Source: a virus
Virus record (IMG/VR): IMGVR_UViG_3300005613_000123
Span: 1-44,082 of that record
DNA: 44,082 nt
Strand: one strand, 5' to 3'
Shown: piece after piece, positions 1 to 44,082 of the stretch
Position numbering within the stretch: the stretch's first letter is position 1
Layout of the letters: every line of letters starts with the position of its first letter
Translations under genes and position numbers: made by a program
The notes under the pieces: model-generated
The model's input: only the letters and a program-made list of their open reading frames with translations
What the model was told of the DNA's origin: nothing
Databases searched by the model: none

Positions 1-123
1 GTAAGGATGGTAGAATTGGCGATTATAAGTGGGATGAGCAACAGAAGGTATATACTTTTAGCGACACCGGAGATATGTCAACGGCTGTTATATTTGCCCA
101 GTTCTTAAAAACCGGCATAAGGA
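1..123. repeat. Terminal direct repeat, copy 1
   Basis: Bases 1-123 are identical to bases 43960-44082. Both copies lie within the large terminase reading frame and are in the same phase, so joining the ends restores one uninterrupted gene. This shows a circular assembly graph or a terminally redundant genome. A length near an assembler k-mer, and a position inside a gene, make an assembly overlap more likely than a true phage terminal repeat. Confidence 0.97.
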
Positions 124-653
124 TTATAGACGACTACTGGGATAATGAAGGTTTGGGATTGCCTAACTTTGCTAAGGTATTACAGTCAAAACCTTATACC
201 TACGGAGGGCATTTCACTGGGCCTGAAATGAAGTACGGTACAGCGGGACGATTCCAAACCGGCAAGACCACAATGGATATAGCGGCAGAGCTAGGAATTG
301 ACTTTAAGCCAGTTGTATCTCATTCGATGGATGACGGAATAGAGGCTGGTCGTGGTATTTGGAGTCAATTAGAGATAAATGACGAAAAATGTGCTACTTA
401 CCTTAAGGCGGCTGCTGGTTATGGAAAGAAGAAGAATACCGCTTTAAGTACTGAGAATGAGACAGTTTACCATGATTCGCCAGCTAAAACATGGCACAGG
501 CACATGATGGATGCTCATAGGCATTTGGCAATGGCGTATAATTACGAATACATCAATGGCGAAGTCTTAGGCTTCAAAGGGCCGATTAAAAAACATGATG
601 ACGAAGATTATTATGAAGACGATTACCAACCGATGGGGTTAAGTAACTTATAA
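1..653 (+). CDS. terL: Terminase large subunit, C-terminal part (nuclease domain)
   Basis: This is the 3' part of the packaging motor gene whose 5' part is at 43038-44082; the frame is open from base 3. Joined through the 123-bp overlap it gives one protein of about 524 aa. This part carries the RNase H-like nuclease domain that cuts concatemeric DNA. A first acidic motif is seen in FSDTGDMST, and a late Asp lies in the HRHMMDAHRH stretch near the C-terminus, the place where the family usually has a SHxxDAxR motif. The split is a linearisation artefact, not a real truncation. Small Cys-rich genes and the portal gene follow. Confidence 0.9.
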   Translation, partial: KDGRIGDYKWDEQQKVYTFSDTGDMSTAVIFAQFLKTGIRIIDDYWDNEGLGLPNFAKVLQSKPYTYGGHFTGPEMKYGTAGRFQTGKTTMDIAAELGIDFKPVVSHSMDDGIEAGRGIWSQLEINDEKCATYLKAAAGYGKKKNTALSTENETVYHDSPAKTWHRHMMDAHRHLAMAYNYEYINGEVLGFKGPIKKHDDEDYYEDDYQPMGLSNL

Positions 654-664
654 GGGTCAATTAA

Positions 665-847
665 ATGAAATGTTCAAATTGCAAAGAAATTAGCCTACAC
701 TTAAGAATGATTGTTGGCAAAGATGGAAGCAAGAATTTATGTCCGGCGTGTATTGTTATGGATGAAACAGAGTATGAAAATGACAATCCTTATACATTGC
801 TCCGTGATACGCTTAGAAAGAAACATGCGATGAAAGGTATTAAATAA
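665..847 (+). CDS. Small zinc-ribbon-like protein
   Basis: Hypothetical protein of 60 aa. It has two CxxC pairs (CSNC near the N-terminus and CPAC at about residues 27-30), consistent with a single structural zinc site, followed by an acidic then basic tail. It lies 11 bp after terL and 1 bp before the next Cys-rich gene, so it is part of the packaging/head operon. The ribosome site is weak and expression is probably coupled to terL. No function can be assigned; small zinc proteins beside terminase genes may be nucleases or regulators, but no HNH histidines are visible. Confidence 0.7.
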   Translation: MKCSNCKEISLHLRMIVGKDGSKNLCPACIVMDETEYENDNPYTLLRDTLRKKHAMKGIK

Positions 848-848
848 C

Positions 849-1130
849 ATGCACACTGCGACCGAAGAAGAATATGTAAGAGGGAGCCATGCTACTAAAG
901 ATAACACTATTGGCTGGAAAGGTGATGTTAAGCCTAAGGAGGTTAAGTGTTGTGTTTGCGGCAAGAAAGGTGATCCTTTTTGTTCTGTAAAAGGGAAAAC
1001 AATTGAATTAAAAGCTGGATGTACAGTAGAAATAAAGATAGTGCCTGTATCTAGTAAATATTGCGAAAACTGCCTAAGAGATATCCAAACGACAATGGCT
1101 AAAGCAGTTTGTAAGGGGCAAACAATATGA
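849..1130 (+). CDS. Small Cys-rich hypothetical protein
   Basis: Hypothetical protein of 93 aa with a CCVCGKKGDPFC motif in the middle and a CENC pair near residues 74-77, spaced as in a zinc ribbon with an inserted loop. It overlaps the next gene by 4 bp (ATGA), showing translational coupling in the head operon. No recognisable family. Its position between terL and portal is typical of non-conserved accessory genes. Confidence 0.65.
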   Translation: MHTATEEEYVRGSHATKDNTIGWKGDVKPKEVKCCVCGKKGDPFCSVKGKTIELKAGCTVEIKIVPVSSKYCENCLRDIQTTMAKAVCKGQTI

Positions 1131-1321
1131 GCAATTCACTATTTGGAAGTAAGCCTAAGACGCCTAAGCAAGAGATTGCACAGCCGGTCCAAAAGATACA
1201 GCAGAGCAATATTGCGGACGAAACTGTTCGCAAGGACTTGGCAAAGCGGCGTAGAGCGACCATACTTAATGAAGTCACAAGTGAAGCCAATATTAAGCGT
1301 AAGACTCTCGGAGCAGGTTAA
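1127..1321 (+). CDS. Short portal-proximal protein
   Basis: Protein of 64 aa with a preceding AAGGGG ribosome site and a TAATG overlap with the portal gene. It has a Lys/Gln-rich N-terminal half, a central basic RKDLAKRRRATIL stretch and a C-terminal RKTLGAG. Short proteins of this design, ending in a glycine-containing tail, are commonly encoded directly upstream of podovirus portal genes, but their role is not established. It is likely a minor virion or assembly protein; this is inference from position. Confidence 0.65.
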   Translation: MSNSLFGSKPKTPKQEIAQPVQKIQQSNIADETVRKDLAKRRRATILNEVTSEANIKRKTLGAG

Positions 1322-3006
1322 TGACCATAACACCCAAAAATATAATAGATGAGCAAGAGCGGATGGATATCGAGTTTAAGGATTGCGAAAAGCTTAAAGA
1401 GCTTGCAATCCAATTGACTTATCCAGGCCGTGAGCCTGCTATGGAGTGGTATAATACGTTTGATGACACTAGTAGAACGAAGAAGTCTCGCGTCATCTAT
1501 GACCCTACTGCGATTGCTGCAAGAGAGGTTTGGAGTAATGGCATACTTGGCAATTATATGCCTAAATCGACTAACTGGTGGGTACAGCAGATGTCCGACA
1601 TGAAGCTTATGGAAAGTAAGCGTGTCCGCAAATGGCTGCAAGAGACAGATGAGCACTTGAGGGCAGTTCTTACTCAATCGGGGCCGGATGAGGCTAATTA
1701 CTATAATCAGAAGCTTGTGAGCATTAACGATGCGGGTGTTATTGGTGACTCGTTCATGTATATCGAGCACGATGAAGAATCCGGCAAGCAGATGTTTATG
1801 TGTCCGCACCCAAGAGAATTCAGGATTAGACGTGACTTTTGGGGTCGTGTGGTCGCCATTCACCACAGATTTAATAAGACTATCGGCCAGATCAATGATG
1901 AGTTTGGAGAAGGCAGCCTTAGCGAAAGTCAGAAATTAGCTCTCGTAAATAGCCCAAACCAGAAATGTCAGATAATCCATGCGATATACAAGAATAAGGA
2001 TTACGAACCGGGCAAGGCTGGCGTAGTCAATATGAAGTGGCAGCACAAGTATTTAAATGTCGAGTTCAAGAAGATAATCAAGGATGACGGTTCAGAGACA
2101 TTGAACCCTATTCCGTGGAGCCTTAACCGGCCAAGCACAGAATCGTATGGTAGGGGTATTGTGAGCCAGATGTTTGTTGAGATTCTCACAGCCAACTTTA
2201 TGGGTAGGGATATTCTGATAGCTTCACAGCAGGCAGCAAGGCCGGCAATGCTTATACCTTCATCATTGAAGCATAAATTGCGGACTGGTGCAGGTGGCAA
2301 GACGTTTGTAGGCAATAAGGAGATGCAGGGCTTGAAGATGGGCGATCTAGTGTCTCGGCTGATTGATAGTAGTGGTTATCCATTCGGCGAAAATAACCAT
2401 GAGAAATGGCAAAATATGGTAGATCAGCGGTTTGGAAAGTCTTTATTCCTTTCTCTCAACAGTGCTGACCCGTCTGCTTATCAGAATATCGATATGGTTC
2501 GCGGTATGCAAGCAGAACGTGCGGTCTTGATGGCACCGTTCCTGGGTACGCTTGGCGGGATTACCGACCGTGAATTTGACCGGATATACGAGATTGAGTT
2601 GAATTCTGGTCGTGCACCCGAAGTACCAGATGAAGTTCTCGAATCGCAGAATGGCAAGATTGATATTCAGTATATCGGGCCTTTAGCACAGATATTGAAA
2701 CAATACTATGAGACTGGCAACTTGCTGCAAACAGTTCAAAATATGGCTGCAGTAATGAGTGTTGCACCTGAATCTGACGTTGTTGTAGACGGTGATGAGT
2801 TAATGCGTAAGATACTTGAGTCGGGTAATACACCTGAAGATGTAGTATTGAGCCGTGAAGATGTCGCAGAGATCAAGGCTATTGCCGCTCAACAGCAAGA
2901 ACAGGCATTACAGGCTCAACAGGCAGAACAGGCGGCTGGTATGGTTCCAAACTTGTCTAAAAAGGTAGAAGAAGATAGCGTATTAAGCCAGATAGCAGCA
3001 GCATAA
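1321..3006 (+). CDS. Portal protein (head-tail connector)
   Basis: Protein of 561 aa, the usual length of podovirus T7-type head-to-tail connectors, which form the dodecameric ring through which DNA is packaged and ejected. Recognisable stretches are the N-terminal helical region, the clip/stem-like segment around RPSTESYGRGIVSQM (about residues 260-275) followed by helices with MGRDILIASQQAARPAM, and a Gln-rich, Ala-rich C-terminal tail (about residues 515-540) typical of the barrel extension. It starts at the TAATG overlap with the upstream small gene. The scaffold and capsid genes follow. The fold assignment is by pattern and synteny. Confidence 0.85.
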   Translation: MTITPKNIIDEQERMDIEFKDCEKLKELAIQLTYPGREPAMEWYNTFDDTSRTKKSRVIYDPTAIAAREVWSNGILGNYMPKSTNWWVQQMSDMKLMESKRVRKWLQETDEHLRAVLTQSGPDEANYYNQKLVSINDAGVIGDSFMYIEHDEESGKQMFMCPHPREFRIRRDFWGRVVAIHHRFNKTIGQINDEFGEGSLSESQKLALVNSPNQKCQIIHAIYKNKDYEPGKAGVVNMKWQHKYLNVEFKKIIKDDGSETLNPIPWSLNRPSTESYGRGIVSQMFVEILTANFMGRDILIASQQAARPAMLIPSSLKHKLRTGAGGKTFVGNKEMQGLKMGDLVSRLIDSSGYPFGENNHEKWQNMVDQRFGKSLFLSLNSADPSAYQNIDMVRGMQAERAVLMAPFLGTLGGITDREFDRIYEIELNSGRAPEVPDEVLESQNGKIDIQYIGPLAQILKQYYETGNLLQTVQNMAAVMSVAPESDVVVDGDELMRKILESGNTPEDVVLSREDVAEIKAIAAQQQEQALQAQQAEQAAGMVPNLSKKVEEDSVLSQIAAA

Positions 3007-3035
3007 ATAATAATTTAATTCAGAAAGGTAGAAAG

Positions 3036-3269
3036 ATGGCGTACAAAACAAACGAAGTTATCAAAACAGAGCTTGAGGCATTGAGCGTTGCCTATGATGA
3101 CGAAATGACAAACAAGGAACTTCAAGATTTGCTTGACGAAGCGACTGAAAAGCAGGTAACACCGGAAGTACGGAAAGAGCCTGTGGAAGTGAAAGAGGTA
3201 TGTCTGGGTGTTGCAACTATTCAGGATCACGAGAAGCGTATAACTGAATTGGAGCAGAAGCTTGCTTAA
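3036..3269 (+). CDS. Hypothetical head-operon protein
   Basis: Protein of 77 aa with a good AAAGGT ribosome site. It is acidic and predicted mostly helical, with a C-terminal coiled-coil-like segment (HEKRITELEQKLA). It overlaps the next gene by 8 bp. The N-terminal half (KTELEALSVAYDDEMTNKEL) resembles a small HeH/LEM-like helical domain often found in short phage head proteins, but this is tentative. Likely a minor assembly factor by location between portal and scaffold. Confidence 0.65.
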   Translation: MAYKTNEVIKTELEALSVAYDDEMTNKELQDLLDEATEKQVTPEVRKEPVEVKEVCLGVATIQDHEKRITELEQKLA

Positions 3270-3531
3270 TGGACTTGACCCAATTGAAGACGTAGAAGCT
3301 ACTGAAGATGAGCGACGCAAGATGTACCTTTCTGTATTCTCTGATGAATATGGCAAGGTTGTCTTAGAAGATATATTGTACGATTTGTACTTCATGCGTG
3401 AATGCGAGACACCAGAGCAGCAGGCTTTATGTAACTATGCAAAGCAGTTATTGAATACTATTCATGGGCCGATTGTTAGACCTGGCAAACTAAAAACATT
3501 GATTAAGAAATTATTAAGGGGCAAAAAATGA
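3262..3531 (+). CDS. Hypothetical protein, TTG start
   Basis: Protein of 89 aa read from a TTG codon 7 bases after a GGAG ribosome site that lies inside the end of the upstream gene; no in-frame ATG is available early. It is acidic at the N-terminus and basic at the C-terminus (KLLRGKK), and mostly helical. It overlaps the scaffold-like gene by 4 bp (ATGA). Function unknown; it probably belongs to the head assembly block. Confidence 0.65.
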   Translation: MLNGLDPIEDVEATEDERRKMYLSVFSDEYGKVVLEDILYDLYFMRECETPEQQALCNYAKQLLNTIHGPIVRPGKLKTLIKKLLRGKK

Positions 3532-4289
3532 GTGATTTGTTTACAGACGATGGAATTAACATGGAAGTTGTTCAAGAGCATCTTGGCGATGACTTCTACA
3601 ACGATCCTGAAACAAAGCAGCAGCCAACAAAGCTGTTCGACAATGTAAAGGATAGGGCAACTCTATTAAAGAACTACGCAAGTGCACAACGGACTATCAG
3701 TAAGGGTGAGGCAGACTTTGCAGAGCGTACAAAGGGCATGGTTAGCATTCCTGGTGAAGATGCCACTGATGACCAGATAAAGGCATATCGCAAGGCTATG
3801 GGCGTTCCTGAATCAATTGACGGCTATGCGATGGATATTCCAGATGGTGACGACAAGGAAAGCTTTTCTGGTATCTCTGCGGCTGTTAAAGAGGCGGCTT
3901 TAGAAGCTGGAGCACCATCAGGTATGGTATCAAAGATATGGGGTAAGGTTGTTGAAACTATGCAGGCTCAATTTAAAGGTATCGAGGATAAGGGGCAGGC
4001 TCTTATCGCGTCAGAGATCGAAGGCTTAAAAGAAATTCACAAAGATAAATATGACAGCTTTATCAAGGGTACAGATGAGGCATTGTCGAAGTTCAAGGTC
4101 GGTGCGGAAGTTAAGACCCTTCTTGATACTTACGGGATTGGTAACAGTCCAGTGATTAGGAATTTGTTAGCCGAGATTGTACCTCTTGTTAATGAGGGTA
4201 AGACTGTATTCGGCGAATCTACAAGCGTAAAAGATAAAGGTGGTTTTCCAACTTATCAATATGACGAGAATGGAAGAGCAATAGGCTAA
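3528..4289 (+). CDS. Scaffold-like head assembly protein
   Basis: Protein of 253 aa, acidic and largely alpha-helical, lying exactly between portal and major capsid genes where podoviruses encode the scaffolding protein that guides procapsid assembly and then leaves. Visible segments are an acidic N-terminus, PGEDATDDQIKAYRKAMG, a PD-rich linker, and a long helical region up to a short basic or tyrosine-containing tail. The start has an AAGGGG site. Scaffold proteins diverge quickly, so the assignment rests on size, composition and position. Confidence 0.75.
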   Translation: MSDLFTDDGINMEVVQEHLGDDFYNDPETKQQPTKLFDNVKDRATLLKNYASAQRTISKGEADFAERTKGMVSIPGEDATDDQIKAYRKAMGVPESIDGYAMDIPDGDDKESFSGISAAVKEAALEAGAPSGMVSKIWGKVVETMQAQFKGIEDKGQALIASEIEGLKEIHKDKYDSFIKGTDEALSKFKVGAEVKTLLDTYGIGNSPVIRNLLAEIVPLVNEGKTVFGESTSVKDKGGFPTYQYDENGRAIG

Positions 4290-4440
4290 ACCCGCAAGGG
4301 CAACTTAGCCATTTAGACAGTATTTCAGACAACCTCGAAAGAGAGCTGATGCTTAGTCTGCAAAGAGCAGACCGGCTTAAACCGCCGTGAAGTGTCAGGG
4401 AAGCCGTATTGTGCGGATAACTCCCGAAAAATAAAATGTA
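4290..4440 (+). other. Structured intergenic leader before the capsid gene
   Basis: About 180 bp without a gene between scaffold and capsid. It holds a perfect 6-bp hairpin (GTCTGC 4356-4361 with GCAGAC 4367-4372, loop AAAGA) and a second nested stem (GGGA 4398-4401 with TCCC 4422-4425, enclosing CCG/CGG). It could be an mRNA stabiliser, processing site or regulatory leader for the most abundant virion protein. No known RNA family is recognised. Confidence 0.45.
4409..4437 (+). promoter_or_regulatory. Possible promoter for the capsid gene
   Basis: A TTGTGC hexamer (4409-4414) and TAAAAT (4432-4437) are separated by 17 bp, and would start transcription near 4444, just before the capsid ribosome site. 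The -35 is weak and this could be chance in an AT-rich gap. Confidence 0.3.
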
Positions 4441-4467
4441 AATCAATTATTTTAAGGAATTATCAGC

Positions 4468-5493
4468 ATGAGTACAATATATATTAACAGTAAGTATACC
4501 CTTCTTGATCGGGCAAAAGAGACATCGGACGGCAAAACCGTTCTGCCCATTATCAGCGTGATGAACGAAGACGTGGACGACTTCTTCATGGACGTTCCGT
4601 TTATGGAGGCTAATATGGGCCTCAAACATAAGATCGTTCGTGATACTGGAATGGTAACGAGCACTAAAAGAACGTTCTATAAAGGTGTAAACGCATCAAA
4701 ACGTAACAAGCAAGTTGTCTATGAAGACGTTATGCTTCAGGAACGGCGTAGAGAGATTGATGAGGATGAAATTGACACCTTGGCAAATCCCGCTGAAAAG
4801 TTGCGTCAGGAAGACGAAGGACATGCCCGTAAGCTTGGTGAAGATGTGGTTAATGCTTTCATCAATGGCGATCAGGCTGACGGCTCAGAGAACATGAACG
4901 GTCTACTCCAAAGACTAAGTTCCCTTAATCCTACTGGCCTAAACAACGTACAGTCTAACGGTTATGCTAGTGCTGGAACAAGTATTTTGATTGTTGAGTG
5001 GAATACGAACGAGACTGGCGGGGCGTATGGTATTTATCCTCAATCTGGTTTTGGTAAGAATGCACCGTTCGGTGTGTCAATCCGTGATAAGGGCAAAGAA
5101 AAAGTTCTTGATGCGGATGACACAACTGCGGCTTATTATGCGTATGTAGCTCAACTTAAAGCATGGGGTGGGCTTGCAGTTGGCAATAACCGTAAAATTG
5201 CTCGTCTTTGCAATATCAACCCAACTATCGGTGGCTCCAAGTCGTTTTCTGATGGTGGTACGCAGAATCTTATCAAGCTTCTCAACAATGGACGATTTGA
5301 CCGTAACCGTACTCGAATCTATGCAAATCCAACTATCAAGTCTCAAATGGAGATTTACGCTTTGGATAAGTCGAATCTGTTGTGGTCTCCGATGGAGATA
5401 TTCGGTAGGCAAGTAACTGCATTCCAGGGCAATATCCCTATTCGTTACATTGACGATACGATTTTGACTGACAGCCAAGACGTAGTAGAGTAA
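4468..5493 (+). CDS. Major capsid protein
   Basis: Protein of 341 aa in the canonical place after scaffold and before a capsid cement gene, matching the usual size of HK97-fold podovirus coat proteins. Features include an N-terminal arm, an early helix with many charged residues (QERRREIDEDEIDTLANPAE, about residues 91-110), a central Gly/Ala-rich segment and a C-terminal beta-rich part with FGRQVTAFQGNIPIRYID. It has a good AAGGAA ribosome site and its own structured leader, consistent with high expression. No signal peptide is present, unlike the tail genes downstream. Confidence 0.85.
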   Translation: MSTIYINSKYTLLDRAKETSDGKTVLPIISVMNEDVDDFFMDVPFMEANMGLKHKIVRDTGMVTSTKRTFYKGVNASKRNKQVVYEDVMLQERRREIDEDEIDTLANPAEKLRQEDEGHARKLGEDVVNAFINGDQADGSENMNGLLQRLSSLNPTGLNNVQSNGYASAGTSILIVEWNTNETGGAYGIYPQSGFGKNAPFGVSIRDKGKEKVLDADDTTAAYYAYVAQLKAWGGLAVGNNRKIARLCNINPTIGGSKSFSDGGTQNLIKLLNNGRFDRNRTRIYANPTIKSQMEIYALDKSNLLWSPMEIFGRQVTAFQGNIPIRYIDDTILTDSQDVVE

Positions 5494-5529
5494 TTAAAAT
5501 ACAAACAAGTTTATTTAAGGAAATTTAAA

Positions 5530-5988
5530 ATGCACGATTTTCAATTTAGTGATGCTCAGGCTCTTGGTGCTCTTGATAGTACCGGTGTCGTGAGCTCTAA
5601 TGTATTCGATATGGAACTTACCAAAAGTGGTGGTGATACTATTATCGAAAACGATCAGATTGTTGGGGTTGTTAATATAACTATACCTCCGAATGCTGAC
5701 CAAGTTGCAGGTGATGAAGGTGTAGACATTAACCTTTTGTCTAATGATAATGCCGATATGACAACTGGAACCGAAGTTACTTTGGGTACTTGTCATGTAT
5801 CACAAGCCGAGTTGCTTGCTGGTTGCGTCAAGAACATCGAGGTTATTGCCAGCTTGACACAGAAGTTTATCGGTCTTTGGTTTTTGGCAACTAGCACCAC
5901 GATTACTACTGGCAATACTGTTGATGCACACTTTAGCATTGCACCATTGACTGAAAATGACGCTATCCAGAAGATTCCGTCGAGATAA
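5530..5988 (+). CDS. Capsid cement/decoration protein, Bbp16-like
   Basis: Protein of 152 aa directly after the coat gene. The N-terminus (DFQFSDAQALGAL) and the beta-rich remainder resemble the Bbp16-type capsid cement family first described in the Bordetella podovirus BPP-1, which binds the outer capsid and stabilises it. It starts after an AAGGAA site. A hairpin follows the stop. The resemblance is by eye; the alternative is an unrelated head-stabilising protein. Confidence 0.7.
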   Translation: MHDFQFSDAQALGALDSTGVVSSNVFDMELTKSGGDTIIENDQIVGVVNITIPPNADQVAGDEGVDINLLSNDNADMTTGTEVTLGTCHVSQAELLAGCVKNIEVIASLTQKFIGLWFLATSTTITTGNTVDAHFSIAPLTENDAIQKIPSR

Positions 5989-6011
5989 TGTTTTTTTTCT
6001 TTCTTTGCCCC

Positions 6012-6043
6012 GGTGGTGGGTGAACCGTTTGCCCACCACTTTA
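6012..6043 (+). terminator. Hairpin, partial terminator after the head genes
   Basis: A perfect 8-bp stem, GTGGTGGG (6013-6020) with CCCACCAC (6032-6039), has an 11-base loop and is followed by only TTT. An eight-T run lies just upstream (5990s). It probably attenuates or processes the transcript between the head genes and the tail-associated block. Confidence 0.5.
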
Positions 6044-6075
6044 CAAGTAATAATTAAGCCTGAAAGGTATATATA

Positions 6076-7074
6076 ATGAAAAAGTTTATTGTTTTTCTAA
6101 CTATAACGATGTTGACTGCAAGCCTGTTTGGTGCGTCTGCATTCGATATTAAGTGGGGCGATCAGACCACTTATTCCAGACTGCCCGGCAATACGCTTAG
6201 AGCGTGGGCTGAGGGTGTGGAAGGTTCTATTGGTACAGGTAAAAAGTTCTATGTAGATAGTGGCGTGGCGACAGGCGGCGATAGCTCTGGTACAAGCTGG
6301 ACTAACGCTGTAACCACGATAGACGCTGGTGTTGGTCTTTGTACTGCAAGTAGGGGCGATGTTATATATGTTGCTCCAGGTCATGCCGAAACAGTTGCAA
6401 GTGCCACTGGTCTTGTTTGTGACATTGCTGGTATCTCGATTATCGGTATTGGAAACGGTAGTATGATTCCAACTATAAGCCTTGGGACTGCTGTGACCGC
6501 TAAAGTCTCCGTGACAGCCGCTAACGTACGCCTAAGTAACTTGAAAATAATTTCTGCACTAGCGGACGTTGCTGAGGGGATCGACCCTACAGCGGACGCT
6601 GACGGCCTTGTGGTCGACAACTGCATCTTTACTGATGGCAGTGTATCGCTAGAGCTTAAGATTGCAATTAATGTTACGGCTGATTGTGACAATATCAGGT
6701 TGATAAATAACAGGTTCTCAACTGTTGCGGCTGGTGGCTGCACTAATGCTATCGTTCTTGCTGGTGGGTCTGATAATTCTGTAATCTCTGGCAATGTAGC
6801 GTATGGCACTTATTCTGCTGGTGCGTTGCTCGCTTCTGCGGCTCTTTCAGTGAATTTGACTATAACAGATAACATATTTGTCACCACGGCTGAGGTTGCT
6901 GCTGTTACGTTAAAAGCTGATACGACTGGTGTTTATGCCCGTAATTTTGCTGGAAGTACAACCACGATATTGCTTACTGTGATTAACGACGATGCGATGT
7001 ATTGTTGGGAAAATTATGACACGGGGGCACCTGGGGCAAGTGGCGTTATAAATCCCGCCATAGACAGTGACTAA
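6076..7074 (+). CDS. Beta-helix virion protein with Sec signal peptide
   Basis: Protein of 332 aa. Residues 1-22 form a Sec signal peptide: KK at positions 2-3, hydrophobic core, and an ASA-type cleavage site before Phe23. The mature part begins with a GTGKKFYVDSGVATGGDSSG stretch and the sequence GDVIYVAPGHAETV, followed by repeated short strands ending in NN or DN turns (CIFTD, NRFSTV, NVAYG, NIFVTT), typical of a right-handed parallel beta-helix. Related cytoplasmically made proteins occur near phage head genes as surface or tail proteins. The added signal peptide is unusual. Its position after the cement gene suggests an external structural role. Confidence 0.75.
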   Translation: MKKFIVFLTITMLTASLFGASAFDIKWGDQTTYSRLPGNTLRAWAEGVEGSIGTGKKFYVDSGVATGGDSSGTSWTNAVTTIDAGVGLCTASRGDVIYVAPGHAETVASATGLVCDIAGISIIGIGNGSMIPTISLGTAVTAKVSVTAANVRLSNLKIISALADVAEGIDPTADADGLVVDNCIFTDGSVSLELKIAINVTADCDNIRLINNRFSTVAAGGCTNAIVLAGGSDNSVISGNVAYGTYSAGALLASAALSVNLTITDNIFVTTAEVAAVTLKADTTGVYARNFAGSTTTILLTVINDDAMYCWENYDTGAPGASGVINPAIDSD

Positions 7075-7081
7075 TTAAACG

Positions 7082-7107
7082 GGGGTGGGTTTCGGCTCAC
7101 CCCATAT
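7082..7107 (+). terminator. Hairpin between tail-block genes
   Basis: GGGGTG (7082-7087) pairs with CACCCC (7098-7103), extended inward by a G-T and a G-C pair, with a TTTCGG loop. It is followed by ATATTTT. The weak T-run suggests partial termination or RNA end protection. Confidence 0.45.
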
Positions 7108-7122
7108 TTTAAGGGAAATCAA

Positions 7123-8052
7123 ATGAAAAAAGTAATTAGATACGGAAAGATAACAATTGCAATGTTATTTATCCTTGTGGCGATGGCATATATGGCAATT
7201 CCAAAGCTACCTGTGAAAGCGGACCCTGCCGATTCTTTTCATTCTGAATGGGTGCTGATTCGTGATACTGCTGACGAAGATGGAGCGACTTTTGCGGCGG
7301 TTTATGATCTGACAACGGATGGTAATTTTGCAAGCAAAGATAGTTCAAGCGTCGCTGACGGTGGCCCATACAGAATATCGCCGAGAGCAGGTTTAAATAA
7401 TAGATGGATGTTTACTTTCTGCGGCAAAAACTACAACAACGTTGATGACACTTTCAGTTTCAATCTAATCGGTTGGTCAAGGGATAACGGGATGCTTCAA
7501 AATATCGCTGAAGGTTCTTGCACTCTTGGCACTCAGGCTGTTGTCGTGTATCCTGACGGCGGCGACGCACTAGGAGAGTTAGTATCGATGACTGGTGTTT
7601 CTTACGACCATGCTGGCGGAGCGGAAGATACATACTTCAGCAAGACGGACGTAGGGCTTAATGTTGTCGCTGGAATGATGGCTTATGTTACTGGGACAAA
7701 TATTACATCTGGTTATTACCAAGTTACCGTTGTAACTGACGACGATAATATCAAGATTGCAGTAACAGCTAGCGGTGATAATACAGATTCTACGGTTGAT
7801 ATTAACCCTGCAATGTGGGCCGATACGATTGCTCTTGATGAGACTACAAAATGGACAAGTACAATCGACGGAGCTGCTGCCAGTTCAGGCAATAAGGGCA
7901 CTATTGAGGTGATAAATTCAGGTGATAATGAAGTTGCCGGTCTTGTAGTTGACTTGAAGGGTATTGATTGGGTTCAGGTTGTTGTTTATGACGCTGACGC
8001 TGCTACTGCTGAACAGGCTGGCGATATAACAGTTTATGGCCGTAAATTTTAA
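7123..8052 (+). CDS. Secreted-type virion protein of unknown fold
   Basis: Protein of 309 aa with a basic N-terminus (KKVIRYGK), a hydrophobic segment (about residues 10-26) and a VKA motif at 31-33 that could be cut before Asp34. It may be a signal peptide or an uncleaved anchor. The rest is beta-rich and acidic with no family recognised. It lies between the beta-helix protein and the adaptor in the tail block, with an AAGGGA ribosome site and a 12-bp gap to the next gene. Likely an external structural protein; this is inference from location and composition. Confidence 0.65.
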   Translation: MKKVIRYGKITIAMLFILVAMAYMAIPKLPVKADPADSFHSEWVLIRDTADEDGATFAAVYDLTTDGNFASKDSSSVADGGPYRISPRAGLNNRWMFTFCGKNYNNVDDTFSFNLIGWSRDNGMLQNIAEGSCTLGTQAVVVYPDGGDALGELVSMTGVSYDHAGGAEDTYFSKTDVGLNVVAGMMAYVTGTNITSGYYQVTVVTDDDNIKIAVTASGDNTDSTVDINPAMWADTIALDETTKWTSTIDGAAASSGNKGTIEVINSGDNEVAGLVVDLKGIDWVQVVVYDADAATAEQAGDITVYGRKF

Positions 8053-8063
8053 GAGGTTTTTAG

Positions 8064-8915
8064 ATGTCAAACGCAACTGAAAAGACTGCAATAGCGAATA
8101 TTGGGCTGTTGAGCATAGGCGAAAAAGTCATTACCTCTATTGATTCTGGCAAGCCCAATGCAGTAAAGGTGGCTTCGATATTTGAAGGAGTTGTCAAAGA
8201 ATTGCTAGCAGAGGATTGGTTCTTTAGCAGAAAGCGGGTGAAGTTTGAGGACTTGACGCAAGTTTACAAACTGACTGTTGACACTGCTCCTACACCGTCC
8301 GCTTGGGTTGCAGGTGTTACGCTTACAGGTGCTTCTAGTGCGGTCACTTGTACCGTCATTGAACCTTTATCTGATAAGGTCTATCTCGTAACAGAGCCTT
8401 CTGGCGATTGGACGGACGGTGAGGTTGTAAGCGATGGCACGAACTCTGTGGATACCGCGACTGGCTATCCTGACGACACTGACGCATTAGAACATGGTTC
8501 GTGGATGTATGGATTTAAAAGGCCTACAGACCTGTTATATTTGTTGAAGAATAGCGATCTTGGGTGCGACAGGGTGAACTTCCGATACTCACCAGAAGGG
8601 CAGATCATTTTCACCAACCAAACCGACGCATACTTAAGGTATAATAAATGGATCGGTTACGAGGGAAGTTCGACGGTTAGCGATGTTACTGGAATGCCAG
8701 TATGGTTTCATAGGCTAATATCTGCAAGGTTGGCTTATATTCTTGCACCGAATGTCACAGAGAACCAAAAAAGAGAACAAAAAGCCGAAATAGAATATAA
8801 TGACGCATATCTGACAGCAAGAGAAAAGAACGGTGATAGTTTTTGGTATCAAGACGAATCCAATAACGATTGGGCTTATGGTGCGAATAATGTTATAGAC
8901 GGACTGGTTTATTGA
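8064..8915 (+). CDS. Tail adaptor, T7 gp11-like
   Basis: Protein of 283 aa resembling the T7 gp11 (tail tubular protein A) adaptor family that docks on the portal and carries the nozzle. The N-terminal IANIGLLSIGEKVITSID and helical VVKELLAEDWFFSRKRVKF, and the C-terminal PVWFHRLISARLAYILAP with a final Ala/Tyr-rich helix (YNDAYLTAREKNGDS), follow the family order. A beta-rich insertion at about residues 68-150 makes it longer than the usual ~200 aa. It has no signal peptide, in contrast to its neighbours. It overlaps the fibre gene by 4 bp. Confidence 0.8.
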   Translation: MSNATEKTAIANIGLLSIGEKVITSIDSGKPNAVKVASIFEGVVKELLAEDWFFSRKRVKFEDLTQVYKLTVDTAPTPSAWVAGVTLTGASSAVTCTVIEPLSDKVYLVTEPSGDWTDGEVVSDGTNSVDTATGYPDDTDALEHGSWMYGFKRPTDLLYLLKNSDLGCDRVNFRYSPEGQIIFTNQTDAYLRYNKWIGYEGSSTVSDVTGMPVWFHRLISARLAYILAPNVTENQKREQKAEIEYNDAYLTAREKNGDSFWYQDESNNDWAYGANNVIDGLVY

Positions 8916-10690
8916 TGAAAAAGATTCTTTTACTATTATCGCTACTCTTGTTACTTCTTATTAACCACGCTTCGTCTGACACGAGTGGTACTAAGTACAA
9001 GTTGCGAAGTAACCTGAAAAAAGAGTTAAAGATATCAGGCTCTCTGGCAATGCAGGGTGATCTTGATATGGCTAATTACGACATTCTCAACGGCGGTGAT
9101 GTTGATTTTGACGCAATATCTACAGAGAGTGTAACCGTATCCGATCTTACGCCTACTAGGGTAATCTTTGCCGGTATAGGCGGACTTCTTAGTGATGATG
9201 CTGATTTGGCGTTTATAACCGATACGCTTTCTGTTACGAATCTAACCTCTAGTGGGACGGGTACGTTTGGGCAGATAATAGATAATGGACTTAACGCTTC
9301 GAGCCTTGTATGGACAGACGCATCAAAACAGTTAACCTCAACTCCGTCATGGCCTACGTCAGGTCAGCTTGGCTACTGGTCTAGGACTGCTACAACCCTA
9401 AGCCCTGCAAGTTCAGGCGATGACGTTTCGATTGATGGAGATTTGTTTGTACCTACAGAATTAGGCGGCATTCATGGTCTAGTGCTTGGTGCTAACAAGC
9501 TTGGTTATATGAAGATATTTTCGTCAGACGATATGTATATAGGGAATAGAAACCCAGGCAAAAGTGTAATTTTCGATGTACGTGACTCTGGGAATGTAGG
9601 CCGTGTTCCGTTGAGTTTCAATACAGACTTCCTGAATATAACTCGCACAGGTACAAGTAACGACTCGATAGCTACGACAGCGAGATTGTTTTATCAGTTA
9701 TCCTCTGGCTCCGGTTTAGCTGGTATAGGTTCTGCGTTTTCTATGAGAACACAGGCTGGGGCTGTGACTGGCGTTAATACAGGCTATTTTGGTGGTAGAC
9801 TAGACAATGTTGGAAGTGGTACAGAAATAGGCACGATGACTATTTCACCGGATTACCATAACTCTGCGACCTATTCGTTAGATAGAGAGTTTTCTGTGGC
9901 CTCTGTTGCTGCCGATGAAATTCTGGTTTCGATGACTAAGGGTAATTTAATTGTCACAGATGGCAGGGTCCGTATAGGCGACTCAACATCACCAACTAAT
10001 GAGCTTGAAGTGAACGGGTCAAGCATACTTGGCGATGGTGGGACGACTGATTACACAGAAGTTTCTGCGACTGGAAACGTTACACTTCCTGCTGGTGCGG
10101 CTGGTGCAGGTAGGGCACCTATCAAGTTCCAAGACGGAGTTGCACAAACTACACCTGAAGCTGGAACTATAAATTATTACGACGACAAATTCTGTATCGT
10201 TAATGTGGCCACGTGCAAGGCAATTGACAGAACAAGTGATGTTTTGACAAGCACTGTTGAGGCGGTTAATACAACGACCGAGACAACAATATTTACAGCA
10301 CCAATTGCCGCAAATGCGGTTAGGGCTGGTAACGTGCAGAAGTTTAAGGCTAGCGGTCAAATATCCTCAGTAAGTGCTGCCGACATTTGCACTATACGAA
10401 TTAAGGCCGGTGGAAATACGATATCAACAATAAGCAGCCCCGGAAAGAATTTATCTGATGCTTGTTGGCAAATTGACGCATTTACTACAATAAGAACTAT
10501 TGGTTCTTCGGGCACTGCTGCAACTAATATTAAAATGGAAGCAGAGGACAACACAACTAAATTTTGCTCTGGCAATGTATCAATAGATACCACTGGAGCA
10601 CTAGACATAACCGTAACTGCTCAATGGAATAATGCTAAAGCCGGAAACACTATAAATATCGTACAGGGTTGGTTAGAATATAAAAACTAA
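8912..10690 (+). CDS. Tail fibre-like protein with signal peptide
   Basis: Protein of 592 aa. Residues 1-20 are a strong Sec signal (MMKK followed by a run of Leu and NHA). The mature region has repetitive beta strands resembling phage fibre shafts, with NELEVNGSSILGDGGTTDY and an APIKFQDGVAQTTPEAGTIN stretch typical of fibre or tail-spike repeats. The last ~160 residues form a beta-rich domain with four Cys that may be the receptor-binding tip. It starts inside the adaptor gene end (ATGA overlap). Likely a receptor-binding tail fibre; the exact partner is unknown. Confidence 0.75.
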   Translation: MMKKILLLLSLLLLLLINHASSDTSGTKYKLRSNLKKELKISGSLAMQGDLDMANYDILNGGDVDFDAISTESVTVSDLTPTRVIFAGIGGLLSDDADLAFITDTLSVTNLTSSGTGTFGQIIDNGLNASSLVWTDASKQLTSTPSWPTSGQLGYWSRTATTLSPASSGDDVSIDGDLFVPTELGGIHGLVLGANKLGYMKIFSSDDMYIGNRNPGKSVIFDVRDSGNVGRVPLSFNTDFLNITRTGTSNDSIATTARLFYQLSSGSGLAGIGSAFSMRTQAGAVTGVNTGYFGGRLDNVGSGTEIGTMTISPDYHNSATYSLDREFSVASVAADEILVSMTKGNLIVTDGRVRIGDSTSPTNELEVNGSSILGDGGTTDYTEVSATGNVTLPAGAAGAGRAPIKFQDGVAQTTPEAGTINYYDDKFCIVNVATCKAIDRTSDVLTSTVEAVNTTTETTIFTAPIAANAVRAGNVQKFKASGQISSVSAADICTIRIKAGGNTISTISSPGKNLSDACWQIDAFTTIRTIGSSGTAATNIKMEAEDNTTKFCSGNVSIDTTGALDITVTAQWNNAKAGNTINIVQGWLEYKN

Positions 10691-10701
10691 GGGGCTTGAA
10701 A

Positions 10702-10908
10702 ATGAAACATACAACTTTAATAGTTTGTGCTTTGCTGTTCATTTCAATTGCGATTGGAAGTACAGCAATTGTTGATATGATGGAATATTGGATGACTGAC
10801 GATGAGGTTGTAGACTATAACAAGGATGGGATTGTGAACTTAAAAGATTTTGCTTTGATTGGCAGCTATGGCTGTGATGTGTACGGTTCAGGTACTTATG
10901 GTAATTAA
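10702..10908 (+). CDS. Short secreted dockerin-like protein
   Basis: Protein of 68 aa starting at the ATG after the fibre gene; an in-frame TTG lies 2 codons upstream. Residues 1-22 are a Sec signal ending STA. The mature part contains DYNKDGIVNLKDFALIGSYG, which matches one calcium-binding half of a type I dockerin repeat (D-x-N-x-D-G-x-V/I-N-x-x-D). A full dockerin has two halves, so this is a single-repeat form. It is placed between fibre and tailspike genes and may tether a virion part or the host surface. This class is common in planctomycete and clostridial exoproteins, rare in phages. Confidence 0.7.
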   Translation: MKHTTLIVCALLFISIAIGSTAIVDMMEYWMTDDEVVDYNKDGIVNLKDFALIGSYGCDVYGSGTYGN

Positions 10909-10927
10909 ATTTAAAAAGGAAAGAAAC

Positions 10928-12655
10928 ATGAAAAAGTTAATTGTAATCTTGGTTTTATTTTGTAGCACTACGGTTTTTGGTGCGGCTCTTTACACACTGC
11001 CGTCGGTTGGCGACATAAACACTTGGGGAACTAATCTCAATAATTATCTCAACTCAACTAAAGAAGGGGTAACTGTTGCAGAGTATGGTGCTACTGGCGA
11101 TGGCGTTACGGACGACACTGCCGCTATTAACTTAGCACTTGCAGTAGGAGGTAATGTAATATTCAGTTCATACGGCAGTGACACGTACCTTGTTAATAGT
11201 GCTGATCTAGTTATACCTTCCAATACTTCTTTATATATTGATGCTGGTGTAACTTTGAAACTTGACGGCACACGCATTAGGGCTATTGACGCTGACAATG
11301 TGGGGATATATGGACCCGGAGCCATCCAAGCACTTAATATACCTACCACAGATGCGTTCCCTACAGGTGATTACACATGGGCAATTATGGGCGTTATAAA
11401 CTTTGGCTCAACCACAGGCGTCATTGCTACTGCTTCTGATGGACTTACTATCGATTGTATTGAGTTTTATGCTGACGGAGACGATACGCATGACGGAACA
11501 CAACGGAATAACCGGACAGAGGGTATTGTGTGTGTAAATGCGAACAATATACGTATTAGAAATTGCAATATACATCATTTTGAAAGTGAGTGTATCAACC
11601 TAAACAATGGAGGCGTAACAACCGGAACCGTTAACTACGGCCAGTGGGTTCATAACAACTATATTCACGACTTTGGGCATGATGGAATTTCTACACAACA
11701 GTATCGGCAAGAGGACGCATTCTTTTATGACAATTTCTTATATGATGGGTTTACTGCTATTGAGGGATTGGTTGGTGTTTATAATGGAAATATAATCGAT
11801 ACTATGGCTGCCGGTGGGTTTGCTTTAGGAGGTAATGTTGTTATTGCTGGATTGACAATAACTAACAATACGATAGTCAATATTGGAACAATTGGTATTA
11901 GTTACGAAAATACAATTCCACCAATAGAGGCTACATCGGGTCCAATTACAATACAGGGCAATAGGCTTGAGGGAATTGGAAGTGTTGGCGTTTATGTACG
12001 CTATCTGAAAGATATAACTGTTACAGACAATATAATAGTAGACGCCGGAAGTACGGCATTTGCTATACTTGATTGTGATCGCGGTTTAATTGCAAATAAT
12101 GTATGTGCTGGCAGAGGTACTGCTACAGTTGGAATTCAAGGGAACGCAACAAATACAAATGTAAAGTTCTTTAATAATTTCGCTCATAGCGATATAACTA
12201 CTCCTTATGCCACCCACGAACGAGAGGCAACCGACACAATAACACTTTCTAATGCAGATATTAAGGCGTTAGCTACAGGTACAGGCAAGACCCTCATAGC
12301 AGCTCAAGGTGCTGGTTATATAACCGAAGTAACCTCAGTTGTATTGTTTCTTGATTACGGTTCAGAGGTATTGGCAGAACCTTCTGCACCTGATGACATT
12401 GCAATTAACTATGATGGTGTAACTGGTGGCCAGATTGCAACTCAAGATTCCACTGGGTTCATTACCTCAAATGCTGATGCTATTATGATTATTCCGCAAG
12501 CCGCAATAAGTGCGGCAACAGCAGTAACAGCCGCCGCGAATGTCAATAAGACTGTAAACCTGATAAACACAGGCAGTAATTATACTGGCAATGCGTCAGC
12601 AGATACAACAATGACAGTTAAAATATCTTATAAGGTTCACTACACAGGACTATAA
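10928..12655 (+). CDS. Pectate-lyase-like tailspike with signal peptide
   Basis: Protein of 575 aa from the ATG that follows an AAAGGAAAGAA site. Residues 1-18/19 are a signal peptide (KKLIVILVLFCSTTVFG). The mature start contains VAEYGATGDGVTDDTAAINLAL (about residues 46-67), the hallmark N-terminal motif of the pectate-lyase superfamily used by many phage tailspikes, followed by a parallel beta-helix with many NN-turns (RNCNIHHFES, NNTIVNIG) and a C-terminal beta domain of about 130 residues. It likely binds or degrades a host surface polysaccharide. Catalytic residues cannot be named from sequence alone. Confidence 0.8.
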   Translation: MKKLIVILVLFCSTTVFGAALYTLPSVGDINTWGTNLNNYLNSTKEGVTVAEYGATGDGVTDDTAAINLALAVGGNVIFSSYGSDTYLVNSADLVIPSNTSLYIDAGVTLKLDGTRIRAIDADNVGIYGPGAIQALNIPTTDAFPTGDYTWAIMGVINFGSTTGVIATASDGLTIDCIEFYADGDDTHDGTQRNNRTEGIVCVNANNIRIRNCNIHHFESECINLNNGGVTTGTVNYGQWVHNNYIHDFGHDGISTQQYRQEDAFFYDNFLYDGFTAIEGLVGVYNGNIIDTMAAGGFALGGNVVIAGLTITNNTIVNIGTIGISYENTIPPIEATSGPITIQGNRLEGIGSVGVYVRYLKDITVTDNIIVDAGSTAFAILDCDRGLIANNVCAGRGTATVGIQGNATNTNVKFFNNFAHSDITTPYATHEREATDTITLSNADIKALATGTGKTLIAAQGAGYITEVTSVVLFLDYGSEVLAEPSAPDDIAINYDGVTGGQIATQDSTGFITSNADAIMIIPQAAISAATAVTAAANVNKTVNLINTGSNYTGNASADTTMTVKISYKVHYTGL

Positions 12656-15087
12656 TGATTAAAAAACTATTACTAATATTACTATTTCTCATTCTATGTC
12701 AAGTCGGCTTCTCTGCGTACCTGAATACTGCTTTCAATTCAGGTGAGTTAAGCCCCTTGCTTAGATATAGGGTTGATCTAGATAAAAAGTATCTCGGTGT
12801 CGAGACGATGGAGAACTTCTTTGTCAAGCCGCAAGGAACCGCAATGCGGAGAGCAGGTACGTTTTATGTTGATGTGGCTGCTGGGGTGTCACACCTTGTT
12901 TCTTTTGAAAGTTCTACCGATGATGCGTATATATTAGAGTTTTCAGATAGCCTTATTAGATATTACCGTTGCGTTTCGGGCGTTGCAGGTCAAATACTCG
13001 ACGATTCTGGTGCTACATACGAAATAACTACAGTCTATGATGAAGACCAAATATCAGAAATACAATATGTTCAGTTGAACGACGTAATGTATATCGTCCA
13101 TCCTGATGATCCGCCACAAAAGCTTATTAGGATCGACCATGACGAATGGACAATAGCCGACGTTGGATGGGAATGGGGGCCGTTCTTAGATCAGAACACT
13201 ACGACAACAACCATAACACCGTCGGCAACCACAGGTGAGATAACGTTGACCGCATCGGCTGCTACGTTTACCGCAGACAATGTCGGTTCTTTGTGGAAGA
13301 TAATCGAAAAATCTGCCAACTCTTACACGTCTGGTAATATCGCATCAAACACAAGTAGCTCAAACGTTGCTATTGAAGGTGATGGGTTGCTGACACTAGA
13401 GGGGACGTGGACAGGTCTTATGACGCTGGAAAAGAGCGTTGTTGATGCCGACTCGTGGGAACCTGTATACCCAAAGCTCAATGGCGACGCCCCCAATATT
13501 GAGTATTCTTTTAGTGAGTCTGATGCTGGTTATGAGTATCGCGTCACAATGACTGACAGAACATCTGGAAGTTGCGATTATACTTTAACAGCATACAACT
13601 CTGATGTTTCTGGGTACGTTGAAATTACGGCTTTTACCAGCACAACATCCGTAACTGCTACGGTAACGAGTACGCTTGCTGGTACTGCTGCGACAACTAA
13701 ATGGGCTGAGGGTGCATGGAGTCCTCGTAGGGGTTATCCAAGGGCTATTTGTATTTACCAAAACAGATTATGTCTTGCAGGTACAACTTACCAGCCTAAC
13801 GGATTTTGGGCAAGTGCTTCTGCTGATCCAGAGAGCATGAGAGAGTCTACGCTAGATAATGGTGCAATTGCCTACGAAGTTAGTGCAACAAAGCAAAATC
13901 CTATTTTATGGCTTCAGGATAAAAACGGAGTTATCGCAGGTACTACTGGCTCAGTTATAAGAATATTTAGTCAATCAAATACGTCTGTGTTGACCGCATC
14001 AACTATAGGTTCTGAAAGACAGGCTGAGGCTGGAAGTGCCGATATGAAGCCAGCTTTAGTAGGCGATTCTATTGTGTTCGTTGACCGCAACAGACGTAAG
14101 GTTCGTGATATGATATACGACCTGCAAAGCGATGGTTTCGTATCTCCTGAACTTACCGTAATGGCAGAGCATATAACGTCTCCAAGTCTTATAGACATAG
14201 CCGTACAGAACCGTCCTGATAACATTGTGTGGTTTGTCAGGAGTGATGGACAGCTTGTATCATTGACATATAATCGAAATGAGGGTGTAGTTGCTTGGGC
14301 AAGGCATATAACGGATGGAAAGTTTGAATCTGTAGCCGTCATACCTGGTACTGATGAAGATCAAGTATGGTTTGTGGTGAAGCGTACAATAAACAGTGGT
14401 GAGGTTAGATATATCGAGCAAATGCAACCTCAAGACTGGGGAACTGATATAGATAATTCTTGGTTCGTTGATTCCGGTTCAACTTATTCTGGTATTTTAA
14501 CTGACACAATAACAGGACTTGATTATTTAAACGGCAAAACTGTTCAGTTGGTAAGTATTAAAGGTGATGAATATTCATTAACTTCAACAAGCGATGTTTC
14601 TTATGGCTCTGGTGCGTATGGGTCTGGTGTTTATCCCGGCTACACATCAACAGATGCGTCATTTACAGAAGTGACTGTAGTTGGAGGTGAGATTGATTTT
14701 TCAGACGCCAATATCAAAGTGAATCGTGCGATAGTTGGCTTGCCGTATACGTCTACTTTTTTATCTTTTCCTATAGAAGTTCAGACTCAAAGCGGATTTT
14801 CCATTGGGTATAAGAAAAAAATATATGAAATTGATGGTTGTTTTTACAGAACGATGGCCGGGCAGTATGGACTAAAAGAACAGTTCACAGAACCTACAAT
14901 GTACGATATCATGTTCTCTGAATGGCCTGACACTACTAATGGTTCAAATGATCCTTATACTGGCATGATACGGTTAGAAGTTGACGGTGGTTGGTCTGAC
15001 GAAGTTCAGATTAAGTTCTTGCAATCTGACCCTTATCCGTTTAATATAACTGCTGTTCAGTCGAAAGTTGAGGTTTCGCAGGATTAA
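12655..15087 (+). CDS. Tail nozzle, T7 gp12-like, with signal peptide
   Basis: Protein of 810 aa in the size class of T7 gp12 (tail tubular protein B). The conserved start of that family, here LNTAFNSGELSPLLRYRVD with NFFVKPQGTAMRRAGT, begins at about residue 23. In front of it stands a Sec signal (MIKK, Leu-rich core, GFSA). Later stretches RRGYPRAICIYQNRLCLAGT and PNGFWASASADPES are typical of the nozzle beta-propeller. It starts in a TAATG overlap with the tailspike gene and overlaps the GNAT-like gene by 20 bp. The nozzle forms the tail tip, so a signal peptide on it is unexpected. Confidence 0.85.
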   Translation: MIKKLLLILLFLILCQVGFSAYLNTAFNSGELSPLLRYRVDLDKKYLGVETMENFFVKPQGTAMRRAGTFYVDVAAGVSHLVSFESSTDDAYILEFSDSLIRYYRCVSGVAGQILDDSGATYEITTVYDEDQISEIQYVQLNDVMYIVHPDDPPQKLIRIDHDEWTIADVGWEWGPFLDQNTTTTTITPSATTGEITLTASAATFTADNVGSLWKIIEKSANSYTSGNIASNTSSSNVAIEGDGLLTLEGTWTGLMTLEKSVVDADSWEPVYPKLNGDAPNIEYSFSESDAGYEYRVTMTDRTSGSCDYTLTAYNSDVSGYVEITAFTSTTSVTATVTSTLAGTAATTKWAEGAWSPRRGYPRAICIYQNRLCLAGTTYQPNGFWASASADPESMRESTLDNGAIAYEVSATKQNPILWLQDKNGVIAGTTGSVIRIFSQSNTSVLTASTIGSERQAEAGSADMKPALVGDSIVFVDRNRRKVRDMIYDLQSDGFVSPELTVMAEHITSPSLIDIAVQNRPDNIVWFVRSDGQLVSLTYNRNEGVVAWARHITDGKFESVAVIPGTDEDQVWFVVKRTINSGEVRYIEQMQPQDWGTDIDNSWFVDSGSTYSGILTDTITGLDYLNGKTVQLVSIKGDEYSLTSTSDVSYGSGAYGSGVYPGYTSTDASFTEVTVVGGEIDFSDANIKVNRAIVGLPYTSTFLSFPIEVQTQSGFSIGYKKKIYEIDGCFYRTMAGQYGLKEQFTEPTMYDIMFSEWPDTTNGSNDPYTGMIRLEVDGGWSDEVQIKFLQSDPYPFNITAVQSKVEVSQD

Positions 15088-15520
15088 GCAAATAAATAAA
15101 CCAATAACAAGAGAAATGACAGCCGATGATATCCCATGCCTAGTGCTTGAGCAAGAATCACTTAGGGATGTCTACTATGAATACTTTGATGAAGGTAGGG
15201 GTCCAGCTTGGGTTCTTGAGGATGAAAGCGGAATTATAGCTTGTTTCGGAGCCACTATTCTATGGCCCGGAGTTTGTGAGGTTTGGTTTAGCTTAGTCAG
15301 AGCAGACAAGAGTATTTCGGTTATTAGGAATGCAAAGAAATTTCTTGAAGAACAGGGAGAACGGTTCGGGGTCAAAAGGTTTCAGGCGGCGGTTAATGTG
15401 AACAATAAAACAAGCATTAAATTTGTAGAGTTCTTCGGGTTTAAAAATGAAACACCAAAAGGCATGAAAAGTTATTTACCTGACGGAAGTACAGCTTATT
15501 TATTTTCAAGGATTTTATAA
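15068..15520 (+). CDS. GNAT-fold protein, T7 gp13-like position
   Basis: Protein of 150 aa read from TTG inside the end of the nozzle gene. The TTG start is preferred because it keeps the first beta strand (KPITREMTADDIPCL) expected of a GNAT acetyltransferase fold; the next ATG at 15116 would remove it. Further strands and an RFQAAVNVNNKTSIKFVEFFGF segment fit the acetyl-CoA-fold C-terminal half. Proteins of this fold occur after the nozzle gene in T7-like phages as gp13-type proteins. Enzyme activity is uncertain since the usual Q/RxxGxG/A loop is not clear. Confidence 0.7.
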   Translation: MRFRRIKQINKPITREMTADDIPCLVLEQESLRDVYYEYFDEGRGPAWVLEDESGIIACFGATILWPGVCEVWFSLVRADKSISVIRNAKKFLEEQGERFGVKRFQAAVNVNNKTSIKFVEFFGFKNETPKGMKSYLPDGSTAYLFSRIL

Positions 15521-16035
15521 TGGCGTTAGCAACAATGGCACTTGCCGGTACTGGTTTAGCCTTGCAATATAAGCAGACCTTAGACGAAGGTAAGGAAACT
15601 GCTAAATTAGCTAAAATACAGCAACAGCAGATAGATGCACAGGCGAAGTCTGTTCAAGAGGCTGGACAGCTAGAATCGAGAGAAAAACGCAAACAGGCTA
15701 AACGTGCACAAGCGTCACAGATAGCACAGATGGCAGCAAACGGTGGTGCTATAACAGGTTCTAACCTGTCGTTATTAGCTAACACTTCAAGGGAATTTGA
15801 GGCCGATGCTTTAGTAATATCCCGCAACTATGGAGTCAAGGCTATGGAACTAAGGAACAAAGGTGCGTTGGTAAGGTATCAGGGCAGACTTGCTAGAAGA
15901 AGCTCAAGGATAAGAGGTGCTACTAATCTTGCTAAGGGAATTGGAACTATGGCATTGGCGGGTGGATTTAGTGCCGGCGGTGGTGGTCAAGCAACTACAG
16001 TGCCAAGCCAAACAGGTGGATACCGCATACAATAA
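15520..16035 (+). CDS. Internal virion protein, T7 gp14-like
   Basis: Protein of 171 aa: hydrophobic Ala/Gly-rich N-terminus (ALATMALAGTGLALQ), a long Gln/Lys/Ala-rich helical middle, a second Gly/Ala-rich segment near the C-terminus and no charged globular domain. This layout and the position after the gp13-like gene match T7 gp14-type ejection proteins, which leave the capsid and form an outer-membrane pore during DNA entry. Start and previous stop overlap (TAATG). Confidence 0.75.
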   Translation: MALATMALAGTGLALQYKQTLDEGKETAKLAKIQQQQIDAQAKSVQEAGQLESREKRKQAKRAQASQIAQMAANGGAITGSNLSLLANTSREFEADALVISRNYGVKAMELRNKGALVRYQGRLARRSSRIRGATNLAKGIGTMALAGGFSAGGGGQATTVPSQTGGYRIQ

Positions 16036-16050
16036 CTAAGGAAATAGATT

Positions 16051-17760
16051 ATGCCAGAAGTATCACAATATTACAGACAACAAAGACTAACCCCTCTTAG
16101 CGGTGTTGGCAATCTGTCTGGTGCGGACATTGCAGCAGCCACGCAAGGCAATAGAGAACTCGCTAAAGTTGGCAATATGGTCACTGAATTTGGGTTAGAA
16201 TTCATGGAAAGAAAAGAAAAGGCCGAGTTCCATGACCAGTTTAACACAGCAAAGACAGAATACTTGACAAAGTTTTTCAACTATGAACAGGAATTAAAGA
16301 CTAACGCAGACACCGAAACATACATGCCTGGTTTGGAGTCCAGCCAGACAAGTGCATATAAATTCACCAACAAAAGGGCGGCAAACGAATTTGAATTATG
16401 GAAAGCAAACGAAGATTTAACCCAAAAAAGGCGTGTGTTTAGTGTTAAGAATGACAGGGATATCCAGAATTATACCGACAATTGGAACCTTGGAATAAAA
16501 GAGGCTACCAGAAGAACTGCAAATGCTGTATCAGAGCCAGATTATCAGCTTGAACTTGCTAACGGTATGGACTATTACGGTTTAGAATATGCCACTGATA
16601 AGGATGGAGAGCCAATATTAAATAAGGACGGAGAACCAACAATACAACTTATAGAGGATTGGGAAAATCCATTGCTTGACTCTGATGAGGTTAGGATGGC
16701 TGGCTATGAAGCTTGGAAGGCTGATGCTGATGCAAAACGTAAGGTTGTGATGGAGGAGCAACTTAAAACTGGTATCGAGGCAAAGGTATTCAGGATAGCT
16801 GCGGATCAGGGGTATGAAGCTGCCGAGGAAATATTGAGCGATCCGACTACTGTAGCTGAATTGATAGAGAGTGGCATGGATAGAAAAGACGTCAAAAGCC
16901 TTCTTAATGATGTTGGGGACAGGATTACAAGACAGAAAGCAAATGACAAAATAGAGCTTGAAGCCAGGCAAGAAACTCAGCTTGACGAAATTAACAAGCT
17001 AACTTTTGACGAGAAGGATTACAATGCCGCTGCTACTGCGGTAGAAGCATCTGATATTAACGAAAAGGAACAGCGAACTTTATTAAGTGATATTGACAGA
17101 AGGGCAAACGCTGCGGCTAATGGAAAAACGTTAGCTAACGACAGGGTCGAAGAAAACAGGCTTTACGAGTTATCGCTTGATATATGGAGGGGGGCTGTTA
17201 CTAAAAAAGGATTCAACGAGGAACTTATCAAGAATCAGAGCAAGCTAGATGACGCAGCGTACAAGCGAGTAGCTACGTCGGCGGCCAGCACTCTAAAGTC
17301 TTCACAGGCACAAAGTCTTAATAGGGCCAACACAGAAGCAATGAGGCAGTTGGTAGATTTCCAATCAGAGGATGCTTTCGCTAAATTTATATCAGAGAGT
17401 ATAAAAGGTTTAAAACCGGATATAGCTAAAGCCTTCGAGGATAACGCAAACGAAACACGACAGGCTCAATTCAGAGAGCTTTCTAATTTTAACGCTGAAC
17501 TAAGAGAGTGGATAGAAAATAATCCTGACAAAACAGGAAAAGAGTTTTTCGTTTACAGCAGGGGTCTAGAAAATCAGTACCGTACCGCAAAACAGTCTGG
17601 CACTACTGTAGATAAGACAAGGAATGCTGAATTGCTTAAGGAGTTAAATGAATTACCGCAAGTAAAGACTATAATGATGATTAGTCCTGATGGAAAGAGA
17701 TATAGGGTTCCGTTAGATAATGTTCAGAAGTTTATAGATAATGGGTATAAAGGAATGTAA
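16051..17760 (+). CDS. Internal/ejection protein, gp15-like position
   Basis: Protein of 569 aa, highly charged and mostly helical with long coiled-coil-prone stretches (Glu/Lys/Arg with Ala), starting after a GGAAATAG site. Located between the gp14-like gene and the 1433-aa gene, where T7-like phages encode the second ejection protein. No enzymatic motif is visible. It overlaps the next gene by 1 bp (TAATG). Confidence 0.65.
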   Translation: MPEVSQYYRQQRLTPLSGVGNLSGADIAAATQGNRELAKVGNMVTEFGLEFMERKEKAEFHDQFNTAKTEYLTKFFNYEQELKTNADTETYMPGLESSQTSAYKFTNKRAANEFELWKANEDLTQKRRVFSVKNDRDIQNYTDNWNLGIKEATRRTANAVSEPDYQLELANGMDYYGLEYATDKDGEPILNKDGEPTIQLIEDWENPLLDSDEVRMAGYEAWKADADAKRKVVMEEQLKTGIEAKVFRIAADQGYEAAEEILSDPTTVAELIESGMDRKDVKSLLNDVGDRITRQKANDKIELEARQETQLDEINKLTFDEKDYNAAATAVEASDINEKEQRTLLSDIDRRANAAANGKTLANDRVEENRLYELSLDIWRGAVTKKGFNEELIKNQSKLDDAAYKRVATSAASTLKSSQAQSLNRANTEAMRQLVDFQSEDAFAKFISESIKGLKPDIAKAFEDNANETRQAQFRELSNFNAELREWIENNPDKTGKEFFVYSRGLENQYRTAKQSGTTVDKTRNAELLKELNELPQVKTIMMISPDGKRYRVPLDNVQKFIDNGYKGM

Positions 17761-20700
17761 TGGCATTTGATCCAGAAAAAGAAGGTGCGGTAGCTGTATT
17801 TAATCCTGCCGCTGAAGGTGCTGTAGAGGTAGGTGGCCCTACAATTGCCCCAAACCAAGATGTCAAAGACGTGTCTGATCGTGCAGGTATGGTATACGAT
17901 ACCGCCATAGAGGATAATATATCTATTAATCAAGCAGATAAATACTTTTACAGTACCGCTAGCACGCAGAAAAGTATCGAGCATGATTTCTATAAAGACC
18001 CGCCACCAGACAACAGGACTGGTTTTAGCGAGGAATGGATAAGTCAATGGACAGGTGTAAACTTAGCCACTAAGGTACCCATTGTTGGCGGCGTCATTGG
18101 AGGGCTCGAATCATTAGATTTAATATGGGCTGCGAACAGGCTTAGTGATCCTAAGTTTGATTATGATAAGTATAATCGTAAAGAAGACGCATACGCTACT
18201 TCTGTAGGTGTTGGGCCAATACAAATGTCCCGAACGCGGAAACAACTCAGAGGCCCATCGTCTCGAAGTAGAGAAAGTGACAAAGCACAGGTTATAGCTG
18301 CTGTAAAGGACGCAACTAAAGAGCGTACATTTGGCGGCAAGGTAGCACAAGGCGTATCGGCACTTCCAACATGGATGATAGAATTTGCCGCTACAGGAGG
18401 TCTTGCTTCATTAGGTGACGATGCGGCCAAAAAGGCAGGTGAAAAAATCCTCCGCAAGTACACTAAGACATTAGCCGGCAAAGCCGCCATTAAATCTGGT
18501 AGGCTTGTCACAGGTGCAGTGGTTAGAACGTCCACTGGCTTACTTCCGAGAGTAGGAGAAAAGGCTGTCGCAAGACAGGCGATGATCGAAATTGGTATAT
18601 CTAAAAATGAAGGATGGGCTACAAGTCTCGCTAAAGCATGGGGCGATGTTGCGATTGAGTCGTTTTCGGAAGAAACGGGTGGGTTACTCACCAGAGGTGC
18701 AGGTAGATTGCTTGATAAGCTTCCGTTTGGAAAAAGATACATAGAGATGCTTAAAACCAGTTGGGTGGAGGCAGGGCTTGGAACTACCGATGATTTTGCT
18801 AGCAAGGTATTCACTAAGACTGGTTATTCTAACATTCTAGCGGAAATGGGCGAAGAACGCATTGGAACATTACTCCGTGAAGCTACGAGCGTTTCGGATC
18901 GTAAAGGCGAATGGGGGGAACGTATTTGGTCTGGTATGCAAGAAGACTTCACGTTAGAGAATTTAGGTGTTGAGTTAATTACGCTATTGGCCCCTGCTGC
19001 TGCTAAGCGAGGTATGACAATCGGGCAATCTTTGACAAAGGGCGTAGACGTACCTACAGAGGCCGAGCAACTCAATCAGGCCATCGATGCCGGCAAGGTT
19101 GAGTTTGACTCCACAGAGGACGCACAGGGCTTTGCTGATAAAGCTGCGGAGGTTGCACAGCGAGAAGGCGTGGACGTTACTATAAATACCGACATGGAAA
19201 ATAATTCTGTTACTGTAGAGAGGGTCAAAGCAGGGCAAGCTGGAATAACTAAAGAAGGCGAAGATTTTAGTGATTTCTTTGATTTTCAAGAATCCAAACC
19301 AGAAATTATAGCCGAGGAAAAAGGGCCACAAACCATAAAGGAAATGAAAGAAGATGCTTACGATGCTATTTTTAGTGACCCGGTATTCCAAATAGAAGAG
19401 GAAGCTCTTGATATCCAAACTAGACAGGTAGATGTTGGGGTTTACGCTGTACCAGAGAATTTAAAAGGTGAGATTAAGAAAGCCATTGAGGATGATCCGT
19501 CGTTAAGGTTTAGTATTTCTACTACTGGAAAAGGAACTCCTTACGATGTTGCCGTACAAGAAGGATTGCTGCAAAGAACTGCTGGGTCTGAAGGGGAAAT
19601 TGATATTGAAGAATTCTTAGGTATGGTTGCACAGGCCAATAAAGCTAAGAAGAAAATTGGTGGTGTGTCAGAAATACTTTTGGACAAGATGATCGCTAGC
19701 GGACAGCCATATAGCGAGATAGACGCAATAAAACACAAAATGTTACACTCTGGCTTTACTATATCTGAGATAAACGAAGCAGTTCAAGATATTGGTACTG
19801 AGTATGATATCGACGTTAATGATTTAATTTTAAAGGAAAAAGATCGTGACGAAAAAAGTAGAAAAGTTCCTGAAGGAACACAGGCAGCGAAGGAAATCAC
19901 TTCTAGGGGAATCAAAAAAGTCAGGAAATCGCTTGCCAAAGCAAGAAAAGTTATACCAAAAATAAAAGCTGAACAGAAAGCCGAAAGAAAAAAGCGAGTT
20001 GGTGCTGCCGCTGGTGCATTGAAATCAAACGTAAAGAAAGGAACCCCAACTGATGAAGCTATATTCAGGTCAACAGGGTTGCTTAAGGGTCAGCTTACGG
20101 ATTATGAGCAGAGATATGAACCAATAGAAGACCAACTCACAGGCGAAGAGAAGAACGCTCTTTACGATAAAATTAGAAGCCATCCAGGTTTGCAATATTT
20201 CGATATTGTAAACACAGCAACATCGCTCAAGAAATTGCTAGGTGGAGTTGCTTTAACCGATGGCGATGTTAAGAATATTAAGAAGGTGTTCGGTAAGTCT
20301 TTTGTGAGCGACAATGGTAAAGATATTTTAGCCGAAAGACAGGAGGTGAGTAGTTTTTATGACAAGGCTGTAGCTTTATGGAAAGCTGGTTTACTGACTG
20401 GTATAAAAACATCAGGGCTTAACACTCTGTCTAACATGGCTCATTCTATATCAGAGTCGGCGGCCACTTTGGCAGGTGTTCCAGTAGACAAGACTGCCGC
20501 ACTGTTTACCGGTAAAAGAGCATTGGCGTTTACAACCAAAGGAACCAAAGAAGGAGTCATCAGAGGCCTTAAGTCTGGTTGGAATTACATGAAGACCGGC
20601 GAAAGCGAAAGAGATATTGGAAAGAAACTTGACTATACGAAGGTTAATTTTGGAACTGGTAAAATAGCGAGGGGTTTGCAAGTGTATGAAGAAACCATAT

Positions 20701-22061
20701 TCCACCTCTTAGGAGCAGAAGACCAGCCATTTTATTATGGAGCTAAAGCGAGGTCTATCGCAAGCCAAGCTATTGCACAAGGTAAGACATTGGGCCTGAA
20801 AGGCAAATCGTTAAAGGATCACGTTGACTCTGTAATACAGAATCCTACTGACGATATGCTTGTGGCAGCCGTTCATGATGCCGAAGTAGCCGTATTCCAG
20901 AACAGGACAGTTCTTGGGGATATAGCTAGGGGGATTCAGAATGTTCCAGGCGGTGAAATAGTAGTACCTTTCGGTAGAACTCCATCTGCTGTTGCTACGC
21001 AAATAATCCATTACTCGCCAGTAGGAATTGTATCTGAAGTTGCTGGGCAAATAAAGAAAGGTGAGTTTAATCAACGAAAATTCTCACAAGCATTTGGTAG
21101 GTCAATTGTTGGAACTGGTGTGCTTTATATTGGCAGTGAATTACTTAAGGCTGGATTACTCACCCTCGATTACCCTGATGATGAGAAGGAGCGACGACTA
21201 TGGGAACTTGAAGGCAGAAAAGAAAACAGCATAAAAATTGGTAATAAATGGAGGTCGATACAAGTATTAGGACCTATTGGTAATGGTTTAGTTATTGGTG
21301 GTCATTTCCAGAAAGCTTTTGAAGATGAGGGAAGTCCAACTAAAGCGATTGCTAAAGCTATGGGAAAATCTGCTAAATCGTTTACTGAACAAACTTTCAC
21401 AACTGGGATTAAAAAGGCAGTTGACGCACTGACTAACCCTGAAAGATCGGCTGAAGAATGGTTTGAGTCGATGGCTGGTTCATTGGTCCCGACAATAGTA
21501 TCAGATATAGCAAGGGCTACGACCGATAATGAAGTTAGACAAGACGGGGCAATACAGAGAATACAATCAAGAATACCAGGCTTAAGAGGCAAGCTTCCGA
21601 GTAAATTAGATGTATTTGGGCAGGATTTACCTAGATACGGTGGTAATGTCTTAGAGGTCATGCTCGACCCGTCACGTCCAGTTAAGATAAGAAATGATGT
21701 TGTTGTTGACGAACTAAGAAAACTGTCTGATGACGGACTGAATGTAACCTCAACATTGCTAGGCGGTAAAGATGGATTTGATATACTTACTGACGAAGAG
21801 AATACCCAGATGTGGAGAAGACAAGGTGATTTGACATACAGAACGATGCAGGCTTTCATTACTTCCGAGGGGTATAAAAACATAACTAATAATTTTGCTA
21901 AAAAAGAGAAAATAGAAGAAATTATTACCAAAACTAGAGCCGCTGCAAGGGCGGAAATGGCAGCAATTAAATTATCGCAAGGCTTTACAATTGTCGAATT
22001 AGCAGAAAGCGGATTGCTGACGATAGAAGAATTTGATGCAATAAAATATTTTACTAAATAA
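17760..22061 (+). CDS. Giant internal virion/ejection protein
   Basis: Protein of 1433 aa, the largest in the genome and in the place of T7 gp16. The N-terminus is acidic, with repeated FxPxxEGAVxV-like units in residues 1-30 (DPEKEGAVAVF and NPAAEGAVEV). Later come two Ala/Gly-rich hydrophobic stretches (about 190-260), a basic Lys-rich linker (about 705-765), and a C-terminal part with IVPFGRTPSAVATQIIHYSP that resembles a domain found in large polyvalent phage proteins. No lysozyme or transglycosylase signature is evident, unlike T7 gp16. Likely ejected with the DNA to cross the envelope. Confidence 0.7.
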   Translation: MAFDPEKEGAVAVFNPAAEGAVEVGGPTIAPNQDVKDVSDRAGMVYDTAIEDNISINQADKYFYSTASTQKSIEHDFYKDPPPDNRTGFSEEWISQWTGVNLATKVPIVGGVIGGLESLDLIWAANRLSDPKFDYDKYNRKEDAYATSVGVGPIQMSRTRKQLRGPSSRSRESDKAQVIAAVKDATKERTFGGKVAQGVSALPTWMIEFAATGGLASLGDDAAKKAGEKILRKYTKTLAGKAAIKSGRLVTGAVVRTSTGLLPRVGEKAVARQAMIEIGISKNEGWATSLAKAWGDVAIESFSEETGGLLTRGAGRLLDKLPFGKRYIEMLKTSWVEAGLGTTDDFASKVFTKTGYSNILAEMGEERIGTLLREATSVSDRKGEWGERIWSGMQEDFTLENLGVELITLLAPAAAKRGMTIGQSLTKGVDVPTEAEQLNQAIDAGKVEFDSTEDAQGFADKAAEVAQREGVDVTINTDMENNSVTVERVKAGQAGITKEGEDFSDFFDFQESKPEIIAEEKGPQTIKEMKEDAYDAIFSDPVFQIEEEALDIQTRQVDVGVYAVPENLKGEIKKAIEDDPSLRFSISTTGKGTPYDVAVQEGLLQRTAGSEGEIDIEEFLGMVAQANKAKKKIGGVSEILLDKMIASGQPYSEIDAIKHKMLHSGFTISEINEAVQDIGTEYDIDVNDLILKEKDRDEKSRKVPEGTQAAKEITSRGIKKVRKSLAKARKVIPKIKAEQKAERKKRVGAAAGALKSNVKKGTPTDEAIFRSTGLLKGQLTDYEQRYEPIEDQLTGEEKNALYDKIRSHPGLQYFDIVNTATSLKKLLGGVALTDGDVKNIKKVFGKSFVSDNGKDILAERQEVSSFYDKAVALWKAGLLTGIKTSGLNTLSNMAHSISESAATLAGVPVDKTAALFTGKRALAFTTKGTKEGVIRGLKSGWNYMKTGESERDIGKKLDYTKVNFGTGKIARGLQVYEETIFHLLGAEDQPFYYGAKARSIASQAIAQGKTLGLKGKSLKDHVDSVIQNPTDDMLVAAVHDAEVAVFQNRTVLGDIARGIQNVPGGEIVVPFGRTPSAVATQIIHYSPVGIVSEVAGQIKKGEFNQRKFSQAFGRSIVGTGVLYIGSELLKAGLLTLDYPDDEKERRLWELEGRKENSIKIGNKWRSIQVLGPIGNGLVIGGHFQKAFEDEGSPTKAIAKAMGKSAKSFTEQTFTTGIKKAVDALTNPERSAEEWFESMAGSLVPTIVSDIARATTDNEVRQDGAIQRIQSRIPGLRGKLPSKLDVFGQDLPRYGGNVLEVMLDPSRPVKIRNDVVVDELRKLSDDGLNVTSTLLGGKDGFDILTDEENTQMWRRQGDLTYRTMQAFITSEGYKNITNNFAKKEKIEEIITKTRAAARAEMAAIKLSQGFTIVELAESGLLTIEEFDAIKYFTK

Positions 22062-22073
22062 AGGAGTAGCACC

Positions 22074-22367
22074 ATGAACAACGAGCAACGCGATGAGATG
22101 CTGATGGAGATACACGCGACGACAAAGGTAACAGCAGCGAATTTTAAGAACATGAATATAAGGCTTGGGCATGTTGAAAAAACAGTTTTTGGAAATGGCA
22201 AGCCTGGAATTAAGGAGGATATTGCAATACTTAAACGAGATTACATTGTATGCCCAGCAAGGAAAGCAAATTCAATTGAAAATAAGCGATTGAGATTGTC
22301 TCATGTTATGATAGCGATAGCGATAATAACTCTATTGGTTAATACGTATATGAGCATAATATCATAA
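22074..22367 (+). CDS. Holin-like / XhlA-like membrane protein
   Basis: Protein of 97 aa: N-terminal helix with coiled-coil tendency, a central VEKTVFGNGKPGIKED motif resembling short phage proteins of the XhlA-type holin-accessory class, and a C-terminal transmembrane segment (about residues 77-95, MIAIAIITLLVNTYM). It has a strong AAAGGAG ribosome site and is the last rightward late gene, a common place for a lysis function. It may be a holin or an envelope-located accessory; no partner is adjacent on this strand. Confidence 0.6.
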   Translation: MNNEQRDEMLMEIHATTKVTAANFKNMNIRLGHVEKTVFGNGKPGIKEDIAILKRDYIVCPARKANSIENKRLRLSHVMIAIAIITLLVNTYMSIIS

Positions 22368-22387
22368 CTGCCATCTTATCCTCCTCG

Positions 22388-22420
22388 CCTCCGCACGGCT
22401 TAACGGCTGTGTGGAGGTTT
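22388..22420. terminator. Hairpin between converging transcription units
   Basis: A 12-bp stem (22388-22399 with 22406-22417, two G-T pairs, loop TTAACG) sits in the only gap between the rightward late genes and the leftward genes. TTT follows on the + side. It is placed to stop late transcription, and may also limit the opposing unit whose last gene ends at 22419. Confidence 0.65.
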
Positions 22421-22727
22421 ACATATCCAGTAAAATATCACATAGCCCTGCCTCTGGTGTGAATTTCAGGTTGGCCTTTTTGATCTTGGCTTCTTGTTCA
22501 GCGTAGAACTTAGCCATTTTCTCTACATTGGACTCCATTACTGCGGGGTCAGGATGACGAACCTCTGTATAGTCAGGTTCTATTCTTGAGTTCATCTTTC
22601 TCTTTGCTCTGCTTGCGTTAGATGCTTCATTGTGGCACGACTTGCAATGAGCGAGAGGCTTGCCGTTAGGGTACAATCCAAACTCTGATAATGGTTTTTC
22701 CTGTTGGCACATTGAGCAAGTTTTCAT
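22419..22727 (-). CDS. Zinc-finger protein, HNH-like N-terminus
   Basis: Protein of 102 aa from the ATG after an AAGGATAT site. The N-terminal CSMCQQEKPLSEFG ... CKSC pattern is the zinc-binding knuckle seen in many phage HNH-type or Cys4 proteins. The C-terminal 60 residues are helical and acidic without HNH histidines, so nuclease activity is doubtful. It is the last gene of the leftward unit, after a GC hairpin followed by six T residues at 22751-22769. Confidence 0.65.
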   Translation of the reverse strand: MKTCSMCQQEKPLSEFGLYPNGKPLAHCKSCHNEASNASRAKRKMNSRIEPDYTEVRHPDPAVMESNVEKMAKFYAEQEAKIKKANLKFTPEAGLCDILLDM

Positions 22728-22737
22728 TTCATATCCT

Positions 22738-22770
22738 TTAAAAAAGTATGCCCTCCCCACCGAGGGGAGA
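22738..22770 (-). terminator. GC hairpin with T-run
   Basis: On the minus strand CTCCCC TCGGT GGGGAG (about 22751-22769) is followed after a few bases by six T residues (22738-22743). It looks like an intrinsic terminator that would reduce expression of the last leftward gene. Similar hairpins recur between other leftward genes. Confidence 0.5.
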
Positions 22771-22834
22771 GCGATTCAATAGACGGGTGTAAATCTATAA
22801 AATAGTCATTTATTTTAAAGCCGCCTAGAATAGT

Positions 22835-23143
22835 TTATTTGATTTGTTCAACACCCTTTTGGGTTATCTTCATTGTCATACCGCCTTTCTTATCTTCACG
22901 CTCAATCCATCCGGCTTTTTCCATCCGTGACGCTAGTTTGTGAGGCCATTTTGTACGACAAAGCTCACCTGATACGTTATACATTTCCATACCTATCCAA
23001 TGGGCTGTACGGTCTGGATAACGCTGTATGCACTTTAACACCTCTCTTGCTTGATAGGCATTGCAGTTTGATTTGTTGATTTTGTCTGCCCTCTCATGGC
23101 TTGTCGGTGGGTCATTTTTCCTTGCTCTTTCTGTGAATTCCAT
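22835..23143 (-). CDS. Winged-helix DNA-binding protein
   Basis: Protein of 102 aa from the ATG with an AAGGAG site. It begins with RARKNDPPTSHERADK, a motif common at the start of phage winged-helix proteins, and has a helix-turn-helix (YQAREVLKCIQRYPDRTAHWIG ... LASRMEKAGWIERED) with a wing ending KITQKGVEQI. It is likely a DNA-binding regulator or replication accessory. It lies 10 bp downstream of the methyltransferase gene end, in the same unit. Confidence 0.7.
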   Translation of the reverse strand: MEFTERARKNDPPTSHERADKINKSNCNAYQAREVLKCIQRYPDRTAHWIGMEMYNVSGELCRTKWPHKLASRMEKAGWIEREDKKGGMTMKITQKGVEQIK

Positions 23144-23153
23144 TATTAACTCC

Positions 23154-24068
23154 TTAGAATAGTTTATTCTCTTTAGATTCGACATTGGCCTTAGCCATAT
23201 TCTTAACAGCTTGCTTGTAGTAAGAATCCTTAAGTTCAATGCCTACAAAACGCCTACCTAATTTAACTGACATATAACCCTCTGATGCTATGCCCATAAA
23301 AGGGGATAATACTATGTCATATGGATTACTCCACAATTGCAAACCCCTCTCGATAACATCTAATTGTAGTGGGCATATATGACGCTCATCTTCGTCTGCC
23401 CTTGCAGATCTATGCTGTAGAGTGTTAGATGGATTTATATCCATCCATATCGGACTGGCGTATCTCTGCCAAACATCAATGCTCAATTTTCCCGTGTTTT
23501 TAAAAGTGGTTTCATCTCCACTAAAATAGTCAAGCTCACCATGTACTGGCTCTGGATTTACACCTGGTTTTCTTAGTGTTACTAAGTAATCCGGTATGCC
23601 TTGACGACTCATGCACGAATCCTTAACTACTTGTTTGTGCAGTAGTCCTAGTGCTTTCGTTCTTTGCATTGCCACTACTGGATTTTTCCATATACAAGCC
23701 TCTGAATGATATATAAACCCTTTAGACTGAAATAAGCGTATCATATCCCCTCTAAAATCTCTTATGCCTATATATCCATCCCTTGTTTTGCTGGTAGGCA
23801 AATTCATGCAGTGGATACTTACTAATCTGCCTGGCATTAAGCACCTGAATAATTCAGATACCAGAAAATCATAATGAACCATGAATTCATTATTAGTCTT
23901 ACAATTACCCATATCTCTATCAGAATTTGAATAAGTATATAAAGATGCAAATGGAGGGCTGAATATTGAATAATGTATTGAATTATCAGGAAGTCCTTTT
24001 GTAACTTCTACGCAATCGCCATTATAAACTGAATATTCATCTGTTATCGTTTGGTCTATTACTTTCAT
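23154..24068 (-). CDS. DNA methyltransferase, N4/N6 amino type
   Basis: Protein of 304 aa from the ATG after AAAGGAGC. The catalytic SPPF motif at residues 37-40 and the AdoMet-binding SPFMGIASEG near the C-terminus are in the beta-class order (catalytic motif first). SPPF is more usual for N4-cytosine or some N6-adenine enzymes. It overlaps the helicase gene by 4 bp (ATGA), so the two are produced together. Probable role: modifying phage DNA against host restriction, or an activity coupled to the helicase. Target sequence unknown. Confidence 0.85.
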   Translation of the reverse strand: MKVIDQTITDEYSVYNGDCVEVTKGLPDNSIHYSIFSPPFASLYTYSNSDRDMGNCKTNNEFMVHYDFLVSELFRCLMPGRLVSIHCMNLPTSKTRDGYIGIRDFRGDMIRLFQSKGFIYHSEACIWKNPVVAMQRTKALGLLHKQVVKDSCMSRQGIPDYLVTLRKPGVNPEPVHGELDYFSGDETTFKNTGKLSIDVWQRYASPIWMDINPSNTLQHRSARADEDERHICPLQLDVIERGLQLWSNPYDIVLSPFMGIASEGYMSVKLGRRFVGIELKDSYYKQAVKNMAKANVESKENKLF

Positions 24069-25444
24069 TTTTGCTCCTTTAGCCATTTAGGTATAATCAT
24101 TTTTTCTTGTGGCATATATCCAGTTACGGTTCTGGATGTGCCTTTTATGTTCTTCTCATTGTAAACGTGCATGTTTTTAACCATGCCATTAGCCATTTCT
24201 TTAGCTTGTATCTCTTTTCGTTTAATATTAGCAACAACAGCACCCTCGCGTACCGATGTTATAATATAGCAATCCACTGGCTTTGTCTGTCCGAATCTCC
24301 ATGTACGTCTAATGGCTTGATAAAACTTCTCATATGAATCAGACAATCCTACAAATATAACCTTGCTGCAATGCTGCCAGTTCATGCCATATCCGCATAT
24401 TGACGGCTTGCTTATGAGCTTTTGAACAGACCCATCGGAAAATCCGAGCATTGACTTTTCTTTATATTCAGGTTTATCGGCTCCCTTAACTTCGCAGCTA
24501 TTATTTATTAGTTTCTTAAGTGTAGCAGATTCATCATTTCTATCGCACCAAATAAGCAAAGGCTCATCTAGTGCATTTGCAACACTCGCTGCCATAGTAC
24601 ATCTATCAAGTGTCGATTCTTTTCTTGCTCGCTGTCTTTCTTGTAGTGTTTTGGCCTCCATATGAAATAGGTTTGTACTTGCAGTGGTATGATCTACGTC
24701 AACAGTTATTTCCTTCATGTTCAACGGTGGCAGGATAAACTTATCATCGTCATACCCTAAATCGGATGGCTTGCGAATCATTACGGCCCATGAGCAAACC
24801 CACTTCCAAAAGTCATCTACTGCATGACCTTTAAGCCTCCACTTTTGAGTCTCACCCCCATCATGCACAAAAAACATGGAAAGCATTTCAGCTCTTGTCA
24901 TCGCCCCCATAAACTCGGCATGATTACCAAGTTCCATTAAGTCGTTTGGCGATGGGGTGGCAGTACAACACAATCTATGCGGTACAGCCGACCATTCATC
25001 TATTAGTTGATTTCGATACTTGCCTGTGTAAGATTTCAATATGCTTGATTCGTCCAATACAATACCCTCAAAGTCGGCAGGGTTAAAAAGATGCAACATC
25101 TCATAGTTTGTTATTGTAATCCCGCTTGATGACTTTTTGCCATTCCTTGAGTAGTTCGCCTCAACTCCAAACTTAATACCCTCTCGATGGGTTTGTGCGG
25201 AAACAGCAAGCGGGGCTACTATCAATACATCGCCCTTATTCCTTAAAACCTCATAAGCCCATGCCAACTGCATAGGTGACTTACCAAGACCGCAATCGGC
25301 AAATATCGATGCCCTGCCTCGTGCAAGTGCCCACTTAACAATATCACCCTGAAAATCAAACAGCATATCATTAACAGAATCAACGCTAAAACCGCAAGGG
25401 CTATCTTTTATTGTCTTTCTTTTAAGGAAGTCTTTATATTGCAT
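24065..25444 (-). CDS. SNF2-like DEAD/DEAH helicase
   Basis: Protein of 459 aa with superfamily 2 motifs in order: Walker A GLGKS at 52-56, motif Ia region LIVAPL (74-79), Walker B DESS at 131-134, motif III TATPSPND at 161-168, and motif VI QAIRRTWRFGQ in the C-terminal lobe. This is the compact phage SNF2-type translocase often found next to methyltransferases. It could remodel DNA-protein complexes or help recombination. It overlaps both neighbours (10 bp with the 79-aa gene, 4 bp with the methyltransferase). Confidence 0.88.
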   Translation of the reverse strand: MQYKDFLKRKTIKDSPCGFSVDSVNDMLFDFQGDIVKWALARGRASIFADCGLGKSPMQLAWAYEVLRNKGDVLIVAPLAVSAQTHREGIKFGVEANYSRNGKKSSSGITITNYEMLHLFNPADFEGIVLDESSILKSYTGKYRNQLIDEWSAVPHRLCCTATPSPNDLMELGNHAEFMGAMTRAEMLSMFFVHDGGETQKWRLKGHAVDDFWKWVCSWAVMIRKPSDLGYDDDKFILPPLNMKEITVDVDHTTASTNLFHMEAKTLQERQRARKESTLDRCTMAASVANALDEPLLIWCDRNDESATLKKLINNSCEVKGADKPEYKEKSMLGFSDGSVQKLISKPSICGYGMNWQHCSKVIFVGLSDSYEKFYQAIRRTWRFGQTKPVDCYIITSVREGAVVANIKRKEIQAKEMANGMVKNMHVYNEKNIKGTSRTVTGYMPQEKMIIPKWLKEQK

Positions 25445-25673
25445 TATACTGGCCTCCTATGGACTCCAATACTCTAACAGCGTCTGAATATTCACAGCTA
25501 GCAATATCAAGATTATTATTCATTAGTGTCTCTTTGACTGACATATAATAAAGCATAAGCCGTTTTACTTTCTTTTTGTGGTGTCTTTTAACATACGCTG
25601 GTTTATCGTTGATCATGTTCACTTGATCTTTTCCATGCTCATGTAAAAAGACCTCTGTTATTCCTTTTGGCAT
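25434..25673 (-). CDS. Small basic protein, first gene after the attenuator
   Basis: Protein of 79 aa starting at the ATG after AAAGGAAATACA. A longer in-frame reading to 25805 exists but runs through the promoter and the leader hairpins, so it is not used. Basic middle (KRHHKKKVKRL) and helical C-terminus; no family recognised. It heads the helicase-methyltransferase transcript. Confidence 0.6.
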   Translation of the reverse strand: MPKGITEVFLHEHGKDQVNMINDKPAYVKRHHKKKVKRLMLYYMSVKETLMNNNLDIASCEYSDAVRVLESIGGQYNAI

Positions 25674-25695
25674 TGTATTTCCTTTCATGGCATTT

Positions 25696-25791
25696 ATAAA
25701 AAACCGCAACCGATTAACTATCAGCCATGAAAGCGGGATATGTTCCCTGTGATCGGCTGCGGTTGTATTGTGGTTCGTTACTTTCATGGCT
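25696..25791 (-). promoter_or_regulatory. Attenuator/switch-like 5' leader
   Basis: Just downstream of the predicted start site, the transcript begins AGCCATGAAAG (25791-25781), which pairs perfectly over 11 bp with an internal segment at 25733-25723. Interleaved with this is a 13-bp terminator stem (25764-25752 with 25714-25702, one G-U) followed by six U (25703-25696 region). A small GGGA/UCCC hairpin (25735-25747) lies inside. The two long helices cross, so they are mutually exclusive or form a pseudoknot. This fits a regulated terminator; the trigger is unknown. Confidence 0.65.
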
Positions 25792-25796
25792 CTTAT

Positions 25797-25824
25797 AATA
25801 TACACTGTATTTTTTGTTTGTCAA
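25797..25824 (-). promoter_or_regulatory. Leftward sigma70-type promoter
   Basis: TTGACA (25824-25819) and TATATT (25802-25797) are separated by 16 bp, predicting a start near 25790. It drives the switch-like leader and the helicase-methyltransferase genes. Confidence 0.7.
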
Positions 25825-25842
25825 ATCTAATTTAAATTATTT

Positions 25843-25977
25843 TCAGAAAGTTACTACATAAGTCAGTGCCGCCGCCATCCAATATACAACCTTACGCCAA
25901 TCTCCAGGAAAATAGGCTAGTGCTGCGGCAACGTCTATTACTATGAGCAATGTTGGAAGTATTTGTTGTTTTGTCAA
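25843..25977 (-). CDS. Small holin-like membrane protein, TTG start
   Basis: Protein of 44 aa read from TTG five bases after AAAGGAG. It has two hydrophobic helices (LPTLLIVIDVAAALAYF and VVYWMAAALTYVVTF) joined by a short PGDWRK turn. Small phage proteins with this two-helix pattern around a GDWRK turn are known as holin-like or unknown membrane proteins. It is followed downstream by the 25.8-kb promoter and preceded by a GC hairpin and a lipoprotein gene, as in a lysis cassette. Confidence 0.6.
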   Translation of the reverse strand: MTKQQILPTLLIVIDVAAALAYFPGDWRKVVYWMAAALTYVVTF

Positions 25978-25984
25978 GGTATCT

Positions 25985-26022
25985 CCTTTAGCCCTGCCCC
26001 CCCATAGCGGAAGGAGGCAGGG
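25985..26022 (-). other. GC hairpin between lipoprotein and holin-like genes
   Basis: CCCTGCC pairs with GGCAGGG around a loop of about 17 bases between the two genes, directly before the AAAGGAG site. No T-run follows on the minus strand, so it may stabilise or process mRNA rather than end it. Confidence 0.45.
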
Positions 26023-26034
26023 TGTGCATGAACG

Positions 26035-26298
26035 TTAGTTCTCTGTTTTAAACTTAAAACTCTTAGTTAGTGGGTCAAACTCCAATGCAATATCGGAGGG
26101 TATCCCTTTATATCCGTCAATCTCGAAGAACCCATTTGGGTCATAGTAAGCCCCGTCAGACCATACTGACTTAAATAAGGTATTGACCTTAAGTGTCGCA
26201 CCGTTTTTGGCCGTATGGATGACCTGTGTGCACCCTACCGTCCACAAGGTGAATAGAAATAAGCCGAGGTAGATTAGTGTGGTTATGATATGTTTCAT
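26035..26298 (-). CDS. Small lipoprotein
   Basis: Protein of 87 aa with a signal peptide (MKHIITTLIYLGLFLFTLW) and a lipobox TVGC at residues 20-23, so Cys23 is the predicted lipidated residue. The mature 64 residues are beta-rich. Its ATG overlaps the stop of the 50-aa gene. A small phage lipoprotein near a holin-like gene could be a spanin component or a surface-exclusion protein; no proline-rich Rz1 signature is seen. Confidence 0.7.
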   Translation of the reverse strand: MKHIITTLIYLGLFLFTLWTVGCTQVIHTAKNGATLKVNTLFKSVWSDGAYYDPNGFFEIDGYKGIPSDIALEFDPLTKSFKFKTEN

Positions 26299-26447
26299 TC
26301 GTCTGCCTCCTCAAACGCTTCGGCTAGTTTTTCAAGTGGCGTGGAGATTTCAGGCAGATCAATTGAGTGGGGGTCTACCAGTTTGTCTATGGCCTTTGCA
26401 GGTGCGTTTATTATTCTTACAGTGCTTGCTAATAATTTTCCTAACAT
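26295..26447 (-). CDS. 50-aa hypothetical protein
   Basis: Short gene with an AAAGGAAAG ribosome site and ATGA overlap with the lipoprotein gene. The N-terminal half is amphipathic or weakly hydrophobic (LGKLLASTVRIINAPAKAID) and the C-terminal half acidic (LAEAFEEADE). It may be a small membrane-peripheral protein of the same cassette. Function unknown. Confidence 0.6.
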   Translation of the reverse strand: MLGKLLASTVRIINAPAKAIDKLVDPHSIDLPEISTPLEKLAEAFEEADE

Positions 26448-26448
26448 T

Positions 26449-26988
26449 TTACTTTCCTTTCAGTTCCTTTGTCTTAAGCCCTAGTTTATTTAGTTTTTTA
26501 TGCACAGCTTCTGGGGAAACAATGCCATACCCCTTAATAAACCCTATCAGCACAAGCATATTATTGACAAACTCGCTGCATATATTCCTGTCATTGTCTG
26601 CGATGTGGATAAGTGATATGAATTTCATTATATCCCATTTACTGTACCCCATATTGCATTCAACTTCGGTAGTCATCAAAGCCAACAGCAATCCATATTG
26701 ACCTGCTGTAAGTTCTATCTCGATATAATCCCAGTTTTCAGGGTGGTCAAGTACCCCGCTTGCATCACGGCTGACAGTGCCGTTGTCCTTGCCTCTCATA
26801 GTGGAGGTGTAGCAAGTGCCTGAAGCGTCTTCTAGTGTGCCAAATCCCATCGAGTCAGGTGTCCATATCTCAATATGGCTATACTTACTCCAAGTCCTAA
26901 GACTAATTAGCCAGTTGAAGAAGTATTTCGGCTTTAGTTTCCATGGGGTTTTGTAAAACAAGATTCTTATTTTCTTTGCATTGTTCAT
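26449..26988 (-). CDS. Permuted NlpC/P60-like protein
   Basis: Protein of 179 aa; the start at 26988 is chosen because it overlaps the preceding stop (ATGA). A His in WSKYSHIEIW (H38) and a Cys in NICSEFVNN (C137) are in the order of permuted NlpC/P60 (YiiX-like) papain-fold enzymes, where His precedes Cys. Such enzymes cleave peptide or lipid-linked substrates. With a holin-like gene and a lipoprotein beside it, it is a candidate cell-wall peptidase, though other roles are possible. Confidence 0.6.
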   Translation of the reverse strand: MNNAKKIRILFYKTPWKLKPKYFFNWLISLRTWSKYSHIEIWTPDSMGFGTLEDASGTCYTSTMRGKDNGTVSRDASGVLDHPENWDYIEIELTAGQYGLLLALMTTEVECNMGYSKWDIMKFISLIHIADNDRNICSEFVNNMLVLIGFIKGYGIVSPEAVHKKLNKLGLKTKELKGK

Positions 26989-27167
26989 AAAGTCAACTCC
27001 CATTCAAAGATTATATGTGCAAGGACTTGTCGGGAAAAAATAGAACCACCGGCTTTCTTGCACAATTCCTGTACTCTATCCAACCTAGCTGCTAAGCTGG
27101 GCGGGCATTTTTCTACGTCAAGCATGGACGCAGCGTGTTTCTTCAATTCTTCTATGTTATCGCTCAT
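26985..27167 (-). CDS. 60-aa helical protein
   Basis: Hypothetical protein with an AAAGGAAAAG site, overlapping its neighbours by 4 bp on each side. It is alpha-helical with two Cys (EKCPPSLAARLDRVQELCKKAGG). No recognised family. Confidence 0.55.
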   Translation of the reverse strand: MSDNIEELKKHAASMLDVEKCPPSLAARLDRVQELCKKAGGSIFSRQVLAHIIFEWELTL

Positions 27168-27319
27168 TTCTTTTCCTTTCTAAAACACTGGAATAAATCT
27201 TCAACATCGCTCATGGTTAATTTCCTCATCAGCTTACCACCGCAAACGCAATACAGGCATTTTGTAGTGGGTGGGTAGGTGAGATTGCAATTAGGGCATA
27301 CGAATTCTTTATCGCTCAT
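27164..27319 (-). CDS. 51-aa zinc-ribbon protein (paralogue B)
   Basis: Contains CPNC and CLYCVCGGK, a zinc-ribbon arrangement, followed by a basic/acidic tail (SDVEDLFQCFRKEKK). Overlaps the upstream 40-aa gene by 4 bp. The CVCGGKL core is shared with that gene, so the pair look like tandem paralogues. Confidence 0.6.
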   Translation of the reverse strand: MSDKEFVCPNCNLTYPPTTKCLYCVCGGKLMRKLTMSDVEDLFQCFRKEKK

Positions 27320-27438
27320 TCGTCTATCTCCTTATAATCTTCAATTAACTTACCACCACAAAGGCATAACAGGTTTATATCGGCGTAGAGGAATATCACC
27401 TCACCGCATTTTTGGCATATATATCGCTTTGGGTTCAT
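27316..27438 (-). CDS. 40-aa zinc-ribbon protein (paralogue A)
   Basis: Contains CQKCG and CLCGGK. Same core as its downstream neighbour. Overlaps the HNH gene by 4 bp. Such mini-ribbons may act as nucleic-acid or protein adaptors; no function is assigned. Confidence 0.55.
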   Translation of the reverse strand: MNPKRYICQKCGEVIFLYADINLLCLCGGKLIEDYKEIDE

Positions 27439-27830
27439 TCTATCACCTTAAGACTGTAGTATATTTGCTCATAATCCATCTTCACGAAACGCTTATCCTC
27501 TTTGTTTGACTCGTACCATTCCCACTGACCAGACCTATTGACTTGCATCCAATCTCTGAACGCCTCTACCGCCCTCATGCCACCGTGACAAGTTATATCC
27601 TTGCCCATCGTATGATGGTACCTACATACACATACACCATTGCTTAGATCGTGCCTGAATTTGGTTGCCCCTGTACCACCTTTCTCGATAAGGTGATGAG
27701 CACAAAGACCCGTTGTGGTATGCTTGCCGATTGTCTCGCATATCTCGCAATGTCCGACCTGCCGGATAACCCTTGACCATTCCTTATCTGCTTTCTTACG
27801 CCAATATGTTTGAGTTTTTTTCTTAGCCAT
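27435..27830 (-). CDS. HNH endonuclease-like protein
   Basis: Protein of 131 aa from the ATG after AAGGAG. C28-C31 (HCEIC) and C67/C69 form a zinc site around the HNH core: AHH at 44-46, then NGVCVCRYHH (64-73). The basic N-terminus KKKTQTYWRKKADKEW fits DNA binding. Phage HNH proteins with this C-C-AHH-CxYHH layout are often recombination or packaging nucleases. It has overlaps at both ends. Confidence 0.8.
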   Translation of the reverse strand: MAKKKTQTYWRKKADKEWSRVIRQVGHCEICETIGKHTTTGLCAHHLIEKGGTGATKFRHDLSNGVCVCRYHHTMGKDITCHGGMRAVEAFRDWMQVNRSGQWEWYESNKEDKRFVKMDYEQIYYSLKVIE

Positions 27831-28008
27831 TACTTTTCTCCTTACAATTATCAGTACCCCAATAGGTACAAAACTCTTGACATATAGCAATACAAGGCCA
27901 TTGACCGTCCGGCATACGCTCGCATAATGGTATGTATTCCTCGACTGCATGGTGAGGTTCTGCGATAAGTTCTTCAAAGCTTTTTATTTTGCCTGGATTC
28001 TTAGGCAT
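27823..28008 (-). CDS. 61-aa Cys-containing protein
   Basis: Starts at MPKNPGKIK with an AAGGAGAAT site. Four Cys (CERM, CIAIC, CTYW, CKE) suggest metal binding or disulfides. Overlaps both neighbouring genes by 8 bp. Unknown function. Confidence 0.55.
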   Translation of the reverse strand: MPKNPGKIKSFEELIAEPHHAVEEYIPLCERMPDGQWPCIAICQEFCTYWGTDNCKEKSNG

Positions 28009-28375
28009 TGTTATTCTCCTTAAGAATATCCGTGAATTTATATATAATATCACCAATCTCAAAATCAGACCAATCACTAACGTCATCTTTAGTTGCTACA
28101 CGTTGCTCGACCAAACCTAACTTTTCAGCCAAACATTGAATGTCACAACCGTCCATATTGTCGTGATCCCAGCATACTGTACTTATCACTTTACGGCAAA
28201 ACTCTACCAGTTCTTTGTCGGGATGGCGGGTGTTCCAAGACTTCTCAACTTTCAGCCACACATCAAATAGGAAACATCCCTTAGTTTGGCATTTCATGTA
28301 TCGCAGAAAAGGCGTACCTTCGGCTACAAACATTTCCCTCCCACAAAACGGGCATAGTTTCAGTTCTTCATTCAT
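28001..28375 (-). CDS. Lar-like restriction alleviation / zinc protein
   Basis: Protein of 124 aa. The start LKLCPFCGREM ... CQTKGC ... SWNTR matches the Lar-type pattern (CPFCG, a second Cys pair, then WNxR), a family that in lambdoid prophages alleviates type I restriction. The C-terminal part is acidic. Presence beside two methyltransferases in the genome fits an anti-restriction role, though many Lar-like proteins are uncharacterised. Confidence 0.65.
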   Translation of the reverse strand: MNEELKLCPFCGREMFVAEGTPFLRYMKCQTKGCFLFDVWLKVEKSWNTRHPDKELVEFCRKVISTVCWDHDNMDGCDIQCLAEKLGLVEQRVATKDDVSDWSDFEIGDIIYKFTDILKENNNA

Positions 28376-28559
28376 TGTTATTCTCCTTATATTTAGTTAG
28401 GGCTTTAGTAACTGCGTTATAAATAGCCTCATCACCACTGTCTTTTTCGTTAACATCGCCGCAAGATGTAATCTCGTTTAGCACAAATTCCAACGCTTCT
28501 ACCAGCAACCGTGACAGTTCATCGCCTTTGGCTTCCATTAGTTTTTGTTTAGTTGTCAT
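28368..28559 (-). CDS. 63-aa hypothetical protein
   Basis: Starts at MTTKQKLME with a weak AGGTGG site. An in-frame GTG sits four codons upstream. Acidic helical protein; overlaps the Lar-like gene by 8 bp and the upstream small membrane gene by 11 bp. Function unknown. Confidence 0.5.
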   Translation of the reverse strand: MTTKQKLMEAKGDELSRLLVEALEFVLNEITSCGDVNEKDSGDEAIYNAVTKALTKYKENNNE

Positions 28560-28677
28560 TACTTGAACCACCTATTTTAAAGCATATAGTCCATCCGATG
28601 AAATACATTCGTGCAGCGTCATATTCACCATCCATCATTGCTATTACCCACAGCAACCACAATATAAAAGTTATCAT
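28549..28677 (-). CDS. 42-aa membrane protein
   Basis: Begins MITFILWLLWVIAMMDGEYD after a GGAGGG site and a TGATG overlap with the upstream gene. One N-terminal transmembrane helix and a second weaker hydrophobic stretch (MYFIGWTICF). Small single-helix phage proteins often act on host membrane functions; no assignment here. Confidence 0.55.
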   Translation of the reverse strand: MITFILWLLWVIAMMDGEYDAARMYFIGWTICFKIGGSSNDN

Positions 28678-28970
28678 CACTTCGCCCTCCATAACTTCCA
28701 CCACTTGCGGGTGTAATCAGAACAAGTAATGTATTCATCTCTGCCGCCTTTGCCGTTAAGATATTCCCTGAACTCTAAATAGCCGCAGTTTGCATACCAC
28801 TTACAATCCTTGCATCTTCGGGGCTTGGGCTTGCACCATAAGGTAATGCCAATAACCGACAATCCATAAGACCTACAGTAATTAGTGTTACCAGAGAGGC
28901 GTCCGATGTATTTCCACGCATGCCATCCTCGAAAACTTAATCTTATTTTTACTATTCTTCGTCTACTCAT
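28677..28970 (-). CDS. 97-aa basic protein with Cys motif
   Basis: Starts MSRRRIVKIRL, overlapping the end of the preceding gene. It has a basic N-terminus, a hydrophobic stretch (YGLSVIGITLW) that may span or enter the membrane, then CKDCKWYANC and a last Cys (TCSD), consistent with zinc binding. Function unknown. Confidence 0.55.
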   Translation of the reverse strand: MSRRRIVKIRLSFRGWHAWKYIGRLSGNTNYCRSYGLSVIGITLWCKPKPRRCKDCKWYANCGYLEFREYLNGKGGRDEYITCSDYTRKWWKLWRAK

Positions 28971-30237
28971 TTTCTGCCTCGCTTTCTTTGATCTCAAGTT
29001 TGCAGCAGGGGCAATATCGATAGCCATTTTCGTGCCATGTCCCGTCGTTAAATTCAAATGTTAAGCCACAACTAGTCTCGTAGTAATCATCGAAACCGTC
29101 GCTCATCGTTTCGCAATGCTCCCACTTACACACCTTTTTACCGGTGTCTCTGACATGCTCAACGGCCTCATCTTCGCTGTCAGGTACATTCCATTCGCGG
29201 TTCTTGTTAATTGTCAGTTTTCTCCATAAAGCTTCGTAGATGGCATCTTCTGACCAGCCTGCACGCCAAGCTCCATCAAGGCCAAGTATGATAACGTCCA
29301 CCCACTCAAATAAATCCGTAGGGGCATTTTTTATTTCCACAAGTTCTTTCTTGATGTGGTCGATCAGCCCTTTTGTTCTGCGACCTGACCCGAAAGTTAT
29401 CTTGCTCCACTCCTTTTGTTCGCGTAGGTATTGAATGAAGCTTGATTGTGCTACCTTTTTACCGGAGCCGGCAATATGGTCGTTACCGCAATAGTCTGGC
29501 TCCATAATACAAGTCTTGCAGTCGCCATTGCATTTGCCTAGCTTTGCTTCTGGCAGGTGGATTGGTTTATACCACTCAACCTCCGAGTCCTCATTTAGCC
29601 ATATTTCTTGTGCTGATTTTATGATCACTTTTTCTGCATAATGGTCGAGGGTGTAAAATTCAATATCCCACTCGCTATCACTCGCAGGGTATGGTTGCAT
29701 CAAGAAGTCTGGCATATCCTCAACGCTCACCCACTCATACTTGGCAAGTTGGGCTAATATATTCCCAAGATGCCCAGCGACTTGTAAAAGTCCATTACAT
29801 GAAATTGAAGATAGCCAATGCTCACCTATTAGCTCTGTGCATTTATGTAGCTCTGTTTCATATTTAGTCGCCTCGGCAAGCTGGGCCTCAAGCTCGGCAA
29901 TGCGATTACGCAGTAACACATTGGCATTTTGTGCATTCATCAGTTCGGCCCCTAGCCGTTCATTAGACATTTCTTTTATTGACTCATTTTTCATCTTATT
30001 CACCTTCGCTTTCTGCTTGAGGTTTTTTGCTTTTAAGCTCAATTCGGTCATATCTCTGGCATCATCGTAAAGTATCTCAAGCTCGGCGATACGTTTAACT
30101 TGCTGCTCAGAACACTCGTTAATGTCTTTCCACGATTCCAAGAGACGGGCGTTGTCTGCTTTAAGCTCGGCTATCCTACACCGATCACACATCACGCCTA
30201 TTACGCCTGTTGTTTCGCAATGGGTACATTTACTCAT
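28963..30237 (-). CDS. Coiled-coil protein with MazG/DUF550-like domain
   Basis: Protein of 424 aa, apparently a fusion. N-terminus: CTHCETTGVIGVMCDRC zinc knuckle (4-20). Residues about 20-140: long coiled coil. Middle: CNGDCKTC zinc-like segment. About 265-350: FIQYLREQKEWSKITFGSG ... HIKKELVEI ... EWVDVIILGLDGAWRAG ... RKLTINKNREW, the pattern of DUF550/MazG-like dNTP pyrophosphohydrolases with ExxE and ExxD helices. C-terminus: CPCC knuckle. It probably adjusts nucleotide pools or removes unusual dNTPs. It is the first gene after the 30.3-kb promoter. Confidence 0.7.
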   Translation of the reverse strand: MSKCTHCETTGVIGVMCDRCRIAELKADNARLLESWKDINECSEQQVKRIAELEILYDDARDMTELSLKAKNLKQKAKVNKMKNESIKEMSNERLGAELMNAQNANVLLRNRIAELEAQLAEATKYETELHKCTELIGEHWLSSISCNGLLQVAGHLGNILAQLAKYEWVSVEDMPDFLMQPYPASDSEWDIEFYTLDHYAEKVIIKSAQEIWLNEDSEVEWYKPIHLPEAKLGKCNGDCKTCIMEPDYCGNDHIAGSGKKVAQSSFIQYLREQKEWSKITFGSGRRTKGLIDHIKKELVEIKNAPTDLFEWVDVIILGLDGAWRAGWSEDAIYEALWRKLTINKNREWNVPDSEDEAVEHVRDTGKKVCKWEHCETMSDGFDDYYETSCGLTFEFNDGTWHENGYRYCPCCKLEIKESEAENE

Positions 30238-30262
30238 TCTTCATACTCCTTTAATATTTAAT

Positions 30263-30328
30263 GACTCCGCAAAGCTGCGGAAGTTGATAGGTCTAATTAT
30301 AATATACCCTACTTTTGAGCTTTGTCAA
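30263..30328 (-). promoter_or_regulatory. Leftward promoter with 5' stem-loop leader
   Basis: TTGACA (30328-30323), 16 bp, TATATT (30306-30301). The predicted transcript starts near 30293, and its 5' end forms a 6-bp hairpin (TCCGCA/TGCGGA, 30281-30266) further closed by GAC/GTC. The DUF550 gene ATG lies about 56 bases downstream with an AAAGGAG site. Confidence 0.7.
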
Positions 30329-30416
30329 GTTTCGTTTTAATTAGTAATGGATATTTAACCCTTGCCCATGCTATTAGTTCACGGTACAATTTTAATGCTT
30401 TATCTTTCTTTGTCAT
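30309..30416 (-). CDS. Possible 35-aa basic peptide
   Basis: Short ORF starting with MTKKDKALKLYREL after a TTAAGG site and placed directly after the 11-bp GC hairpin at 30431-30460. Its end overlaps the promoter -35 region. Lys/Leu-rich and helical. Could be a leader peptide or a real mini-gene; evidence is modest. Confidence 0.35.
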   Translation of the reverse strand: MTKKDKALKLYRELIAWARVKYPLLIKTKLDKAQK

Positions 30417-30430
30417 ATTAACCTTAATAT

Positions 30431-30605
30431 TGGCGTGACTGCCGGAAAACAGCCACGCCATGAAAGCTTTACAGCAAGGTAGTTACCGTTACTGTTTTGG
30501 TACGCCTGTCGTGAGGATGCTCACCTTTCTTCTTGCGGCGTACCGGTTAATTCTTACGCCCACGCCGAGAGTCCGGGTAAAGGGCAATTTAAATGTCGGA
30601 CATGT
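30431..30605 (-). ncRNA. Structured RNA candidate
   Basis: A stretch of nearly 200 bases without a confident gene and rich in paired segments. An 11-bp hairpin (30431-30460, one mismatch), a perfect 8-bp stem GGTACGCC/GGCGTACC (30499-30506 with 30537-30544) enclosing GTGAG-GATG-CTCAC (30511-30524), and an alternative pairing of CGGCGT (30536-30541) with ACGCCG (30562-30567) that would break the 8-bp stem. A further GTCCG/CGGAC pair lies at the 5' side. Known RNA family not recognised. Confidence 0.45.
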
Positions 30606-30618
30606 AACGTAAGCTTGA

Positions 30619-31134
30619 TTACTTTTTTCTGCATTCTTCGCACCTGTAAACCTTATTTTTCCCACTGCCAGTATATTTATGGCCTAATTCATATGGCTTT
30701 CCGCAATCAACACAGTCTTTAGGGTTTGCCTTTTGTTCGTCATAGTGGGTTTTCCAACCACCCTCTTTTAGCCAGTTTGTATTAGACTTAATATATCTCG
30801 CTTCTCTGCCCTCTGATTCAACTAGTTTTTTGTATTCTCTAGCCTGTTTTATTATATGGTTTGCGTGAAGTTCTAAACAAAGATCGTCCCAAACCTTCCA
30901 CGCCTTGTCTGGCTCTCGGTAACATGGGAATACCGCCATAAACTCCTTAAACTTGTCAGACCAAAGCGACTCAAGGCTCTTGACTTTTCGAGTCTTTCGC
31001 ACAGCATCTTTATTCTTGTACTTACCGCACCATGAACCCTTTTTACGCCACTCAAAATGAGGGTCAAAGCGACACACACCGTCAAAGTCTTTATGGGGGT
31101 AAGGCTTGAAGTATTTGCATTGCTCGCAAGTCAT
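30619..31134 (-). CDS. Zinc-ribbon replication-accessory-like protein
   Basis: Protein of 171 aa with an AGGAAT site. N-terminal Cys motif (CEQCKYF ... GVCRF ... GSWCGKY), a middle part KFKEFMAVFPCYREPDKAWKVWDDL ... REARYIKSNTNWLKEGGW, and a C-terminal zinc ribbon (CVDCGKPYE ... CEEC). The middle part resembles the C-terminal module (F..F...YP....A...W ... P.tWL) of many phage replication initiation proteins. It could load or recruit host replication proteins; this is inference. Confidence 0.6.
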   Translation of the reverse strand: MTCEQCKYFKPYPHKDFDGVCRFDPHFEWRKKGSWCGKYKNKDAVRKTRKVKSLESLWSDKFKEFMAVFPCYREPDKAWKVWDDLCLELHANHIIKQAREYKKLVESEGREARYIKSNTNWLKEGGWKTHYDEQKANPKDCVDCGKPYELGHKYTGSGKNKVYRCEECRKK

Positions 31135-31152
31135 TTATTATTCCTAAATAAT

Positions 31153-31178
31153 GCCCTCCCCCAACGAGGGGGAAGGCC
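31153..31178 (-). other. GC hairpin before the zinc-ribbon gene
   Basis: CCCCC-AACGA-GGGGG with flanking GCC/GGC pairs. The gap 31135-31274 otherwise contains nothing I can call; no T-run follows on the minus strand. Confidence 0.4.
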
Positions 31179-31274
31179 ACAGCAAGTTGTATTATGTACC
31201 CTTAGAGAACAATTTAATCATCGATTGTTTCTACCCGCTTGTGCGAGTGTATAATGGTATATCTTGCTGCATGT

Positions 31275-31748
31275 TTATTGTTTACGCCAGTCTTTAGTCG
31301 GGTCAGGAATGTAAACATAATTCGACATTATTAGAGCCGCCCGTTTAAAGAAGTCTGTCGCTTGTTTGGTGTCCATTTTGCTTAAGGTTATCTCTTTACC
31401 AAGCCCGTTGTATGTAGGGGCTACTGTGTATAAGACCTTTTTGATAAAGTCGGTGGTAGCCTCTACTCCTTTGGGTATGTCAAGCTCTTTGAGGTATTTA
31501 ATAAGCCCGTCTACGCCGTCCTGTCGAACCTCATTAGCCTCATGTTCGATCTTAGCTATCATATTGCCGAATATATTTCCAAGCTGTTTCTGGCTCTTTG
31601 GCTTACGCTTACGAGTTACTTCCACAGATTGCCCGCACTTACAAGCTAACAAATCCCTCTTGATGTCTGCCAGTATATCGTCTATTGGCCTTATGAATCG
31701 TGGTGGCTGACCTGGTTGCCTATTGAGGTTTTCGTAGGTGCTCATCAT
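31275..31748 (-). CDS. 157-aa hypothetical protein
   Basis: Starts at a double ATG (31748/31745) after GGAAAG, overlapping the paralogue gene upstream. N-terminal part basic (KCGQSVEVTRKRKPKSQKQLGNIFGNMI), then helical. The RKPKSQKQLGNIFG stretch resembles the front of some phage NinB/recombination-mediator-like proteins, but the match is weak and no function is claimed. Confidence 0.55.
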   Translation of the reverse strand: MMSTYENLNRQPGQPPRFIRPIDDILADIKRDLLACKCGQSVEVTRKRKPKSQKQLGNIFGNMIAKIEHEANEVRQDGVDGLIKYLKELDIPKGVEATTDFIKKVLYTVAPTYNGLGKEITLSKMDTKQATDFFKRAALIMSNYVYIPDPTKDWRKQ

Positions 31749-32062
31749 TCTTTCCCTTCCGCTTTCAAAATTGCCTGTTCAGCTTCAAGTCTAGCGGTTT
31801 GCAATTCAGGTGATTGCCATTTACCACGACCAGTATAAGCAGCACCTTTATCTGTTATGTTTTCTGTTAGTTTGATTAGCTTTTTAAGTGCCTTATGTAT
31901 ATCAGGGGCGGCGGCGATTAGATGAGCGTTAGATTCTTCCTCTTTCGATGGAATGCCCGAAACAACCTCGCAAACCCATGTATTAAATTGGTCGGTGGCT
32001 TGTATGATCGACTTACGCCCCATCTTATATACTTTCCACGGTCCTTTAGTATATTCACTCAT
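31745..32062 (-). CDS. GPW-domain small phage protein (paralogue 1)
   Basis: Protein of 105 aa with the pattern YTKGPWKV ... ESNAHLIAAAPDIHKALKKL ... RLEAEQAILKAEGK, a common phage family of unknown role (GPW at the start, NAxLIAAAPD in the middle). It is followed by a second copy upstream with the same layout, so the pair arose by tandem duplication. Confidence 0.65.
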   Translation of the reverse strand: MSEYTKGPWKVYKMGRKSIIQATDQFNTWVCEVVSGIPSKEEESNAHLIAAAPDIHKALKKLIKLTENITDKGAAYTGRGKWQSPELQTARLEAEQAILKAEGKE

Positions 32063-32369
32063 TATCTTTCCCTTCTGCTTTGGTGATTGCTAGCCTAGCC
32101 TCGTTAACCGAATACTGGAAATCTGCATCGCTAAAGCAGGCAAGTAACGGTTCCATGAGTTTCAACGCCTCATACATATCAGGGGCGGCGGCTATTAGGT
32201 GGGCGTCTGCTTTATTCACAAAAGACTGAATCCCAAACCCCTTGCCTGGGTTTACGCGAGGGTCATGGAAACCAAATCCTGCGTCAATGAAATAGTAGTT
32301 GTCTTGGTGCTCCCCCAATCGCTCGTCACTGTTCACTAATTTCCACGGTCCTTCTGTGTATTCACTCAT
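32055..32369 (-). CDS. GPW-domain small phage protein (paralogue 2)
   Basis: Protein of 104 aa sharing MSEYT(E/K)GPWK, the (N/D)AHLIAAAPD core and the (A)I(L/T)KAEGK end with its neighbour, but with a diverged middle. Overlaps it by 8 bp. Role unknown. Confidence 0.65.
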   Translation of the reverse strand: MSEYTEGPWKLVNSDERLGEHQDNYYFIDAGFGFHDPRVNPGKGFGIQSFVNKADAHLIAAAPDMYEALKLMEPLLACFSDADFQYSVNEARLAITKAEGKDNE

Positions 32370-32372
32370 TAT

Positions 32373-32642
32373 TCATTCTCCTTGTTTCTGTAGGTTGTAA
32401 ATTTCACCACCTTTTATTATGCTTTTATAATCTACGAACCAAATAGAGTCACCGTAACTACAATCGTCATGACAGTTAATCCATATACACATTTCTGGAT
32501 TTTCTCCGTTTTCATGTAAAAAGATAAATTTATTTTTATATTTATTCCACAACTCTTTAGCTCTTGCCAAAGTTACAAGTCCTGTGTCTTCAATCATGCC
32601 GTTCTGTGTTGCAAATTGAAACATGCAATTTTCTATACTCAT
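32373..32642 (-). CDS. 89-aa hypothetical protein
   Basis: Acidic/aromatic protein with three Cys (one in IENCMF, two in MCIWINCHDD); a GGAG site precedes the ATG. No family recognised. Confidence 0.55.
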   Translation of the reverse strand: MSIENCMFQFATQNGMIEDTGLVTLARAKELWNKYKNKFIFLHENGENPEMCIWINCHDDCSYGDSIWFVDYKSIIKGGEIYNLQKQGE

Positions 32643-32654
32643 TATTCATTCTCC

Positions 32655-32697
32655 TTTAGCCCCTCACCTGGATTGGCAAGGGGCGGGGTTAGGGTGG
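32655..32697 (-). other. GC hairpin between hypothetical and SSB-like genes
   Basis: GCCCCT pairs with AGGGGC around a 14-base loop in the 56-bp gap after the SSB-like gene. No T-run follows on the minus strand. Confidence 0.4.
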
Positions 32698-32698
32698 G

Positions 32699-32992
32699 CT
32701 AGAAAGCTATGTCATCTGATGGAAGTTCGTATTGCTGCTCGAATCCGCTTTCTGCTTGCTGATTAGATTGAGTGTTAGCTTGTTGGTTTGGTTTCCAAGT
32801 GTCAAGCACGAGATACGGACTGCCATCAGCTCTCTTTTTCAATACTTCTATGTTTATCCAACCATTATTGTCGTGTTGTTGCATAAAAGGTATAAAATCT
32901 TCAATCTTAATGCTAATCTTGCCTATTACAAAATCCGGTACTTTTGGGTTTCTCTTAATAAACATTCCTTTTGGGAAAATTTGGTCTGCCAT
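32699..32992 (-). CDS. Small SSB-like protein
   Basis: Protein of 97 aa: a compact beta-rich N-terminal part (FVIGKISIKIEDFIPFM ... WINIEVLKKRADG), a Gln/Asn-rich linker (about residues 69-85), and an acidic tail ending SDDIAF, similar to the DDDIPF tip of bacterial SSB that recruits replication proteins. It lies just after the ERF gene, so it probably serves the recombination module. Too short for a standard OB fold of 110+ residues, so it may be a minimal or unusual SSB. Confidence 0.6.
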   Translation of the reverse strand: MADQIFPKGMFIKRNPKVPDFVIGKISIKIEDFIPFMQQHDNNGWINIEVLKKRADGSPYLVLDTWKPNQQANTQSNQQAESGFEQQYELPSDDIAF

Positions 32993-32993
32993 T

Positions 32994-33812
32994 TTACTGT
33001 TCCTTTACATAAATGTTATCTGGGCTTTTCTGCATGACATATTCTGCCGCTGCAACTGTTCTTTCTTTTGTAGATGGATACTTTCCGTTGTTGGCAAGAA
33101 ACCACTTAGCAAGTTTGCCACGGTCTATTTGTGGTTCCTTCGGCAGTTCTTTAATTATCGCGTCTAAACACTCAAGTTCTATCTCGGTTGGAAATGGAAT
33201 ATCGACTTGATTCTTATTTGGGTTTCCGTTACCGTCATTGTCTGCCGTTGGAATATTCCAAATCATACACATTAAATATCTACGACCATAAGAAAACGAA
33301 GTCGCTTTTGCATGGATATCAGTCATGTTAACATTACCCTTTATGCCTTTACCGCCTTTTGGTATGTCGGCATGGTAAGTTTCTTTGTGGCCTTCTCTGT
33401 GAAGAACATCGGCATAAACCCTGATTTCGTCCTGAGCGTCAGCCTTACCCTCATAAAAGATTACCGAAAACCCTTTTGCAGTATATTTAGGCTTTGTTAC
33501 GTCAATTACATCATCAAGGCTAGCATAATTGCTGTTTGTTTGTTGGTTACGCTTAGTTTTAATGATAGACGCAACTTCGGATTGAACAAGAGTAAAGTCA
33601 CGGGCAAAAGCCTTGCGGGACTCGTTAGCCTCGTATTTTTCTCCAATCTCTCGAAGTTTTTCCATCTTGTCAACGTCAATATCAAGACCTGCTTGCATCA
33701 TTTGTGCGATCTGAACCATCGGAGGTGCGTCTTGTGATATCTCTATTTGGTTATTTTGTGGTTTTGCTTTCTGGATATCTGCTGATTCTACTACTTGTAT
33801 TTTATTTTCCAT
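32994..33812 (-). CDS. ERF-family single-strand annealing protein
   Basis: Protein of 272 aa. The region KAFARDFTLVQSEVASIIKTKRNQQTNSNYASLDDVIDVTKPKYTAKGFSVIF, followed by HREGHKETYHADIP and DIHAKATSFSYGRRYLMCM, is the conserved core of ERF proteins (P22 Erf-like), which anneal complementary single strands. The C-terminal ~70 residues form a small separate domain. It works with the YqaJ exonuclease upstream and the SSB-like protein downstream in recombination-dependent replication. Confidence 0.85.
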   Translation of the reverse strand: MENKIQVVESADIQKAKPQNNQIEISQDAPPMVQIAQMMQAGLDIDVDKMEKLREIGEKYEANESRKAFARDFTLVQSEVASIIKTKRNQQTNSNYASLDDVIDVTKPKYTAKGFSVIFYEGKADAQDEIRVYADVLHREGHKETYHADIPKGGKGIKGNVNMTDIHAKATSFSYGRRYLMCMIWNIPTADNDGNGNPNKNQVDIPFPTEIELECLDAIIKELPKEPQIDRGKLAKWFLANNGKYPSTKERTVAAAEYVMQKSPDNIYVKEQ

Positions 33813-33823
33813 TGTTATTGTCC

Positions 33824-34666
33824 TTAATAGTTGATTGATATATTGTTTATTATGCCTTCTGCAATGGCATCTATTACGGCCTCAGCGTCGGTTCTGGTCA
33901 ATCCTACCTCCATAACAAGCGAATCAAACGCATCTTGCTTGATTTGTCTCTGGTGATTCTCGTTGGATATGCGTTTACGCTCGATCTCGTCAAGGCGTTC
34001 TTTCTCAGCCTGCTCTTTAGCATACTTATCGGCGATCTCTTTTGCCTTGCGATCTGCTTCTGACTTTGCTTTACGTTCTGCCTCTGCAACTGCTTCTGCT
34101 TTCTCTAGTTCAGCCCTTTCGGCTGCTTCCTTAGCGTCACGCTCGGCCTGTCGCTTAGCTTCTTCAACTGCGGCAAGTTTGTCAATCTTAGCTTGTTTTT
34201 CACGTTCAATGCGTTCTTGTTCTGCTTTGGCTTTATCTTCAGCATCTTTAAGTTTAGCGGCACGTTCTTCTAATTCCTTTTCTTTGGCGGCTATGTCCGC
34301 AAGCCTTTTAGCTTCTTCGGCCTCTTCTTGTAAACGCTTGGCTTCAATCTTTGCATCTATTTCAGCTTGAACCTTAGCATCCTCTGCATCTAACATTGCC
34401 TTGCGAGGATTAGCCATAGCATCAACCCTTGCAAGAATCTTCTTTGCTTCTGTATTCGTGGCCTTTATAGCCGCTTGAGCATCTTCATTTGTTTTCTTGC
34501 GTAATTTGTCAGTGCCGTTATACACCTTGCGTAACTTGGCGTGATAGGCTTTGCATTCTGCATAGCCCTCTGAAGTAGTCACGTCAAATACTTTTTTGGC
34601 GTCAGCGGCCTCAAATACAACCAAGTCTGCTTCAAACTGTTGAAATATTGTTAATTCTGTTGTCAT
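33824..34666 (-). CDS. Coiled-coil recombination-associated protein
   Basis: Protein of 280 aa with a very long Glu/Lys/Ala coiled coil (about residues 90-240) between a helical N-terminal region and a C-terminal region ending VGLTRTDAEAVIDAIAEGII. Proteins of this design are regularly encoded between phage ERF/RecT-type and YqaJ-type genes and are thought to assist recombination. It sits 12 bp from each neighbour. Confidence 0.7.
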   Translation of the reverse strand: MTTELTIFQQFEADLVVFEAADAKKVFDVTTSEGYAECKAYHAKLRKVYNGTDKLRKKTNEDAQAAIKATNTEAKKILARVDAMANPRKAMLDAEDAKVQAEIDAKIEAKRLQEEAEEAKRLADIAAKEKELEERAAKLKDAEDKAKAEQERIEREKQAKIDKLAAVEEAKRQAERDAKEAAERAELEKAEAVAEAERKAKSEADRKAKEIADKYAKEQAEKERLDEIERKRISNENHQRQIKQDAFDSLVMEVGLTRTDAEAVIDAIAEGIINNISINY

Positions 34667-34677
34667 TTTGTTCTCCT

Positions 34678-35292
34678 TTAAAACGATGCTCCTATTATAT
34701 TATCAATTTCTGTTTTCATTTCGTCAACAAATTTACCAACCTTAACCTCAAGTTCTGCGATATATTCTTCTTCTCGCTTGACTCTTATGAACCAGTAAGG
34801 TCTTGGCTTGTATCTTGGGTCATAGCTTACAAAATCACACCACTGGCGACCTGTAACCCATAATTGTCCTTGAACTTGGGCTTTGTACGTTGCTGGCAGC
34901 TTGTTGGCCCTTATATATCCAACGTGAGTAGACGAATAAGGACACTTGATCTCTAGCAAACCATCATCGCCGACAAGACCATCTGGGCTTACGCCTATAT
35001 CAGAATTAAGTTCTACGAATCCTACATGACAAACTTCGCAATCATTTACCTGCTCATAGAAAGCTCTTGCTAGCGGTTCTGTCTCAGTACCCCATTCCAT
35101 AGCAGAGTTTTTATAGCTAGCCTCACGTTCACCTGTACCAGCCTCAGCTATGAGTTTGAGCATGTACTTAGTTCTGGTAATCCCTGGTTTTCCGATTGCT
35201 GTTGAAAAATTGCTTGCTGTGACTTTTCCAAGACGAACCTTAAACCACTCATCAGAACCTTGTTCCATTGTGTGTATTATTGGATATTCCAT
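34678..35292 (-). CDS. YqaJ-family exonuclease
   Basis: Protein of 204 aa of the lambda-exonuclease/YqaJ PD-(D/E)xK fold. Visible motifs: WFKVRLGKVTASNF (16-29), MEWGTETEPLAR (65-76), the catalytic SPDGLVGDDGLLEIKC with D104, E114 and K116, and QVQGQLW (139-145). It produces 3' single strands that the ERF protein anneals. It overlaps the small gene upstream (TAATG). Confidence 0.88.
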   Translation of the reverse strand: MEYPIIHTMEQGSDEWFKVRLGKVTASNFSTAIGKPGITRTKYMLKLIAEAGTGEREASYKNSAMEWGTETEPLARAFYEQVNDCEVCHVGFVELNSDIGVSPDGLVGDDGLLEIKCPYSSTHVGYIRANKLPATYKAQVQGQLWVTGRQWCDFVSYDPRYKPRPYWFIRVKREEEYIAELEVKVGKFVDEMKTEIDNIIGASF

Positions 35293-35495
35293 TAGTATTC
35301 CTCAATACTTTCCACGGTTACATTTATTAGGTTAGCTGACGCACCCATAACGCTTACATCAATATTTTGAGGTTCTTCGTAGTGCTTTCTTACCTGTCCT
35401 AATATTTCATCTGATGTGTCGTCAGTGTGGTAATCATACCCATTAAGATCAACAACGGCATTTAGCACTATAGATATTTGTTGTAAGTCTTTCAT
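35292..35495 (-). CDS. 67-aa hypothetical protein
   Basis: Acidic protein starting after GGAG, overlapping both neighbours. No motif recognised; likely small accessory protein of the recombination block. Confidence 0.55.
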   Translation of the reverse strand: MKDLQQISIVLNAVVDLNGYDYHTDDTSDEILGQVRKHYEEPQNIDVSVMGASANLINVTVESIEEY

Positions 35496-36013
35496 TTTTC
35501 ACTCCTTGCTGTATATACAAGCCTTTTAAGGTTGCTAGCCATTTCTTCGGCTTCGTCAAGAGAGAACACATCCCAGAATGAACTACCACGTGTCTTAATA
35601 CCCACAGCCATTCTGTTAAGCTTAAACTCGCACCCATCAACCTCAAATTCCGTCAACGGTTCCTTGAGGGCTTTGAGGTCATCGAAGATGTTGCCGAGGA
35701 TTATGGCATTTTTTTTCAAGACACGGCTATTAGTTGACCATGTATTTCTCTTTTCTCCGCCGACCCATAAAAGATGAATAACCCCGCCTTCGCTCATATC
35801 TACTGTGAAGCATTGGTTTGTAGCTAACCACACGCCATAATCACCATGCCTAAATTCCGGCATATCAGCAGCCTTAAGCTCCGCTTTAAGCTCTTTTAGC
35901 TCAATAGCCAACTTCTCACCGTTAGCCTCGTTAGATTTCTGTTCTGTGCGATTCTGGGCCTGTTTAGCCGCCACCACGGCTATCTTCTCTGCTATCTTTA
36001 GTTTGTCAGTCAT
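35492..36013 (-). CDS. 173-aa hypothetical protein
   Basis: Helical N-terminal half with Lys/Glu/Ala (about 1-55), then a beta-rich half containing FRHGDYGVWLATNQCFTV and WDVFSLDEAEEMASNL. Overlaps the downstream 67-aa gene by 4 bp and lies 1 bp after the 164-aa gene. No family recognised. Confidence 0.6.
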   Translation of the reverse strand: MTDKLKIAEKIAVVAAKQAQNRTEQKSNEANGEKLAIELKELKAELKAADMPEFRHGDYGVWLATNQCFTVDMSEGGVIHLLWVGGEKRNTWSTNSRVLKKNAIILGNIFDDLKALKEPLTEFEVDGCEFKLNRMAVGIKTRGSSFWDVFSLDEAEEMASNLKRLVYTARSEK

Positions 36014-36014
36014 T

Positions 36015-36509
36015 TCAATTCCCTTTCTTGATTATTACGTGGGTTGGAGTGAGAACTTCGTATTTATCAATGTTCTTGGCATATATCCTAGTTACGGCAT
36101 CTGATCCAAGACTGTTTTTAAGGCGATACATTCTTGCGAAGGGTCTTATGTAGTCTTGGTCGTTCTCGTACTTAAAACCTGCAAAGTTTTTGTGGCTGCA
36201 AGCTTGGTGTAAATCTGTCGGGCTCTTTTTGTCTCCGTAAGAAATCACGCCATAAGACGCCTCATAAACCTCGCACTCCACTATCTCCGGCTTTTCTTCG
36301 TAATCGTGGCGGAGCTTAAATGTTGTCAAAACCCAATTATCACACCACAGACGTTTATCCCATCTAACCCACCCAGCTTCATTTCTGCCGTTTAGTTGCT
36401 CAAGCCTTAGAAAGTGTACAGCTCCTATATCCTTAGCCTTATCTTGCATGTCCTTAGGCATAAGGCTAAACGGCCTCTCATTCTTTTTTAACGCTTCAAT
36501 AATATTCAT
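36015..36509 (-). CDS. 164-aa hypothetical protein
   Basis: Aromatic-rich, mixed alpha/beta protein (GWVRWDKRLWCDNWVLTTF). Starts at an ATGA overlap with the stop of the 3D-like remnant, meaning it was, or is, translationally coupled to that reading frame. Function unknown. Confidence 0.6.
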   Translation of the reverse strand: MNIIEALKKNERPFSLMPKDMQDKAKDIGAVHFLRLEQLNGRNEAGWVRWDKRLWCDNWVLTTFKLRHDYEEKPEIVECEVYEASYGVISYGDKKSPTDLHQACSHKNFAGFKYENDQDYIRPFARMYRLKNSLGSDAVTRIYAKNIDKYEVLTPTHVIIKKGN

Positions 36510-36589
36510 TTCTCTAGCCTTTCTACTATTATAAATTGTCTACCCCAATTTAATGCCTCTTGATGGGTGTTAAAATACGTCCTTATATT
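36506..36589 (-). pseudogene. Remnant of a second 3D-domain gene
   Basis: The frame after a TGA reads RTYFNTHQEALNWGRQFIIV followed by ERLEK and stop. It closely matches the C-terminal end of the intact 3D protein (HQRALNWGRKKILVEI, 122-137) encoded about 800 bp upstream. The rest of the domain is missing: HNH gene sequence is found instead. Most simply, a second 3D-domain gene was truncated or replaced, leaving its tail and the ATGA coupling to the next gene. Confidence 0.6.
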
Positions 36590-37115
36590 TCAAAAACACT
36601 TCCCATAAACCCTGCGTTTGGATAAATTCTTCGGCTATTTCGGCCCTATTTCTGTGAGTTGAAGTCGCCATCATATGTGTTTTATTAGTAACTATCATTA
36701 GATTTTCTGGCCTATTGTCGTCTTTTATTCCGTTAATATGGTGTACTATCTCGCTTTTGTCTAAAAATCTACCCAATATTTTCTCCATTACAAGTCTATG
36801 CTCCGGCCTTCTATTGTGCCCTGCTCTGCTTATTGGATGTTCGGGACACCACAACCAAACATACCCTCCTTTGTAGACCTTCCCTACCCTAGGGACTTGC
36901 CTACCAACACCAAAGCATTTTGAAGAGCAGTACTTGGCGGCCTTCTGCCCCTTGGTTCTGTTTGGGTAGAAAGCCGTCTTGCATACTACACAAATTGTTT
37001 CATTCCTAGCCTTTTCCCTGTTCGCCTTAGCTATCCTCTTACACCTCTTGGAGCAGTATTTGGATGTTTTTCGATATGGACTGAATAAGGCTTCGCATGT
37101 CTCGCATTTTTTCAT
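36570..37115 (-). CDS. HNH endonuclease with two zinc knuckles
   Basis: Protein of 181 aa. Two zinc-knuckle repeats (CETCEALFSPYRKTSKYCSKRC and CVVCKTAFYPNR ... KYCSSKC) precede an HNH domain: EHRLVMEKILGRFLDKSEIV, HHINGIKDDNRPENL (125-139). This is the HNH_3-type found in free-standing homing-like nucleases. It has its own promoter and structured leader, and sits at the remnant of a 3D-domain gene, both typical of an invading nuclease gene. Confidence 0.82.
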   Translation of the reverse strand: MKKCETCEALFSPYRKTSKYCSKRCKRIAKANREKARNETICVVCKTAFYPNRTKGQKAAKYCSSKCFGVGRQVPRVGKVYKGGYVWLWCPEHPISRAGHNRRPEHRLVMEKILGRFLDKSEIVHHINGIKDDNRPENLMIVTNKTHMMATSTHRNRAEIAEEFIQTQGLWEVFLKYKDVF

Positions 37116-37144
37116 GGTTTGCTCCTTAAAAGGTGGCAGCCCTT

Positions 37145-37240
37145 GTGAACATCACCAATAACGGGGAGTGCGGTTATCCTTACGGGTAAACCAGACCTGC
37201 CAAATAGATCAAGGATTAAATTGTTAAAGCTAATGTTCAC
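37145..37240 (-). promoter_or_regulatory. Structured leader closed by an 8-bp helix
   Basis: The predicted transcript begins GTGAACAT (37240-37233), which pairs perfectly with ATGTTCAC (37152-37145) close to the HNH gene ribosome site. The enclosed region has smaller stems, including GGTT..AACC around TACCCGTAAGGAT and a CAC/GTG arm. The layout resembles a riboswitch-like or stability domain; its class is unknown. Confidence 0.5.
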
Positions 37241-37246
37241 GATTAA

Positions 37247-37274
37247 AGTATAACCTATATTTAAAGTAATGCAA
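37247..37274 (-). promoter_or_regulatory. Leftward promoter of the HNH gene
   Basis: TTGCAT (37274-37269), 16 bp, TATACT (37252-37247). Start predicted near 37240. Confidence 0.6.
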
Positions 37275-37277
37275 GTT

Positions 37278-37697
37278 TTATTTGATAATTTCTACTAATA
37301 TTTTTTTTCTACCCCAGTTCAATGCTCGCTGGTGCCCGCTTATTCCGTCTTTATCACTGAAAAAAATATCAAGCTTATTCCCTTTAATAGCCCCGCCCCT
37401 GTCTTTCACAGTCGCTACACCATAACCAGGAACGTCAAACGTTGTTCCCATAGGGTAAATGCTCGTATCCGCTGCAATCGCCTTACCACCCACCTTAGAG
37501 CCGTCAGCGAAGAAGCCATCTGCCCACTTGCCGCAGCATTTCTCACATGGACAATATGCAGTTACTTCCATTTCAGTAAAATGGCGATCCTTCGCCGTCT
37601 CGACTTCCAGTGTCGTTTCGTCCTTGATGGGTTCCCACGGTATGATACACACTGCTAATATTAATAAAGCCACTGTTATTGCTACTTCAGTTTTCAT
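37278..37697 (-). CDS. Membrane-anchored 3D-domain protein, possible endolysin
   Basis: Protein of 139 aa: N-terminal transmembrane or signal-arrest segment (residues 5-20, VAITVALLILAVCIIP), then a 3D domain with the Cys motif TAYCPCEKCCG (46-56) and the three conserved Asp residues in IAAD (D77), VKDRGG (D99) and KLDIFF (D110). 3D domains resemble the lytic transglycosylase MltA core, so this may act on peptidoglycan, either as a released signal-anchor endolysin or an envelope protein. It lies 4 bp from the upstream gene. Confidence 0.7.
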   Translation of the reverse strand: MKTEVAITVALLILAVCIIPWEPIKDETTLEVETAKDRHFTEMEVTAYCPCEKCCGKWADGFFADGSKVGGKAIAADTSIYPMGTTFDVPGYGVATVKDRGGAIKGNKLDIFFSDKDGISGHQRALNWGRKKILVEIIK

Positions 37698-37906
37698 TTT
37701 ATCTCCTTAAGAGTTAGCTCATATCGCCTGCAACTGCCTTTGCGGGGCGTGAAGCCGAAGAATCCCTTAAAGAGCTTCGGTTCCATATCGCATATCGTTA
37801 ATTCACAATGTCCAGACTCGCACCATAATCCATTGTCCTTATCTGGCTTGTTGCCGAGGTACATATCAACTCCGTCTGTGTCGCCACGTGCTATGTATAC
37901 TTTCAT
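37694..37906 (-). CDS. 70-aa hypothetical protein
   Basis: Contains CESGHCELTIC and a later Cys; overlaps the 3D gene by 4 bp, with an AGGATT site. No recognised family. Its position suggests a function coupled to the 3D-domain protein. Confidence 0.55.
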   Translation of the reverse strand: MKVYIARGDTDGVDMYLGNKPDKDNGLWCESGHCELTICDMEPKLFKGFFGFTPRKGSCRRYELTLKEIK

Positions 37907-37914
37907 AATCCTGT

Positions 37915-37965
37915 CCTTTCTGCTCCCCTACCGAGGCTCACATAAGCAAGCCCCGGCGTGTTAGG
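37915..37965 (-). other. GC hairpin downstream of the lipoprotein gene
   Basis: CCGGGGCT pairs with AGCCTCGG (one mismatch) over a 10-base loop in the 70-bp gap. Function likely mRNA stabilisation or processing. Confidence 0.4.
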
Positions 37966-37976
37966 AGGATGAAGTA

Positions 37977-38255
37977 TTATTTTGTATTAAAAAACTTACG
38001 CAATGCTTCGTCTACAGAATTACCACCGTCATTATTTCGCATGTGGCTTGTGGTTGGCCGTGTGGCCTCTCTGCGTGACGCATGAGGATCACCAAAGCTA
38101 CCACCTTTAGAGGTTTTAGCCTCTGGATAAAAAGCGTCTGCTGCAACGCCACCGGAAAACGATATACTACATCCCTGCAAAAACATAATCATCACCAAAA
38201 ATCCAACGAGGATAATCTCCAATTTCCTGTCTGTCTTTTCGTCTAATTTCTTCAT
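37977..38255 (-). CDS. Small lipoprotein
   Basis: Protein of 92 aa starting at the ATG after AAAGGAAAG. Charged N-terminus, hydrophobic segment IILVGFLVMIMFLQGC with lipobox LQGC, so Cys29 is the predicted lipid site. The mature part is Gly/Ser-rich and unstructured, ending in a short helix. It may be a spanin-like or surface protein. The adjacent 85-aa coiled-coil gene and 3D gene suggest an envelope or lysis group. Confidence 0.65.
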   Translation of the reverse strand: MKKLDEKTDRKLEIILVGFLVMIMFLQGCSISFSGGVAADAFYPEAKTSKGGSFGDPHASRREATRPTTSHMRNNDGGNSVDEALRKFFNTK

Positions 38256-38256
38256 G

Positions 38257-38514
38257 TTACTTTCCTTTCGTATAAGGTTTCTGTTTGTAGCTCCGGTTAA
38301 GAGCCTTGATTTCCTTTTCAGCAACCTCAATCGCCGCCTGAGTCCCTTTAAGCCTTTTTTTAGCCGCTATCACCTGGCAATTTATGGCATGTTTGAGACG
38401 CATTTCCTTAACGGTTACAAGTTCTTTATTCAGTGCTGCGATTATTCTGTGTTGATGCCTGCACTTGATTCTAAGCTGATCTATCGTAACTTCTTTGTGT
38501 CTTAGCTTATTCAT
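38257..38514 (-). CDS. 85-aa basic coiled-coil protein
   Basis: The start at 38514 is preferred for ribosome-site spacing; an ATG two codons earlier is possible. Lys/Arg-rich helical protein without hydrophobic segments. Ends 1 bp before the lipoprotein start. It may bind DNA or a partner; unknown. Confidence 0.55.
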   Translation of the reverse strand: MNKLRHKEVTIDQLRIKCRHQHRIIAALNKELVTVKEMRLKHAINCQVIAAKKRLKGTQAAIEVAEKEIKALNRSYKQKPYTKGK

Positions 38515-38618
38515 CTTCATTTCCTTTCAATAAGAGTTAAATGCGGTAGACAAATACTTACCGCTGCCATTGATGTAGTAACCGACTCAGTGGCCCATCG
38601 GTTTTTGAAGGAGGATTC

Positions 38619-38858
38619 TTATAAAATTTCAACGTTCCAGTGGTTCAGGAAAACCTGGACTTTCGCAAACTTTGAACTTCCATCGTGCTTGATTCCCTGC
38701 CTTATCTTATCCTTGCAAACTACATAACTGCCGTCAATACTATCACAAGTCAAGGTTAGGCCTGAATTAAGCTTACTCATAAAGCTTACCCCATTTTTGC
38801 CTACAATCCTTATTGGCTTACGGCGTGATATTCTGAATTTGTCGTTCGGTTTTAGCAT
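38619..38858 (-). CDS. 79-aa hypothetical protein
   Basis: Beta-rich, basic small protein (KFRISRRKPIRIVGKNGVSF ... VQVFLNHWNVEIL) overlapping its upstream neighbour by 7 bp. After it, the gap 38521-38618 contains two hairpins (AACCGA/TCGGTT and GCGGTA/TACCGC) and no gene. Confidence 0.5.
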   Translation of the reverse strand: MLKPNDKFRISRRKPIRIVGKNGVSFMSKLNSGLTLTCDSIDGSYVVCKDKIRQGIKHDGSSKFAKVQVFLNHWNVEIL

Positions 38859-39211
38859 CTTTCGCCCTTTCTTGCGTCCCAGTAGCGGGTGAAATCTTTC
38901 ATGCTGTCTAACGCATTGAACTCATCCTGAGATATTCTCTCATTGTTATTAACGTAATGTTCTCCATCGTACCAACAACCATTCGACAAATCTACCAGCA
39001 TAAATCCTTGCATACCGTGATTATTACAGCCACATCCGACAACAAGAATCCATTTACTTCCATCTTCATGCTCAAACCTATCACCAATAGAATAGGTAGA
39101 CTCACTATCGGCGATCTCTTTTTCAAGGCGGGCTATGTCGGCATCAAATGATTTATTACATTCGGTCTTATCTCGCTTGACCTGCTCCAGTTTTGCTTTT
39201 GCGTCTTTCAT
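38852..39211 (-). CDS. 119-aa hypothetical protein
   Basis: N-terminal coiled coil (residues 1-36), then a beta-rich domain with VVGCGCNNHGMQGFMLVDLSNGCWYDG, Cys-containing but no clear zinc pattern. Preferred start 39211 for GGGAG spacing. Promoter upstream at 39249-39278. Confidence 0.55.
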   Translation of the reverse strand: MKDAKAKLEQVKRDKTECNKSFDADIARLEKEIADSESTYSIGDRFEHEDGSKWILVVGCGCNNHGMQGFMLVDLSNGCWYDGEHYVNNNERISQDEFNALDSMKDFTRYWDARKGERC

Positions 39212-39248
39212 TATCATTGCTCCCTTTAAATATTATTAACTTACCATT

Positions 39249-39278
39249 ATAGTATTACACAGATATCAAAATATGCAA
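39249..39278 (-). promoter_or_regulatory. Leftward promoter with flanking inverted repeat
   Basis: TTGCAT (39278-39273), 18 bp, TACTAT (39254-39249). A perfect 7-bp inverted repeat, CACAGAT (39258-39264) and ATCTGTG (39293-39299), brackets the -35 region, an operator-like arrangement. The ATCTGTG word also occurs in the iterons at 41.6 kb. Confidence 0.5.
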
Positions 39279-39326
39279 ATCTAAAAGTGCGAATCTGTGA
39301 AAGTTAGCTGAATAGTGTTATTGGTA

Positions 39327-39911
39327 TTAGCCCCATTGAGAGGCCATTGCGTCTGCTATGCCTTGGAATGTTTTTGATCTGTTTTTCTGTCTGTCTTTGC
39401 CACCTCTGTTGAACCAATTTCCTGCAACTTTAGTGCTTTCAGGTTTATCTAACAACTCAGTCGCTTTCAGATTTGGAAGTCCTTTAATCCACAAATAAGT
39501 TTTCTTCTTGAATGGATGCCCGAAAAAATATGGTTCAATGACCTGAGTTTTTTCCGGTAAATCATATATTCTGCTAGGGATTGGGTTTTCGATACATAAT
39601 TTCTGCACAGGAGTATTATAAATGGCCATAAATAAATCACGTCCATCTAATCCGAGCTTCATCCTATTGGTGTTTAAAATACCCTTAGGGTACAAAAACC
39701 TAGCTCCAGCGTTACTTAAATATGTACAAGGTGGGTGAGCTATTATTAAATTCCATCTATCATCGAGTAATTTTCTTACATCTCCCTTTATATGCCATTC
39801 AGGACGCCCACCGCTACACTCTTGTATATCGCAAGAATAAGCTTCATGGCCTTTTGCTCTGAACGCTTTACAAACTACCTGGCTTTCTTCGCATGCTACT
39901 AAAACTTTCAT
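39327..39911 (-). CDS. Mini C5-type DNA methyltransferase-like protein
   Basis: Protein of 194 aa. N-terminal VLVACEESQVV (motif I-like), HPPCTYLS with PPC at 60-62 (catalytic motif IV of C5 methyltransferases), and ENP at 108-110 (motif VI). A target-recognition domain and C-terminal motifs are largely absent, making it half the usual length. Such short forms are common in phages and may act at short sites, or be inactive. Its gene follows the tRNA-like element. Confidence 0.75.
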   Translation of the reverse strand: MKVLVACEESQVVCKAFRAKGHEAYSCDIQECSGGRPEWHIKGDVRKLLDDRWNLIIAHPPCTYLSNAGARFLYPKGILNTNRMKLGLDGRDLFMAIYNTPVQKLCIENPIPSRIYDLPEKTQVIEPYFFGHPFKKKTYLWIKGLPNLKATELLDKPESTKVAGNWFNRGGKDRQKNRSKTFQGIADAMASQWG

Positions 39912-39930
39912 AGTTTCCCTTTCAAATTAA

Positions 39931-40007
39931 AGCCCACGGCCAGAATCGAACTGGCAAACCAACGCTCCCAGACCGGAGTTTGTTGGCGATCCATTATCAT
40001 CGCGGGC
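39931..40007 (-). tRNA. tRNA-like element (non-canonical)
   Basis: 77 bases on the minus strand: a perfect acceptor pair (GCCCGCG with CGTGGGC, one G-T), a canonical T arm (GCCAG-TTCGATT-CTGGC), and a small D-like arm (GAT-AATGG-ATC). The anticodon region is abnormal: CCAAC/GTTGG enclose an extra CTCC/GGAG hairpin, giving no standard 7-base anticodon loop. No CCA is encoded and the discriminator base is U. It may be a degenerate tRNA, a tRNA mimic, or an unusual functional tRNA. Confidence 0.5.
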
Positions 40008-40012
40008 GGTGT

Positions 40013-40156
40013 TCATTTCTTCGCTGCCTCTACCTCTAACGCCCTCAATCCCTTGTAATGCTCAATACGCCTTGCATGGTGGGCGTGGGCCTCTTTGTCC
40101 TTATAAGCCCATGAGAGCCTTATCCTGTGCCAATGTATCTTTTCCTGCGTGGTCAT
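40013..40156 (-). CDS. 47-aa His/Arg/Lys-rich peptide
   Basis: MTTQEKIHWHRIRL followed by a His-rich basic helix (KEAHAHHARRIEHYK). Its start overlaps the stop of the 73-aa gene (ATGA). Function unknown; it ends 6 bp before the tRNA-like element. Confidence 0.5.
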   Translation of the reverse strand: MTTQEKIHWHRIRLSWAYKDKEAHAHHARRIEHYKGLRALEVEAAKK

Positions 40157-40374
40157 TTTATGGCCTCTGCTTTCTTGGCATACAAGTCGATAAGAGCTTT
40201 GATAGATGCCATCCTAGAACCATCAGCGAAACGATTACGGCAAGACTTTATAAGCTCATCAAACAAATCTGCTTTATTCCTAAGCACCTTAAGTTTGTTT
40301 TCTTGTATGGAAGTCCATCTGGTTTGCTGAGGCATCCTACCAACTGCTCTCTCGAATCTTCGGTCTATATCCAT
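40153..40374 (-). CDS. 73-aa helical protein
   Basis: Starts at the ATG eight bases after AGGAG; a TTG two codons upstream is too close. Helical, basic (KLKVLRNKADLFDELIKSCRNRF). No family. Confidence 0.5.
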   Translation of the reverse strand: MDIDRRFERAVGRMPQQTRWTSIQENKLKVLRNKADLFDELIKSCRNRFADGSRMASIKALIDLYAKKAEAIK

Positions 40375-40400
40375 CTTCAATACTCCTAATAAGGGTTAAT

Positions 40401-40446
40401 CCCTCTCTTGGCTTTGAACCTACCGCCTAGTGCGGAGAGAGGGGGG
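40401..40446 (-). other. GC hairpin between the first leftward genes
   Basis: CCCTCTCT (40404-40411) pairs with AGAGAGGG (40435-40442 region) over a loop containing CCGC/GCGG, with a run of nine G on the + strand. No T-run follows on the minus strand. Confidence 0.4.
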
Positions 40447-40449
40447 GGG

Positions 40450-40641
40450 TTAGTTTTTATAATACATCATGGTGTCGAGGAAGTATAATACATCGTCAAA
40501 ATCCCAGAACGTCTTAGATACATCATGGTAATGACAGGTTATTCCGAGTTTGCCGTGCATTGACAACTCATTGGAATATCTTTCGGCAGGTCTTTTCTTT
40601 TCGCATAACCTTTTAGATTCTTTTCTTTCTGTAAGTGTCAT
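40450..40641 (-). CDS. 63-aa protein, first leftward gene
   Basis: Starts at the second ATG after AAGGGAG for correct spacing; the first would add two residues. Basic N-terminus (MTLTERKESKRLCEKKRP) and an aspartate/aromatic C-terminal half. As the first gene from the divergent control region it could be an early host-takeover protein; no evidence beyond position. Confidence 0.5.
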   Translation of the reverse strand: MTLTERKESKRLCEKKRPAERYSNELSMHGKLGITCHYHDVSKTFWDFDDVLYFLDTMMYYKN

Positions 40642-40662
40642 AATCATACTCCCTTAAAAATA

Positions 40663-40686
40663 ATTAACATTAACATTAACATTACT
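40663..40686. repeat. ATTAAC hexamer repeats
   Basis: Three perfect tandem ATTAAC units plus a fourth imperfect unit lie directly upstream of the first leftward gene ribosome site. They could be a protein-binding or DNA-unwinding element, or a slippage product. Confidence 0.6.
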
Positions 40687-40768
40687 ACATATACTATCGC
40701 CCACAAACCACCAAAACGCAAATCAAAAACTTCAATTTTATGAAAATCGCGGAATTGCCTGTAAAGAT

Positions 40769-40797
40769 AATTTAAATATATAGCGAAACCCTTGCAA
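40769..40797 (-). promoter_or_regulatory. Possible early leftward promoter
   Basis: TTGCAA (40797-40792), 17 bp, TAAATT (40774-40769). This is the best candidate to start the leftward unit but the -10 is weak and other AT-rich options exist. Confidence 0.3.
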
Positions 40798-40840
40798 ATA
40801 TACGACATTTAAAAAAAACATGGAATTCTGAAATATTTTA

Positions 40841-40870
40841 TTAAACAGTTCGCATATAATATGGTATAAT
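40841..40870 (+). promoter_or_regulatory. Rightward promoter, extended -10
   Basis: TGGTATAAT (40862-40870) is an extended -10 element; a weak TTAAAC/TAAACA -35 lies 17-18 bp upstream. It would start transcription near 40877, leaving a leader of about 150 bases before the winged-helix gene. Confidence 0.55.
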
Positions 40871-40966
40871 ATATAGGTCAGTGGCAAGAAATCAAGCTGG
40901 CTATGCTGCCCGGCAGATATCCGGGTATTTAAAAACTTAATATGACAGGTGGACTTGCTATCCGTT

Positions 40967-41010
40967 GGGCGGTACCCAGACCCGCCCGCCTGTTTCTTTT
41001 TCTGTCTGGG
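40967..41010 (+). promoter_or_regulatory. H-type pseudoknot in the leader
   Basis: Stem 1 is GGGCGG/CCGCCC (40967-40972 with 40982-40987). Its loop sequence CCCAGAC (40975-40981) pairs perfectly with GTCTGGG (41004-41010). Loop lengths of 2 and 16 bases, with no base between the stems, match a classic coaxial H-type pseudoknot. It ends 17 bases before the ATG at 41028 and hides a GGGAG. Likely a translational or transcriptional control element. Confidence 0.55.
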
Positions 41011-41027
41011 AGATAGTCTGGGATAAT

Positions 41028-41597
41028 ATGAATATAGTTGAAGCGGCTCTTTTAGAACTGAGAACAAGGGACAGCGAACAGAAACCGGATAATTTGCCAG
41101 CGTTCATATTGGCACGTCATATACTTGGAGTTTTGCCTTTAGATGATACACTAGATATAACCCCTTATATTGATGAGTTCCTTAGTTTAGCAACTGAGGA
41201 CGATATGACAGACGCAGACGAAGAAATAATAGAGCCGTGGGAATTTGGGCCAATGGTAAGAGAGGCTATACATAAGGTTAAGTATCCTGCTGGTAGGGAA
41301 ATGATGTATTTGGTCGAAAGGGCTTTGAAACTTCCGATACCAGAGGACTTGGAAAACATAAAAGATTCATCTGGGCAGTTAATAGCGAGAGTTTGTAGGG
41401 TCATGCAATCAGATAACGGCGAAAGACCCTTTTATCTATCACAAACAAACGCAGGTAAGATAATTGGAAAGAAACGAGCTACTGGTGGTAGAAAACTAAC
41501 TGCCTTACAATCAATGGGATATATTACATTAGTAAGGAAAGGCTTTACAGGTGTTGCAAGTTACTATACATGTTTCAAAAGAAACGGAGTCATTTAG
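41028..41597 (+). CDS. Winged-helix protein, possible replication initiator
   Basis: Protein of 189 aa. N-terminal ~100 residues are acidic and helical. C-terminal region FYLSQTNAGKIIGKKRATGGRKLTALQSMGYITLVRKGFTGVASYYTCF is a helix-turn-helix followed by a wing, as at the C-terminus of many replication initiation or regulator proteins. An in-frame TTG at 40965 would add 21 unlikely residues. Eight iterons start 2 bp after its stop, the gene-plus-iteron layout of many initiator-origin pairs. Initiator function is inference. Confidence 0.6.
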   Translation: MNIVEAALLELRTRDSEQKPDNLPAFILARHILGVLPLDDTLDITPYIDEFLSLATEDDMTDADEEIIEPWEFGPMVREAIHKVKYPAGREMMYLVERALKLPIPEDLENIKDSSGQLIARVCRVMQSDNGERPFYLSQTNAGKIIGKKRATGGRKLTALQSMGYITLVRKGFTGVASYYTCFKRNGVI

Positions 41598-41598
41598 G

Positions 41599-41662
41599 TC
41601 TATAAGTCTATAAATCTAAATATCTATACATCTGTGTATCTGTGTATCTGACTATCTAGTGT
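41599..41662. repeat. Eight tandem 8-bp iterons
   Basis: Eight consecutive 8-mers all begin TCT with no spacing: TCTATAAG, TCTATAAA, TCTAAATA, TCTATACA, TCTGTGTA (twice), TCTGACTA, TCTAGTGT. Consensus is about TCTATATA to TCTGTGTA. The phase is exact over 64 bp. They lie beside the winged-helix gene and in AT-rich DNA, as in iteron-type origins or operators. Confidence 0.75.
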
Positions 41663-41685
41663 ACTATTTTGAAAAAGTTTATTTT

Positions 41686-41760
41686 ATGAAATTGAAAAAA
41701 GCAATCCATGACGAAGCAGACAACGGTAATAGAGGCATAACGCACGGAAGGGGTATATAA
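41686..41760 (+). CDS. Possible 24-aa peptide
   Basis: MKLKKAIHDEADNGNRGITH plus four residues, ending in a TAATG overlap with the next gene. No clear ribosome site. May be a real mini-gene coupled to its neighbour, or chance. Confidence 0.25.
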   Translation: MKLKKAIHDEADNGNRGITHGRGI

Positions 41761-41957
41761 TGCAGATTATGATCTTTGACGAAGAAACGGGTTGCTTACG
41801 GGCTAAAATAGGCCATCTGACGCCATTAGAGCAAGAGATAGTAAAGTCTGATTACGTTCAAAATTGCTGCCCGCCTCGCTCAAAGTGGGAACAGGGGGAA
41901 GAACCTGAGACGTTTGATGATAAAATGGAATATATGGAATATTTAATGGATTTATGA
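41760..41957 (+). CDS. 65-aa acidic protein
   Basis: Follows a GGAAGGGG site. Acidic (DEETG, EEPETFDDKMEYMEYLMDL), with a CC pair in VQNCCPPRSKW. No known family. Precedes the terminase operon promoter. Confidence 0.55.
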   Translation: MQIMIFDEETGCLRAKIGHLTPLEQEIVKSDYVQNCCPPRSKWEQGEEPETFDDKMEYMEYLMDL

Positions 41958-41984
41958 TTTTATTAGTAACTCAAGAGATTTTTC

Positions 41985-42013
41985 TTGACTTTTTGTCTGA
42001 AATATGGTATAAT
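41985..42013 (+). promoter_or_regulatory. Strong rightward promoter for the terminase operon
   Basis: TTGACT (41985-41990), 17 bp, TATAAT (42008-42013) with an upstream TGG extended -10. This is the best sigma70-type promoter in the window and would start near 42020, just before the AAAGGAG site of the next gene. Confidence 0.75.
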
Positions 42014-42037
42014 AGCACGCAAGAAAGGAGCAATGAT

Positions 42038-42313
42038 ATGTTGATGGTAGCGAATTTAGACTTAAAGTGCGATAACGCTGATTATCCATGTGGGTCGAGC
42101 GAAACCCCTAAAGCCCTCGTTGCTTTCCAGTTTGGGCAAGATTGCGTAATGCTGAAGTCTTCCAGCACCGAGGCTTGTTCAGGGGATGGTTCATTTGACA
42201 ATATAGCAGATTACAGGGAGCATGCAAAAAAAGCAGGCTGGTTATTATGTGCTGGCAATAGGGCATATTGCCCGTCTTGCAGGAAGTTAATTTTAGAAAG
42301 TGAGGTGAAGTGA
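42038..42313 (+). CDS. 91-aa Cys-rich protein
   Basis: Start chosen at the ATG after the promoter and AAAGGAG, since the longer reading runs through the promoter. Cys residues in LDLKCDNADYPC, QDCVM, and the C-terminal WLLCAGNRAYCPSCRKLIL suggest a zinc ribbon at the end. It is first in the terminase operon. Unknown function. Confidence 0.6.
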   Translation: MLMVANLDLKCDNADYPCGSSETPKALVAFQFGQDCVMLKSSSTEACSGDGSFDNIADYREHAKKAGWLLCAGNRAYCPSCRKLILESEVK

Positions 42314-42314
42314 T

Positions 42315-42482
42315 ATGGGATGTTTAGAATGCGGTGAAGACTTTGCAAAGAAATTAAGCGATGCTGTAAGTAACCATAAGTTTTGCTCTGCCGAGTGCCA
42401 AAAGGCATATGAAGCGGAAAAGGCGGTTATGAATTACATGGATTCAGCCATAAAAGAAATGGAATTAAGACCAAAGCTATGA
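42315..42482 (+). CDS. 55-aa zinc-finger protein
   Basis: MGCLECGEDF ... HKFCSAECQKAYE gives a CxxC-x18-CxxxC zinc knuckle of the type seen in MYM/FCS-like fingers. It overlaps the small terminase gene by 4 bp (ATGA). It may bind nucleic acid or terminase; not shown. Confidence 0.6.
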   Translation: MGCLECGEDFAKKLSDAVSNHKFCSAECQKAYEAEKAVMNYMDSAIKEMELRPKL

Positions 42483-43045
42483 ATAACCAAACAAAGGTAT
42501 ATAGTAGAATGGCTAAGAAATCAAAACTGACCCCTAAACAGGATAGATTCTGCCGAGAATACATGATTGACCTAAATGCTACACAAGCAGCGATAAGGTC
42601 TGGATACAGTAAAAAAACAGCAAAAGAGCAAGCCTATGGACTCCTCACCAAACTACACATACAGCAGAGAGTGACAGAGTTAAACCGAAAAAGGCAAGAA
42701 GCAACTGGCATAACAGCAGAAAAGGTACTGCGTGAAGCAGCTAGGATAGCGTTCGCTGATGTTGGCGAAGCATTTAATGATGATGGCAGCCTAAAGCTCA
42801 TACATGAGATACCGAAAGACATACGCCGTGCTATGTCAAGTCTTGAGGTCGTAGAAAACTGGGAATATAATGAAGAAGGTGAAAAAGAAATAAGCGGCGA
42901 GCTCAAGAAGGTAAAATTTTGGAGTAAAGATAAGCAAATCGAGAATTTATTTAAGCATTGCGGACTATTCGAGAAGGATAACGAGCAAAGCCGTGATCTG
43001 ACAGTAGCGGAAATAGCCGCATTGATGATGAGTGATAATGGTTAG
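42479..43045 (+). CDS. terS: Terminase small subunit
   Basis: Protein of 188 aa of the Terminase_2 type: KLTPKQDRFCREYMIDLNAT (about residues 16-35), then QAAIRSGYSKKTAKEQAYGLL is the characteristic N-terminal helix-turn-helix that recognises packaging DNA. A middle helical segment (oligomerisation) and a charged C-terminus follow. It overlaps the upstream zinc-finger gene and the large subunit gene by 4 and 8 bp, so terS and terL are coupled. Confidence 0.88.
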   Translation: MNNQTKVYSRMAKKSKLTPKQDRFCREYMIDLNATQAAIRSGYSKKTAKEQAYGLLTKLHIQQRVTELNRKRQEATGITAEKVLREAARIAFADVGEAFNDDGSLKLIHEIPKDIRRAMSSLEVVENWEYNEEGEKEISGELKKVKFWSKDKQIENLFKHCGLFEKDNEQSRDLTVAEIAALMMSDNG

Positions 43046-44082
43046 CATTAACAAAGACATGCAAAGTGTGTATAAAAGCCTGATAGGGTACAAACAAGAC
43101 CCAATCGGGTTCGCTACGCATGTATTATCACTAAAATCCGAGTATGTATGGCCTAAGATGGTAGAAATGGCTGAGGCTGTTCGGGATCATCAAAAGATAT
43201 GCGTACGTGCTGGTCACTCAGTCAGCAAAACATTTAGTCTTGGGCGTGTGATAGTGCCCTGGTACAAGATGTGTTTTCAGCCGTCTACAGTTGTTACTAC
43301 TGCACCATCTGACAATCTGGTTAAGGAGCAGCTTTGGCGTGAGATACACGCAGCGTTCAGTGGTGCAAGGGTTCCTTTGGGTGGTAAGATGTCTTCTACA
43401 AAATGGGACGTTAGGCCAAGGCAAGAAGTGTTAGACCAATTAAAACCGGATCAGCGTGAGCAATGGGAAAAAAACTTTGCTATTGGGTTTAGCACAAGTC
43501 CAGATAGTACAGCAGAACACGCAACAAAAATGCAGGGATGGCATAATGAGCACGTATTAGTGGTAATCGATGAAGCTTGCGGTATAATGCCTCAGATATG
43601 GCGTACAGCAGTTGAAGCACTGATTACTGATGATAATTGCAAGCTGGTTGCGATAGGTAATCCCACTAATCCAGAATGTGATTTTGCAAAAGCCTGTCAT
43701 TCGAGCGATCCAGAAAAAAACAACGGTAATGAGCCTTATATGAGTGATTTGGGCTATTACGTGGTCACTATAAGCGGTAAAGATACGCCAAACTATAAAC
43801 AAAATAAGCGTGTTATACCTGGCCTTGCGAGTAGGGCGTTTGTAGATGGCATTGAAAAGAAGTATGGCGTTGATGGTGATGGCACTCGATACAGGGTTTT
43901 GGGGTTATTTCCAACGTTCAAAGAGGGGACTTATTACGGTAGGCATCTATCTAAGGCACGTAAGGATGGTAGAATTGGCGATTATAAGTGGGATGAGCAA
44001 CAGAAGGTATATACTTTTAGCGACACCGGAGATATGTCAACGGCTGTTATATTTGCCCAGTTCTTAAAAACCGGCATAAGGA
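43038..44082 (+). CDS. terL: Terminase large subunit, N-terminal part (ATPase)
   Basis: Begins inside the end of terS and runs off the window; it continues from base 1 to 653. The ATPase domain is visible: Walker A-like GHSVSKT (59-65, with Ser63 in place of the usual Gly before the Lys), TTAPSD (87-92), Walker B VLVVIDEA with D178-E179, and LVAIGNPTN (motif III region). The final 123 bases repeat the start of the window. This protein pumps DNA into the capsid through the portal. Confidence 0.9.
   Translation, partial: MVSINKDMQSVYKSLIGYKQDPIGFATHVLSLKSEYVWPKMVEMAEAVRDHQKICVRAGHSVSKTFSLGRVIVPWYKMCFQPSTVVTTAPSDNLVKEQLWREIHAAFSGARVPLGGKMSSTKWDVRPRQEVLDQLKPDQREQWEKNFAIGFSTSPDSTAEHATKMQGWHNEHVLVVIDEACGIMPQIWRTAVEALITDDNCKLVAIGNPTNPECDFAKACHSSDPEKNNGNEPYMSDLGYYVVTISGKDTPNYKQNKRVIPGLASRAFVDGIEKKYGVDGDGTRYRVLGLFPTFKEGTYYGRHLSKARKDGRIGDYKWDEQQKVYTFSDTGDMSTAVIFAQFLKTGIR
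43960..44082. repeat. Terminal direct repeat, copy 2
   Basis: Exact second copy of bases 1-123. Removing one copy gives a circular genome of about 43,959 bp. See copy 1 for interpretation. Confidence 0.97.

Follow-up and report, generated by a model that had tools for sequence, protein, structure and literature searches.

Predicted export signals on nozzle, fibre and spike genes, and none on head genes, in a group of uncultured short-tailed phages

As judged from gene sequences, uncultured podoviruses of a widespread group appear to carry export signals on their nozzle, fibre and spike genes and never on their head genes. This distribution suggests that the tail parts may arise outside the cytoplasm and come together with the DNA-filled head at a later stage. 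The arrangement would be new, in that it was found neither among the isolated phages that we checked nor in the accessible parts of the papers that we consulted.

The window, by which we mean the whole 44,082-base virus record that was analyzed, has a direct terminal repeat of 123 bases (1-123 = 43960-44082), and its genome is therefore circular or terminally redundant. The terminase gene is divided between both ends of the record. The genes of the structural block are listed in their order in Table 1. The PF12236 portal, the GP7 capsid, the adaptor and the gp12-type nozzle are the features of a BPP-1/T7-like short-tailed phage (Caudoviricetes). The order portal, scaffold, capsid, cement-position gene, adaptor, nozzle, (GNAT), internal proteins is common to the window, the BPP-1/epsilon15/phiV10 podoviruses and the Pelagibacter phages of the HTVC010P type, and all of these phages share the nozzle family with the window. 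What sets the window apart is the presence of spikes and fibres between its capsid and nozzle genes, where BPP-1 and the Pelagibacter HTVC phages have none. The window also departs from the usual BPP-1/T7-like state in a feature that does not define these phages, namely that its tail proteins do carry export signals. Three further genes, on the minus strand, are given at the end of Table 1 and are possibly lysis or envelope genes.

Table 1. Genes of the window, their signals and the basis of their assignment
Product	Position	Strand	Signal	Basis
Portal	1321..3006	+	none	Pfam Head-tail_con (PF12236), E 3e-61
Scaffold-position protein	3528..4289	+	none	phrog_3742, weaker phrog_458 'protease', gene order
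Major capsid protein	4468..5493	+	none	Pfam GP7 (PF20911, BPP-1/epsilon15-type), E 7e-46
Capsid cement protein (Bbp16 family)	5530..5988	+	none, though expected outside the capsid	phrog_427
Beta-helix-like protein, 332 aa	6076..7074	+	MKKFIVFLTITMLTASLFGASA at 6076-6141	rule-based score
309-aa protein	7123..8052	+	long signal ending in VKA, followed by DPADSF, at 7123-7221	no family match
Adaptor (T7 gp11 / Bbp14 type)	8064..8915	+	none	phrog_394
Fibre-like protein, 591 aa from ATG 8915 (TTG 8912 possible)	8915..10690	+	MKKILLLLSLLLLLLINHASS at 8915-8977	
Small dockerin-like protein, 68 aa	10702..10908	+	MKHTTLIVCALLFISIAIGSTA at 10702-10767	
Tailspike with right-handed beta-helix	10928..12655	+	MKKLIVILVLFCSTTVFG at 10928-10981	phrog_2234 tail spike, Pfam Beta_helix
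Tail nozzle (T7 gp12 / Bbp13 type)	12655..15087	+	MIKKLLLILLFLILCQVGFS at 12655-12714	phrog_376, 8ck1
GNAT acetyltransferase, after nozzle	15068..15520	+	none	Pfam Acetyltransf_1
Three internal (ejected) protein genes (15520, 16051, 17760)	15520..22061	+	none	gene order as in BPP-1 and Pelagibacter phages
Small lipoprotein-like protein (WTVGC)	26035..26298	-		
3D-domain protein, hydrophobic segment at N-terminus	37278..37697	-		
Small lipoprotein-like protein (MFLQGC)	37977..38255	-		

The preliminary description of this DNA counted six external virion proteins with signals. This naming is certain for the nozzle, which matches phrog_376 (E 1e-175) and PDB 8ck1 both by sequence (E 6e-144) and by fold. 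It is good for the tailspike, on the basis of phrog_2234 and Pfam, and weak for the fibre, on the basis of a weak tblastn match to cyanophage tail fibres. For the products of 6076, 7123 and 10696, which have no family match, the status of an external virion protein is presumed. The AF2 model of the 7123 product was of low confidence and gave no significant fold match, and the small dockerin-like product gave no match in Pfam, the sole family database tested for it. Relatives of the 6076 product with a signal were found in L002, L005, L009, L014 and L019, and those of the fibre-like product in L001, L002, L005 and L014. The 6076 product also has one tblastn relative in MW202647 (35%), which adjoins the capsid gene and has no signal.

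The AF2 model of the window nozzle (pLDDT 72) matches the Carin-1 nozzle 8ck1 with an E value of 3e-48 and a TM score of 0.73, and also matches LME-1, T7 gp12 (TM ~0.5) and P22 gp10. In this model the signal is a separate helix (residues 2-15) followed by a low-confidence linker (16-47), apart from the nozzle fold, and the mature protein is predicted to be an ordinary nozzle. The same nozzle fold occurs in the T7 gp11/gp12 and Carin-1 (8ck1) tail complexes, where there is no signal. The tails of T7 and Carin-1 form in the cytoplasm.

Signals were scored with a rule combining a net positive n-region, an uncharged nine-residue core with a mean Kyte-Doolittle value of at least 1.9, and small residues at -3/-1. 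The rule was positive for 10/10 well-known E. coli signals, the N-termini of which were written from general knowledge. In the window, all six of the products in question (6076, 7123, fibre, small protein, tailspike and nozzle) were positive, versus 0/9 for the portal, scaffold, MCP, cement protein, adaptor, GNAT and three internal proteins (Fisher p = 2e-4). The preliminary description had reported Sec-type signals on these six products and none on the adaptor, capsid, portal, scaffold and internal proteins. Both observations were reproduced, with signals of the Sec/SPase-I type and with the cement protein and the GNAT added to the signal-free set.

It could be argued that the signals are an artefact of start calling, or that host genes were misbinned as phage, since the listed starts 8912, 10696 and 10859 were off by a few codons. 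They were corrected to 8915 for the fibre (ATG, one codon past the listed TTG 8912), 10702 for the small protein (ATG, two codons in from 10696) and 10928 for the tailspike (ATG, not 10859). Between the start of the window nozzle and its conserved FNSGEL motif, however, no ATG, GTG or TTG occurs in frame, and the L001 nozzle likewise has no internal start. The signal of the window nozzle, which is fused to the conserved nozzle, is therefore not a start-site artefact, and the concern that misannotated starts hide shorter internal ones does not apply to it. Related loci show the same pattern, and the artefact is refuted by their nozzle N-termini and by the class counts across them; we regard its probability as negligible.

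When IMG/VR was scanned with the nozzle, portal and capsid, about thirty related contigs were retrieved whose nozzle, appendage genes or both bear signals. The counts refer to 28 signal-group loci plus the window, among which L001 and L013 are separate stretches of the same contig; gene classes were set by phmmer seeds, and 'other' genes by position. In these signal-bearing genomes, signals were found on 87/93 nozzle or appendage genes and on 0/155 head, adaptor, GNAT and internal genes (Fisher p 2e-60, in a test that treats genes as independent although the genomes are related). The signals are thus conserved in the homologues. None was found on the portal (0/12), scaffold (0/16), capsid (0/19), cement-position (0/20, assigned by position alone in several of the loci), adaptor (0/24), GNAT (0/17) or internal proteins (0/47). 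They were present on 33/35 capsid-to-adaptor genes, the two exceptions being L027:1705 and L107:7551, on 16/16 adaptor-to-nozzle genes, on 29/33 nozzles and on 9/9 genes of at least 150 aa between the nozzle and the internal proteins. The four nozzle misses are artefacts. The L082 nozzle fails the rule yet reads MIRKFLILLLLCNVAFG followed by LSPSIT, the L099 nozzle starts with a non-standard codon, and the L097 nozzle was missed due to a start chosen far upstream by the ORF caller. The C-terminal nozzle fragment without a signal in L105, which would speak against export, is read as a frameshift. In the relatives with signal-less nozzles, the rule was positive for 0/35 nozzles and 2/143 head, adaptor, GNAT and internal genes.

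The split had been described as one between the inside and the outside of the virion. The cement gene matches the family of BPP-1 Bbp16, a cement protein located at the outer surface of the capsid (PMC3863775). The cement gene has no signal, nor has the adaptor. The divide therefore does not separate inside from outside, but runs between the head with its portal and adaptor on one side and the nozzle with the appendages on the other. Of the earlier interpretation, what stands is that the signals are real by sequence tests, conserved, and added to a nozzle family that is normally signal-less; the inside/outside split does not. L039 and L108 have signal-less nozzles, yet further proteins encoded close to their tail genes do carry signals (L039:608-4908; L108:2020-4470 and 11498-12061). 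Nozzle export would therefore not be a strict partner of appendage export, and appendage export may have been the earlier of the two.

Two phages from one sample, whose nozzles are ~37% identical, have a near-identical pair of signal-bearing genes (L001:4395-5846 and L027:10287-11711), which suggests gene exchange. The first gene of the pair has a C-terminal domain found in cyanophages.

The nature of the signals was analyzed on 102 of them. K or R occupied position 2 or 3 in 99/102. No twin-arginine motif was found (0/102), and the signals are thus not of the Tat type. Lipobox-like strings occurred in 4/102, of which three belong to a single protein family and lie within its core, and the SPase II type was not seen either. 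AxA-like motifs were present in 72/102, versus 54.5 expected and a maximum of 69 in 500 within-segment shuffles, although these cleavage-site statistics are partly circular because the sites were chosen by their residues. The features found, a charged n-region, a hydrophobic h-region and small residues at -3/-1, are those of Sec/SPase I signals. A raised cysteine content, as a mark of periplasmic life, was not seen in the nozzles (0.66 vs 0.78%).

It is worth considering whether the segments are tags for assembly or chaperone binding on tail parts and not Sec signals, since tail and appendage genes alone carry them. All the Sec features are present, however, and are common to unrelated proteins, and the sequence varies freely while only the pattern K/R - hydrophobic - small is kept. 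We therefore find tags highly improbable.

Another possibility is that the N-terminal segments are retained and anchor the proteins in the membrane. The tail proteins would then be tethered, and the heads would dock at the inner membrane, where the tail would be built. The 7123-type proteins, which have longer hydrophobic cores, and the lack of any such segment in head genes are consistent with this. The hydrophobic runs of the nozzles, however, measure 9-19 residues (mean 14), and many of these could not span a membrane stably; near the homology boundary there is a small residue. An N-in anchor, moreover, would still place the nozzle outside, away from the head. The short cores, the AxA-like excess and the small residue at the boundary argue that cleavable Sec signals would fit the nozzle segments better than anchors do. 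Anchoring is thus an unlikely general explanation, and it may apply to the 7123-type family with its longer core.

The nozzles of the group are 85 to ~31% identical to the window nozzle, and all those with a readable start have the signal: K or R, a hydrophobic run and a small residue, with the nozzle domain following a few residues later. The segment is absent in the nozzles of BPP-1, phiV10, BcepC6B, Vibrio 1.182.O and HTVC034P, in those read from bacterial genomes, and in those of the environmental relatives L003, L004, L026 and others. Unlike the window nozzle, the signal-less nozzles, including those checked from BPP-1, phiV10 and HTVC-type phages, begin at the conserved domain, often with MAK/MAR-x-SP. 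The starts in L003, L004, BPP-1, phiV10, BcepC6B and HTVC034P lie at, or at most ~10 residues from, the predicted cleavage point of the window nozzle. In a maximum-likelihood tree of 54 nozzles, the 22 signal-bearing rows cluster with two changes of state, a number as low as which was reached in 0/500 shuffles. A single clade for these 22 nozzles was not rejected (AU p 0.355). The clustering and the range of identity over which the signal is kept suggest that the trait looks old and stable, and it is possibly of one origin.

Bacterial genome contigs scanned with the nozzle alignment gave 18 loci, none of them with a signal on the nozzle. Among 294 Planctomycetota genomes, six had nozzle matches, with no signal where the N-terminus was readable. 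No tRNA was found in the window, and 17 related loci yielded no tRNA whose anticodon could be read. The adaptors are longer in the signal group (234-284 aa, one 324) than in the signal-less relatives (mostly 185-223). We do not claim that the larger adaptor is a compensating plug, as the inserts sit at different places.

In three loci the nozzle gene is split in two (L002:7886-12037, L005:6317-10786 and L112:8938-13166). The N-piece corresponds to model positions 2-96, and the C-piece runs from 142/145 to 794 in L002 and L112, that of L005 being cut by the contig end. A third gene in each of these loci encodes a second N-domain interrupted by an insert of several hundred residues, and it is conceivable that the nozzle is built from two kinds of N-domain. 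All nine of these genes, three in each locus, have a signal of their own. A new signal on an internal nozzle piece makes sense only if that piece must reach the compartment of the rest, and this is the strongest single argument for function. L112 is far from L002 in the tree, and closer relatives of L002 have an undivided nozzle gene, so that more than one origin of the split is possible.

Long inserts, LamG-like by reading of the sequence, are found near the place of the split in the nozzles of L019:14131-17889, L030:4198-8064 and L094:9001-12873. The DNA coding for the signal of a split piece in L112 holds a short repeat (10487-10517), and capture from a repeat of this kind is a possible origin of the signal. 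As a host marker the repeat is too unspecific, being present in 58/294 Planctomycetota and also in 17/249 Pseudomonadota genomes.

The split nozzles also bear on the idea that the signals serve to export free copies acting as decoys, depolymerases or receptor blockers, the virion copies being made signal-free or before export. The spikes and fibres of many phages do work as free enzymes as well. A free nozzle, however, has no obvious use, the window and L001 nozzles offer no internal start for a signal-free copy, and a signal on each split piece argues that the exported product is the assembled one. Export of free copies is thus improbable.

We consider it probable that the tail parts are exported by genuine, probably cleaved Sec signals and that the tails join filled heads upon failure of the inner membrane. 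The BPP-1/T7-like podoviruses of this clade would make their nozzle, tailspikes, fibres and further appendage proteins as Sec precursors, which the host Sec system would translocate and signal peptidase I would free of their signals. The mature tail parts would then lie outside the cytoplasm, in the periplasm if the host is diderm. Heads would fill with DNA in the cytoplasm, closed by portal and adaptor, and meet the nozzle and appendages at the inner membrane, or once the membrane fails late in infection. The use of the segments by Sec, their cleavage, the location of the parts and the place and time of joining are what we infer from the signals. That virion assembly is split over two compartments, with Sec-secreted and periplasm-matured tail parts reaching filled, adaptor-closed heads on membrane breach, is a proposal that we hold with more reserve, the case for and against it seeming nearly balanced.

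Besides the signal-less nozzles of L039 and L108 and the nozzle cysteine content, which is not raised, two points weigh against export followed by late joining. We know of no tailed phage that builds its tail outside the cytoplasm, and tailed phages are taken to assemble entirely within it. The nozzle normally helps to keep the packaged DNA in, and the heads would therefore have to wait without it. On the other hand, tailspikes of P22 can be added to heads in vitro, so that late joining would be possible in principle.

Virion proteins with Sec signals are familiar from the filamentous phages (M13 pIII and pVIII), which are assembled at the inner membrane. These phages differ from the window in having an unrelated virion without head or packaging motor and in being extruded without lysis. 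SAR endolysins and exported lysis proteins are also phage proteins that use the host Sec system, but they are lysis factors and not virion parts. In the accessible parts of the open-licence literature on export signals of phage tails and virions, no description of nozzle proteins with Sec signals was found. Phage DGR target proteins are stated to be without signal peptides (PMC6199706).

If this clade does export its tail parts, the order of assembly, the closure of the filled head and the coupling of assembly to lysis would differ from the textbook scheme. Signals on nozzle genes would then be a marker by which such phages could be spotted in metagenomes, and the clade would provide a natural way of producing tailspikes and nozzles that are secreted and correctly folded.

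Follow-up and report, generated by a model that had tools for sequence, protein, structure and literature searches.

Genomic setting and parts of the leader

The window, by which we mean the whole stretch of 44,082 nt analysed here, is a phage genome of 44 kb whose ends (1-123 and 43960-44082) repeat each other over 123 bp, and on the evidence of this repeat the record is probably complete. It encodes a capsid protein of the GP7 type and a head-tail connector, and has no relatives at the DNA level in the phage collection. Its genes run leftward from about 40 to 22 kb and rightward elsewhere, in agreement with the GC skew. Only short frames are found at the place expected for the large terminase gene, after that for the small terminase (43045-44082 and 1-653), and the L089 large terminase, used as a tblastn query, found no relative in the window. 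The C-terminal part of a 424-aa protein encoded at 28963-30237 (minus strand) contains a dATP/dGTP pyrophosphohydrolase domain.

The element described here is intergenic and lies upstream of a 79-aa gene that belongs to the leftward set. The original prediction had it controlling genes for a helicase and a methyltransferase; both are indeed downstream, but the first gene codes for the 79-aa orphan, and most of the elements found in relatives precede other genes. Since neither the 79-aa protein (in the searches made) nor the leader (in the collections searched) has a homologue, no covariation at the same site can be counted.

On the minus strand the parts follow one another in the order promoter, R1, L1, T5', small hairpin, R', T3', U6 and R2 (Table 1). 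The promoter can be read with a spacer of 16 nt (TATATT) or 18 nt (TATTAT); either reading matches the consensus at 11 of 12 positions, and the two are the best of 14 promoter-like sites between 24 and 28 kb. The transcript start at this promoter is predicted from sequence; if the spacer is the 18-nt one, transcription could begin at C25788/A25787, and the R1 helix would be cut to 7 bp. A second promoter-like stretch at 30297-30343 (minus strand), 72% like the element's promoter over 47 nt, is followed by a short hairpin and no terminator.

R1 is fully complementary to R', which is separated from T3' by GATAGTTA, and the helices R1:R' (R, 11 bp) and T5':T3' (T) cross. They are mutually exclusive because of this crossing, no nucleotide being common to both. 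The terminator consists of 13 bp, including one G-U, a 37-nt loop and U6. A scan of both window strands for stems of at least 10 bp with a loop of no more than 45 and a U tract gave no other; a simple terminator tool missed it because of a loop limit of 8 nt. As in an attenuator, this predicted intrinsic terminator stands between the promoter and the first gene. An 11-bp helix at the 5' end interleaved with a 13-bp intrinsic terminator, directly behind a good promoter, was correctly recognised at the outset, as was the rule that, short of a pseudoknot, either helix can form and not both, which nested folding reproduces. Two features had been missed: an open leader frame, and R2, which together with the Shine-Dalgarno sequence makes up GCCATGAAAGGA and overlaps the AAAGGA of the 79-aa gene.

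Table 1 Positions of the leader's parts and neighbouring genes in the window, and of elements with the crossing layout in other records (scan scores in brackets)
Feature	Record	Position	Strand	Remarks
Promoter	window	25795..25824	-	TTGACA 25824-25819; -10 TATATT 25802-25797 or TATTAT 25800-25795
R1, 5'-end arm	window	25781..25791	-	AGCCATGAAAG; contains ATG 25787-25785
Open leader frame	window	25434..25787	-	117 codons, predicted; ATG in R1
L1, G-poor linker	window	25765..25780	-	1 G in 16 nt
T5', terminator 5' arm	window	25752..25764	-	AACCGCAGCCGAT
Small hairpin	window	25735..25747	-	GGGA-ACATA-TCCC, within terminator loop
R'	window	25723..25733	-	CTTTCATGGCT; complement of R1 (11 bp) and R2 (10 bp)
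T3', terminator 3' arm	window	25702..25714	-	ATCGGTTGCGGTT; last two T are part of the U6 tract
U tract (U6)	window	25698..25703	-	
R2, second direct copy of R1 core	window	25682..25691	-	GCCATGAAAG
First gene	window	25434..25673	-	79-aa orphan protein
SNF2-type helicase	window	24065..25444	-	459 aa; Pfam
N6/N4 DNA methyltransferase	window	23154..24086	-	310 aa; Pfam
Further R' core copy	window	30457..30466	-	CTTTCATGGC; candidate, possible trans partner of R1/R2
Related element (64.1)	G004	39324	+	
Related element (55.9)	G004	13930	-	
Related element (57.6)	G009	307	+	
Related element (56.3)	G002	1197	+	
Related element (51.1)	G003	22730	+	
Related element	G011	near 14300	+	below scan threshold, weak, taken in by eye
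Related element (62.9)	G018 (=L212)	20768	+	
Related element (49.3)	G018 (=L212)	10496	-	
Related element (43.6)	G018 (=L212)	11195	-	within shuffle range
Second-set member	L083	8529	+	
Second-set member	L072	3851	+	
Second-set member	L172	2881	+	
Second-set member	L153	2893	+	
Second-set member	L168	2773	+	
Second-set member	L171	1317	+	
Second-set member	L147	2892	+	
Second-set member	L132	757	+	

The crossing layout compared with chance

Taken by itself the R1:R' helix proves nothing: a shuffled genome would contain on average 0.77 inverted repeats of 11 bp within 90 nt, and the window has this one only. The R1/R'/R2 triple (a 10-mer within 200 nt) arose in none of 100 shuffles. The layout as a whole was scored by a scan for a terminator accompanied by a helix between the terminator loop and the 60 nt upstream, in which the window's element reaches 58.6. 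The maximum in a shuffled set of 16 records (303 kb) was 48.9 in 10 repeats, or 52.6 in 12 repeats when one bulge was allowed by the scanner, and the top score in the control phages lambda, N15, P22, P4 and Gifsy-1 (196.7 kb) was 51. The fold of nt 1-94 has a predicted energy of -27.7 kcal/mol (z -3.4), equalled by 1 of 200 shuffles. What goes beyond chance in the window is the way strong R and T helices interleave, and the R1/R'/R2 triple. Another candidate, at +40944 ahead of the late operon of the window (45.8), was rejected: it falls in the shuffle range, is absent in a second scan and has an R arm that folds on itself.

The layout recurs with different letters in related phages

Relatives were collected through the capsid, portal, helicase and a 157-aa early protein, giving a family set of 18 records and about 383 kb (302,698 nt in 16 records, plus G018 and G019). 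Within it the crossing layout is found in 10 elements from 7 records, the window included. Five of the nine other elements score above every shuffle, two lie at the upper edge of the shuffles and two are weak. Mirror-strand matches of the same element were left out, as were rows in G001 (-10169, 48.6; -18534, 44.2) and in G018 (+36110, 46.9; -11611, 42.6) that are in the shuffle range and show no promoter right before R1. Seven of the 11 element-free records are fragments of less than 7 kb; the large ones are G001, G008, G017 and G019, of which G001 is close to the window in its capsid and G008 has the closest helicase.

Because G018 came to light only once the layout had been described, it provides a fresh test; each of its three elements stands, by eye, behind promoter-like sequence (TTGACA..TATAGT, TTGACT..TATAGT and TTGACT..TATATT). 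The L1 linkers are 15-27 nt long and mostly G-poor, with 0-1 G in 7 of the 10 elements. Between phages nothing common can be seen by eye in the arm sequences, apart from a resemblance of the terminator of G018 +20768 to that of the window. The pairing anticipated from the single leader therefore does persist in relatives, as a layout with other letters, with no homologues at the same site in the collections searched. A search of viral contigs for the exact R1..R' pair gave two near-identical contigs, which were set aside: on reading, the matching stretch is GC-rich and unrelated, and lacks both promoter and U tract.

No single gene goes with the device: the genes behind the elements vary. Helicase and methyltransferase operons follow the elements of the window and G009, small genes those of G004a, G003 and two of the G018 elements, a D12-like methyltransferase G018 -10496 and an HTH-type regulator the G011 element (the last two by reading), while G004b precedes about 1 kb without a gene. 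Behind the G002 element comes a structured RNA and then the late operon. This RNA (L089 1250-1460, plus strand), about 200 nt long and directly behind the element, is closed by a long AU-rich helix (z -2.0); it has a tRNA-like T-arm by eye and is not called as a tRNA by ARAGORN. No leader of this layout was seen by eye directly before the helicase in the upstream regions of 15 of 80 helicase relatives.

A predicted leader frame opens at or near R1 and often ends on the next gene

In the window a frame with its ATG in R1 has no stop through the terminator and U tract and is in frame with the 79-aa gene. Among the first seven elements, six have an ATG in R1 or at most 12 nt before it with the frame open through the U tract, and in five the ATG is in R1 or within 2 nt of it; two of the three G018 elements bring the total to 8 of 10. 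Dinucleotide shuffles of each element put the chance of such an open frame at 0.03-0.18, and the Poisson-binomial joint P is 1.4e-6 for at least six such elements and 5.8e-5 for at least five, for a 12-nt search zone that was chosen after the cases had been seen. The exceptions are G002, without a leader frame, and L212c, with a frame of 7 codons.

The frames of the window and G009 continue in frame into the gene. Of the six that end, five stop on the start of the next gene (ATGA in G004a, TAATG in G011, an overlap of about 10 nt in G003, TAATG and ATGA in G018); that of G004b stops right after the U tract, where there is no gene. On reading, a good Shine-Dalgarno sequence precedes the frame in G004b and G011. 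Those of the window, G003 and G004a would have little or no untranslated leader. The start codon lies 23-43 nt from T5', and no run of control codons was seen in the predicted frame.

Predicted folding order

The folding test took in 14 elements, leaving out L016, L017, L031, L174 and other second-set members (see below), and used software that handles nested structures only, so that coexistence of R and T as a pseudoknot lies outside its reach. When the transcript was made to end at R', all R1:R' pairs formed in each of the first seven elements. On base-by-base extension R stayed lowest until 9-14 nt of T3' were exposed, after which T took over in six of the seven, the exception being G002; forcing R at full length cost 2.6-6.2 kcal/mol in these six. 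Of the three G018 elements, two remain in R and the third switches, R and T being nearly tied at full length. Overall T takes over in 7 of 10 elements and R is favoured at full length in three (G002, L212b and L212c), where on these models the terminator helix might never win. In silico, then, an alternative helix excludes the terminator and forms before it, as in an attenuator. While the U tract is being made, the end of T3' has yet to leave the polymerase, so R should usually hold. T should form when R1 is unavailable, and folds with R1 masked agree.

A second set of elements with the same layout

The layout was also found among helicase relatives, 10 times at a score of at least 54 in 882,805 nt, always on the helicase strand and with two of the matches near-identical; shuffles gave 11 matches in 25 repeats. 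The terminators are mostly longer than those in the window's family. A replication-type gene behind one of these elements served as a second query, and the resulting 80 loci held 12 matches. Of these, 11 lie on the strand of the gene and 8 are no more than 250 nt upstream of it, three of the 8 being near-identical. L021, L184 and L176 (3 of the 11 matches of one scan) were left out for their weak stems.

The eight members in Table 1 share an R helix with ends TTGG..CCAA and a covarying interior, a long terminator and a hairpin between R' and T3'. All eight can also form a further helix, K, of 5-7 bp, in which the linker pairs with the inner hairpin's loop, again with different letters, and the set is without the leader frame. 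Rfam gave no match for L083, L072, L057 (standing in for L132), L172, L153, L168, L171 or L147. The set looks like an undescribed pseudoknotted RNA family that precedes phage replication-type genes; we make no claim that it shares ancestry with the element of the window.

Comparison with known systems and weighing of alternatives

The original prediction saw no RNA class that it recognised, and this stands: Rfam returned no aptamer at gathering score, three matches up to E 10 being eukaryotic families far below their cut-offs, and no model of the C4/CI kind of phage antisense RNA matched. The likeness to riboswitches that was also proposed is not supported, as the elements have no sequence core in common that could bind a ligand, which makes a metabolite riboswitch unlikely. 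In the literature open to the search, from which most subscription journals are missing, we found no description of the crossing layout.

In trp and pyrBI attenuation a ribosome on the leader frame decides between terminator and readthrough, and the pyrBI frame runs through the terminator; the element has an open leader frame, which likewise runs through the terminator and may play a similar part. In trp, however, antiterminator and terminator share a strand (2:3 vs 3:4), whereas here they cross as 1:3 and 2:4 without a shared nucleotide; the start codon, moreover, lies in or beside helix 1:3, and a run of control codons was not seen. In the rep mRNA attenuation of plasmids pT181 and pIP501 an antiterminator is the default and termination follows when the 5' arm is occupied, both of which we propose for the element; it differs in its crossing helices without a shared strand, and no antisense gene is apparent opposite the leader. 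HDV-like ribozymes have crossing helices in the same order, but the element differs in its 11-bp first helix, the U tract behind it and the lack of an Rfam match, through which alone the catalytic core was compared.

In lambda the promoter PR' is followed at once by the terminator tR', where Q acts, and the element has the same order of promoter and terminator. A phage protein that acts on RNA polymerase at this promoter could then be the agent of readthrough, with R1:R' as a pause hairpin, and the lambda region at 44721 scores 47 in our scan. We think this very unlikely, given that no antiterminator was found among the 19 distinct window proteins searched (about one third of the genes) and that the sequences downstream of the promoters have nothing in common by eye. 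The three copies of a 10-mer near the promoter might also be read as DNA operator sites of a repressor rather than as RNA elements. This is highly improbable: the arms of the relatives are unrelated in sequence and have no third copy nearby, and what persists is the complementarity, the terminator and a U tract on the strand of the genes. The strong promoter, the 5' arm at the very start and the terminator about 94 nt on would suit a short stable RNA, with both helices coexisting as a pseudoknot that protects the 3' end and readthrough being incidental or a fixed fraction; L1, at 15-27 nt and mostly G-poor, is long enough to cross the terminator stem. Yet L3 is 0-1 nt in four of the first seven elements, which leaves almost nothing to cross a helix of 10-12 bp, and leader frames that end on the next gene's start point to a leader cistron, so that a stable RNA as the main product seems distinctly unlikely.

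Antisense or self-antisense control, as by the P4 CI RNA or in plasmid rep attenuation, would have an RNA with the R' sequence act in trans, binding R1 to cause termination and R2 to hide the ribosome-binding site. As in C4/CI-type RNAs, the window has an antisense segment, R', complementary to both an upstream and a downstream copy (predicted pairing -18.5 kcal/mol with R1, -16.7 with R2). In P4 an inverted copy lies between two direct copies in the leader and transcription ends prematurely before the replication genes (PMC4825925); the order seqA/seqB/seqC there equals R1/R'/R2. Candidates for the trans RNA are the terminated 94-nt leader itself and the non-coding stretch 30622-30412 (minus strand), which lies between two genes, ends at the start of a small ORF and is highly structured (-74.8 kcal/mol, z -5.2; no relevant match in Rfam). 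It contains the further copy of the R' core, whose predicted duplex with R1 has -17.9 kcal/mol. The leader would in this respect resemble IsrK of Gifsy-1, a short terminated RNA that readthrough extends into an mRNA and whose alternative pairings involve a downstream ribosome-binding site (PMC4825925), all features predicted for the element as well. Against P4 as described there, however, the third copy is not kept in relatives: in 15 elements a nearby R2-like copy was seen in the window only. The extra copy is window-specific too, a single 10-mer match elsewhere in 44 kb would not be a very unlikely accident, and no crossing layout above 46 occurs in the P4 and Gifsy-1 records. We regard this kind of control as unlikely.

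A proposed switch

Our preferred reading, to which we give a probability of about one half, is a transcriptional attenuator that reads through by default and whose terminator is released by occupancy of R1. Comparison of the elements and predicted folding together lend good support to the idea of a switch. Four segments, R1, T5', R' and T3', would form either 1:3, the antiterminator, or 2:4, the terminator. R1:R' would form first as the leader is made and trap T5' in its loop, so that polymerase would tend to read on; with R1, at the extreme 5' end, occupied, T5' would be freed to pair with T3' and transcription would stop after about 94 nt. Chiefly because of the open leader frames, we infer that the sensor is a ribosome, the likeliest occupant of an arm that holds or adjoins a start codon. 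An initiating ribosome would cover R1 and, at a spacing of 23-43 nt, not T5', leading to termination; an elongating one would cover T5' and allow readthrough again. The window alone may have a second lock, in which R', freed from R1, would pair with R2 and so mask the first gene's ribosome-binding site on transcripts that escape termination.

The recurrence of the layout with different letters in related phages suggests an undescribed type of genetic switch. More tentatively, we think it possible that this is a new type of attenuator whose antiterminator and terminator have no strand in common and exclude each other by crossing only, in which the first ribosome reads a start codon hidden within or next to the 5' arm, and which has been rebuilt in other letters at many promoters across a single phage family, with a separate phage RNA family of the same layout plus a third helix before replication genes. 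If so, an attenuator can be made from two helices without a common strand, its arms being free to change in sequence, and this freedom would explain why sequence-based RNA searches have missed it. One phage family would then place such gates directly behind the strong promoters of several operons, whose transcription would probably be tied to the first ribosome.
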